This document shows positions 1 through 64,000 of a DNA stretch of 64,000 nucleotides, piece by piece. A program made the translations under genes and the position numbers. The notes beneath the pieces are model-generated. The model was not told the DNA's origin, did no database searches, and worked only from the letters and a program-made list of their open reading frames with translations. The stretch lies in contig JAUKPH010000023.1 in NCBI GenBank assembly GCA_030549335.1, positions 4,545,501 through 4,609,500 of the forward strand, in the 5' to 3' direction. Positions within the stretch are counted from its first letter, which is position 1; each line of letters opens with the position of its first letter. The DNA is from Pontederia crassipes (taxonomy: Eukaryota; Streptophyta; Magnoliopsida; Commelinales; Pontederiaceae).

Positions 1-444
1 CCGTTACAATCAAAGATAACGCTCTTGGGGATTAGAGTCTTAGAGTAAGGTTCAAAGCTATAAGTTATAGGTACTTATTACAACCTTTGGGTGTCCTAAG
101 AGGTGATAGAACTTCAGAACTTTAACTCTATTTCAAACCGAAGTTGAACCGTTGCAATCAAAGATAACGCTCTTGGGGATTAGTGTCTTAGAGTTAGGTT
201 CAAAGCTATAAGTTATAGATACTTATTACAACCTTTGGGTGTCCTAAGAGGTGATAGATCTTTAGAACTTTAACTCTATTTCAAACCGAAGTTGAACCGT
301 TGCAATCAAAGATAACGCTCTTGGGGATTAGAGTCTTAGAGTTAGGTTCAAAGCAACAAGTTATAGATACTTATTACAACCTTTGGGTGTCCTAAGAGGT
401 GATAGATCTTTAGAACTTTAACTCTATTTCAAACCGAAGTTGAA

Positions 445-592
445 CCGTTACAATCAAAGATAACGCTCTTGGGGATTAGAGTCTTAGAGTTAGGTTCAAA
501 GCTATAAGTTATAGGTACTTATTACAACCTTTGGGTGTCCTAAGAGGTGATAGAACTTCAGAACTTTAACTCTATTTCAAACCGAAGTTGAA
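445..592 (+). repeat. G-class monomer (type example)
   Basis: The G class is marked by 71g (ATAGGTAC) with 111a and 115c (AGAACTTCAG). Change 71g creates an RsaI site (GTAC) that the S form lacks, while 111a destroys the BglII site. G copies recur throughout the window, very often directly after a Q copy and before an S copy, for example at 4294, 6810, 10066, 43366 and 62604. A subclass with 47a (GAGTAAGG) is confined to the left part of the window (1, 1186, 3850, 8586, 11694, 12878, 15246, 18798). Confidence 0.9.
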
Positions 593-766
593 CCGTTACA
601 ATCAAAGATAACGCTCTTGGGGATTAGAGTCTTAGAGTTAGATTCAAAGCTATAAGTTATAGATACTTATTACAACCTTTGGGTGTCCTAAGAGGTGATA
701 GAGCTTCAGAACTTTAACTCTATTTCAAACCGAAGTTGAACCGTTACAATAAAAGATAACGCTCTT

Positions 767-771
767 GGGGG
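767..771 (+). other. Single-base insertion in the G run
   Basis: Five Gs where most copies have four, so the monomer at 741 is 149 bp and the register shifts by +1. The other single-base indels are a G loss at 48424-48426, an A loss in TACACC near 48774, a G gain at 49829-49831 and a G loss at 57599-57601. All five fall in homopolymer runs or the AA pair, where slippage or sequencing-consensus error is likely. Confidence 0.9.
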
Positions 772-1920
772 ATTAGAGTCTTAGAGTTAGGTTCAAAGCT
801 ATAAGTTATAGATACTTATTACAACCTTTGGGTGTCCTAAGAGGTGATAGATCTTTAGCACTTTAACTCTATTTCAAACCGAAGTTGAACCGTTACAATC
901 AAAGATAACGCTCTTGGGGATTAGAGTCTTAGAGTTAGGTTCAAAGCTATAAGTTATAGGTACTTATTACAAACTTTGGGTGTCCTAAGAGGTGATAGAA
1001 CTTCAAAACTTTAACTCTATTTCAAACCGAAGTTGAACCGTTACAATCAAAGATAACGCTCTTGGGGATTAGAGTCTTAGAGTTAGGTTCAAAGCTATAA
1101 GTTATAGATACTTATTACAACCTTTGGGTGTCCTAAGAGGTGATAGATCTTTAGAACTTTAACACTATTTCAAACCGAAGTTGAACCGTTACAATCAAAG
1201 ATAACGCTCTTGGGGATTAGAGTCTTAGAGTAAGGTTCAAAGCTATAAGTTATAGGTACTTATTACAACCTTTGGGTGTCCTAAGAGGTGATAGAACTTC
1301 AGAACTTTAACTCTATTTCAAACCGAAGTTGAACCGTTGCAATCAAAGATAACGCTCTTGGGGATTAGAGTCTTAGAGTTAGGTTCAAAGCTATAAGTTA
1401 TAGATACTTATTACAACCTTTGGGTGTCCTAAGAGGTGATAGATCTTTAGAACTTTAACTCTATTTCAAACCGAAGTTGAACCGTTACAATCAAAGATAA
1501 CGCTCTTGGGGATTAGAGTCTTAGAGTTAGGTTCAAAGCAATAAGTTATAGATACTTATTACAACCTTTGGGTGTCCTAAGAGGTGATAGATCTTTAGAA
1601 CTTTAACTCTATTTCAAACCGAAGTTGAACCGTTACAATCAAAGATAACGCTCTTGGGGATTAGAGTCTTAGAGTTAGGTTCAAAGCAATAAGTTATAGA
1701 TATTTATTACAACCTTTGGGTGTCCTAAGAGGTGATAGATCTTTAGAACTTTAACTCTATTTCAAACCGAAGTTGAACCGTTACAATCAAAGATAACGCT
1801 CTTGGGGATTAGAGTCTTAGAGTTAGGTTCAAAGCTATAAGTTATAGATACTTATTACAACCTTTGGGTGTCCTAAGAGGTGATAGATCTTTAAAACTTT
1901 AACTCTATTTCAAACCGAAG

Positions 1921-1980
1921 TTGAACCGTTACAATCAAAGATAACGCTCTTGGGGATTAGAGTCTTAGAGTTAGGTTCAA
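1921..1980. repeat. Inverted pair TTGAACC / GGTTCAA across the monomer junction
   Basis: TTGAACC (1921-1927, spanning the junction between monomers) is the exact reverse complement of GGTTCAA (1974-1980), with a 46-nt interval. The pair occurs in nearly every monomer. Variants GGTTGAA, GGTTAAA, AGTTCAA and GGCTCAA break it in some copies. A second shorter pair in the same monomer is TCTTAG (positions 38-43) with CTAAGA (96-101). In a transcript these could form nested stems, but the arms are short and pairing may be incidental. Confidence 0.5.
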
Positions 1981-2073
1981 AGCTATAAGTTATAGATACT
2001 TATTACAACCTTTGGGTGTCCTAAGAGGTGATAGATCTTTAGAACTTTAACTCTATTTCAAACCGAAGTTGAA
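1926..2073 (+). repeat. Reference S-class monomer (common form)
   Basis: This copy carries the majority base at every variable position and serves as reference. It has 52 G+C of 148 bases (35%). It holds three CpGs (positions 2-3, 20-21, 139-140), a GGGG run at 27-30, a short direct repeat TTAGAGT at 32-38 and 40-46, the dyad CTATAAGTTATAG at 58-70, and a BglII site AGATCT at 108-113. Stop codons occur in all frames on both strands. Because 148 is not a multiple of three, a frame shifts at every monomer, so no stop-free stretch in the common form much exceeds 100 bp. ATG is absent from both strands, so there is no coding potential. Confidence 0.95.
1983..1995. repeat. 13-bp dyad CTATAAGTTATAG, repeated in most monomers
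   Basis: Arms CTATAA and TTATAG are exact reverse complements around a single central G, at monomer positions 58-70. The same dyad sits in every S, G, C and tS monomer, so it recurs at 148-bp spacing. Q and q copies lose the outer arm pairs (59a), keeping ATAA-G-TTAT. T copies (70t) and the TATACAT copies (70c) lose the terminal pair on the other side. A regularly spaced dyad could be a site for a dimeric DNA-binding protein or form a small cruciform. Neither is shown by sequence alone. Confidence 0.8.
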
Positions 2074-2961
2074 CCGTTACAATCAAAGATAACGCTCTTG
2101 GGGATTAGAGTCTTAGAGTTAGGTTCAAAGCAATAAGTTATAGATACTTATTACAACCTTTGGGTGTCCTAAGAGGTGATAGATCTTTAGAACTTTAACT
2201 CTATTTCAAATCGAAGTTGAACCGTTACAATCAAAGATAACGCTCTTGGGGATTAGAGTCTTAGAGTTAGGTTCAAAGCTATAAGTTATAGGTACTTATT
2301 ACAACCTTTGGGTGTCCTAAGAGGTGATAGAACTTCAGAACTTTAACTCTATTTCAAACCGAAGTTGAACCGTTACAATCAAAGATAACGCTCTTGGGGA
2401 TTAGAGTCTTAGAGTTAGGTTCAAAGCTATAAGTTATAGATACTTATTACAAACTTTGGGTGCCCTAAGAGGTGATAGAACTTCAGAACTTTAACTCTAT
2501 TTCAAACCGAAGTTGAACCGTTGCAATCAAAGATAACGCTCTTGGGGATTAGAGTCTTAGAGTTAGGTTCAAAGCTATAAGTTATAGATACTTATTACAA
2601 CCTTTGGGTGTCCTAAGAGGTGATAGATCTTTAGAACTTTAACTCTATTTCAAACCGAAGTTGAACCGTTACAATAAAAAATAACGCTCTTGGGGATTAG
2701 AGTCTTAGAGTTAGGTTCAAAGCTATAAGTTATAGGTACTTATTACAACCTTTGGGTGTCCTAAGAGGTGATAGAACTTCAGAACTTTAACTCTATTTCA
2801 AACCGAAGTTGAATCGTTACAATCAAAGATAACGCTCTTGGGGATTAGAGTCTTAGAGTTAGGTTCAAAGCTATAAGTTATAGATACTTATTACAACCTT
2901 TGGGTGTCCTAAGAGGTGATAGATCTTTAGAACTTTAACTCTATTTCAAACCGAAGTTGAA

Positions 2962-3109
2962 CCGTTACAATAAAAAATAACGCTCTTGGGGATTAGAGTC
3001 TTAGAGTTAGGTTCAAAGCTATAAGTTATAGATACTTATGACATCCTTTGGGTGTCCTAAGAGGTGATAGATCTTTAGAACTTTAACTCTATTTCAAACC
3101 GAAGTTGAA
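2962..3109 (+). repeat. eM-class monomer (type example)
   Basis: The class combines 11a and 15a, giving CAATAAAAAATAAC with a run of six A, with 79g and 83t (TTATGACATCC). The two ends of the marker set are usually linked. Exceptions are recombinant copies with the A-run but no GACATCC (2666, 8438, 11546, 14062, 18650) or GACATCC without the A-run (22350, 27530, 31230, 36410). A right-domain form also has GAATTAGG and 71g (43662, 46918, 47954, 50469, 52245, 53281, 54317, 56833). Confidence 0.88.
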
Positions 3110-3257
3110 CCGTTACAATCAAAGATAACGCTCTTGGGGATTAGAGTCTTAGAGTTAGGTTCAAAGCAATAAGTTATAGATATTTATTACAACCTTTGGG
3201 TGTCCTAAGAGGTGATAGATCTTTAGAACTTTAACTCTATTTCAAACCGAAGTTGAA
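3110..3257 (+). repeat. q-class monomer (59a + 74t, type example)
   Basis: This class has AGCAATAAG plus GATATTTATT (59a and 74t). It typically follows an eM copy (4738, 7254, 10510, 43810, 58756 and so on). In the right domain most q copies also carry CTAAAAGG instead of CTAAGAGG, a domain-specific marker. In 17466-18057 it alternates with T copies. Confidence 0.85.
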
Positions 3258-3405
3258 CCGTTACAATCAAAGATAACGCTCTTGGGGATTAGAGTCTTAG
3301 AGTTAGGTTCAAAGCTATAAGTTATATATACTTATTACAACCTTTGGGTGTCCTAAGAGGTGATAGATCTTTAGAACTTTAACTCTATTTCAAACCGAAG
3401 TTGAA
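3258..3405 (+). repeat. T-class monomer (70t, type example)
   Basis: S-like with 70t, giving AGTTATATATACTT. T copies follow q copies in the left and middle domains (14654, 17614, 17910, 23682, 23978, 32562, 32858, 38038) and were not noticed in the right domain. The change lengthens a TATATATA tract and trims the dyad by one pair. Confidence 0.85.
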
Positions 3406-4145
3406 CCGTTACAATCAAAGATAACGCTCTTGGGGATTAGAGTCTTAGAGTTAGGTTCAAAGCTATAAGTTATAGATACTTATTACAAACATTGGGTGCC
3501 CTAAGAGGTGATAGAGCTTCATAACTTTAACTCTATTTCAAACCGAAGTTGAACCGTTACAATCAAAGATAATGCTCTTGGGGATTAGAGTCTTAGAGTT
3601 AGGTTCAAAGCTATAAGTTATAGATACTTATTACAACCTTTGGGTGTCCTAAGAGGTGATAGATCTTTAAAACTTTAACTCTATTTCAAACCGAAGTTGA
3701 ACCGTTACAATCAAAGATAACGCTCTTGGGGATTAGAGTCTTAGAGTTAGGTTCAAAGCTATAAGTTATAGATACTTATTACAACCTTTGGGTGTCCTAA
3801 GAGGTGATAGATCTTTAGAACTTTAACTCTATTTCAAACCGAAGTTGAACCGTTACAATCAAAGATAACGCTCTTGGGGATTAGAGTCTTAGAGTAAGGT
3901 TCAAAGCTATAAGTTATAGGTACTTATTACAACCTTTGGGTGTCCTAAGAGGTGATAGAACTTCAGAACTTTAACTCTATTTCAAACCGAAGTTGAACCG
4001 TTGCAATCAAAGATAACGCTCTTGGGGATTAGAGTCTTAGAGTTAGGTTCAAAGCTATAAGTTATAGATACTTATTACAACCTTTGGGTGTCCTAAGAGG
4101 TGATAGATCTTTAGAACTTTAACTCTATTTCAAACCGAAGTTGAA

Positions 4146-5477
4146 CCGTTACAATCAAAGATAACGGTCTTGGGGATTAGAGTCTTAGAGTTAGGTTCAA
4201 AGCAATAAGTTATAGATACTTATTACAACCTTTGGGTGTCCTAAGAGGTGATAGATCTTTAGAACTTTAACTCTATTTCAAACCGAAGTTGAACCGTTAC
4301 AATCAAAGATAACGCTCTTGGGGATTAGAGTCTTAGAGTTAGGTTCAAAGCTATAAGTTATAGGTACTTATTACAACCTTTGGGTGTCCTAAGAGGTGAT
4401 AGAACTTCAGAACTTTAACTCTATTTCAAACCGAAGTTGAACCGTTACAATCAAAGATAACGCTCTTGGGGATTAGAGTCTTAGAGTTAGGTTCAAAGTT
4501 ATAAGTTATAGATACTTATTACAACCTTTGGGTGTCCTAAGAGGTGATAGATCTTTAGAACTTTAACTCTATTTCAAACCGAAGTTGAACCGTTACAATA
4601 AAAAATAACGCTCTTGGGGATTAGAGTCTTAGAGTTAGGTTCAAAGCTATAAGTTATAGATACTTATGACATCCTTTGGGTGTCCTAAGATGTGATAGAT
4701 CTTTAGAACTTTAACTCTATTTCAAACCGAAGTTGAACCGTTACAATCAAAGATAACGCTCTTGGGGATTAGAGTCTTAGAGTTAGGTTCAAAGCAATAA
4801 GTTATAGATATTTATTACAACCTTTGGGTGTCCTAAGAGGTGATAGATCTTTAGAACTTTAACTCTATTTCAAACCGAAGTTGAACCGTTACAATCAAAG
4901 ATAACGCTCTTGGGGATTAGAGTCTTAGAGTTAGGTTCAAAGCTATAAGTTATAGATACTTATTACAACCTTTGGGTGTCCTAAGAGGTGATAGATCTTT
5001 AAAACTTTAACTCTATTTCAAACCGAAGTTGAACCGTTACAATCAAAGATAACGCTCTTGGGGATTAGAGTCTTAGAGTTAGGTTCAAAGCTATAAGTTA
5101 TAGATACTTATTACAACCTTTGGGTGTCCTAAGAGGTGATAGATCTTTAGAACTTTAACTCTATTTCAAACCGAAGTTGAACCGTTACAATCAAAGATAA
5201 CGCTCTTGGGGATTAGAGTCTTAGAGTTAGGTTCAAAGCAATAAGTTATAGATACTTATTACAACCTTTGGGTGTCCTAAGAGGTGATAGATCTTTAGAA
5301 CTTTAACTCTATTTCAAATCGAAGTTGAACCGTTACAATCAAAGATAACGCTCTTGGGGATTAGAGTCTTAGAGTTAGGTTCAAAGCTATAAGTTATAGG
5401 TACTTATTACAACCTTTGGGAGTCCTAAGAGGTGATAGAACTTCAGAACTTTAACTCTATTTCAAACCGAAGTTGAA
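4146..5477 (+). repeat. Left bridging segment (9 monomers)
   Basis: Monomers 29-37 run Q, G, S, eM, q, S, S, Q, G. This is a rearranged version of the same HOR elements found in A1. Private changes are AACGGTC (4146), AAAGTTATAAG (4442), AGATGTGATAG (4590) and GGGAGTCC (5330). No gene or foreign sequence lies here. Confidence 0.8.
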
Positions 5478-5625
5478 CCGTTACAATCAAAGATAACGCT
5501 CTTGGGGATTAGAGTCTTAGAGTTAGGTTAAAAGCTATAAGTTATAGATACTTATTACAAACTTTGGGTGCCCTATGAGGTGATAGAGCTTCATAACTTT
5601 AACTCTATTTCAAACAGAAGTTGAA

Positions 5626-5773
5626 CCGTTACAATCAAAGATAATGCTCTTGGGGATTAGAGTCTTAGAGTTAGGTTCAAAGCTATAAGTTATAGATACT
5701 TATTACAACCTTTGGGTGTCCTAAGAGGTGATAGATCTTTAGAACTTTAACTCTATTTCAAACCGAAGTTGAA
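5626..5773 (+). repeat. tS-class monomer (type example)
   Basis: This copy is S-like but has 20t, turning AACGCTC into AATGCTC. The change is a CpG to TpG transition at one of three CpGs in the monomer. tS copies nearly always follow a C copy, for example at 3554, 6514, 9770, 20574, 43070 and 62160, so the pair behaves as a linked dimer inside the HOR. A right-domain subclass also has AGAAGTTTA near the 3' end (43070, 46326, 49877, 60000 and others). Confidence 0.9.
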
Positions 5774-5921
5774 CCGTTACAATCAAAGATAACGCTCTTG
5801 GGGATTAGAGTCTTAGAGTTAGGTTCAAAGCAATAAGTTATAGATACTTATTACAACCTTTGGGTGTCCTAAGAGGTGATAGATCTTTAGAACTTTAACT
5901 CTATTTCAAACCGAAGTTGAA
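5774..5921 (+). repeat. Q-class monomer (type example)
   Basis: The Q class is S-like with 59a (AGCAATAAG instead of AGCTATAAG), which breaks the outer part of the CTATAA/TTATAG dyad. In the HOR it sits after tS and before G. A CAACAAG subtype (59a plus 61c) occurs at 297, 11990 and in the middle-domain units (21906, 27086, 30786, 35966, 41294). Confidence 0.9.
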
Positions 5922-6069
5922 CCGTTACAATCAAAGATAACGCTCTTGGGGATTAGAGTCTTAGAGTTAGGTTCAAAGCTATAAGTTATAGATACTTATT
6001 ACAAACTTTGGGTGCCCTAAGAGGTGATAGAGCTTCATAACTTTAACTCTATTTCAAACCGAAGTTGAA
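5922..6069 (+). repeat. C-class monomer (type example)
   Basis: The C class is the most derived common class. It has 84a and 94c (CAAACTTTGGGTGCCC) and 111g, 115c, 117t (AGAGCTTCATAAC). It also lacks the BglII site. A C copy usually opens the HOR and is commonly followed by a tS copy. A subclass also carries 74t (GATATTT), for example at 20426, 29306, 39814, 47214, 57868 and 62012. Other sublineages carry CAAACATTGGG (3406, 14802) or CATAAATTT (6366, 9622), which help trace duplications. Confidence 0.9.
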
Positions 6070-6365
6070 CCGTTACAATCAAAGATAACGCTCTTGGGGA
6101 TTAGAGTCTTAGAGTTAGGTTCAAAGCTATAAGTTATAGATACTTATTACAACCTTTGGGTGTCCTAAGAGGTGATAGAACTTCAGAACTTTAACTCTAT
6201 TTCAAACCGAAGTTGAACCGTTGCAATCAAAGATAACGCTCTTGGGGATTAGAGTCTTAGAGTTAGGTTCAAAGCTATAAGTTATAGATACTTATTACAA
6301 CCTTTGGGTGTCCTAAGAGGTGATAGATCTTTAGAACTTTAACTCTATTTCAAACCGAAGTTGAA

Positions 6366-7549
6366 CCGTTACAATCAAAGATAACGCTCTTGGGGATTAG
6401 AGTCTTAGAGTTAGGTTCAAAGCTATAAGTTATAGATACTTATTACAAACTTTGGGTGCCCTAAGAGGTGATAGAGCTTCATAAATTTAACTCTATTTCA
6501 AACCGAAGTTGAACCGTTACAATCAAAGATAATGCTCTTGGGGATTAGAGTCTTAGAGTTAGGTTCAAAGCTATAAGTTATAGATACTTATTACAACCTT
6601 TGGGTGTCCTAAGAGGTGATAGATCTTTAGAACTTTAACTCTATTTCAAACCGAAGTTGAACCGTTACAATCAAAGATAACGCTCATGGGGATTAGAGTC
6701 TTAGAGTTAGGTTCAAAGCAATAAGTTATAGATACTTATTACAACCTTTGGGTGTCCTAAGAGGTGATAGATCTTTAGAACTTTAACTCTATTTCAAACC
6801 GAAGTTGAACCGTTACAATCAAAGATAACGCTCTTGGGGATTAGAGTCTTAGAGTTAGGTTCAAAGCTATAAGTTATAGGTACTTATTACAACCTTTGGG
6901 TGTCCTAAGAGGTGATAGAACTTCAGAACTTTAACTCTATTTCAAACCGAAGTTGAACCGTTACAATCAAAGATAACGCTCTTGGGGATTAGAGTCTTAG
7001 AGTTAGGTTCAAAGCTTTAAGTTATAGATACTTATTACAACCTTTGGGTGTCCTAAGAGGTGATAGATCTTTAGAACTTTAACTCTATTTCAAACCGAAG
7101 TTGAACCGTTACAATAAAAAATAACGCTCTTGGGGATTAGAGTCTTAGAGTTAGGTTCAAAGCTATAAGTTATAGATACTTATGACATCCTTTGGGTGTC
7201 CTAAGAGGTGATAGATCTTTAGAACTTTAACTCTATTTCAAACCGAAGTTGAACCGTTACAATCAAAGATAACGCTCTTGGGGATTAGAGTCTTAGAGTT
7301 AGGTTCAAAGCAATAAGTTATAGATATTTATTACAACCTTTGGGAGTCCTAAGAGGTGATAGATCTTTAGAACTTTAACTCTATTTCAAACCGAAGTTGA
7401 ACCGTTACAATCAAAGATAACGCTCTTGGGGATTAGAGTCTTAGAGTTAGGTTCAAAGCTATAAGTTATAGATACTTATTACAACCTTTGGGTGTCCTAA
7501 GAGGTGATAGATCTTTAGAACTTTAACTCTATTTCAAACCGAAGTTGAA
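6366..7549 (+). repeat. 8-monomer HOR C-tS-Q-G-S-eM-q-S (type example)
   Basis: Eight classes in fixed order over 1,184 bp. Further copies with the same order: 9622-10805, 42922-44105, 49728-50912, 56093-57276 and 59792-60975. Truncated seven-monomer forms lacking q occur at 46178-48249 and 51505-52540. The wide spread of this order on both sides of the middle domain suggests it is the ancestral HOR from which the larger blocks were assembled. Confidence 0.88.
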
Positions 7550-7993
7550 CCGTTACAATCAAAGATAACGCTCTTGGGGATTAGAGTCTTAGAGTTAGGT
7601 TCAAAGCTATAAGTTATAGATACTTATTACAACCTTTGGGTGTCCTAAGAGGTGATAGATCTTTAGAACTTTAACTCTATTTCAAACCGAAGTTGAACCG
7701 CTACAATCAAAGATAACGCTCTTGGGGATTAGAGTCTTAGAGTTAGGTTCAAAGTTATAAGTTATAGATACTTATTACAAACTTTGGGTGCCCTAAGAGG
7801 TGATAGAGCTTCATAACTTTAACTCTATTTCAAACCGAAGTTGAACCGTTACAATCAAAGATAATGCTCTTGGGGATTAGAGTCTTAGAGTTAGGTTCAA
7901 AGCTATAAGTTATAGATACTTATTACAACCTTTGGGTGTTCTAAGAGGTGATAGATCTTTAGAACTTTAACTCTATTTCAAACCGAAGTTGAA

Positions 7994-8141
7994 CCGTTAC
8001 AATCAAAGATAACGCTCTTGGGGATTAGAGTCTTAGAGTTAGGTTGAAAGCTATAAGTTATAGATACTTATTACAACCTTTGGGTGTCCTAAGAGGTGAT
8101 AGAGCTTCAGAACTTTAACTCTATTTCAAACCGAAGTTGAA
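7994..8141 (+). repeat. H-class monomer (GGTTGAAAGC, type example)
   Basis: H copies have GGTTGAAAGC in place of GGTTCAAAGC and AGAGCTTCAGAAC near the 3' end (111g and 115c, without the 117t of class C). They occur at 7994, 11102, 15542, 18206 and 61272. Two right-end copies (59496 and 63640) share GGTTGAAAGC but have the S-type 3' end, so they are recombinants or an independent change. Confidence 0.85.
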
Positions 8142-8733
8142 CCGTTACAATCAAAGATAACGCTCTTGGGGATTAGAGTCTTAGAGTTAGGTTCAAAGCT
8201 ATAAGTTATAGATACTTATTACAACCTTTTGGTGTCCTAAGAGGTGATAGATCTTTAGAACTTTAACTCTATTTCAAACCGAAGTTGAACCGTTACAATC
8301 AAAGATAACGCTCTTGGGGATTAGAGTCTTAGAGTTAGGTTCAAAGCTATAAGTTATAGGTACTTATTACAACCTTTGGGTGTCCTAAGAGGTGATAGAA
8401 CTTCAGAACTTTAACTCTATTTCAAACCGAAGTTGAACCGTTACAATAAAAAATAACGCTCTTGGGGATTAGAGTCTTAGAGTTAGGTTCAAAGCTATAA
8501 GTTATAGATACTTATTACAACCTTTGGGTGTCCTAAGAGGTGATAGATCTTTAGAACTTTAACTCTATTTCAAACCGAAGTTGAACCGTTACAATCAAAG
8601 ATAACGCTCTTGGGGATTAGAGACTTAGAGTAAGGTTCAAAGCTATAAGTTATAGGTACTTATTACAACCTTTGGGTGTCCTAAGAGGTGATAGAACTTC
8701 AGAACTTTAACTCTATTTCAAACCGAAGTTGAA

Positions 8734-11700
8734 CCGTTGCAATCAAAGATAACGCTCTTGGGGATTAGAGTCTTAGAGTTAGGTTAAAAGCTATAAGTTA
8801 TAGATACTTATTACAAACTTTGGGTGCCCTATGAGGTGATAGAGCTTCATAACTTTAACTCTATTTCAAACAGAAGTTGAACCGTTACAATCAAAGATAA
8901 TGCTCTTGGGGATTAGAGTCTTAGAGTTAGGTTCAAAGCTATAAGTTATAGATACTTATTACAACCTTTGGGTGTCCTAAGAGGTGATAGATCTTTAGAA
9001 CTTTAACTCTATTTCAAACCGAAGTTGAACCGTTACAATCAAAGATAACGCTCTTGGGGATTAGAGTCTTAGAGTTAGGTTCAAAGCAATAAGTTATAGA
9101 TACTTATTACAACCTTTGGGTGTCCTAATAGGTGATAGATCTTTAGAACTTTAACTCTATTTCAAACCGAAGTTGAACCGTTACAATCAAAGATAACGCT
9201 CTTGGGGATTAGAGTCTTAGAGTTAGGTTCAAAGCTATAAGTTATAGATACTTATTACAAACTTTGGGTGCCCTAAGAGGTGATAGAGCTTCATAACTTT
9301 AACTCTATTTCAAACCGAAGTTGAACCGTTACAATCAAAGATAACGCTCTTGGGGATTAGAGTCTTAGAGTTAGGTTCAAAGCTATAAGTTATAGATACT
9401 TATTACAACCTTTGGGTGTCCTAAGAGGTGATAGAACTTCAGAACTTTAACTCTATTTCAAACCGAAGTTGAACCGTTGCAATCAAAGATAACGCTCTTG
9501 GGGATTAGAGTCTTAGAGTTAGGTTCAAAGCTATAAGTTATAGATACTTATTACAACCTTTGGGTGTCCTAAGAGGTGATAGATCTTTAGAACTTTAACT
9601 CTATTTCAAACCGAAGTTGAACCGTTACAATCAAAGATAACGCTCTTGGGGATTAGAGTCTTAGAGTTAGGTTCAAAGCTATAAGTTATAGATACTTATT
9701 ACAAACTTTGGGTGCCCTAAGAGGTGATAGAGCTTCATAAATTTAACTCTATTTCAAACCGAAGTTGAACCGTTACAATCAAAGATAATGCTCTTGGGGA
9801 TTAGAGTCTTAGAGTTAGGTTCAAAGCTATAAGTTATAGATACTTATTACAACCTTTGGGTGTCCTAAGAGGTGATAGATCTTTAGAACTTTAACTCTAT
9901 TTCAAACCGAAGTTGAACCGTTACAATCAAAGATAACGCTCATGGGGATTAGAGTCTTAGAGTTAGGTTCAAAGCAATAAGTTATAGATACTTATTACAA
10001 CCTTTGGGTGTCCTAAGAGGTGATAGATCTTTAGAACTTTAACTCTATTTCAAACCGAAGTTGAACCGTTACAATCAAAGATAACGCTCTTGGGGATTAG
10101 AGTCTTAGAGTTAGGTTCAAAGCTATAAGTTATAGGTACTTATTACAACCTTTGGGTGTCCTAAGAGGTGATAGAACTTCAGAACTTTAACTCTATTTCA
10201 AACCGAAGTTGAACCGTTACAATCAAAGATAACGCTCTTGGGGATTAGAGTCTTAGAGTTAGGTTCAAAGCTTTAAGTTATAGATACTTATTACAACCTT
10301 TGGGTGTCCTAAGAGGTGATAGATCTTTAGAACTTTAACTCTATTTCAAACCGAAGTTGAACCGTTACAATAAAAAATAACGCTCTTGGGGATTAGAGTC
10401 TTAGAGTTAGGTTCAAAGCTATAAGTTATAGATACTTATGACATCCTTTGGGTGTCCTAAGACGTGATAGATCTTTAGAACTTTAACTCTATTTCAAACC
10501 GAAGTTGAACCGTTACAATCAAAGATAACGCTCTTGGGGATTAGAGTCTTAGAGTTAGGTTCAAAGCAATAAGTTATAGATATTTATTACAACCTTTGGG
10601 AGTCCTAAGAGGTGATAGATCTTTAGAACTTTAACTCTATTTCAAACCGAAGTTGAACCGTTACAATCAAAGATAACGCTCTTGGGGATTAGAGTCTTAG
10701 AGTTAGGTTCAAAGCTATAAGTTATAGATACTTATTACAACCTTTGGGTGTCCTAAGAGGTGATAGATCTTTAGAACTTTAACTCTATTTCAAACCGAAG
10801 TTGAACCGTTACAATCAAAGATAACGCTCTTGGGGATTAGAGTCTTAGAGTTAGGTTCAAAGCTATAAGTTATAGATACTTATTACAAACTTTGGGTGCC
10901 CTAAGAGGTGATAGAGCTTCATAACTTTAACTCTATTTCAAACCGAAGTTGAACCGTTACAATCAAAGATAATGCTCTTGGGGATTAGAGTCTTAGAGTT
11001 AGGTTCAAAGCTATAAGTTATAGATACTTATTACAACCTTTGGGTGTTCTAAGAGGTGATAGATCTTTAGAACTTTAACTCTATTTCAAACCGAAGTTGA
11101 ACCGTTACAATCAAAGATAACGCTCTTGGGGATTAGAGTCTTAGAGTTAGGTTGAAAGCTATAAGTTATAGATACTTATTACAACCTTTGGGTGTCCTAA
11201 GAGGTGATAGAGCTTCAGAACTTTAACTCTATTTCAAACCGAAGTTGAACCGTTACAATCAAAGATAACGCTCTTGGGGATTAGAGTCTTAGAGTTAGGT
11301 TCAAAGCTATAAGTTATAGATACTTATTACAACCTTTTGGTGTCCTAAGAGGTGATAGATCTTTAGAACTTTAACTCTATTTCAAACCGAAGTTGAACCG
11401 TTACAATCAAAGATAACGCTCTTGGGGATTAGAGTCTTAGAGTTAGGTTCAAAGCTATAAGTTATAGGTACTTATTACAACCTTTGGGTGTCCTAAGAGG
11501 TGATAGAACTTCAGAACTTTAACTCTATTTCAAACCGAAGTTGAACCGTTACAATAAAAAATAACGCTCTTGGGGATTAGAGTCTTAGAGTTAGGTTCAA
11601 AGCTATAAGTTATAGATACTTATTACAACCTTTGGGTGTCCTAAGAGGTGATAGATCTTTAGAACTTTAACTCTATTTCAAACCGAAGTTGAACCGTTAC

Positions 11701-11841
11701 AATCAAAGATAACGCTCTTGGGGATTAGAGACTTAGAGTAAGGTTCAAAGCTATAAGTTATAGGTACTTATTACAACCTTTGGGTGTCCTAAGAGGTGAT
11801 AGAACTTCAGAACTTTAACTCTATTTCAAACCGAAGTTGAA
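8734..11841 (+). repeat. 21-monomer unit B2 (3,108 bp)
   Basis: Second copy of B1. The offset is 3,256 bp until the S copies after the q monomer, where B2 has one S monomer fewer, and then 3,108 bp to the end (compare GAGACTTAG at 8621 and 11729). Private differences include CTAATAGG (9030 monomer) and AGACGTGATAG (10362 monomer). The loss of exactly one monomer is what unequal exchange in register would produce. Confidence 0.92.
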
Positions 11842-14800
11842 CCGTTGCAATCAAAGATAACGCTCTTGGGGATTAGAGTCTTAGAGTTAGGTTCAAAGCT
11901 ATAAGTTATAGATACTTATTACAACCTTTGGGTGTCCTAAGAGGTGATAGATCTTTAGAACTTTAACTCTATTTCAAACCGAAGTTGAACCGTTACAATC
12001 AAAGATAACGCTCTTGGGGATTAGAGTCTTAGAGTTAGGTTCAAAGCAACAAGTTATAGATACTTATTACAACCTTTGGGTGTCCTAAGAGGTGATAGAT
12101 CTTTAGAACTTTAACTCTATTTCAAACCGAAGTTGAACCGTTACAATCAAAGATAACGCTCTTGGGGATTAGAGTCTTAGAGTTAGGTTCAAAGCTATAA
12201 GTTATAGGTACTTATTACAACCTTTGGGTGTCCTAAGAGGTGATAGAACTTCAGAACTTTAACTCTATTTCAAACCGAAGTTGAACCGTTACAATCAAAG
12301 ATAACGCTCTTGGGGATTAGAGTCATAGAGTTAGATTCAAAGCTATAAGTTATAGATACTTATTACAAACTTTGGGTGCCCTAAGAGGTGATAGAGCTTC
12401 ATAACTTTAACTCTATTTCAAACCGAAGTTGAACCGTTACAATCAAAGATAACGCTCTTGGGGATTAGAGTCTTAGAGTTAGGTTCAAAGCTATAAGTTA
12501 TAGATACTTATTACAACCTTTGGGTGTCCTAAGAGGTGATAGATCTTTAGAACTTTAACTCTATTTCAAACCGAAGTTGAACCGTTACAATCAAAGATAA
12601 CGCTCTTGGGGATTAGAGTCTTAGAGTTAGGTTCAAAGCTATAAGTTATAGGTACTTATTACAACCTTTGGGTGTCCTAAGAGGTGATAGAACTTCAAAA
12701 CTTTAACTCTATTTCAAACCGAAGTTGAACCGTTACAATCAAAGATAACGCTCTTGGGGATTAGAGTCTTAGAGTTAGGTTCAAAGCTATAAGTTATAGA
12801 TACTTATTACAACCTTTGGGTGTCCTAAGAGGTGATAGATCTTTAGAACTTTAACTCTATTTCAAACCGAAGTTGAACCGTTACAATCAAAGATAACGCT
12901 CTTGGGGATTAGAGTCTTAGAGTAAGGTTCAAAGCTATAAGTTATAGGTACTTATTACAACCTTTGGGTGTCCTAAGAGGTGATAGAACTTCAGAACTTT
13001 AACTCTATTTCAAACCGAAGTTGAACCGTTGCAATCAAAGATAACGCTCTTGGGGATTAGAGTCTTAGAGTTAGGTTCAAAGCTATAAGTTATAGATACT
13101 TATTACAACCTTTGGGTGTCCTAAGAGGTGATAGATCTTTAGAACTTTAACTCTATTTCAAACCGAAGTTGAACCGTTACAATCAAAGATAACGCTCTTG
13201 GGGATTAGAGTCTTAGACTTAGGTTCAAAGCAATAAGTTATAGATACTTATTACAACCTTTGGGTGTCCTAAGAGGTGATAGATCTTTAGAACTTTAACT
13301 CTATTTCAAACCGAAGTTGAACCGTTACAATCAAAGATAACGCTCTTGGGGATTAGAGTCTTAGAGTTAGGTTCAAAGCAATAAGTTATAGATATTTATT
13401 ACAACCTTTGGGTGTCCTAAGAGGTGATAGATCTTTAGAACTTTAACTCTATTTCAAACCGAAGTTGAACCGTTACAATCAAAGATAACGCTCTTGGGGA
13501 TTAGAGTCTTAGAGTTAGGTTCAAAGCTATAAGTTATAGATACTTATTACAACCTTTGGGTGTCCTAAGAGGTGATAGATCTTTAAAACTTTAACTCTAT
13601 TTCAAACCGAAGTTGAACCGTTACAATCAAAGATAACGCTCTTGGGGATTAGAGTCTTAGAGTTAGGTTCAAAGCTATAAGTTATAGATACTTATTACAA
13701 CCTTTGGGTGTCCTAAGAGGTGATAGATCTTTAGAACTTTAACTCTATTTCAAACCGAAGTTGAACCGTTACAATCAAAGATAACGCTCTTGGGGATTAG
13801 AGTCTTAGAGTTAGGTTCAAAGCAATAAGTTATAGATACTTATTACAACCTTTGGGTGTCCTAAGAGGTGATAGATCTTTAGAACTTTAACTCTATTTCA
13901 AATCGAAGTTGAACCGTTACAATCAAAGATAACGCTCTTGGGGATTAGAGTCTTAGAGTTAGGTTCAAAGCTATAAGTTATAGGTACTTATTACAACCTT
14001 TGGGTGTCCTAAGAGGTGATAGAACTTCAGAACTTTAACTCTATTTCAAACCGAAGTTGAACCGTTACAATAAAAAATAACGCTCTTGGGGATTAGAGTC
14101 TTAGAGTTAGGTTCAAAGCTATAAGTTATAGGTACTTATTACAACCTTTGGGTGTCCTAAGAGGTGATAGAACTTCAGAACTTTAACTCTATTTCAAACC
14201 GAAGTTGAATCGTTACAATCAAAGATAACGCTCTTGGGGATTAGAGTCTTAGAGTTAGGTTCAAAGCTATAAGTTATAGATACTTATTACAACCTTTGGG
14301 TGTCCTAAGAGGTGATAGATCTTTAGAACTTTAACTCTATTTCAAACCGAAGTTGAACCGTTACAATAAAAAATTACGCTCTTGGGGATTAGAGTCTTAG
14401 AGTTAGGTTCAAAGCTATAAGTTATAGATACTTATGACATCCTTTGGGTGTCCTAAGAGGTGATAGATCTTTAGAACTTTAACTCTATTTCAAACCGAAG
14501 TTGAACCGTTACAATCAAAGATAACGCTCTTGGGGATTAGAGTCTTAGAGTTAGGTTCAAAGCAATAAGTTATAGATATTTATTACAACCTTTGGGTGTC
14601 CTAAGAGGTGATAGATCTTTAGAACTTTAACTCTATTTCAAACCGAAGTTGAACCGTTACAATCAAAGATAACGCTCTTGGGGATTAGAGTCTTAGAGTT
14701 AGGTTCAAAGCTATAAGTTATATATACTTATTACAACCTTTGGGTGTCCTAAGAGGTGATAGATCTTTAGAACTTTAACTCTATTTCAAACCGAAGTTGA

Positions 14801-15541
14801 ACCGTTACAATCAAAGATAACGCTCTTGGGGATTAGAGTCTTAGAGTTAGGTTCAAAGCTATAAGTTATAGATACTTATTACAAACATTGGGTGCCCTAA
14901 GAGGTGATAGAGCTTCATAACTTTAACTCTATTTCAAACCGAAGTTGAACCGTTACAATCAAAGATAATGCTCTTGGGGATTAGAGTCTTAGAGTCAGGT
15001 TCAAAGCTATAAGTTATAGATACTTATTACAACCTTTGGGTGTCCTAAGAGGTGATAGATCTTTAAAACTTTAACTCTATTTCAAACCGAAGTTGAACCG
15101 TTACAATCAAAGATAACGCTCTTGGGGATTAGAGTCTTAGAGTTAGGTTCAAAGCTATAAGTTATAGATACTTATTACAACCTTTGGGTGTCCTAAGAGG
15201 TGATAGATCTTTAGAACTTTAACTCTATTTCAAACCGAAGTTGAACCGTTACAATCAAAGATAACGCTCTTGGGGATTAGAGTCTTAGAGTAAGGTTCAA
15301 AGCTATAAGTTATAGGTACTTATTACAACCTTTGGGTGTCCTAAGAGGTGATAGAACTTCAGAACTTTAACTCTATTTCAAACCGAAGTTGAACCGTTGC
15401 AATCAAAGATAACGCTCTTGGGGATTAGAGTCTTAGAGTTAGGTTCAAAGCTATAAGTTATAGATACTTATTACAACCTTTGGGTGTCCTAAGAGGTGAT
15501 AGATCTTTAGAACTTTAACTCTATTTCAAACCGAAGTTGAA
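11842..15541 (+). repeat. Left block A2 (25 monomers)
   Basis: Counterpart of A1 (149-4145). Offset is 11,693 bp up to the monomer at 13914, then 11,396 bp, two monomers less (compare CAAACATTG at 3486 and 14882). It shares A1's rare marks in order. One position differs in class: 12286 is a C copy where A1 has H (593), although both share the otherwise rare AGATTCAAAG. That suggests replacement of the 3' part of one copy by conversion. Confidence 0.85.
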
Positions 15542-18057
15542 CCGTTACAATCAAAGATAACGCTCTTGGGGATTAGAGTCTTAGAGTTAGGTTGAAAGCT
15601 ATAAGTTATAGATACTTATTACAACCTTTGGGTGTCCTAAGAGGTGATAGAGCTTCAGAACTTTAACTCTATTTCAAACCGAAGTTGAACCGTTACAATC
15701 AAAGATAACGCTCTTGGGGATTAGAGTCTTAGAGTTAGGTTCAAAGCTATAAGTTATAGATACTTATTACAACCTTTGGGTGTCCTAAGAGGTGATAGAT
15801 CTTTAGAACTTTAACTCTATTTCAAACCGAAGTTGAACCGTTACAATCAAAGATAACGCTCTTGGGGATTAGAGTCTTAGAGTTAGGTTCAAAGCAATAA
15901 GTTATAGATACTTATTACAACCTTTGGGTGTCCTAAGAGGTGATAGATCTTTAGAACTTTAACTCTATTTCAAACCGAAGTTGAACCGTTACAATCAAAG
16001 ATAACGCTCTTGGGGATTAGAGTCTTAGAGTTAGGTTCAAAGCTATAAGTTATAGGTACTTATTACAACCTTTGGGTGTCCTAAGAGGTGATAGAACTTC
16101 AGAACTTTAACTCTATTTCAAACCGAAGTTGAACCGTTACAATCAAAGATAACGCTCTTGGGGATTAGAGTCTTAGAGTTAGGTTCAAAGCTATAAGTTA
16201 TAGATACTTATTACAACCTTTGGGTGTCCTAAGAGGTGATAGATCTTTAGAACTTTAACTCTATTTCAAACCGAAGTTGAACCGTTACAATAAAAAATAA
16301 CGCTCTTGGGGATTAGAGTCTTAGAGTTAGGTTCAAAGCTATAAGTTATAGATACTTATGACATCCTTTGGGTGTCCTAAGAGGTGATAGATCTTTAGAA
16401 CTTTAACTCTATTTCAAACCGAAGTTGAACCGTTACAATCAAAGATAACGCTCTTGGGGATTAGAGTCTTAGAGTTAGGTTCAAAGCTATAAGTTATATA
16501 TACTTATTACAACCTTTGGGTGTCCTAAGAGGTGATAGATCTTTAGAACTTTAACTCTATTTCAAACCGAAGTTGAACCGTTACAATCAAAGATAACGCT
16601 CTTGGGGATTAGAGTCTTAGAGTTAGGTTCAAAGCTATAAGTTATAGGTACTTATTACAACCTTTGGGTGTCCTAAGAGGTGATAGAACTTCAGAACTTT
16701 AACTCTATTTCAAACCGAAGTTGAACCGTTACAATCAAAGATAACGCTCTTGGGGATTAGAGTCTTAGAGTTAGGTTCAAAGCTATAAGTTATAGATACT
16801 TATTACAACCTTTGGGTGTCCTAAGAGGTGATAGATCTTTAGAACTTTAACTCTATTTCAAACCGAAGTTGAACCGTTACAATCAAAGATAACGCTCTTG
16901 GGGATTAGAGTCTTAGAATTAGGTTCAAAGCTATAAGTTATAGGTACTTATTACAACCTTTGGGTGTCCTAAGAGGTGATAGAACTTCAGAACTTTAACT
17001 CTATTTCAAACCGAAGTTGAACCGTTACAATCAAAGATAACGCTCTTGGGGATTAGAGTCTTAGAGTTAGGTTCAAAGCTATAAGTTATAGATACTTATT
17101 ACAACCTTTGGGTGTCCTAAGAGGTGATAGATCTTTAGAACTTTAACTCTATTTCAAACCGAAGTTGAACCGTTACAATCAAAGATAACGCTCTTGGGGA
17201 TTAGAGTCTTAGAGTTAGGTTCAAAGCTATAAGTTATAGGTACTTATTACAACCTTTGGGTGACCTAAGAGGTGATAGAACTTCAGAACTTTAACTCTAT
17301 TTCAAACCGAAGTTGAACCGTTACAATCAAAGATAACGCTCTTGGGGATTAGAGTCTTAGAGTTAGGTTCAAAGCTATAAGTTATAGATACTTATTACAA
17401 CCTTTGGGTGTCCTAAGAGGTGATAGATCTTTAGAACTTTAACTCTATTTCAAACCGAAGTTGAACTGTTACAATCAAAGATAACGCTCTTGGGGATTAG
17501 AGTCTTAGAGTTAGGTTCAAAGCAATAAGTTATAGATATTTATTACAACCTTTGGGTGTCCTAAGAGGTGATAGATCTTTAGAACTTTAACTCTATTTCA
17601 AACCGAAGTTGAACCGTTACAATCAAAGATAACGCTCTTGGGGATTAGAGTCTTAGAGTTAGGTTCAAAGCTATAAGTTATATATACTTATTACAACCTT
17701 TGGGTGTCCTAAGAGGTGATAGATCTTTAGAACTTTAACTCTATTTCAAACCGAAGTTGAACCGTTACAATCAAAGATAACGCTCTTGGGGATTAGAGTC
17801 TTAGAGTTAGGTTCAAAGCAATAAGTTATAGATATTTATTACAACCTTTGGGTGTCCTAAGAGGTGATAGATCTTTAGAACTTTAACTCTATTTCAAACC
17901 GAAGTTGAACCGTTACAATCAAAGATAACGCTCTTGGGGATTAGAGTCTTAGAGTTAGGTTCAAAGCTATAAGTTATATATACTTATTACAACCTTTGGG
18001 TGTCCTAAGAGGTGATAGATCTTTAGAACTTTAACTCTATTTCAAACCGAAGTTGAA
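15542..18057 (+). repeat. Transition segment between left and middle domains (17 monomers)
   Basis: Order H, S, Q, G, S, eM, T, G, S, G (with GAATTAGG), S, G (with GTGACC), S, q, T, q, T. The last six monomers (17170-18057) foreshadow the end of the middle-domain unit: the same GTGACC G, S, CTGTTAC-starting q, T, q, T series recurs at 23238-24125 and 32118-33005. The segment holds no non-satellite sequence. Confidence 0.8.
17466..18057 (+). repeat. q-T dimer duplicated twice
   Basis: Four monomers alternate q, T, q, T, a 296-bp dimeric period repeated twice. The first q copy begins CTGTTAC instead of CCGTTAC. The same four-monomer series appears at 23534-24125 and 32414-33005, showing that the dimer doubling preceded the larger duplications. 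Confidence 0.85.
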
Positions 18058-18797
18058 CCGTTACAATCAAAGATAATGCTCTTGGGGATTAGAGTCTTAG
18101 AGTTAGGTTCAAAGCTATAAGTTATAGATACTTATTACAACCTTTGGGTGTTCTAAGAGGTGATAGATCTTTAGAACTTTAACTCTATTTCAAACCGAAG
18201 TTGAACCGTTACAATCAAAGATAACGCTCTTGGGGATTAGAGTCTTAGAGTTAGGTTGAAAGCTATAAGTTATAGATACTTATTACAACCTTTGGGTGTC
18301 CTAAGAGGTGATAGAGCTTCAGAACTTTAACTCTATTTCAAACCGAAGTTGAACCGTTACAATCAAAGATAACGCTCTTGGGGATTAGAGTCTTAGAGTT
18401 AGGTTCAAAGCTATAAGTTATAGATACTTATTACAACCTTTTGGTGTCCTAAGAGGTGATAGATCTTTAGAACTTTAACTCTATTTCAAACCGAAGTTGA
18501 ACCGTTACAATCAAAGATAACGCTCTTGGGGATTAGAGTCTTAGAGTTAGGTTCAAAGCTATAAGTTATAGGTACTTATTACAACCTTTGGGTGTCCTAA
18601 GAGGTGATAGAACTTCAGAACTTTAACTCTATTTCAAACCGAAGTTGAACCATTACAATAAAAAATAACGCTCTTGGGGATTAGAGTCTTAGAGTTAGGT
18701 TCAAAGCTATAAGTTATAGATACTTATTACAACCTTTGGGTGTCCTAAGAGGTGATAGATCTTTAGAACTTTAACTCTATTTCAAACCGAAGTTGAA
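18058..18797 (+). repeat. Third copy of the tS-H-S-G-eS series
   Basis: Five monomers match 7846-8585 and 10954-11693 from the left domain: tS with GTGTTCTAAG, H with GGTTGAAAGC, S with CCTTTTGGTG, G, and an A-run S copy (here starting CCATTAC). The next monomer (18798) shares GAGACTTAGAGTAAGG with the left copies but switches to the H-type 3' end. This is a left-domain segment moved to the border of the middle domain. Confidence 0.88.
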
Positions 18798-21700
18798 CCG
18801 TTACAATCAAAGATAACGCTCTTGGGGATTAGAGACTTAGAGTAAGGTTCAAAGCTATAAGTTATAGGTACTTATTACAACCTTTGGGTGTCCTAAGAGG
18901 TGATAGAGCTTCAGAACTTTAACTCTATTTCAAACCGAAGTTGAACCGTTACAATCAAAGATAACGCTCTTGGGGATTAGAGTCTTAGAGTTAGGTTCAA
19001 AGAAATAAGTTATAGATACTTATTACAACCTTTGGGTGTCCTAAGAGGTGATAGATCTTTAGAACTTTAACTCTATTTCAAACCGAAGTTGAACCGTTAC
19101 AATCAAAGATAACGCTCTTGGGGATTAGAGTCTTAGAGTTAGGTTCAAAGCTATAAGTTATAGGTACTTATTACAACCTTTGGGTGTCCTAAGAGGTGAT
19201 AGAACTTCAGAACTTTAACTCTATTTCAAACCGAAGTTGAACCGTTACAATCAAAGATAACGCTCTTGGGGATTAGAGTCTTAGAGTTAGGTTCAAAGCT
19301 ATAAGTTATAGATACTTATTACAACCTTTGGGTGTCCTAAGAGGTGATAGAACTTCAGAACTTTAACTCTATTTCAAACCGAAGTTGAACCGTTACAATC
19401 AAAGATAACGCTCTTGGGGATTAGAGTCTTAGAGTTAGGTTCAAAGCTATAAGTTATAGATACTTATTACAACCTTTGGGTGTCCTAAAAGGTGATAGAT
19501 CTTTAGAACTTTAACTCTATTTCAAACCGAAGTTGAACCGTTACAATCAAAGATAACGCTCTTGGGGATTAGAGTCTTAGAGTTAGGTTCAAAGCTATAA
19601 GTTATACATACTTATGACATCCTTTGGGTGTCCTAAGAGGTGATAGATCTTTAGAACTTTAACTCTATTTCAAACCGAAGTTGAACCGTTACAATCAAAG
19701 ATAACGCTCTTGGGGATTAGAGTCTTAGAGTTAGGTTCAAAGCTATAAGTTATACACACTTATGACATCCTATAGGTGTCCTAAGAGGTGATAGATCTTT
19801 AGAACTTTAACTCTATTTCAAACCGAAGTTGAACCGTTACAATCAAAGATAACGCTCTTGGGGATTAGAGTCTTAGAGTTCGGTTCAAAGCTATAAGTTA
19901 TACATACTAATGACATCCTTTGGGTGTCCTAAGAGGTGATAGATCTTTAGAACTTTAACTCTATTTCAAACGGAAGTTGAACCGTTACAATCAAAGATAA
20001 CGCTCTTGGGGATTAGAGTCTTAGAGTTAGGTTCAAAGCAATAAGTTATAGATACTTATTACAACCTTTGGGTGTCCTAAGAGGTGATAGATCTTTAGAA
20101 CTTTAACTCTATTTCAAACCGAAGTTGAACCGTTACAATCAAAGATAACGCTCTTGGGGATTAGAGTCTTAGAGTTAGGTTCAAAGCTATAAGTTATAGG
20201 TACTTATTACAACCTTTGGGTGTCCTAAGAGGTGATAGAACTTCAGAACTTTAACTCTATTTCAAACCGAAGTTGAACCGTTACAATCAAAGATAACGCT
20301 CTTGGGGATTAGAGTCTTAGAGTTAGGTTCAAAGCTATAAGTTATAGATACTTATTACAACCTTTGGGTGTCCTAAGAGGTGATAGATCTTTAGAACTTT
20401 AACTCTATTTCAAACCGAAGTTGAACCGTTACAATCAAAGATAACGCTCTTGGGGATTAGAGTCTTAGAGTTAGGTTCAAAGCTATAAGTTATAGATATT
20501 TATTACAAACTTTGGGTGCCCTAAGAGGTGATAGAGCTTCATAACTTTAACTCTATTTCAAACCGAAGTTGAACCGTTACAATCAAAGATAATGCTCTTG
20601 GGGATTAGAGTCTTAGAGTTAGGTTCAAAGCTATAAGTTATAGATACTTATTACAACCTTTGGGTGTCCTAAGAGGTGATAGATCTTTAGAACTTTAACT
20701 CTATTTCAAACCGAAGTTGAACCGTTACAATCAAAGATAACGCTCTTGGGGATTAGAGTCTTAGAGTTAGGTTCAAAGCAATAAGTTATAGATACTTATT
20801 ACAACCTTTGGGTGTCCTAAGAGGTGATAGATCTTTAGAACTTTAACTCTATTTCAAACCGAAGTTGAACCGTTACAATCAAAGATAACGCTCTTGGGGA
20901 TTAGAGTCTTAGAGTTAGGTTCAAAGCAATAAGTTATAGATACTTATTACAACCTTTGGGTGTCCTAAGAGGTGGTAGAACTTCAGAACTTTAACTCTAT
21001 TTCAAACCGAAGTTGAACCGTTACAATCAAAGATAACGCTCTTGGGGATTAGAGTCTTAGAGTTAGGTTCAAAGCTATAAGTTATAGATACTTATTACAA
21101 ACTTTGGGTGCCCTAAGAGGTGATAGAGCTTCATAACTTTAACTCTATTTCAAACCGAAGTTGAACCGTTACAATCCAAGATAACGCTCTTGGGGATTAG
21201 AGTCTTAGAGTTAGGTTCAAAGCTATAAGTTATAGATACTTATTACAACCTTTGGGTGTCCTTAGAGGTGATAGATCTTTAGAACTTTAACTCTATTTCA
21301 AACCGAAGTTGAACCGTTACAATCAAAGATAACGCTCTTGGGGATTAGAGTCTTAGAGTTAAGTTCAAAGCTATAAGTTATAGATACTTATTACAACCTT
21401 TGGGTGTCCTAAGAGGTGATAGATCTTTAGAACTTTAACTCTATTTCAAACCGAAGTTGAACCGTTACAATCAAAGATAACGCTCTTGGGGATTAGAGTC
21501 TTAGAGTTAGGCTCAAAGCAATAAGTTATAGATACTTATTACAACCTTTGGGTGTCCTAAGAGGTGATAGATCTTTAGAACTTTAACTCTATTTCAAACC
21601 GAAGTTGAACCGTTACAATCAAAGATAACGCTCTTGGGGATTAGAGTCTTAGAGTTAAGTTCAAAGCTATAAGTTATAGATACTTATTACAACCTTTGGG

Positions 21701-24125
21701 TGTCCTAAGAGGTGATAGATCTTTAGAACTTTAACTCTATTTCAAACCGAAGTTGAACCGTTACAATCAAAGATAACGCTCTTGGGGATTAGAGTCTTAG
21801 AGTTAGGTTCAAAGCTATAAGTTATATATACTTATGACATCCTTTGAGTGTCCTAAGAGGTGATAGATCTTTAGAACTTTAACTCTATTTCAAACCGAAG
21901 TTGAACCGTTACAATCAAAGATAACGCTCTTGGGGATTAGAGTCTTAGAGTTAGGTTCAAAGCAACAAGTTATAGATATTTATTACAACCTTTGGGTGTC
22001 CTAAGAGGTGATAGATCTTTAGAACTTTAACTCTATTTCAAACCGAAGTTGAACCGTTACAATCAAAGATAACGCTCTTGGGGATTAGAGTCTTAGAGTT
22101 AGGTTCAAAGCAATAAGTTATAGATACTTATTACAACCTTTGGGTGTCCTAAGAGGTGATAGAACTTCAGAACTTTAACTCTATTTCAAACCGAAGTTGA
22201 ACCGTTACAATCAAAGATAACGCTCTTGGGGATTAGAGTCTTAGAGTTAGGTTCAAAGCTATAAGTTATAGATACTTATTACAAACTTTGGGTGCCCTAA
22301 GAGGTGATAGAGCTTCATAACTTTAACTCTATTTCAAACCGAAGTTGAACCGTTACAATCAAAGATAACGCTCTTGGGGATTAGAGTCTTAGAGTTAGGT
22401 TCAAAGCTATAAGTTATAGATACTTATGACATCCTTTGGGTGTCCTAAGAGGTGATAGATCTTTAGAACTTTAACTCTATTTCAAACCGAAGTTGAACCG
22501 TTACAATCAAAGATAACGCTCTTGGGGATTAGAGTCTTAGAGTTAGGTTCAAAGCTATAAGTTATATATACTTATTACAACCTTTGGGTGTCCTAAGAGG
22601 TGATAGATCTTTAGAACTTTAACTCTATTTCAAACCGAAGTTGAACCGTTACAATCAAAGATAACGCTCTTGGGGATTAGAGTCTTAGAGTTAGGTTCAA
22701 AGCTATAAGTTATAGATACTTATTACAACCTTTGGGTGTCCTAAGAGGTGATAGATCTTTAGAACTTTAACTCTATTTCAAACCGAAGTTGAACCGTTAC
22801 AATCAAAGATAACGCTCTTGGGGATTAGAGTCTTAGAGTTAGGTTCAAAGCTATAAGTTATAGGTACTTATTACAACCTTTGGGTGTCCTAAGAGGTGAT
22901 AGAACTTCAGAACTTTAACTCTATTTCAAACCGAAGTTGAACCGTTACAATCAAAGATTACGCTCTTGGGGATTAGAGTCTTAGAGTTAGGTTCAAAGCT
23001 ATAAGTTATAGATACTTATTACAACCTTTGGGTGTCCTAAGAGGTGATAGATCTTTAGAACTTTAACTCTATTTCAAACCGAAGTTGAACCGTTACAATC
23101 AAAGATAACACTCTTGGGGATTAGAGTCTTAGAGTTAGGTTCAAAGCTATAAGTTATAGGTACTTATTACAACCTTTGGGTGTCCTAAGAGGTGATAGAA
23201 CTTCAGAACTTTAACTCTATTTCAAACCGAAGTTGAACCGTTACAATCAAAGATAACGCTCTTGGGGATTAGAGTCTTAGAGTTAGGTTCAAAGCTATAA
23301 GTTATAGGTACTTATTACAACCTTTGGGTGACCTAAGAGGTGATAGAACTTCAGAACTTTAACTCTATTTCAAACCGAAGTTGAACCGTTACAATCAAAG
23401 ATAACGCTCTTGGGGATTAGAGTCTTAGAGTTAGGTTCAAAGCTATAAGTTATAGATACTTATTACAACCTTTGGGTGTCCTAAGAGGTGATAGATCTTT
23501 AGAACTTTAACTCTATTTCAAACCGAAGTTGAACTGTTACAATCAAAGATAACGCTCTTGGGGATTAGAGTCTTAGAGTTAGGTTCAAAGCAATAAGTTA
23601 TAGATATTTATTACAACCTTTGGGTGTCCTAAGAGGTGATAGATCTTTAGAACTTTAACTCTATTTCAAACCGAAGTTGAACCGTTACAATCAAAGATAA
23701 CGCTCTTGGGGATTAGAGTCTTAGAGTTAGGTTCAAAGCTATAAGTTATATATACTTATTACAACCTTTGGGTGTCCTAAGAGGTGATAGATCTTTAGAA
23801 CTTTAACTCTATTTCAAACCGAAGTTGAACCGTTACAATCAAAGATAACGCTCTTGGGGATTAGAGTCTTAGAGTTAGGTTCAAAGCAATAAGTTATAGA
23901 TATTTATTACAACCTTTGGGTGTCCTAAGAGGTGATAGATCTTTAGAACTTTAACTCTATTTCAAACCGAAGTTGAACCGTTACAATCAAAGATAACGCT
24001 CTTGGGGATTAGAGTCTTAGAGTTAGGTTCAAAGCTATAAGTTATATATACTTATTACAACCTTTGGGTGTCCTAAGAGGTGATAGATCTTTAGAACTTT
24101 AACTCTATTTCAAACCGAAGTTGAA
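18798..24125 (+). repeat. 36-monomer unit E1 (5,328 bp)
   Basis: First copy of the middle-domain unit, monomers 128-163. It includes an AAAGAAATAAG copy (18946), G, an S/G chimera, a CTAAAAGG copy, the three divergent monomers at 19538-19981, Q, G, S, C with GATATTT, tS, Q, Q with GGTGGTAG, C, CAATCCAAG with CCTTAGAGG, AGTTAAGTTC, AGGCTCAAAGC, AGTTAAGTTC, a T/M copy with TTTGAGTG and the remainder. It keeps a G monomer (19094) that E2 and E4 lack. Confidence 0.9.
19538..19981 (+). repeat. Three divergent GACATCC monomers in a row
   Basis: Consecutive copies carry TATACATACTTATGACATCC (19538), TATACACACTTATGACATCC with CCTATAGGTG (19686), and GTTCGGTTC plus TATACATACTAATGACATCC with AAACGGAAG (19834). 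They look like a locally tripled M-type monomer that then diverged. The trio recurs at 24718-25161, 33598-34041 and 38926-39369 and is the best tag for the middle-domain unit. The spacings are 5,180, 8,880 and 5,328 bp (35, 60 and 36 monomers). Confidence 0.9.
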
Positions 24126-27100
24126 CCGTTACAATCAAAGATAATGCTCTTGGGGATTAGAGTCTTAGAGTTAGGTTCAAAGCTATAAGTTATAGGTACT
24201 TATTACAACCTTTGGGTGTCCTAAGAGGTGATAGAGCTTCAGAACTTTAACTCTATTTCAAACCGAAGTTGAACCGTTACAATCAAAGATAACGCTCTTG
24301 GGGATTAGAGTCTTAGAGTTAGGTTCAAAGAAATAAGTTATAGATACTTATTACAACCTTTGGGTGTCCTAAGAGGTGATAGATCTTTAGAACTTTAACT
24401 CTATTTCAAACCGAAGTTGAACCGTTACAATCAAAGATAACGCTCTTGGGGATTAGAGTCTTAGAGTTAGGTTCAAAGCTATAAGTTATAGATACTTATT
24501 ACAACCTTTGGGTGTCCTAAGAGGTGATAGAACTTCAGAACTTTAACTCTATTTCAAACCGAAGTTGAACCGTTACAATCAAAGATAACGCTCTTGGGGA
24601 TTAGAGTCTTAGAGTTAGGTTCAAAGCTATAAGTTATAGATACTTATTACAACCTTTGGGTGTCCTAAAAGGTGATAGATCTTTAGAACTTTAACTCTAT
24701 TTCAAACCGAAGTTGAACCGTTACAATCAAAGATAACGCTCTTGGGGATTAGAGTCTTAGAGTTAGGTTCAAAGCTATAAGTTATACATACTTATGACAT
24801 CCTTTGGGTGTCCTAAGAGGTGATAGATCTTTAGAACTTTAACTCTATTTCAAACCGAAGTTGAACCGTTACAATCAAAGATAACGCTCTTGGGGATTAG
24901 AGTCTTAGAGTTAGGTTCAAAGCTATAAGTTATACACACTTATGACATCCTATAGGTGTCCTAAGAGGTGATAGATCTTTAGAACTTTAACTCTATTTCA
25001 AACCGAAGTTGAACCGTTACAATCAAAGATAACGCTCTTGGGGATTAGAGTCTTAGAGTTCGGTTCAAAGCTATAAGTTATACATACTAATGACATCCTT
25101 TGGGTGTCCTAAGAGGTGATAGATCTTTAGAACTTTAACTCTATTTCAAACGGAAGTTGAACCGTTACAATCAAAGATAACGCTCTTGGGGATTAGAGTC
25201 TTAGAGTTAGGTTCAAAGCAATAAGTTATAGATACTTATTACAACCTTTGGGTGTCCTAAGAGGTGATAGATCTTTAGAACTTTAACTCTATTTCAAACC
25301 GAAGTTGAACCGTTACAATCAAAGATAACGCTCTTGGGGATTAGAGTCTTAGAGTTAGGTTCAAAGCTATAAGTTATAGGTACTTATTACAACCTTTGGG
25401 TGTCCTAAGAGGTGATAGAACTTCAGAACTTTAACTCTATTTCAAACCGAAGTTGAACCGTTACAATCAAAGATAACGCTCTTGGGGATTAGAGTCTTAG
25501 AGTTAGGTTCAAAGCTATAAGTTATAGATACTTATTACAACCTTTGGGTGTCCTAAGAGGTGATAGATCTTTAGAACTTTAACTCTATTTCAAACCGAAG
25601 TTGAACCGTTACAATCAAAGATAACGCTCTTGGGGATTAGAGTCTTAGAGTTAGGTTCAAAGCTATAAGTTATAGATATTTATTACAAACTTTGGGTGCC
25701 CTAAGAGGTGATAGAGCTTCATAACTTTAACTCTATTTCAAACCGAAGTTGAACCGTTACAATCAAAGATAATGCTCTTGGGGATTAGAGTCTTAGAGTT
25801 AGGTTCAAAGCTATAAGTTATAGATACTTATTACAACCTTTGGGTGTCCTAAGAGGTGATAGATCTTTAGAACTTTAACTCTATTTCAAACCGAAGTTGA
25901 ACCGTTACAATCAAAGATAACCCTCTTGGGGATTAGAGTCTTAGAGTTAGGTTCAAAGCAATAAGTTATAGATACTTATTACAACCTTTGGGTGTCCTAA
26001 GAGGTGATAGATCTTTAGAACTTTAACTCTATTTCAAACCGAAGTTGAACCGTTACAATCAAAGATAACGCTCTTGGGGATTAGAGTCTTAGAGTTAGGT
26101 TCAAAGCAATAAGTTATAGATACTTATTACAACCTTTGGGTGTCCTAAGAGGTGGTAGAACTTCAGAACTTTAACTCTATTTCAAACCGAAGTTGAACCG
26201 TTACAATCAAAGATAACGCTCTTGGGGATTAGAGTCTTAGAGTTAGGTTCAAAGCTATAAGTTATAGATACTTATTACAAACTTTGGGTGCCCTAAGAGG
26301 TGATAGAGCTTCATAACTTTAACTCTATTTCAAACCGAAGTTGAACCGTTACAATCCAAGATAACGCTCTTGGGGATTAGAGTCTTAGAGTTAGGTTCAA
26401 AGCTATAAGTTATAGATACTTATTACAACCTTTGGGTGTCCTTAGAGGTGATAGATCTTTAGAACTTTAACTCTATTTCAAACCGAAGTTGAACCGTTAC
26501 AATCAAAGATAACGCTCTTGGGGATTAGAGTCTTAGAGTTAAGTTCAAAGCTATAAGTTATAGATACTTATTACAACCTTTGGGTGTCCTAAGAGGTGAT
26601 AGATCTTTAGAACTTTAACTCTATTTCAAACCGAAGTTGAACCGTTACAATCAAAGATAACGCTCTTGGGGATTAGAGTCTTAGAGTTAGGCTCAAAGCA
26701 ATAAGTTATAGATACTTATTACAACCTTTGGGTGTCCTAAGAGGTGATAGATCTTTAGAACTTTAACTCTATTTCAAACCGAAGTTGAACCGTTACAATC
26801 AAAGATAACGCTCTTGGGGATTAGAGTCTTAGAGTTAAGTTCAAAGCTATAAGTTATAGATACTTATTACAACCTTTGGGTGTCCTAAGAGGTGATAGAT
26901 CTTTAGAACTTTAACTCTATTTCAAACCGAAGTTGAACCGTTACAATCAAAGATAACGCTCTTGGGGATTAGAGTCTTAGAGTTAGGTTCAAAGCTATAA
27001 GTTATATATACTTATGACATCCTTTGAGTGTCCTAAGAGGTGATAGATCTTTAGAACTTTAACTCTATTTCAAACCGAAGTTGAACCGTTACAATCAAAG

Positions 27101-29305
27101 ATAACGCTCTTGGGGATTAGAGTCATAGAGTTAGGTTCAAAGCAACAAGTTATAGATATTTATTACAACCTTTGGGTGTCCTAAGAGGTGATAGATCTTT
27201 AGAACTTTAACTCTATTTCAAACCGAAGTTGAACCGTTACAATCAAAGATAACGCTCTTGGGGATTAGAGTCTTAGAGTTAGGTTCAAAATAATAAGTTA
27301 TAGATACTTATTACAACCTTTGGGTGTCCTAAGAGGTGATAGAACTTCAGAACTTTAACTCTATTTCAAACCGAAGTTGAACCGTTACAATCAAAGATAA
27401 CGCTCTTGGGGATTAGAGTCTTAGAGTTAGGTTCAAAGCTATAAGTTATAGATACTTATTACAAACTTTGGGTGCCCTAAGAGGTGATAGAGCTTCATAA
27501 CTTTAACTCTATTTCAAACCGAAGTTGAACCGTTACAATCAAAGATAACGCTCTTGGGGATTAGAGTCTTAGAGTTAGGTTCAAAGCTATAAGTTATAGA
27601 TACTTATGACATCCTTTGGGTGTCCTAAGAGGTGATAGATCTTTAGAACTTTAACTCTATTTCAAACCGAAGTTGAACCGTTACAATCAAAGATAACGCT
27701 CTTGGGGATTAGAGTCTTAGAGTTAGGTTCAAAGCTATAAGTTATATATACTTATTACAACCTTTGGGTGTCCTAAGAGGTGATAGATCTTTAGAACTTT
27801 AACTCTATTTCAAACCGAAGTTGAACCGTTACAATCAAAGATAACGCTCTTGGGGATTAGAGTCTTAGAGTTAGGTTCAAAGCTATAAGTTATAGATACT
27901 TATTACAACCTTTGGGTGTCCTAAGAGGTGATAGATCTTTAGAACTTTAACTCTATTTCAAACCGAAGTTGAACCGTTACAATCAAAGATAACGCTCTTG
28001 GGGATTAGAGTCTTAGAGTTAGGTTCAAAGCTATAAGTTATAGGTACTTATTACAACCTTTGGGTGTCCTAAGAGGTGATAGAACTTCAGAACTTTAACT
28101 CTATTTCAAACCGAAGTTGAACCGTTACAATCAAAGATTACGCTCTTGGGGATTAGAGTCTTAGAGTTAGGTTCAAAGCTATAAGTTATAGATACTTATT
28201 ACAACCTTTGGGTGTCCTAAGAGGTGATAGATCTTTAGAACTTTAACTCTATTTCAAACCGAAGTTGAACCGTTACAATCAAAGATAACACTCTTGGGGA
28301 TTAGAGTCTTAGAGTTAGGTTCAAAGCTATAAGTTATAGGTACTTATTACAACCTTTGGGTGTCCTAAGAGGTGATAGAACTTCAGAACTTTAACTCTAT
28401 TTCAAACCGAAGTTGAACCGTTACAATCAAAGATAACGCTCTTGGGGATTAGAGTCTTAGAGTTAGGTTCAAAGCTATAAGTTATAGATACTTATTACAA
28501 CCTTTGGGTGTCCTAAGAGGTGATAGATCTTTAGAACTTTAACTCTATTTCAAACCGAAGTTGAACCGTTACAATCAAAGATAACGCTCTTGGGGATTAG
28601 AGTCTTAGAGTTAGGTTCAAAGCTATAAGTTATAGGTACTTATTACAACCTTTGGGTGACCTAAGAGGTGATAGAACTTCAGAACTTTAACTCTATTTCA
28701 AACCGAAGTTGAACCGTTACAATCAAAGATAACGCTCTTGGGGATTAGAGTCTTAGAGTTAGGTTCAAAGCTATAAGTTATAGATACTTATTACAACCTT
28801 TGGGTGTCCTAAGAGGTGATAGATCTTTAGAACTTTAACTCTATTTCAAACCGAAGTTGAACCGTTACAATCAAAGATAACGCTCTTGGGGATTAGAGTC
28901 TTAGAGTTAGGTTCAAAGCTATAAGTTATAGATACTTATTACAAACTTTGGGTGCCCTAAGAGGTGATAGAGCTTCATAACTTTAACTCTATTTCAAACC
29001 GAAGTTGAACCGTTACAATCCAAGATAACGCTCTTGGGGATTAGAGTCTTAGAGTTAGGTTCAAAGCTATAAGTTATAGATACTTATTACAACCTTTGGG
29101 TGTCCTTAGAGGTGATAGATCTTTAGAACTTTAACTCTATTTCAAACCGAAGTTGAACCGTTACAATCAAAGATAACGCTCTTGGGGATTAGAGTCTTAG
29201 AGTTAAGTTCAAAGCTATAAGTTATAGATACTTATTACAACCTTTGGGTGTCCTAAGAGGTGATAGATCTTTAGAACTTTAACTCTATTTCAAACCGAAG
29301 TTGAA
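20426..29305 (+). repeat. 60-monomer duplication, copy F1 (8,880 bp)
   Basis: First half of a large tandem duplication that overlaps E1 and E2. From about 20327 to 28871, sequence matches 29207-37751 at a constant 8,880-bp offset. Comparing the rare markers of all monomers and most rows I found one difference (c at 25922, g at 34802). Matching breaks at 28872/37752, where the second copy switches to an A-run monomer. Confidence 0.92.
24126..29305 (+). repeat. 35-monomer unit E2 (5,180 bp)
   Basis: Second copy, 35 monomers after E1 for most of its length. It lacks one G monomer after the AAAGAAATAAG copy. It carries changes not in E1: GTCATAGAG and TTCAAAATAATAAG (monomers 27086 and 27234). 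Near the end it has an extra S monomer (28418) before the GTGACC G copy. After the S copy at 28714 it jumps back to a C, CAATCCAAG, AGTTAAG series (28862-29305) that copies an earlier part of the unit, then E3 begins. Confidence 0.9.
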
Positions 29306-32300
29306 CCGTTACAATCAAAGATAACGCTCTTGGGGATTAGAGTCTTAGAGTTAGGTTCAAAGCTATAAGTTATAGATATTTATTACAAACTTTGGGTGCC
29401 CTAAGAGGTGATAGAGCTTCATAACTTTAACTCTATTTCAAACCGAAGTTGAACCGTTACAATCAAAGATAATGCTCTTGGGGATTAGAGTCTTAGAGTT
29501 AGGTTCAAAGCTATAAGTTATAGATACTTATTACAACCTTTGGGTGTCCTAAGAGGTGATAGATCTTTAGAACTTTAACTCTATTTCAAACCGAAGTTGA
29601 ACCGTTACAATCAAAGATAACGCTCTTGGGGATTAGAGTCTTAGAGTTAGGTTCAAAGCAATAAGTTATAGATACTTATTACAACCTTTGGGTGTCCTAA
29701 GAGGTGATAGATCTTTAGAACTTTAACTCTATTTCAAACCGAAGTTGAACCGTTACAATCAAAGATAACGCTCTTGGGGATTAGAGTCTTAGAGTTAGGT
29801 TCAAAGCAATAAGTTATAGATACTTATTACAACCTTTGGGTGTCCTAAGAGGTGGTAGAACTTCAGAACTTTAACTCTATTTCAAACCGAAGTTGAACCG
29901 TTACAATCAAAGATAACGCTCTTGGGGATTAGAGTCTTAGAGTTAGGTTCAAAGCTATAAGTTATAGATACTTATTACAAACTTTGGGTGCCCTAAGAGG
30001 TGATAGAGCTTCATAACTTTAACTCTATTTCAAACCGAAGTTGAACCGTTACAATCCAAGATAACGCTCTTGGGGATTAGAGTCTTAGAGTTAGGTTCAA
30101 AGCTATAAGTTATAGATACTTATTACAACCTTTGGGTGTCCTTAGAGGTGATAGATCTTTAGAACTTTAACTCTATTTCAAACCGAAGTTGAACCGTTAC
30201 AATCAAAGATAACGCTCTTGGGGATTAGAGTCTTAGAGTTAAGTTCAAAGCTATAAGTTATAGATACTTATTACAACCTTTGGGTGTCCTAAGAGGTGAT
30301 AGATCTTTAGAACTTTAACTCTATTTCAAACCGAAGTTGAACCGTTACAATCAAAGATAACGCTCTTGGGGATTAGAGTCTTAGAGTTAGGCTCAAAGCA
30401 ATAAGTTATAGATACTTATTACAACCTTTGGGTGTCCTAAGAGGTGATAGATCTTTAGAACTTTAACTCTATTTCAAACCGAAGTTGAACCGTTACAATC
30501 AAAGATAACGCTCTTGGGGATTAGAGTCTTAGAGTTAAGTTCAAAGCTATAAGTTATAGATACTTATTACAACCTTTGGGTGTCCTAAGAGGTGATAGAT
30601 CTTTAGAACTTTAACTCTATTTCAAACCGAAGTTGAACCGTTACAATCAAAGATAACGCTCTTGGGGATTAGAGTCTTAGAGTTAGGTTCAAAGCTATAA
30701 GTTATATATACTTATGACATCCTTTGAGTGTCCTAAGAGGTGATAGATCTTTAGAACTTTAACTCTATTTCAAACCGAAGTTGAACCGTTACAATCAAAG
30801 ATAACGCTCTTGGGGATTAGAGTCTTAGAGTTAGGTTCAAAGCAACAAGTTATAGATATTTATTACAACCTTTGGGTGTCCTAAGAGGTGATAGATCTTT
30901 AGAACTTTAACTCTATTTCAAACCGAAGTTGAACCGTTACAATCAAAGATAACGCTCTTGGGGATTAGAGTCTTAGAGTTAGGTTCAAAGCAATAAGTTA
31001 TAGATACTTATTACAACCTTTGGGTGTCCTAAGAGGTGATAGAACTTCAGAACTTTAACTCTATTTCAAACCGAAGTTGAACCGTTACAATCAAAGATAA
31101 CGCTCTTGGGGATTAGAGTCTTAGAGTTAGGTTCAAAGCTATAAGTTATAGATACTTATTACAAACTTTGGGTGCCCTAAGAGGTGATAGAGCTTCATAA
31201 CTTTAACTCTATTTCAAACCGAAGTTGAACCGTTACAATCAAAGATAACGCTCTTGGGGATTAGAGTCTTAGAGTTAGGTTCAAAGCTATAAGTTATAGA
31301 TACTTATGACATCCTTTGGGTGTCCTAAGAGGTGATAGATCTTTAGAACTTTAACTCTATTTCAAACCGAAGTTGAACCGTTACAATCAAAGATAACGCT
31401 CTTGGGGATTAGAGTCTTAGAGTTAGGTTCAAAGCTATAAGTTATATATACTTATTACAACCTTTGGGTGTCCTAAGAGGTGATAGATCTTTAGAACTTT
31501 AACTCTATTTCAAACCGAAGTTGAACCGTTACAATCAAAGATAACGCTCTTGGGGATTAGAGTCTTAGAGTTAGGTTCAAAGCTATAAGTTATAGATACT
31601 TATTACAACCTTTGGGTGTCCTAAGAGGTGATAGATCTTTAGAACTTTAACTCTATTTCAAACCGAAGTTGAACCGTTACAATCAAAGATAACGCTCTTG
31701 GGGATTAGAGTCTTAGAGTTAGGTTCAAAGCTATAAGTTATAGGTACTTATTACAACCTTTGGGTGTCCTAAGAGGTGATAGAACTTCAGAACTTTAACT
31801 CTATTTCAAACCGAAGTTGAACCGTTACAATCAAAGATTACGCTCTTGGGGATTAGAGTCTTAGAGTTAGGTTCAAAGCTATAAGTTATAGATACTTATT
31901 ACAACCTTTGGGTGTCCTAAGAGGTGATAGATCTTTAGAACTTTAACTCTATTTCAAACCGAAGTTGAACCGTTACAATCAAAGATAACACTCTTGGGGA
32001 TTAGAGTCTTAGAGTTAGGTTCAAAGCTATAAGTTATAGGTACTTATTACAACCTTTGGGTGTCCTAAGAGGTGATAGAACTTCAGAACTTTAACTCTAT
32101 TTCAAACCGAAGTTGAACCGTTACAATCAAAGATAACGCTCTTGGGGATTAGAGTCTTAGAGTTAGGTTCAAAGCTATAAGTTATAGGTACTTATTACAA
32201 CCTTTGGGTGACCTAAGAGGTGATAGAACTTCAGAACTTTAACTCTATTTCAAACCGAAGTTGAACCGTTACAATCAAAGATAACGCTCTTGGGGATTAG

Positions 32301-35300
32301 AGTCTTAGAGTTAGGTTCAAAGCTATAAGTTATAGATACTTATTACAACCTTTGGGTGTCCTAAGAGGTGATAGATCTTTAGAACTTTAACTCTATTTCA
32401 AACCGAAGTTGAACTGTTACAATCAAAGATAACGCTCTTGGGGATTAGAGTCTTAGAGTTAGGTTCAAAGCAATAAGTTATAGATATTTATTACAACCTT
32501 TGGGTGTCCTAAGAGGTGATAGATCTTTAGAACTTTAACTCTATTTCAAACCGAAGTTGAACCGTTACAATCAAAGATAACGCTCTTGGGGATTAGAGTC
32601 TTAGAGTTAGGTTCAAAGCTATAAGTTATATATACTTATTACAACCTTTGGGTGTCCTAAGAGGTGATAGATCTTTAGAACTTTAACTCTATTTCAAACC
32701 GAAGTTGAACCGTTACAATCAAAGATAACGCTCTTGGGGATTAGAGTCTTAGAGTTAGGTTCAAAGCAATAAGTTATAGATATTTATTACAACCTTTGGG
32801 TGTCCTAAGAGGTGATAGATCTTTAGAACTTTAACTCTATTTCAAACCGAAGTTGAACCGTTACAATCAAAGATAACGCTCTTGGGGATTAGAGTCTTAG
32901 AGTTAGGTTCAAAGCTATAAGTTATATATACTTATTACAACCTTTGGGTGTCCTAAGAGGTGATAGATCTTTAGAACTTTAACTCTATTTCAAACCGAAG
33001 TTGAACCGTTACAATCAAAGATAATGCTCTTGGGGATTAGAGTCTTAGAGTTAGGTTCAAAGCTATAAGTTATAGGTACTTATTACAACCTTTGGGTGTC
33101 CTAAGAGGTGATAGAGCTTCAGAACTTTAACTCTATTTCAAACCGAAGTTGAACCGTTACAATCAAAGATAACGCTCTTGGGGATTAGAGTCTTAGAGTT
33201 AGGTTCAAAGAAATAAGTTATAGATACTTATTACAACCTTTGGGTGTCCTAAGAGGTGATAGATCTTTAGAACTTTAACTCTATTTCAAACCGAAGTTGA
33301 ACCGTTACAATCAAAGATAACGCTCTTGGGGATTAGAGTCTTAGAGTTAGGTTCAAAGCTATAAGTTATAGATACTTATTACAACCTTTGGGTGTCCTAA
33401 GAGGTGATAGAACTTCAGAACTTTAACTCTATTTCAAACCGAAGTTGAACCGTTACAATCAAAGATAACGCTCTTGGGGATTAGAGTCTTAGAGTTAGGT
33501 TCAAAGCTATAAGTTATAGATACTTATTACAACCTTTGGGTGTCCTAAAAGGTGATAGATCTTTAGAACTTTAACTCTATTTCAAACCGAAGTTGAACCG
33601 TTACAATCAAAGATAACGCTCTTGGGGATTAGAGTCTTAGAGTTAGGTTCAAAGCTATAAGTTATACATACTTATGACATCCTTTGGGTGTCCTAAGAGG
33701 TGATAGATCTTTAGAACTTTAACTCTATTTCAAACCGAAGTTGAACCGTTACAATCAAAGATAACGCTCTTGGGGATTAGAGTCTTAGAGTTAGGTTCAA
33801 AGCTATAAGTTATACACACTTATGACATCCTATAGGTGTCCTAAGAGGTGATAGATCTTTAGAACTTTAACTCTATTTCAAACCGAAGTTGAACCGTTAC
33901 AATCAAAGATAACGCTCTTGGGGATTAGAGTCTTAGAGTTCGGTTCAAAGCTATAAGTTATACATACTAATGACATCCTTTGGGTGTCCTAAGAGGTGAT
34001 AGATCTTTAGAACTTTAACTCTATTTCAAACGGAAGTTGAACCGTTACAATCAAAGATAACGCTCTTGGGGATTAGAGTCTTAGAGTTAGGTTCAAAGCA
34101 ATAAGTTATAGATACTTATTACAACCTTTGGGTGTCCTAAGAGGTGATAGATCTTTAGAACTTTAACTCTATTTCAAACCGAAGTTGAACCGTTACAATC
34201 AAAGATAACGCTCTTGGGGATTAGAGTCTTAGAGTTAGGTTCAAAGCTATAAGTTATAGGTACTTATTACAACCTTTGGGTGTCCTAAGAGGTGATAGAA
34301 CTTCAGAACTTTAACTCTATTTCAAACCGAAGTTGAACCGTTACAATCAAAGATAACGCTCTTGGGGATTAGAGTCTTAGAGTTAGGTTCAAAGCTATAA
34401 GTTATAGATACTTATTACAACCTTTGGGTGTCCTAAGAGGTGATAGATCTTTAGAACTTTAACTCTATTTCAAACCGAAGTTGAACCGTTACAATCAAAG
34501 ATAACGCTCTTGGGGATTAGAGTCTTAGAGTTAGGTTCAAAGCTATAAGTTATAGATATTTATTACAAACTTTGGGTGCCCTAAGAGGTGATAGAGCTTC
34601 ATAACTTTAACTCTATTTCAAACCGAAGTTGAACCGTTACAATCAAAGATAATGCTCTTGGGGATTAGAGTCTTAGAGTTAGGTTCAAAGCTATAAGTTA
34701 TAGATACTTATTACAACCTTTGGGTGTCCTAAGAGGTGATAGATCTTTAGAACTTTAACTCTATTTCAAACCGAAGTTGAACCGTTACAATCAAAGATAA
34801 CGCTCTTGGGGATTAGAGTCTTAGAGTTAGGTTCAAAGCAATAAGTTATAGATACTTATTACAACCTTTGGGTGTCCTAAGAGGTGATAGATCTTTAGAA
34901 CTTTAACTCTATTTCAAACCGAAGTTGAACCGTTACAATCAAAGATAACGCTCTTGGGGATTAGAGTCTTAGAGTTAGGTTCAAAGCAATAAGTTATAGA
35001 TACTTATTACAACCTTTGGGTGTCCTAAGAGGTGGTAGAACTTCAGAACTTTAACTCTATTTCAAACCGAAGTTGAACCGTTACAATCAAAGATAACGCT
35101 CTTGGGGATTAGAGTCTTAGAGTTAGGTTCAAAGCTATAAGTTATAGATACTTATTACAAACTTTGGGTGCCCTAAGAGGTGATAGAGCTTCATAACTTT
35201 AACTCTATTTCAAACCGAAGTTGAACCGTTACAATCCAAGATAACGCTCTTGGGGATTAGAGTCTTAGAGTTAGGTTCAAAGCTATAAGTTATAGATACT

Positions 35301-37741
35301 TATTACAACCTTTGGGTGTCCTTAGAGGTGATAGATCTTTAGAACTTTAACTCTATTTCAAACCGAAGTTGAACCGTTACAATCAAAGATAACGCTCTTG
35401 GGGATTAGAGTCTTAGAGTTAAGTTCAAAGCTATAAGTTATAGATACTTATTACAACCTTTGGGTGTCCTAAGAGGTGATAGATCTTTAGAACTTTAACT
35501 CTATTTCAAACCGAAGTTGAACCGTTACAATCAAAGATAACGCTCTTGGGGATTAGAGTCTTAGAGTTAGGCTCAAAGCAATAAGTTATAGATACTTATT
35601 ACAACCTTTGGGTGTCCTAAGAGGTGATAGATCTTTAGAACTTTAACTCTATTTCAAACCGAAGTTGAACCGTTACAATCAAAGATAACGCTCTTGGGGA
35701 TTAGAGTCTTAGAGTTAAGTTCAAAGCTATAAGTTATAGATACTTATTACAACCTTTGGGTGTCCTAAGAGGTGATAGATCTTTAGAACTTTAACTCTAT
35801 TTCAAACCGAAGTTGAACCGTTACAATCAAAGATAACGCTCTTGGGGATTAGAGTCTTAGAGTTAGGTTCAAAGCTATAAGTTATATATACTTATGACAT
35901 CCTTTGAGTGTCCTAAGAGGTGATAGATCTTTAGAACTTTAACTCTATTTCAAACCGAAGTTGAACCGTTACAATCAAAGATAACGCTCTTGGGGATTAG
36001 AGTCATAGAGTTAGGTTCAAAGCAACAAGTTATAGATATTTATTACAACCTTTGGGTGTCCTAAGAGGTGATAGATCTTTAGAACTTTAACTCTATTTCA
36101 AACCGAAGTTGAACCGTTACAATCAAAGATAACGCTCTTGGGGATTAGAGTCTTAGAGTTAGGTTCAAAATAATAAGTTATAGATACTTATTACAACCTT
36201 TGGGTGTCCTAAGAGGTGATAGAACTTCAGAACTTTAACTCTATTTCAAACCGAAGTTGAACCGTTACAATCAAAGATAACGCTCTTGGGGATTAGAGTC
36301 TTAGAGTTAGGTTCAAAGCTATAAGTTATAGATACTTATTACAAACTTTGGGTGCCCTAAGAGGTGATAGAGCTTCATAACTTTAACTCTATTTCAAACC
36401 GAAGTTGAACCGTTACAATCAAAGATAACGCTCTTGGGGATTAGAGTCTTAGAGTTAGGTTCAAAGCTATAAGTTATAGATACTTATGACATCCTTTGGG
36501 TGTCCTAAGAGGTGATAGATCTTTAGAACTTTAACTCTATTTCAAACCGAAGTTGAACCGTTACAATCAAAGATAACGCTCTTGGGGATTAGAGTCTTAG
36601 AGTTAGGTTCAAAGCTATAAGTTATATATACTTATTACAACCTTTGGGTGTCCTAAGAGGTGATAGATCTTTAGAACTTTAACTCTATTTCAAACCGAAG
36701 TTGAACCGTTACAATCAAAGATAACGCTCTTGGGGATTAGAGTCTTAGAGTTAGGTTCAAAGCTATAAGTTATAGATACTTATTACAACCTTTGGGTGTC
36801 CTAAGAGGTGATAGATCTTTAGAACTTTAACTCTATTTCAAACCGAAGTTGAACCGTTACAATCAAAGATAACGCTCTTGGGGATTAGAGTCTTAGAGTT
36901 AGGTTCAAAGCTATAAGTTATAGGTACTTATTACAACCTTTGGGTGTCCTAAGAGGTGATAGAACTTCAGAACTTTAACTCTATTTCAAACCGAAGTTGA
37001 ACCGTTACAATCAAAGATTACGCTCTTGGGGATTAGAGTCTTAGAGTTAGGTTCAAAGCTATAAGTTATAGATACTTATTACAACCTTTGGGTGTCCTAA
37101 GAGGTGATAGATCTTTAGAACTTTAACTCTATTTCAAACCGAAGTTGAACCGTTACAATCAAAGATAACACTCTTGGGGATTAGAGTCTTAGAGTTAGGT
37201 TCAAAGCTATAAGTTATAGGTACTTATTACAACCTTTGGGTGTCCTAAGAGGTGATAGAACTTCAGAACTTTAACTCTATTTCAAACCGAAGTTGAACCG
37301 TTACAATCAAAGATAACGCTCTTGGGGATTAGAGTCTTAGAGTTAGGTTCAAAGCTATAAGTTATAGATACTTATTACAACCTTTGGGTGTCCTAAGAGG
37401 TGATAGATCTTTAGAACTTTAACTCTATTTCAAACCGAAGTTGAACCGTTACAATCAAAGATAACGCTCTTGGGGATTAGAGTCTTAGAGTTAGGTTCAA
37501 AGCTATAAGTTATAGGTACTTATTACAACCTTTGGGTGACCTAAGAGGTGATAGAACTTCAGAACTTTAACTCTATTTCAAACCGAAGTTGAACCGTTAC
37601 AATCAAAGATAACGCTCTTGGGGATTAGAGTCTTAGAGTTAGGTTCAAAGCTATAAGTTATAGATACTTATTACAACCTTTGGGTGTCCTAAGAGGTGAT
37701 AGATCTTTAGAACTTTAACTCTATTTCAAACCGAAGTTGAA
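29306..37741 (+). repeat. 60-monomer duplication, copy F2 (57 monomers matched)
   Basis: Second half of the duplication. It comprises a partial middle-domain unit (29306-33005, equal to 20426-24125) and then a near-complete one (33006-37741, equal to 24126-28861). It carries the E2-specific GTCATAGAG (36001 row) and TTCAAAATAATAAG, so it arose after those mutations. The near absence of later changes makes it the youngest large event seen in the window, if not an assembly effect. Confidence 0.92.
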
Positions 37742-38185
37742 CCGTTACAATAAAAAATAACGCTCTTGGGGATTAGAGTCTTAGAGTTAGGTTCAAAGCT
37801 ATAAGTTATAGATACTTATTACAAACTTTGGGTGTCCTAAGAGGTGATAGATCTTTAGAACTTTAACTCTATTTCAAACCGAAGTTGAACCGTTACAATC
37901 AAAGATAACGCTCTTGGGGATTAGAGTCTTAGAGTTAGGTTCAAAGCAATAAGTTATAGATATTTATTACAACCTTTGGGTGTCCTAAGAGGTGATAGAT
38001 CTTTAGAACTTTAACTCTATTTCAAACCGAAGTTGAACCGTTACAATCAAAGATAACGCTCTTGGGGATTAGAGTCTTAGAGTTAGGTTCAAAGCTATAA
38101 GTTATATATACTTATTACAACCTTTGGGTGTCCTAAGAGGTGATAGATCTTTAGAACTTTAACTCTATTTCAAACCGAAGTTGAA
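37742..38185 (+). repeat. Chimeric junction monomers (3)
   Basis: 37742 is a mosaic: A-run start (eM-type), CAAACTTTGGG (C-type 84a) but GTGTCC and GATCTTTAG (S-type) afterwards. It is followed by q and T copies. The mosaic marks where the 8,880-bp repeat stops matching and the fifth middle-domain unit starts. Confidence 0.8.
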
Positions 38186-41100
38186 CCGTTACAATCAAAG
38201 ATAACGCTCTTGGGGATTAGAGTCTTAGAGTTAGGTTCAAAGCTATAAGTTATAGGTACTTATTACAACCTTTGGGTGTCCTAAGAGGTGATAGAGCTTC
38301 AGAACTTTAACTCTATTTCAAACCGAAGTTGAACCGTTACAATCAAAGATAACGCTCTTGGGGATTAGAGTCTTAGAGTTAGGTTCAAAGAAATAAGTTA
38401 TAGATACTTATTACAACCTTTGGGTGTCCTAAGAGGTGATAGATCTTTAGAACTTTAACTCTATTTCAAACCGAAGTTGAACCGTTACAATCAAAGATAA
38501 CGCTCTTGGGGATTAGAGTCTTAGAGTTAGGTTCAAAGCTATAAGTTATAGGTACTTATTACAACCTTTGGGTGTCCTAAGAGGTGATAGAACTTCAGAA
38601 CTTTAACTCTATTTCAAACCGAAGTTGAACCGTTACAATCAAAGATAACGCTCTTGGGGATTAGAGTCTTAGAGTTAGGTTCAAAGCTATAAGTTATAGA
38701 TACTTATTACAACCTTTGGGTGTCCTAAGAGGTGATAGAACTTCAGAACTTTAACTCTATTTCAAACCGAAGTTGAACCGTTACAATCAAAGATAACGCT
38801 CTTGGGGATTAGAGTCTTAGAGTTAGGTTCAAAGCTATAAGTTATAGATACTTATTACAACCTTTGGGTGTCCTAAAAGGTGATAGATCTTTAGAACTTT
38901 AACTCTATTTCAAACCGATTTTGAACCGTTACAATCAAAGATAACGCTCTTGGGGATTAGAGTCTTAGAGTTAGGTTCAAAGCTATAAGTTATACATACT
39001 TATGACATCCTTTGGGTGTCCTAAGAGGTGATAGATCTTTAGAACTTTAACTCTATTTCAAACCGAAGTTGAACCGTTACAATCAAAGATAACGCTCTTG
39101 GGGATTAGAATCTTAGAGTTAGGTTCAAAGCTATAAGTTATACACACTTATGACATCCTATGGGTGTCCTAAGAGGTGATAGATCTTTAGAACTTTAACT
39201 CTATTTCAAACCGAAGTTGCACCGTTACAATCAAAGATAACGCTCTTGGGGATTAGAGTCTTAGAGTTCGGTTCAAAGCTATAAGTTATACATACTAATG
39301 ACATCCTTTGGGTGTCCTAAGAGGTGATAGATCTTTAGAACTTTAACTCTATTTCAAACGGAAGTTGAACCGTTACAATCAAAGATAACGCTCTTGGGGA
39401 TTAGAGTCTTAGAGTTAGGTTCAAAGCAATAAGTTATAGATACTTATTACAACCTTTGGGTGTCCTAAGAGGTGATAGATCTTTAGAACTTTAACTCTAT
39501 TTCAAACCGAAGTTGAACCGTTACAATCAAAGATAACGCTCTTGGGGATTAGAGTCTTAGAGTTAGGTTCAAAGCTATAAGTTATAGGTACTTATTGCAA
39601 CCTTTGGGTGTCCTAAGAGGTGATAGAACTTCAGAACTTTAACTCTATTTCAAACCGAAGTTGAACCGTTACAATCAAAGATAACGCTCTTGGGGATTAG
39701 AGTCTTAGAGTTAGGTTCAAAGCTATAAGTTATAGATACTTATTACAACCTTTGGGTGTCCTAAGAGGTGATAGATCTTTAGAACTTTAACTCTATTTCA
39801 AACCGAAGTTGAACCGTTACAATCAAAGATAACGCTCTTGGGGATTAGAGTCTTAGAGTTAGGTTCAAAGCTATAAGTTATAGATATTTATTACAAACTT
39901 TGGGTGCCCTAAGAGGTGATAGAGCTTCATAACTTTAACTCTATTTCAAACCGAAGTTGAACCGTTACAATCAAAGATAATGCTCTTGGGGATTAGAGTC
40001 TTAGAGTTAGGTTCAAAGCTATAAGTTATAGATACTTATTACAACCTTTGGGTGTCCTAAGAGGTGATAGATCTTTAGAACTTTAACTCTATTTCAAACC
40101 GAAGTTGAACCGTTACAATCAAAGATAACGCTCTTGGGGATTAGAGTCTTAGAGTTAGGTTCAAAGCAATAAGTTATAGATACTTATTACAACCTTTGGG
40201 TGTCCTAAGAGGTGATAGATCTTTAGAACTTTAACTCTATTTCAAACCGAAGTTGAACCGTTACAATCAAAGATAACGCTCTTGGGGATTAGAGTCTTAG
40301 AGTTAGGTTCAAAGCAATAAGTTATAGATACTTATTACAACCTTTGGGTGTCCTAAGAGGTGGTAGAACTTCAGAACTTTAACTCTATTTCAAACCGAAG
40401 TTGAACCGTTACAATCAAAGATAACGCTCTTGGGGATTAGAGTCTTAGAGTTAGGTTCAAAGCTATAAGTTATAGATACTTATTACAAACTTTGGGTGCC
40501 CTAAGAGGTGATAGAGCTTCATAACTTTAACTCTATTTCAAACCGAAGTTGAACCGTTACAATCCAAGATAACGCTCTTGGGGATTAGAGTCTTAGAGTT
40601 AGGTTCAAAGCTATAAGTTATAGATACTTATTACAACCTTTGGGTGTCCTAAGAGGTGATAGATCTTTAGAACTTTAACTCTATTTCAAACCGAAGTTGA
40701 ACCGTTACAATCAAAGATAACGCTCTTGGGGATTAGAGTCTTAGAGTTAAGTTCAAAGGTATAAGTTATAGATACTTATTACAACCTTTGGGTGTCCTAA
40801 GAGGTGATAGATCTTTAGAACTTTAACTCTATTTCAAACCGAAGTTGAACCGTTACAATCAAAGATAACGCTCTTGGGGATTAGAGTCTTAGAGTTAGGC
40901 TCAAAGCAATAAGTTATAGATACTTATTACAACCTTTGGGTGTCCTAAGAGGTGATAGATCTTTAGAACTTTAACTCTATTTCAAACCGAAGTTGAACCG
41001 TTACAATCAAAGATAACGCTCTTGGGGATTAGAGTCTTAGAGTTAAGTTCAAAGCTATAAGTTATAGATACTTATTACAACCTTTGGGTGTCCTAAGAGG

Positions 41101-41737
41101 TGATAGATCTTTAGAACTTTAACTCTATTTCAAACCGAAGTTGAACCGTTACAATCAAAGATAACGCTCTTGGGGATTAGAGTCTTAGAGTTAGGTTCAA
41201 AGCTATAAGTTATATATACTTATGACATCCTTTGGGTGTCCTAAGAGGTGATAGATCTTTAGAACTTTAACTCTATTTCAAACCGAAGTTGAACCGTTAC
41301 AATCAAAGATAACGCTCTTGGGGATTAGAGTCTTAGAGTTAGGTTCAAAGCAACAAGTTATAGATATTTATTACAACCTTTGGGTGTCCTAAGAGGTGAT
41401 AGATCTTTAGAACTTTAACTCTATTTCAAACCGAAGTTGAACCGTTACAATCAAAGATAACGCTCTTGGGGATTAGAGTCTTAGAGTTAGGTTCAAAGCA
41501 ATAAGTTATAGATACTTATTACAACCTTTGGGTGTCCTAAGAGGTGATAGAACTTCAGAACTTTAACTCTATTTCAAACCGAAGTTGAACCGTTACAATC
41601 AAAGATAACGCTCTTGGGGATTAGAGTCTTATAGTTAGGTTCAAAGCTATAAGTTATAGATACTTATTACAAACTTTGGGTGCCCTAAGAGGTGATAGAG
41701 CTTCATAACTTTAACTCTATTTCAAACCGAAGTTGAA
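38186..41737 (+). repeat. Partial middle-domain unit E5 (24 monomers)
   Basis: Matches E1 monomers 18798-22349. It retains the G monomer (38482) missing from E2 and E4, so it descends from a 36-monomer form. It has several private changes: CCGATTTTGAAC (38778 monomer), TAGAATCTT and TTGCACCG (39074), CTTATTGCAAC (39518), AAAGGTATAAG (40702) and CTTATAGTTAGG (41590). It lacks CCTTAGAGG and TTTGAGTG of the other copies. It is therefore the most diverged member. After the C copy at 41590 the sequence enters the right domain. Confidence 0.88.
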
Positions 41738-44697
41738 CCGTTACAATCAAAGATAACGCTCTTGGGGATTAGAGTCTTAGAGTTAGGTTCAAAGCTATAA
41801 GTTATAGATACTTATTATAACCTTTGGGTGTCCTAAGAGGTGATAGATCTTTAGAACTTTAACTCTATTTCAAACCGAAGTTGAACCGTTACAATCAAAG
41901 ATAACGCTCTTGGGGATTAGAGTCTTAGAGTTAGGTTCAAAGCAATAAGTTATAGATACTTATTACAACCTTTGGGTGTCCTAAGAGGTGATAGATCTTT
42001 AGAACTTTAACTCTATTTCAAACCGAAGTTGAACCGTTACAATCAAAGATAACGCTCTTGGGGATTAGAGTCTTAGAGTTAGGTTCAAAGCTATAAGTTA
42101 TAGGTACTTATTACAACCTTTGGGTGTCCTAAGAGGTGATAGAACTTCAGAACTTTAACTCTATTTCAAACCGAAGTTGAACCGTTACAATCAAAGATAA
42201 CGCTCTTGGGGATTAGAGTCTTAGAGTTAGGTTCAAAGCTATAAGTTATAGATACTTATTACAACCTTTGGGTGTCCTAAGAGGTGATAGAACTTCAGAA
42301 CTTTAACTCTATTTCAAACCGAAGTTGAACCGTTACAATCAAAGATAACGCTCTTGGGGATTAGAGTCTTAGAGTTAGGTTCAAAGCTATAAGTTATAGA
42401 TACTTATTACAACCTTTGGGTGTCCTAAGAGGTGATAGATCTTTAGAACTTTAACTCTATTTCAAACCGAAGTTGAACCGTTACAATCAAAGATAACGCT
42501 CTTGGGGATTAGAGTCTTAGAGTTAGGTTCAAAGCTATAAGTTATAGGTACTTATTACAACCTTTGGGTGTCCTAAGAGGTGATAGAACTTCAGAACTTT
42601 AACTCTATTTCAAACCGAAGTTGAACCGTTACAATCAAAGATAACGCTCTTGGGGATTAGAGTCTTAGAGTTAGGTTCAAAGCTATAAGTTATAGATACT
42701 TATTACAACCTTTGGGTGTCCTAAGAGGTGATAGATCTTTAGAACTTTAACTCTATTTCAAACCGAAGTTGAACCGTTACAATCAAAGATAACGCTCTTG
42801 GGGATTAGAGTCTTAGAGTTAGGTTCAAAGCTATAAGTTATAGATACTTATTACAACCTTTGGGTGTCCTAAGAGGTGATAGATCTTTAGAACTTTAACT
42901 CTATTTCAAACCGAAGTTGAACCGTTACAATCAAAGATAACGCTCTTGGGGATTAGAGTCTTAGAGTTAGGTTCAAAGCTATAAGTTATAGATACTTATT
43001 ACAAACTTTGGGTGCCCTAAGAGGTGATAGAGCTTCATAACTTTAACTCTATTTCAAACCGAAGTTGAACCGTTACAATCAAAGATAATGCTCTTGGGGA
43101 TTAGAGTCTTAGAGTTAGGTTCAAAGCTATAAGTTATAGATACTTATTACAACCTTTGGGTGTCCTAAGAGATGATAGATCTTTAGAAGTTTAACTCTAT
43201 TTCAAACCGAAGTTGAACCGTTACAATCAAAGATAACGCTCTTGGGGATTAGAGTCTTAGAGTTAGGTTCAAAGCAATAAGTTATAGATACTTATTACAA
43301 CCTTTGGGTGTCCTAAGAGGTGATAGATCTTTAGAACTTTAACTCTATTTCAAACCGAAGTAGAACCGTTACAATCAAAGATAACGCTCTTGGGGATTAG
43401 AGTCTTAGAGTTAGGTTCAAAGCTATAAGTTATAGGTACTTATTACAACCTTTGGGTGTCCTAAGAGGTGATAGAACTTCAGAATTTTAACTCTATTTCA
43501 AACCGAAGTTGAACCGTTACAATCAAAGATAACGCTCTTGGGGATTAGAGTCTTAGAGTTAGGTTCAAAGCTATAAGTTATAGATACTTATTACAACCTT
43601 TGGGTGTCCTAAGAGGTGATAGATCTTTAGAACTTTAACTCTATTTCAAACCGAAGTTGAACCGTTACAATAAAAAATAACGCTCTTGGGGATTAGAGTC
43701 TTAGAATTAGGTTCAAAGCTATAAGTTATAGGTACTTATGACATCCTTTGGGTGTCCTAAGAGGTGATAGATCTTTAGAACTTTAACTCTATTTCAAACC
43801 GAAGTTGAACCGTTACAATCAAAGATAACGCTCTTGGGGATTAGAGTCTTAGAGTTAGGTTCAAAGCAATAAGTTATAGATATTTATTACAACCTTTGGG
43901 TGTCCTAAAAGGTGATAGATCTTTATAACTTTAACTCTATTTCAAACCGAAGTTGAACCGTTACAATCAAAGATAACGCTCTTGGGGATTAGAGTCTTAG
44001 AGTTAGGTTCAAAGCTATAAGTTATAGATACTTATTACAACCTTTGGGTGTCCTAAGAGGTGATAGATCTTTAGAACTTTAACTCTATTTCAAACCGAAG
44101 TTGAACCGTTACAATAAAAAATAACGCTCTTGGGGATTAGAGTCTTAGAGTTAGGTTCAAAGCTATAAGTTATAGATACTTATGACATCCTTTGGGTGTC
44201 CTAAAAGGTGATAGATCTTTAGAACTTTAACTCTATTTCAAACCGAAGTTGAACCGTTACAATCAAAGATAACGCTCTTGGGGATTAGAGTCTTAGAGTT
44301 AGGTTCAAAGCAATAAGTTATAGATACTTATTACAACCTTTGGGTGTCCTAAGAGGTGATAGATCTTTAGAACTTTAACTCTATTTCAAACCGAAGTTGA
44401 ACCGTTACAATCAACGATAACGCTCTTGGGGATTAGAGTCTTAGAGTTAGGTTCAAAGCTATAAGTTATAGGTACTTATTACAACCTTTGGGTGTCCTAA
44501 GAGGTGATAGAACTTCAGAACTTTAACTCTATTTCAAACCGAAGTTGAACCGTTACAATCAAAGATAACGCTCTTGGGGATTAGAGTCTTAGAGTTAGGT
44601 TCAAAGCTATAAGTTATAGATACTTATTACAACCTTTGGGTGTCCTAAGAGGTGATAGATCTTTAGAACTTTAACTCTATTTCAAACCGAAGTTGAA
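41590..44697 (+). repeat. Right-domain unit R1 (21 monomers)
   Basis: C, S with ATTATAACC (41738), Q, G, S/G chimera, S, G, S, S, then C-tS-Q-G-S-eM-q-S (42922-44105), then eM, Q, G with CAACGATAAC, S. The first seven monomers match 44698-45733 at a 21-monomer offset, and the part from 42774 matches 46030 onward at 22 monomers. The first C monomer is shared with the end of E5. Confidence 0.82.
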
Positions 44698-47213
44698 CCG
44701 TTACAATCAAAGATAACGCTCTTGGGGATTAGAGTCTTAGAGTTAGGTTCAAAGCTATAAGTTATAGATACTTATTACAAACTTTGGGTGCCCTAAGAGG
44801 TGATAGAGCTTCATAACTTTAACTCTATTTCAAACCGAAGTTGAACCGTTACAATCAAAGATAACGCTCTTGGGGATTAGAGTCTTAGAGTTAGGTTCAA
44901 AGCTATAAGTTATAGATACTTATTATAACCTTTGGGTGTCCTAAGAGGTGATAGATCTTTAGAACTTTAACTCTATTTCAAACCGAAGTTGAACCGTTAC
45001 AATCAAAGATAACGCTCTTGGGGATTAGAGTCTTAGAGTTAGGTTCAAAGCAATAAGTTATAGATACTTATTACAACCTTTGGGTGTCCTAAGAGGTGAT
45101 AGATCTTTAGAACTTTAACTCTATTTCAAACCGAAGTTGAACCGTTACAATCAAAGATAACGCTCTTGGGGATTAGAGTCTTAGAGTTAGGTTCAAAGCT
45201 ATAAGTTATAGGTACTTATTACAACCTTTGGGTGTCCTAAGAGGTGATAGAACTTCAGAACTTTAACTCTATTTCAAACCGAAGTTGAACCGTTACAATC
45301 AAAGATAACGCTCTTGGGGATTAGAGTCTTAGAGTTAGGTTCAAAGCTATAAGTTATAGATACTTATTACAACCTTTGGGTGTCCTAAGAGGTGATAGAA
45401 CTTCAGAACTTTAACTCTATTTCAAACCGAAGTTGAACCGTTACAATCAAAGATAACGCTCTTGGGGATTAGAGTCTTAGAGTTAGGTTCAAAGCTATAA
45501 GTTATAGATACTTATTACAACCTTTGGGTGTCCTAAGAGGTGATAGATCTTTAGAACTTTAACTCTATTTCAAACCGAAGTTGAACCGTTACAATCAAAG
45601 ATAACGCTCTTGGGGATTAGAGTCTTAGAGTTAGGTTCAAAGCTATAAGTTATAGGTACTTATTACAACCTTTGGGTGTCCTAAGAGGTGATAGAACTTC
45701 AGAACTTTAACTCTATTTCAAACCGAAGTTGAACCGTTACAATCAAAGATAACGCTCTTGGGGATTAGAGTCTTAGAGTTAGGTTCAAAGCTATAAGTTA
45801 TAGGTACTTATTACAACCTTTGGGTGTCCTAAGAGGTGATAGAACTTCAGAACTTTAACTCTATTTCAAACCGAAGTTGAACCGTTACAATCAAAGATAA
45901 CGCTGTTGGGGATTAGAGTCTTAGAGTTAGGTTCAAAGCTATAAGTTATAGATACTTATTACAACCTTTGGGTGTCCTAAGAGGTGATAGATCTTTAGAA
46001 CTTTAACTCTATTTCAAACCGAAGTTGAACCGTTACAATCAAAGATAACGCTCTTGGGGATTAGAGTCTTAGAGTTAGGTTCAAAGCTATAAGTTATAGA
46101 TACTTATTACAACCTTTGGGTGTCCTAAGAGGTGATAGATCTTTAGAACTTTAACTCTATTTCAAACCGAAGTTGAACCGTTACAATCAAAGATAACGCT
46201 CTTGGGGATTAGAGTCTTAGAGTTAGGTTCAAAGCTATAAGTTATAGATACTTATTACAAACTTTGGGTGCCCTAAGAGGTGATAGAGCTTCATAACTTT
46301 AACTCTATTTCAAACCGAAGTTGAACCGTTACAATCAAAGATAATGCTCTTGGGGATTAGAGTCTAAGAGTTAGGTTCAAAGCTATAAGTTATAGATACT
46401 TATTACAACCTTTGGGTGTCCTAAGAGGTGATAGATCTTTAGAAGTTTAACTCTATTTCAAACCGAAGTTGAACCGTTACAATCAAAGATAACGCTCTTG
46501 GGGATTAGAGTCTTAGAGTTAGGTTCAAAGCAATAAGTTATAGATACTTATTACAACCTTTGGGTGTCCTAAGAGGTGATAGATCTTTAGAACTTTAACT
46601 CTATTTCAAACCGAAGTTGAACCGTTACAATCAAAGATAACGCTCTTGGGGATTAGAGTCTTAGAGTTAGGTTCAAAGCTATAAGTTATAGGTACTTATT
46701 ACAACCTTTGGGTGTCCTAAGAGGTGATAGAACTTCAGAACTTTAACTCTATTTCAAACCGAAGTTGAACCGTTACAATCAAAGATAACGCTCTTGGGGA
46801 TTAGAGTCTTAGAGTTAGGTTCAAAGCTATAAGTTATAGATACTTATTACAACCTTTGGGTGTCCTAAGAGGTGATAGATCTTTAGAACTTTAACTCTAT
46901 TTCAAACCGAAGTTGAACCGTTACAATAAAAAATAACGCTCTTGGGGATTAGAGTCTTAGAATTAGGTTCAAAGCTATAAGTTATAGGTACTTATGACAT
47001 CCTTTGGGTGTCCTAAGAGGTGATAGATCTTTAGAACTTTAACTCTATTTCAAACCGAAGTTGAACCGTTACAATCAAAGATAACGCTCTTGGGGATTAG
47101 AGTCTTAGAGTTAGGTTCAAAGCTATAAGTTATAGATACTTATTACAACCTTTGGGTGTCCTAAGAGGTGATAGATCTTTAGAACTTTAACTCTATTTCA
47201 AACCGAAGTTGAA
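44698..47213 (+). repeat. Right-domain unit R2 (17 monomers)
   Basis: Copy of the R1 start (C, S with ATTATAACC, Q, G, S/G chimera, S, G), then an extra G (45734), an S copy with GCTGTTGGG (45882), S, and a 7-mer HOR C-tS-Q-G-S-eM-S (46178-47213). The tS copy carries GTCTAAGAG and AGAAGTTTA. The series beginning at the extra G is repeated 36 monomers later. Confidence 0.82.
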
Positions 47214-48101
47214 CCGTTACAATCAAAGATAACGCTCTTGGGGATTAGAGTCTTAGAGTTAGGTTCAAAGCTATAAGTTATAGATATTTATTACAAACTT
47301 TGGGTGCCCTAAGAGGTGATAGAGCTTCATAACTTTAACTCTATTTCAAACCGAAGTTGAACCGTTACAATCAAAGATAATGCTCTTGGGGATTAGAGTC
47401 TTAGAGTTAGGTTCAAAGCTATAAGTTATAGATACTTATTACAACCTTTGGGTGTCCTAAGAGGTGATAGATCTTTAGAACTTTAACTCTATTTCAAACC
47501 GAAGTTGAACCGTTACAATCAAAGATAACGCTCTTGGGGATTAGAGTCTTAGAGTTAGGTTCAAAGCAATAAGTTATAGATACTTATTACAACCTTTGGG
47601 TGTCCTAAGAGGTGATAGATCTTTAGAACTTTAACTCTATTTCAAACCGAAGTTGAACCGTTACAATCAAAGATAACGCTCTTGGGGATTAGAGTCTTAG
47701 AGTTAGGTTCAAAGCTATAAGTTATAGGTACTTATTACAACCTTTGGGTGTCCTAAGAGGTGATAGAACTTCAGAACTTTAACTCTATTTCAAACCGAAG
47801 TTGAACCGTTACAATCAAAGATAACGCTCTTGGGGATTAGAGTCTTAGAGTTAGGTTCAAAGCTATAAGTTATAGATACTTATTACAACCTTTGGGTGTC
47901 CTAAGAGGTGATAGATCTTTAGAACTTTAACTCTATTTCAAACCGAAGTTGAACCGTTACAATAAAAAATAACGCTCTTGGGGATTAGAGTCTTAGAATT
48001 AGGTTCAAAGCTATAAGTTATAGGTACTTATGACATCCTTTGGGTGTCCTAAGAGGTGATAGATCTTTAGAACTTTAACTCTATTTCAAACCGAAGTTGA
48101 A
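45734..48101 (+). repeat. 16-monomer segment duplicated 36 monomers downstream
   Basis: Monomers 310-325 match 51061-53428 in class order and rare marks (GCTGTTGGG at 45902 and 51229, GTCTAAGAG, AGAAGTTTA, GAATTAGG). The offset is 5,327 bp, which is 36 monomers minus the net single-base loss between them. Confidence 0.85.
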
Positions 48102-49283
48102 CCGTTACAATCAAAGATAACGCTCTTGGGGATTAGAGTCTTAGAGTTAGGTTCAAAGCTATAAGTTATAGATACTTATTACAACCTTTGGGTGTCCTAA
48201 GAGGTGATAGATCTTTAGAACTTTAACTCTATTTCAAACCGAAGTTGAACCGTTACAATCAAAGATAACGCTCTTGGGGATTAGAGTCTTAGAGTTAGGT
48301 TCAAAGCTATAAGTTATAGATATTTATTACAAACTTTGGGTGCCCTAAGAGGTGATAGAGCTTCATAACTTTAACTCTATTTCAAACCGAAGTTGAACCG
48401 TTACAATCAAAGATAATGCTCTTGGGATTAGAGTCTTAGAGTTAGGTTCAAAGCTATAAGTTATAGATACTTATTACAACCTTTGGGTGTCCTAAGAGGT
48501 GATAGATCTTTAGAACTTTAACTCTATTTCAAACCGAAGTTGAACCGTTACAATCAAAGATAACGCTCTTGGGGATTAGAGTCTTAGAGTTAGGTTCAAA
48601 GCAATAAGTTATAGATACTTATTACAACCTTTGGGTGTCCTAAGAGGTGATAGATCTTTAGAACTTTAACTCTATTTCAAACCGAAGTTGAACCGTTACA
48701 ATCAAAGATAACGCTCTTGGGGATTAGAGTCTTAGAGTTAGGTTCAAAGCTATAAGTTATAGGTACTTATTACACCTTTGGGTGTCCTAAGAGGTGATAG
48801 AACTTCAGAACTTTAACTCTATTTCAAACCGAAGTTGAACCGTTACAATCAAAGATAACGCTCTTGGGGATTAGAGTCTTAGAGTTAGGTTCAAAGCTAT
48901 AAGTTATAGATACTTATTACAACCTTTGGGTGTCCTAAGAGGTGATAGATCTTTAGAACTTTAACTCTATTTCAAACCGAAGTTGAACCGTTACAATAAA
49001 AAATAACGCTCTTGGGGATTAGAGTCTTAGAGTTAGGTTCAAAGCTATAAGTTATAGATACTTATGACATCCTTTGGGTGTCCTAAAAGGTGATAGATCT
49101 TTAGAACTTTAACTCTATTTCAAACCGAAGTTGAACCGTTACAATCAAAGATAACGCTCTTGGGGATTAGAGTCTTAGAGTTAGGTTCAAAGCAATAAGT
49201 TATAGATACTTATTACAACCTTTGGGTGTCCTAAGAGGTGATAGATCTTTAGAACTTTAACTCTATTTCAAACCGAAGTTGAA
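46178..49283 (+). repeat. Three consecutive 7-monomer HORs
   Basis: C-tS-Q-G-S-eM-S at 46178-47213 and 47214-48249, then C-tS-Q-G-S-eM-Q from 48250 to 49283. The period is 1,036 bp (7 x 148), with two single-base losses in the third unit. This is the clearest simple tandem HOR in the window. The eM copies of the first two units share GAATTAGG and 71g. The third instead has CTAAAAGG. Confidence 0.9.
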
Positions 49284-51060
49284 CCGTTACAATCAACGAT
49301 AACGCTCTTGGGGATTAGAGTCTTAGAGTTAGGTTCAAAGCTATAAGTTATAGGTACTTATTACAACCTTTGGGTGTCCTAAGAGGTGATAGAACTTCAG
49401 AACTTTAACTCTATTTCAAACCGAAGTTGAACCGTTACAATCAAAGATAACGCTCTTGGGGATTAGAGTCTTAGAGTTAGGTTCAAAGCTATAAGTTATA
49501 GATACTTATTACAACCTTTGGGTGTCCTAAGAGGTGATAGATCTTTAGAACTTTAACTCTATTTCAAACCGAAGTTGAACCGTTACAATCAAAGATAACG
49601 CTCTTGGGGATTAGAGTCTTAGAGTTAGGTTCAAAGCTATAAGTTATAGATACTTATTACAACCTTTGGGTGTCCTAAGAGGTGATAGATCTTTAGAACT
49701 TTAACTCTATTTCAAACCGAAGTTGAACCGTTACAATCAAAGATAACGCTCTTGGGGATTAGAGTCTTAGAGTTAGGTTCAAAGCTATAAGTTATAGATA
49801 CTTATTACAAACTTTGGGTGCCCTAAGAGGGTGATAGAGCTTCATAACTTTAACTCTATTTCAAACCGAAGTTGAACCGTTACAATCAAAGATAATGCTC
49901 TTGGGGATTAGAGTCTTAGAGTTAGGTTCAAAGCTATAAGTTATAGATACTTATTACAACCTTTGGGTGTCCTAAGAGGTGATAGATCTTTAGAAGTTTA
50001 ACTCTATTTCAAACCGAAGTTGAACCGTTACAATCAAAGATAACGCTCTTGGGGATTAGAGTCTTAGAGTTAGGTTCAAAGCAATAAGTTATAGATACTT
50101 ATTACAACCTTTGGGTGTCCTAAGAGGTGATAGATCTTTAGAACTTTAACTCTATTTCAAACCGAAGTTGAACCGTTACAATCAAAGATAACGCTCTTGG
50201 GGATTAGAGTCTTAGAGTTAGGTTCAAAGCTATAAGTTATAGGTACTTATTACAACCTTTGGGTGTCCTAAGAGGTGATAGAACTTCAGAACTTTAACTC
50301 TATTTCAAACCGAAGTTGAACCGTTACAATCAAAGATAACGCTCTTGGGGATTAGAGTCTTAGAGTTAGGTTCAAAGCTATAAGTTATAGATACTTATTA
50401 CAACCTTTGGGTGTCCTAAGAGGTGATAGATCTTTAGAACTTTAACTCTATTTCAAACCGAAGTTGAACCGTTACAATAAAAAATAACGCTCTTGGGGAT
50501 TAGAGTCTTAGAATTAGGTTCAAAGCTATAAGTTATAGGTACTTATGACATCCTTTGGGTGTCCTAAGAGGTGATAGATCTTTAGAACTTTAACTCTATT
50601 TCAAACCGAAGTTGAACCGTTACAATCAAAGATAACGCTCTTGGGGATTAGAGTCTTAGAGTTAGGTTCAAAGCAATAAGTTATAGATATTTATTACAAC
50701 CTTTGGGTGTCCTAAAAGGTGATAGATCTTTAGAACTTTAACTCTATTTCAAACCGAAGTTGAACCGTTACAATCAAAGATAACGCTCTTGGGGATTAGA
50801 GTCTTAGAGTTAGGTTCAAAGCTATAAGTTATAGATACTTATTACAACCTTTGGGTGTCCTAAGAGGTGATAGATCTTTAGAACTTTAACTCTATTTCAA
50901 ACCGAAGTTGAACCGTTACAATCAAAGATAACGCTCTTGGGGATTAGAGTCTTAGAGTTAGGTTCAAAGCTATAAGTTATAGATACTTATTACAAACTTT
51001 GGGTGCCCTAAGAGGTGATAGAGCTTCATAACTTTAACTCTATTTCAAACCGAAGTTGAA
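47362..51060 (+). repeat. 25-monomer segment duplicated 43 monomers downstream
   Basis: Monomers 321-345 match 53725-57424. Shared marks in order include GAATTAGG eM, GATATTT C, CTAAAAGG eM, CAACGATAAC G (49293 and 55658), AGAAGTTTA tS and CTAAAAGG q. Differences include GGGTATT in the later copy and the single-base indels at 48424, 48774 and 49830 in this one. It contains the 8-mer HOR 49728-50912. Confidence 0.85.
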
Positions 51061-53428
51061 CCGTTACAATCAAAGATAACGCTCTTGGGGATTAGAGTCT
51101 TAGAGTTAGGTTCAAAGCTATAAGTTATAGGTACTTATTACAACCTTTGGGTGTCCTAAGAGGTGATAGAACTTCAGAACTTTAACTCTATTTCAAACCG
51201 AAGTTGAACCGTTACAATCAAAGATAACGCTGTTGGGGATTAGAGTCTTAGAGTTAGGTTCAAAGCTATAAGTTATAGATACTTATTACAACCTTTGGGT
51301 GTCCTAAGAGGTGATAGATCTTTAGAACTTTAACTCTATTTCAAACCGAAGTTGAACCGTTACAATCAAAGATAACGCTCTTGGGGATTAGAGTCTTAGA
51401 GTTAGGTTCAAAGCTATAAGTTATAGATACTTATTACAACCTTTGGGTGTCCTAAGAGGTGATAGATCTTTAGAACTTTAACTCTATTTCAAACCGAAGT
51501 TGAACCGTTACAATCAAAGATAACGCTCTTGGGGATTAGAGTCTTAGAGTTAGGTTCAAAGCTATAAGTTATAGATACTTATTACAAACTTTGGGTGCCC
51601 TAAGAGGTGATAGAGCTTCATAACTTTAACTCTATTTCAAACCGAAGTTGAACCGTTACAATCAAAGATAATGCTCTTGGGGATTAGAGTCTAAGAGTTA
51701 GGTTCAAAGCTATAAGTTATAGATACTTATTACAACCTTTGGGTGTCCTAAGAGGTGATAGATCTTTAGAAGTTTAACTCTATTTCAAACCGAAGTTGAA
51801 CCGTTACAATCAAAGATAACGCTCTTGGGGATTAGAGTCTTAGAGTTAGGTTCAAAGCAATAAGTTATAGATACTTATTACAACCTTTGGGTGTCCTAAG
51901 AGGTGATAGATCTTTAGAACTTTAACTCTATTTCAAACCGAAGTTGAACCGTTACAATCAAAGATAACGCTCTTGGGGATTAGAGTCTTAGAGTTAGGTT
52001 CAAAGCTATAAGTTATAGGTACTTATTACAACCTTTGGGTGTCCTAAGAGGTGATAGAACTTCAGAACTTTAACTCTATTTCAAACCGAAGTTGAACCGT
52101 TACAATCAAAGATAACGCTCTTGGGGATTAGAGTCTTAGAGTTAGGTTCAAAGCTATAAGTTATAGATACTTATTACAACCTTTGGGTGTCCTAAGAGGT
52201 GATAGATCTTTAGAACTTTAACTCTATTTCAAACCGAAGTTGAACCGTTACAATAAAAAATAACGCTCTTGGGGATTAGAGTCTTAGAATTAGGTTCAAA
52301 GCTATAAGTTATAGGTACTTATGACATCCTTTGGGTGTCCTAAGAGGTGATAGATCTTTAGAACTTTAACTCTATTTCAAACCGAAGTTGAACCGTTACA
52401 ATCAAAGATAACGCTCTTGGGGATTAGAGTCTTAGAGTTAGGTTCAAAGCTATAAGTTATAGATACTTATTACAACCTTTGGGTGTCCTAAGAGGTGATA
52501 GATCTTTAGAACTTTAACTCTATTTCAAACCGAAGTTGAACCGTTACAATCAAAGATAACGCTCTTGGGGATTAGAGTCTTAGAGTTAGGTTCAAAGCTA
52601 TAAGTTATAGATATTTATTACAAACTTTGGGTGCCCTAAGAGGTGATAGAGCTTCATAACTTTAACTCTATTTCAAACCGAAGTTGAACCGTTACAATCA
52701 AAGATAATGCTCTTGGGGATTAGAGTCTTAGAGTTAGGTTCAAAGCTATAAGTTATAGATACTTATTACAACCTTTGGGTGTCCTAAGAGGTGATAGATC
52801 TTTAGAACTTTAACTCTATTTCAAACCGAAGTTGAACCGTTACAATCAAAGATAACGCTCTTGGGGATTAGAGTCTTAGAGTTAGGTTCAAAGCAATAAG
52901 TTATAGATACTTATTACAACCTTTGGGTGTCCTAAGAGGTGATAGATCTTTAGAACTTTAACTCTATTTCAAACCGAAGTTGAACCGTTACAATCAAAGA
53001 TAACGCTCTTGGGGATTAGAGTCTTAGAGTTAGGTTCAAAGCTATAAGTTATAGGTACTTATTACAACCTTTGGGTGTCCTAAGAGGTGATAGAACTTCA
53101 GAACTTTAACTCTATTTCAAACCGAAGTTGAACCGTTACAATCAAAGATAACGCTCTTGGGGATTAGAGTCTTAGAGTTAGGTTCAAAGCTATAAGTTAT
53201 AGATACTTATTACAACCTTTGGGTGTCCTAAGAGGTGATAGATCTTTAGAACTTTAACTCTATTTCAAACCGAAGTTGAACCGTTACAATAAAAAATAAC
53301 GCTCTTGGGGATTAGAGTCTTAGAATTAGGTTCAAAGCTATAAGTTATAGGTACTTATGACATCCTTTGGGTGTCCTAAGAGGTGATAGATCTTTAGAAC
53401 TTTAACTCTATTTCAAACCGAAGTTGAA
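51061..53428 (+). repeat. Second copy of the GCTGTTGGG segment (16 monomers)
   Basis: Counterpart of 45734-48101: G, S with GCTGTTGGG, S, C, tS with GTCTAAGAG, Q, G, S, eM, S, C with GATATTT, tS, Q, G, S, eM. It joins directly to a short tS-Q doubling. Confidence 0.85.
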
Positions 53429-54020
53429 CCGTTACAATCAAAGATAATGCTCTTGGGGATTAGAGTCTTAGAGTTAGGTTCAAAGCTATAAGTTATAGAT
53501 ACTTATTACAACCTTTGGGTGTCCTAAGAGGTGATAGATCTTTAGAACTTTAACTCTATTTCAAACCGAAGTTGAACCGTTACAATCAAAGATAACGCTC
53601 TTGGGGATTAGAGTCTTAGAGTTAGGTTCAAAGCAATAAGTTATAGATACTTATTACAACCTTTGGGTGTCCTAAGAGGTGATAGATCTTTAGAACTTTA
53701 ACTCTATTTCAAACCGAAGTTGAACCGTTACAATCAAAGATAATGCTCTTGGGGATTAGAGTCTTAGAGTTAGGTTCAAAGCTATAAGTTATAGATACTT
53801 ATTACAACCTTTGGGTGTCCTAAGAGGTGATAGATCTTTAGAACTTTAACTCTATTTCAAACCGAAGTTGAACCGTTACAATCAAAGATAACGCTCTTGG
53901 GGATTAGAGTCTTAGAGTTAGGTTCAAAGCAATAAGTTATAGATACTTATTACAACCTTTGGGTGTCCTAAGAGGTGATAGATCTTTAGAACTTTAACTC
54001 TATTTCAAACCGAAGTTGAA
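53429..54020 (+). repeat. tS-Q dimer doubled
   Basis: Monomers tS, Q, tS, Q. The first tS follows an eM copy directly, without the usual C copy. The 296-bp dimer step shows a small in-register duplication or a breakpoint between two larger blocks, since the second tS starts the block matched to 47362. Confidence 0.85.
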
Positions 54021-57000
54021 CCGTTACAATCAAAGATAACGCTCTTGGGGATTAGAGTCTTAGAGTTAGGTTCAAAGCTATAAGTTATAGGTACTTATTA
54101 CAACCTTTGGGTGTCCTAAGAGGTGATAGAACTTCAGAACTTTAACTCTATTTCAAACCGAAGTTGAACCGTTACAATCAAAGATAACGCTCTTGGGGAT
54201 TAGAGTCTTAGAGTTAGGTTCAAAGCTATAAGTTATAGATACTTATTACAACCTTTGGGTGTCCTAAGAGGTGATAGATCTTTAGAACTTTAACTCTATT
54301 TCAAACCGAAGTTGAACCGTTACAATAAAAAATAACGCTCTTGGGGATTAGAGTCTTAGAATTAGGTTCAAAGCTATAAGTTATAGGTACTTATGACATC
54401 CTTTGGGTGTCCTAAGAGGTGATAGATCTTTAGAACTTTAACTCTATTTCAAACCGAAGTTGAACCGTTACAATCAAAGATAACGCTCTTGGGGATTAGA
54501 GTCTTAGAGTTAGGTTCAAAGCTATAAGTTATAGATACTTATTACAACCTTTGGGTGTCCTAAGAGGTGATAGATCTTTAGAACTTTAACTCTATTTCAA
54601 ACCGAAGTTGAACCGTTACAATCAAAGATAACGCTCTTGGGGATTAGAGTCTTAGAGTTAGGTTCAAAGCTATAAGTTATAGATATTTATTACAAACTTT
54701 GGGTGCCCTAAGAGGTGATAGAGCTTCATAACTTTAACTCTATTTCAAACCGAAGTTGAACCGTTACAATCAAAGATAATGCTCTTGGGGATTAGAGTCT
54801 TAGAGTTAGGTTCAAAGCTATAAGTTATAGATACTTATTACAACCTTTGGGTGTCCTAAGAGGTGATAGATCTTTAGAACTTTAACTCTATTTCAAACCG
54901 AAGTTGAACCGTTACAATCAAAGATAACGCTCTTGGGTATTAGAGTCTTAGAGTTAGGTTCAAAGCAATAAGTTATAGATACTTATTACAACCTTTGGGT
55001 GTCCTAAGAGGTGATAGATCTTTAGAACTTTAACTCTATTTCAAACCGAAGTTGAACCGTTACAATCAAAGATAACGCTCTTGGGGATTAGAGTCTTAGA
55101 GTTAGGTTCAAAGCTATAAGTTATAGGTACTTATTACAACCTTTGGGTGTCCTAAGAGGTGATAGAACTTCAGAACTTTAACTCTATTTCAAACCGAAGT
55201 TGAACCGTTACAATCAAAGATAACGCTCTTGGGGATTAGAGTCTTAGAGTTAGGTTCAAAGCTATAAGTTATAGATACTTATTACAACCTTTGGGTGTCC
55301 TAAGAGGTGATAGATCTTTAGAACTTTAACTCTATTTCAAACCGAAGTTGAACCGTTACAATAAAAAATAACGCTCTTGGGGATTAGAGTCTTAGAGTTA
55401 GGTTCAAAGCTATAAGTTATAGATACTTATGACATCCTTTGGGTGTCCTAAAAGGTGATAGATCTTTAGAACTTTAACTCTATTTCAAACCGAAGTTGAA
55501 CCGTTACAATCAAAGATAACGCTCTTGGGGATTAGAGTCTTAGAGTTAGGTTCAAAGCAATAAGTTATAGATACTTATTACAACCTTTGGGTGTCCTAAG
55601 AGGTGATAGATCTTTAGAACTTTAACTCTATTTCAAACCGAAGTTGAACCGTTACAATCAACGATAACGCTCTTGGGGATTAGAGTCTTAGAGTTAGGTT
55701 CAAAGCTATAAGTTATAGGTACTTATTACAACCTTTGGGTGTCCTAAGAGGTGATAGAACTTCAGAACTTTAACTCTATTTCAAACCGAAGTTGAACCGT
55801 TACAATCAAAGATAACGCTCTTGGGGATTAGAGTCTTAGAGTTAGGTTCAAAGCTATAAGTTATAGATACTTATTACAACCTTTGGGTGTCCTAAGAGGT
55901 GATAGATCTTTAGAACTTTAACTCTATTTCAAACCGAAGTTGAACCGTTACAATCAAAGATAACGCTCTTGGGGATTAGAGTCTTAGAGTTAGGTTCAAA
56001 GCTATAAGTTATAGATACTTATTACAACCTTTGGGTGTCCTAAGAGGTGATAGATCTTTAGAACTTTAACTCTATTTCAAACCGAAGTTGAACCGTTACA
56101 ATCAAAGATAACGCTCTTGGGGATTAGAGTCTTAGAGTTAGGTTCAAAGCTATAAGTTATAGATACTTATTACAAACTTTGGGTGCCCTAAGAGGTGATA
56201 GAGCTTCATAACTTTAACTCTATTTCAAACCGAAGTTGAACCGTTACAATCAAAGATAATGCTCTTGGGGATTAGAGTCTTAGAGTTAGGTTCAAAGCTA
56301 TAAGTTATAGATACTTATTACAACCTTTGGGTGTCCTAAGAGGTGATAGATCTTTAGAAGTTTAACTCTATTTCAAACCGAAGTTGAACCGTTACAATCA
56401 AAGATAACGCTCTTGGGGATTAGAGTCTTAGAGTTAGGTTCAAAGCAATAAGTTATAGATACTTATTACAACCTTTGGGTGTCCTAAGAGGTGATAGATC
56501 TTTAGAACTTTAACTCTATTTCAAACCGAAGTTGAACCGTTACAATCAAAGATAACGCTCTTGGGGATTAGAGTCTTAGAGTTAGGTTCAAAGCTATAAG
56601 TTATAGGTACTTATTACAACCTTTGGGTGTCCTAAGAGGTGATAGAACTTCAGAACTTTAACTCTATTTCAAACCGAAGTTGAACCGTTACAATCAAAGA
56701 TAACGCTCTTGGGGATTAGAGTCTTAGAGTTAGGTTCAAAGCTATAAGTTATAGATACTTATTACAACCTTTGGGTGTCCTAAGAGGTGATAGATCTTTA
56801 GAACTTTAACTCTATTTCAAACCGAAGTTGAACCGTTACAATAAAAAATAACGCTCTTGGGGATTAGAGTCTTAGAATTAGGTTCAAAGCTATAAGTTAT
56901 AGGTACTTATGACATCCTTTGGGTGTCCTAAGAGGTGATAGATCTTTAGAACTTTAACTCTATTTCAAACCGAAGTTGAACCGTTACAATCAAAGATAAC

Positions 57001-57424
57001 GCTCTTGGGGATTAGAGTCTTAGAGTTAGGTTCAAAGCAATAAGTTATAGATATTTATTACAACCTTTGGGTGTCCTAAAAGGTGATAGATCTTTAGAAC
57101 TTTAACTCTATTTCAAACCGAAGTTGAACCGTTACAATCAAAGATAACGCTCTTGGGGATTAGAGTCTTAGAGTTAGGTTCAAAGCTATAAGTTATAGAT
57201 ACTTATTACAACCTTTGGGTGTCCTAAGAGGTGATAGATCTTTAGAACTTTAACTCTATTTCAAACCGAAGTTGAACCGTTACAATCAAAGATAACGCTC
57301 TTGGGGATTAGAGTCTTAGAGTTAGGTTCAAAGCTATAAGTTATAGATACTTATTACAAACTTTGGGTGCCCTAAGAGGTGATAGAGCTTCATAACTTTA
57401 ACTCTATTTCAAACCGAAGTTGAA
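53725..57424 (+). repeat. Second copy of the 25-monomer segment
   Basis: Counterpart of 47362-51060, ending with the 8-mer HOR C-tS-Q-G-S-eM-q-S at 56093-57276 and a C copy. After 57424 the order departs from the earlier copy (tS here, G there). Confidence 0.85.
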
Positions 57425-57867
57425 CCGTTACAATCAAAGATAATGCTCTTGGGGATTAGAGTCTTAGAGTTAGGTTCAAAGCTATAAGTTATAGATACTT
57501 ATCACAACCTTTGGGTGTCCTAAGAGGTGATAGATCTTTAGAACTTTAACTCTATTTCAAACCGAAGTTGAACCGTTACAATCAAAGATAACGCTCTTGG
57601 GATTAGAGTCTTAGAGTTAGGTTCAAAGCTATAAGTTATAGGTACTTATTACAACCTTTGGGTGTCCTAAGAGGTGATAGAACTTCAGAACTTTAACTCT
57701 ATTTCAAACCGAAGTTGAACCGTTACAATCAAAGATAACGCTCTTGGGGATTAGAGTCTTAGAGTTAGGTTCAAAGCTATAAGTTATAGATACTTATTAC
57801 AACCTTTGGGTGTCCTAAGAGGTGATAGATCTTTAGAACTTTAACTCTATTTCAAACCGAAGTTGAA
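57425..57867 (+). repeat. Junction monomers before the 28-mer repeat
   Basis: tS (with TTATCACAAC), G (with a three-G run at 57599-57601 where most copies have four), and S. The Q copy normally found between tS and G is absent, so the HOR is shortened here. Confidence 0.8.
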
Positions 57868-60800
57868 CCGTTACAATCAAAGATAACGCTCTTGGGGATT
57901 AGAGTCTTAGAGTTAGGTTCAAAGCTATAAGTTATAGATATTTATTACAAACTTTGGGTGCCCTAAGAGGTGATAGAGCTTCATAACTTTAACTCTATTT
58001 CAAACCGAAGTTGAACCGTTACAATCAAAGATAATGCTCTTGGGGATTAGAGTCTTAGAGTTAGGTTCAAAGCTATAAGTTATAGATACTTATTACAACC
58101 TTTGGGTGTCCTAAGAGGTGATAGATCTTTAGAACTTTAACTCTATTTCAAACCGAAGTTGAACCGTTACAATCAAAGATAACGCTCTTGGGGATTAGAG
58201 TCTTAGAGTTAGGTTCAAAGCAATAAGTTATAGATACTTATTACAACCTTTGGGTGTCCTAAGAGGTGATAGATCTTTAGAACTTTAACTCTATTTCAAA
58301 CCGAAGTTGAACCGTTACAATCAAAGATAACGCTCTTGGGGATTAGAGTCTTAGAGTTAGGTTCAAAGCTATAAGTTATAGGTACTTATTACAACCTTTG
58401 GGTGTCCTAAGAGGTGATAGAACTTCAGAACTTTAACTCTATTTCAAACCGAAGTTGAACCGTTACAATCAAAGATAACGCTCTTGGGGATTAGAGTCTT
58501 AGAGTTAGGTTCAAAGCTATAAGTTATAGATACTTATTACAACCTTTGGGTGTCCTAAGAGGTGATAGATCTTTAGAACTTTAACTCTATTTCAAACCGA
58601 AGTTGAACCGTTACAATAAAAAATAACGCTCTTGGGGATTAGAGTCTTAGAGTTAGGTTCAAAGCTATAAGTTATAGATACTTATGACATCCTTTGGGTG
58701 TCCTAAGAGGTGATAGATCTTTAGAACTTTAACTCTATTTCAAACCGAAGTTGAACCGTTACAATCAAAGATAACGCTCTTGGGGATTAGAGTCTTAGAG
58801 TTAGGTTCAAAGCAATAAGTTATAGATATTTATTACAACCTTTGGGTGTCCTAAAAGGTGATAGATCTTTAGAACTTTAACTCTATTTCAAACCGAAGTT
58901 GAACCGTTACAATCAAAGATAACGCTCTTGGGGATTAGAGTCTTAGAGTTAGGTTCAAAGCAATAAGTTATAGATACTTATTACAACCTTTGGGTGTCCT
59001 AAGAGGTGATAGATCTTTAGAACTTTAACTCTATTTCAAACCGAAGTTGAACCGTTACAATCAAAGATAACGCTCTTGGGGATTAGAGTCTTAGAGTTAG
59101 GTTCAAAGCTATAAGTTATAGGTACTTATTACAACCTTTGGGTGTCCTATGAGGTGATAGAACTTCAGAACTTTAACTCTATTTCAAACCGAAGTTGAAC
59201 CGTTACAATCAAAGATAACGCTCTTGGGGATTAGAGTCTTAGAGTTAGGTTCAAAGCTATAAGTTATAGATACTTATTACAACCTTTGGGTGTCCTAAGA
59301 GGTGATAGATCTTTAGAACTTTAACTCTATTTCAAACCGAAGTTGAACCGTTACAATCAAAGATAACGCTCTTGGGGATTAGAGTCTTAGAGTTAGGTTC
59401 AAAGCTATAAGTTATAGGTACTTATTACAATCTTTGGGTGTCCTAAGAGGTGATAGAACTTCAGAACTTTAACTCTATTTCAAACCGAAGTTGAACCGTT
59501 ACAACCAAAGATAACGCTCTTGGGGATTAGAGTCTTAGAGTTAGGTTGAAAGCTATAAGTTATAGATACTTATTACAACCTTTGGGTGTCCTAAGAGGTG
59601 ATAGATCTTTAGAACTTTAACTCTATTTCAAACCGAAGTTGAACCGTTACAATCAAAGATAACGCTCTTGGGGATTAGAGTCTTAGAGTTAGGTTCAAAG
59701 CTATAAGTTATAGATACTTATTACAACCTTTGGGTGTCCTAAGAGGTGATAGATCTTTAGAACTTTAACTCTATTTCAAACCGAAGTTGAACCGTTACAA
59801 TCAAAGATAACGCTCTTGGGGATTAGAGTCTTAGAGTTAGGTTCAAAGCTATAAGTTATAGATACTTATTACAAACTTTGGGTGCCCTAAGAGGTGATAG
59901 AGCTTCATAACTTTAACTCTATTTCAAACCGAAGTTGAACCGTTACAATCAAAGATAATGCTCTTGGGGATTAGAGTCTTAGAGTTAGGTTCAAAGCTAT
60001 AAGTTATAGATACTTATTACAACCTTTGGGTGTCCTAAGAGGTGATAGATCTTTAGAAGTTTAACTCTATTTCAAACCGAAGTTGAACCGTTACAATCAA
60101 AGATAACGCTCTTGGGGATTAGAGTCTTAGAGTTAGGTTCAAAGCAATAAGTTATAGATACTTATTACAACCTTTGGGTGTCCTAAGAGGTGATAGATCT
60201 TTAGAACTTTAACTCTATTTCAAACCGAAGTTGAACCGTTACAATCAAAGATAACGCTCTTGGGGATTAGAGTCTTAGAGTTAGGTTCAAAGCTATAAGT
60301 TATAGGTACTTATTACAACCTTTGGGTGTCCTAAGAGGTGATAGAACTTCAGAACTTTAACTCTATTCCAAACCGAAGTTGAACCGTTACAATCAAAGAT
60401 AACGCTCTTGGGGATTAGAGTCTTAGAGTTAGGTTCAAAGCTATAAGTTATAGATACTTATTACAACCTTTGGGTGTCCTAAGAGGTGATAGATCTTTAG
60501 AACTTTAACTCTATTTCAAACCGAAGTTGAACCGTTACAATAAAAAATAACGCTCTTGGGGATTAGAGTCTTAGAGTTAGGTTCAAAGCTATAAGTTATA
60601 GGTACTTATGACATCCTTTGGGTGTCCTAAGAGGTGATAGATCTTTAGAACTTTAACTCTATTTCAAACCGAAGTTGAACCGTTACAATCAAAGATAACG
60701 CTCTTGGGGATTAGAGTCTTAGAGTTAGGTTCAAAGCAATAAGTTATAGATATTTATTACAACCTTTGGGTGTCCTAAAAGGTGATAGATCTTTAGAACT

Positions 60801-62011
60801 TTAACTCTATTTCAAACCGAAGTTGAACCGTTACAATCAAAGATAACGCTCTTGGGGATTAGAGTCTTAGAGTTAGGTTCAAAGCTATAAGTTATAGATA
60901 CTTATTACAACCTTTGGGTGTCCTAAGAGGTGATAGATCTTTAGAACTTTAACTCTATTTCAAACCGAAGTTGAACCGTTACAATCAAAGATAACGCTCT
61001 TGGGGATTAGAGTCTTAGAGTTAGGTTCAAAGCTATAAGTTATAGATACTTATTACAAACTTTGGGTGCCCTAAGAGGTGATAGAGCTTCATAACTTTAA
61101 CTCTATTTCAAACCGAAGTTGAACCGTTACAATCAAAGATAATGCTCTTGGGAATTAGAGTCTTAGAGTTAGGTTCAAAGCTATAAGTTATAGATACTTA
61201 TTACAACCTTTGGGTGTCCTAAGAGGTGATAGATCTTTAGAACTTTAACTCTATTTCAAACCGAAGTTGAACCGTTACAATCAAAGATAACGCTCTTGGG
61301 GATTAGAGTCTTAGAGTTAGGTTGAAAGCTATAAGTTATAGATACTTATTACAACCTTTGGGTGTCCTAAGAGGTGATAGAGCTTCAGAACTTTAACTCT
61401 ATTTCAAACCGAAGTTGAACCGTTACAATCAAAGATAACGCTCTTGGGGATTAGAGTCTTAGAGTTAGGTTCAAAGCTATAAGTTATAGATACTTATTAC
61501 AACCTTTGGGTGTCCTAAGAGGTGATAGATCTTTAGAACTTTAACTCTATTTCAAACCGAAGTTGAACCGTTACAATCAAAGATAACGCTCTTGGGGATT
61601 AGAGTCTTAGAGTTAGGTTCAAAGCTATAAGTTATAGATATTTATTACAAACTTTGGGTGCCCTAAGAGGTGATAGAGCTTCATAACTTTAACTCTATTT
61701 CAAACCGAAGTTGAACCGTTACAATCAAAGATAATGCTCTTGGGGATTAGAGTCTTAGAGTTAGGTTCAAAGCTATAAGTTATAGATACTTATTACAACC
61801 TTTGGGTGTCCTAAGAGGTGATAGATCTTTAGAACTTTAACTCTATTTCAAACCGAAGTTGAACCGTTACAATCAAAGATAACGCTCTTGGGGATTAGAG
61901 TCTTAGAGTTAGGTTCAAAGCTATAAGTTATAGATACTTATTACAACCTTTGGGTGTCCTAAGAGGTGATAGATCTTTAGAACTTTAACTCTATTTCAAA
62001 CCGAAGTTGAA
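57868..62011 (+). repeat. 28-monomer unit W1 (4,144 bp)
   Basis: Starts with C (GATATTT), tS, Q, G, S, eM, q, Q, G, S, G with ACAATCTTTGGG, then an S copy with CAACCAAAG and GGTTGAAAGC. It includes the HOR at 59792-60975, an H copy (61272) and a final C-tS-S. The next unit starts exactly 28 monomers later (GATATTT at 57937 and 62081). Confidence 0.9.
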
Positions 62012-64000
62012 CCGTTACAATCAAAGATAACGCTCTTGGGGATTAGAGTCTTAGAGTTAGGTTCAAAGCTATAAGTTATAGATATTTATTACAAACTTTG
62101 GGTGCCCTAAGAGGTGATAGAGCTTCATAACTTTAACTCTATTTCAAACCGAAGTTGAACCGTTACAATCAAAGATAATGCTCTTGGGGATTAGAGTCTT
62201 AGAGTTAGGTTCAAAGCTATAAGTTATAGATACTTATTACAACCTTTGGGTGTCCTAAGAGGTGATAGATCTTTAGAACTTTAACTCTATTTCAAACCGA
62301 AGTTGAACCGTTACAATCAAAGATAACGCTCTTGGGGATTAGAGTCTTAGAGTTAGGTTCAAAGCAATAAGTTATAGATACTTATTACAACCTTTGGGTG
62401 TCCTAAGAGGTGATAGATCTTTAGAACTTTAACTCTATTTCAAACCGAAGTTGAACCGTTACAATCAAAGATAACGCTCTTGGGGATTAGAGTCTTAGAG
62501 TTAGGTTCAAAGCTATAAGTTATAGGTACTTATTACAACCTTTGGGTGTCCTAAGAGGTGATAGAACTTCAGAACTTTAACTCTATTTCAAACCGAAGTT
62601 GAACCGTTACAATCAAAGATAACGCTCTTGGGGATTAGAGTCTTAGAGTTAGGTTCAAAGCTATAAGTTATAGATACTTATTACAACCTTTGGGTGTCCT
62701 AAGAGGTGATAGATCTTTAGAACTTTAACTCTATTTCAAACCGAAGTTGAACCGTTACAATAAAAAATAACGCTCTTGGGGATTAGAGTCTTAGAGTTAG
62801 GTTCAAAGCTATAAGTTATAGATACTTATGACATCCTTTGGGTGTCCTAAGAGGTGATAGATCTTTAGAACTTTAACTCTATTTCAAACCGAAGTTGAAC
62901 CGTTACAATCAAAGATAACGCTCTTGGGGATTAGAGTCTTAGAGTTAGGTTCAAAGCAATAAGTTATAGATATTTATTACAACCTTTGGGTGTCCTAAAA
63001 GGTGATAGATCTTTAGAACTTTAACTCTATTTCAAACCGAAGTTGAACCGTTACAATCAAAGATAACGCTCTTGGGGATTAGAGTCTTAGAGTTAGGTTC
63101 AAAGCAATAAGTTATAGATACTTATTACAACCTTTGGGTGTCCTAAGAGGTGATAGATCTTTAGAACTTTAACTCTATTTCAAACCGAAGTTGAACCGTT
63201 ACAATCAAAGATAACGCTCTTGGGGATTAGAGTCTTAGAGTTAGGTTCAAAGCTATAAGTTATAGGTACTTATTACAACCTTTGGGTGTCCTAAGAGGTG
63301 ATAGAACTTCAGAACTTTAACTCTATTTCAAACCGAAGTTGAACCGTTACAATCAAAGATAACGCTCTTGGGGATTAGAGTCTTAGAGTTAGGTTCAAAG
63401 CTATAAGTTATAGATACTTATTACAACCTTTGGGTGTCCTAAGAGGTGATAGATCTTTAGAACTTTAACTCTATTTCAAACCGAAGTTGAACCGTTACAA
63501 TCAAAGATAACGCTCTTGGGGATTACAGTCTTAGAGTTAGGTTCAAAGCTATAAGTTATAGGTACTTATTACAATCTTTGGGTGTCCTAAGAGGTGATAG
63601 AACTTCAGAACTTTAACTCTATTTCAAACCGAAGTTGAACCGTTACAACCAAAGATAACGCTCTTGGGGATTAGAGTCTTAGAGTTAGGTTGAAAGCTAT
63701 AAGTTATAGATACTTATTACAACCTTTGGGTGTCCTAAGAGGTGATAGATCTTTAGAACTTTAACTCTATTTCAAACCGAAGTTGAACCGTTACAATCAA
63801 AGATAACGCTCTTGGGGATTAGAGTCTTAGAGTTAGGTTCAAAGCTATAAGTTATAGATACTTATTACAACCTTTGGGTGTCCTAAGAGGTGATAGATCT
63901 TTAGAACTTTAACTCTATTTCAAACCGAAGTTGAACCGTTACAATCAAAGATAACGCTCTTGGGGATTAGAGTCTTAGAGTTAGGTTCAAAGCTATAAGT
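62012..64000 (+). repeat. 28-monomer unit W2, cut by the window end
   Basis: Repeats the first 12 to 13 monomers of W1 in order, including ACAATCTTTGGG (63492 monomer) and CAACCAAAG with GGTTGAAAGC (63640 monomer). Differences include GATTACAG (63492 monomer) here and CTATGAGG in W1 (59052 monomer). The last 65 bases (63936-64000) are an incomplete monomer, so the array continues. Confidence 0.9.

Follow-up and report, generated by a model that had tools for sequence, protein, structure and literature searches.

A recent 60-monomer duplication with a patched seam in a 148-bp satellite array of Pontederia crassipes

Results

The window analysed here is a stretch of 64,000 nucleotides of Pontederia crassipes DNA, filled entirely by a 148-bp satellite array (positions 1–64000, strand unassigned; 432.4 copies, 96% matches). 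The array extends past both window edges within C23, the 4.61-Mb contig that holds the window, whose end lies 4.7 kb away and is itself inside satellite. The satellite occurs on C6, C8, C20, C23 and C29; the array may be a functional centromere, which would be marked by CENH3 occupancy. Random monomer pairs showed 4.4–4.9 differences per 148 sites and were identical in 1.5–5.3% of cases, and a search of the array for a strict higher-order repeat found none. Six satellite pieces of 16–18 bases had no match in the literature text searched, in which we found no published name for this satellite. Published repeats in the 148-bp range include Vaccinium monomers of 138–148 bp, 148-bp repeats on one strawberry chromosome and a 148-bp repeat on rice Chr10. 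A plastid-derived rbcL frame was also recorded, with best matches to the rice and wheat chains 1wdd and 5wsk, which may point to a monocot.

Within the array, a block of 8,545 bp on the forward strand (copy 1, 20327–28871) recurs on the same strand at 29207–37751 (copy 2), at an offset of 8,880 bp, or 60 monomers of 148 bp. Base-by-base comparison at this offset revealed one mismatch, C at 25922 in copy 1 and G at 34802 in copy 2. Since the paralogous sites that align with it (20742, 29622 and 40130) also have G, the change lies on the copy-1 side. Beside the block, identity at the same offset was 94.8–98.8% (mean 97.1%; 59 bins of 500 bp, with starts 1001–19501 and 29001–39001). Past approximately 39.5 kb most bins gave an identity of only about 0.3, and some of the match came back near 48.5–50 kb, where odd-length monomers shift the register. 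Random monomers are rarely identical, so the run of 57 near-identical monomers is not due to chance (about 0.044^57 = 5e-78, assuming independent monomers). The copies are close together, on one strand and in whole-monomer register, with a match length near the offset and a 335-bp seam between them, as in a recent tandem duplication. The preliminary description had proposed a recent 60-monomer tandem duplication with these boundaries and a single differing base; the boundaries proved exact and the repeat of the block in the sequence is confirmed, but the arrangement is not plainly head-to-tail, as the seam carries a patch.

The match falls 335 bp short of the full 8,880-bp period, and the seam (28872–29206, forward strand) therefore holds other sequence. 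This patch fits neither flank, showing 12 differences from the left one and 11 from the right one. Exact copies of it lie at 21028–21362, 26208–26542, 29908–30242 and 35088–35422, all four inside the duplicated block, and one of these patch-identical sites follows the seam downstream at a distance of seven monomers (1,036 bp). With the edges shared at the two proposed switch points included (43 bp and 149 bp), the exact agreement of patch and template covers 28829–29355 (527 bp), which is the clearest new adjacency. No other exact match was present in the 258.7 kb of array searched, where the next-best matches had 1 mismatch (at 40416) and then 4 (ungapped, forward strand). When a 961-bp query spanning the seam (28600–29560) was used, its sole 100% match was itself, among the 39 of 2,967 first-look candidates that were scored. 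When 335-bp windows were drawn at random, 42 of 60 proved to be repeated exactly elsewhere, so the exact match of the patch is weak evidence on its own, and the argument rests on the location and boundaries of the patch. A plain unequal crossover would give a match as long as the full offset or longer and one simple seam, and the match seen is 335 bp short of this. The exact 335-bp template inside the block agrees with the nearby templated insert expected of break-induced replication with a template switch, a feature that is not specific to this mechanism.

The sequence around the block was also compared with its paralogues. An older 35-monomer unit is present on the forward strand as A (19209–23307) and A' (24389–28487), at an offset of 5,180 bp with 4 mismatches over 4,099 bp; A' lies within copy 1 and appears again at 33269–37367 in copy 2. 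At A' (25172) there is an exact repeat of the left flank together with the beginning of copy 1 (0/635 mismatches). To the right of copy 2 the monomer order, judged by eye, is like that of the older unit, and it is this order that points to an old right flank. Mismatch counts to the best parallel give no more support for an old right flank than for an old seam (5/635 for the end of copy 2 with the right flank, 6 for the end of copy 1 with the seam, and 5 for the seam with the start of copy 2).

Duplications were then catalogued across 258.7 kb of C23, by scanning the 1,998 diagonals on which 400 bp or more matched without interruption. Among the 52 segments with scores above 50, we took 18 as tandem-like using the criterion |offset − match| < 0.3 of the offset, so that for these 18 the agreement of match with offset is partly a product of selection. 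Four were dropped from the event count: offset 5,180 at 19209 (older, gap of 1,081), offset 3,700 at 25507 (a by-product of nesting), and two with 7 and 10 mismatches, offset 3,108 at C23:4379663 and offset 3,107 at C23:4355866, respectively. The 14 recent duplications kept span 17–62 monomers each, the 60-monomer event being the second largest; one of them, offset 3,700 at C23:4461518, also has 7 mismatches, and 13 events stand without it. The segment search favours unbroken copies and may have passed over events that contain conversion tracts. All 14 kept events are in whole-monomer register: nine offsets are multiples of 148 and enclose no monomer of odd length, and five are 1–2 bp short, matching 146- or 147-bp monomers inside. 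Taken by score alone, segments scoring at least 85 (n = 19) had a match/offset ratio of 0.9–1.1 in 11 cases and of 0.79–1.07 in 15, with none above 1.07; for those scoring at least 60 (n = 36), the ratio was 0.9–1.1 in 14.

Two further events begin inside the window, both on the forward strand. One has an offset of 4,144 bp (28 monomers), with its first copy at 57687–61058 and 3 mismatches. The other has an offset of 4,292 bp (29 monomers), its first copy running from 60780 to the window edge at 64000, with 0 mismatches over 3,663 bp. The second copy of this event falls entirely beyond the window and is truncated where the contig ends, the sole cause of the gap at this seam. The 60-monomer event had been described as the youngest large event in the window, a ranking that the data do not support: the offset-4,292 event has no mismatch, and the confidence intervals of the two overlap. 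In the wider array, an event at offset 7,694 (52 monomers) has 7,780 identical bases.

Seams were without a gap in seven of the 14 kept events, and for positive-gap seams other than that of the 60-monomer event no unique donor was placed. The young events (at most 2 mismatches, n = 8) contained 10 mismatches in 40,757 bp of copy interior; their seams had a positive gap in three of seven, the eighth being cut by the contig end.

Rare monomers (2–3 copies) gave a second view of block size. Nearest-copy pairs were spaced 17–64 monomers apart in 145/166 cases and lay at lags of 1–16 in 10/166, and small duplications leave few rare pairs (power of 0.12 at one monomer, 0.40 at 4 and 0.64 at 8). Identical neighbouring monomers numbered 26 against 59.3 expected, a deficit to which some preference in the order of the common classes may contribute. 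The low power for small blocks weakens the idea, considered here, that small duplications are generally avoided. Given that power and the possible effect of class order, we limit the claim to blocks of 17–62 monomers, which explain the majority of the duplicated rare monomers observed. These pairs and the 14 kept events bear out the earlier proposal that the array changes in multi-kilobase blocks.

It is improbable, in our estimation, that the block was assembled twice or that two haplotypes were placed in tandem. In favour of such an artefact, the contig ends inside the array 4.7 kb past the window, and its last 3,663 bp exactly repeat sequence 4,292 bp earlier, so that assembly was close to its limit at this point. 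On the other side, the copies differ at one base, the 1 kb to their left is 96.2% identical and the 1 kb to their right 97.4%, and similar events recur across 258 kb of the contig, though all come from the same assembly. A misjoin would require the overlap at the seam to be long. The longest exact overlap probed just left of the seam on the 8,880 diagonal was 81 bp, and the overlaps with the patch template are just 43 and 149 bp. With an exact overlap at the seam of at most 149 bp, an overlap-based misjoin appears unlikely.

Discussion

The process is known from centromeric satellites, and the 60-monomer event adds a further case. We consider the chances about even that the array grew by out-of-register homologous repair, through break-induced replication or related synthesis-dependent repair with one template switch; within such repair, break-induced replication with one template switch is the most likely form. 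The in-register offsets, the near-identical copies and the patch matches confined to the block speak for repair; against it, the seven gapless events fit ordinary unequal exchange equally well. These data come from one assembly and one haplotype.

From the arrangement of the seam, we infer a fork break and a template switch. A replication fork would have broken near 28.85 kb, and the broken end would have invaded the sister chromatid inside the block, with candidate targets 53 or 18 monomers back. After copying a few hundred bases it would have left that template and re-invaded at the block start (from the first target, 7 monomers further back), then copied through the block and onward. The nearby simple events may reflect the same process without a visible switch.

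For satellite expansion, the break-induced replication model (Rice 2020, in PMC8997354 and PMC12321929; Showman et al. 2024, in PMC12321929) predicts tandem, out-of-register duplications behind a broken fork, and the array matches this; the patched seam would be circumstantial support. Template switching is mentioned in PMC8997354, and break-induced replication is described as dependent on RAD52 and PIF1 (cited in PMC12321929). The unequal crossover model (Smith 1976, per PMC8997354) explains the tandemness, the register and the seven gapless seams, yet under it the copies should match along one full offset or more, a length that the 60-monomer event misses by 335 bp. A 60-monomer plain unequal sister-chromatid crossover could be reconciled with the seam if the site seven monomers downstream had later converted it. 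We judge this rather unlikely, although half of the kept events look like plain exchange and a donor exists only 1,036 bp away. The copies differ by one isolated mismatch without a conversion-like cluster, so that it would take a coincidence for the one tract to land on the seam, and the 335-bp patch exceeds the conversion scale of ~125 bp given for Arabidopsis centromeres (PMC12321929, citing Dong et al. 2025).

The seam can also be read as a 53-monomer step plus a 7-monomer step (53 + 7 = 60), which would follow from unequal exchange between array alleles on homologues, one already carrying a 7-monomer local duplication. Other parts of the window do contain long exact runs at a 7-monomer offset (945 bp at 46446 and 790 bp at 52658). 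This exchange calls for an allele that has not been seen and for a crossover in a region that usually suppresses them, and we regard it as quite improbable.

A close comparison is with Arabidopsis centromeres, where in-register multi-monomer insertions and indels of 1–31 monomers have been reported in mutation-accumulation lines (Dong et al. 2025, per PMC12321929). Both there and in this array the insertions are whole-monomer and copied from adjacent sequence; the Arabidopsis events were observed in lines, whereas the 17–62-monomer events are inferred from one assembly. In rice, segmental duplication enlarged the Cen8 region (PMC2586382), a plant centromere-region enlargement by duplication that is alike in kind, with a different repeat.

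It is doubtful, though conceivable, that young satellite duplications have short patches at their seams, templated from within the duplicated block. If they do, such patches would be a mark that template switching leaves in the sequence; it would tell break-induced replication apart from unequal crossover and could be looked for wherever a complete centromere has been assembled. PMC11579429 calls the growth of satellite arrays unclear and PMC8997354 sees a need for further evaluation, while PMC12321929 considers break-induced replication the likely primary mode. This array provides a base-resolved series of young 17–62-monomer events, some with readable seams, and scoring patched against plain seams across many complete centromeres would make the question of growth testable from sequence.

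Recent Duplication of a 60-Monomer Block

Base-by-base comparison of copy 1 (20327–28871) with copy 2 (29207–37751) gave one mismatch in 8,545 positions, at 25922, with a copy spacing of 8,880 bp, or sixty 148-bp monomers, confirming the recurrence and the single base difference reported in the preliminary description. Beside the block, identity at the same offset was 94.8–98.8% (59 bins of 500 bp), and random monomer pairs in the array showed 4.4–4.9 differences per 148 positions and were identical in only 1.5–5.3% of cases, varying with distance. These values mark the block as a recent copy rather than a chance match. The substitution sits on the copy-1 side, as 25922 is C whilst the four aligned positions (20742, 29622, 34802, and 40130) are all G.

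Divergence between the copies was 1.2e-4 (95% interval 3e-6 to 6.5e-4). If plants accumulate 7e-9 mutations per site in each generation, the duplication would be about 8,000 generations old (200 to 47,000), provided that conversion erased no differences. The suggestion that this is the youngest large event was not borne out, as an event at offset 7,694 holds 7,780 identical bases and another, at 60780, matches over 3,663 bp without a single difference.

Location and Composition of the Array

The assembly comprises 1.13 Gb in 43 contigs, and RuBisCO large-subunit matches (45 at E ≤ 0.001) show it to be that of a plant. The window occupies C23:4545501–4609500 and ends 4.7 kb short of the end of this contig (4,614,234 bases). 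Window 13-mers were absent from the seven 3-kb samples of C23 taken up to 4.0 Mb and present at all four places sampled between 4.1 and 4.35 Mb (3 kb each). In the sample near 4.2 Mb the satellite lay on the opposite strand, which means that the array changes orientation at least once on its inner side. The satellite, also found on contigs C6, C8, C20, and C29, may be centromeric. The terminal 3,663 bp (C23:4610572–4614234) perfectly repeat sequence 4,292 bp earlier; the array therefore probably continues past the break, and the contig end itself invites suspicion.

The wider array analyzed was 258,734 contiguous bases (C23:4355501–4614234), in which an anchor search gave 1,712 intervals with 403 distinct sequences. 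One interval measures 158 bp and another 5,374 bp, the latter holding an LTR element (C23:4517302–4522522, outside the window) with 690-bp LTRs that are 99.3% identical and, by eye, TG...CA ends and a 5-bp target duplication (TAGAT); one 841-codon open frame in it had no Pfam match at E ≤ 0.01. Common monomer classes across these bases, window included, preferred the succession 4, 3, 1, 2, 0, 4 (step 3 to 1: 50 observed, 7.9 expected), and identical neighbors were rarer than in shuffles (26 observed, 59.3 expected), a pattern that would fit the decay of an older short higher-order repeat.

The Seam Between the Copies

The 60-monomer match falls 335 bp short of the full 8,880 bp, over at least which a plain tandem duplication would be expected to match. 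This seam patch (28872–29206) shows 12 differences to the left flank of copy 1 and 11 to the right flank of copy 2, and holds several variants found in neither flank. It is an exact copy of sites at 21028, 26208, 29908, and 35088, all within the block, the next-best matches having one mismatch (40416) and then four (258.7 kb, ungapped, plus strand). The exact span between seam and template is 28829–29355 (527 bp), of which 43 bp are common with the copy-1 end and 149 bp with the copy-2 start. Monomer classes across the seam run 45, 0, 39, 47, 22, then 11, 3, 1, 46, 39, 47, 22; the trio 39, 47, 22 stands ahead of the block start and is repeated seven monomers on.

The adjacency of left flank and copy 1 is old, because the same junction recurs with 0 mismatches at 25172, in the copy-1 member (24389–28487) of an older 35-monomer pair. 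For the right flank of copy 2 the nearest parallel differs at 5 of 635 positions, which is not close, and this flank was taken as old solely from its monomer order, which by eye resembles that of the older unit. Of these junctions the seam therefore stands out most clearly as new, though it is not proven to be the sole one. When a 961-bp query spanning it was searched against the whole genome, the sole 100% match among the 39 of 2,967 first-look candidates that were scored was itself.

An overlap-based misjoin of the assembly at the seam would require a long common stretch there. Exact overlap on the offset-8,880 diagonal was at most 81 bp at five points probed near the seam, the kilobases flanking the copies were 96.2% and 97.4% identical at this offset, and the overlaps with the patch template were just the 43 and 149 bp. 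These short overlaps argue against a misjoin, a sequence-based argument that is no substitute for read mapping.

A Series of Tandem Events

Log-odds scoring of 1,998 diagonals located the longest near-identical copies in the wider array. Fifty-two segments scored >50, and 18 tandem-like ones were picked from these. The 14 retained had offsets in bp, with the length of the match in parentheses, of 9176 (9129), 8880 (8545, the reported block and second largest event), 7694 (8019), 5920 (5929), 4292 (4504), 4292 (3663, truncated where the contig stops), 3700 (3951), 3846 (3740), 3255 (3305), 4144 (3372), 3700 (3629), 3107 (3109), 2515 (2673), and 2516 (2314). Exact multiples of 148, without an odd-length monomer inside one period, account for nine of these offsets, and the remaining five fall 1 or 2 bp below such a multiple, each containing matching 146- or 147-bp monomers; all 14 are therefore whole numbers of monomers. 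Within the window only five monomers differ from 148 bp (at 609, 48414, 48709, 49744, and 57589; two of 149 and three of 147).

When segments were chosen irrespective of tandemness, the ratio of matched length to offset was 0.9–1.1 in 11 of the 19 scoring ≥85 (maximum 1.07); at a score ≥60 it was so in 14/36. Nearest-copy pairs of monomers present in two or three copies mostly lay 17–64 monomers apart (145/166; 10 closer, 11 further).

Mechanism of Duplication

Since every step keeps homologous register, the events point to homologous annealing or invasion rather than end joining. A single crossover fails to yield the seam. It would be produced if a broken end invaded inside the block, copied a few hundred bases, detached, and re-invaded at the block start. 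The main rival is that a plain seam was made first and patched by later conversion. Copy interiors of the eight young events (at most 2 mismatches) held only 10 mismatches in 40,757 bp, including one pair 14 bp apart and one 141 bp apart, both near copy ends, while three of seven young seams had positive gaps between the copies (47, 335, and 202 bp; the eighth seam is cut by the contig end). This comparison, from a small sample and a search that favors unbroken copies, leans towards patches having arisen together with the duplication. A donor could be placed for the 60-monomer seam only. Any strong claim on patched seams is weakened, as an exact copy at another place in the array exists for 42 of 60 random 335-bp windows, and 7/14 seams have no gap.

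Passages of PMC12321929, citing Dong et al. (2025), describe precise in-frame indels of 1–31 monomers in Arabidopsis centromeres, insertions originating from adjacent sequence, and a conversion scale of ~125 bp; break-induced replication is there considered the likely primary mode of expansion. Elsewhere, the break-induced replication and unequal crossover models are both laid out and further evaluation called warranted (a passage of PMC8997354), the mechanism is termed unclear (in part of PMC11579429), and segmental duplication is mentioned for rice Cen8 (a passage of PMC2586382). Compared with the events in these passages, the 60-monomer duplication is of the same kind, larger in size and has an informative seam.
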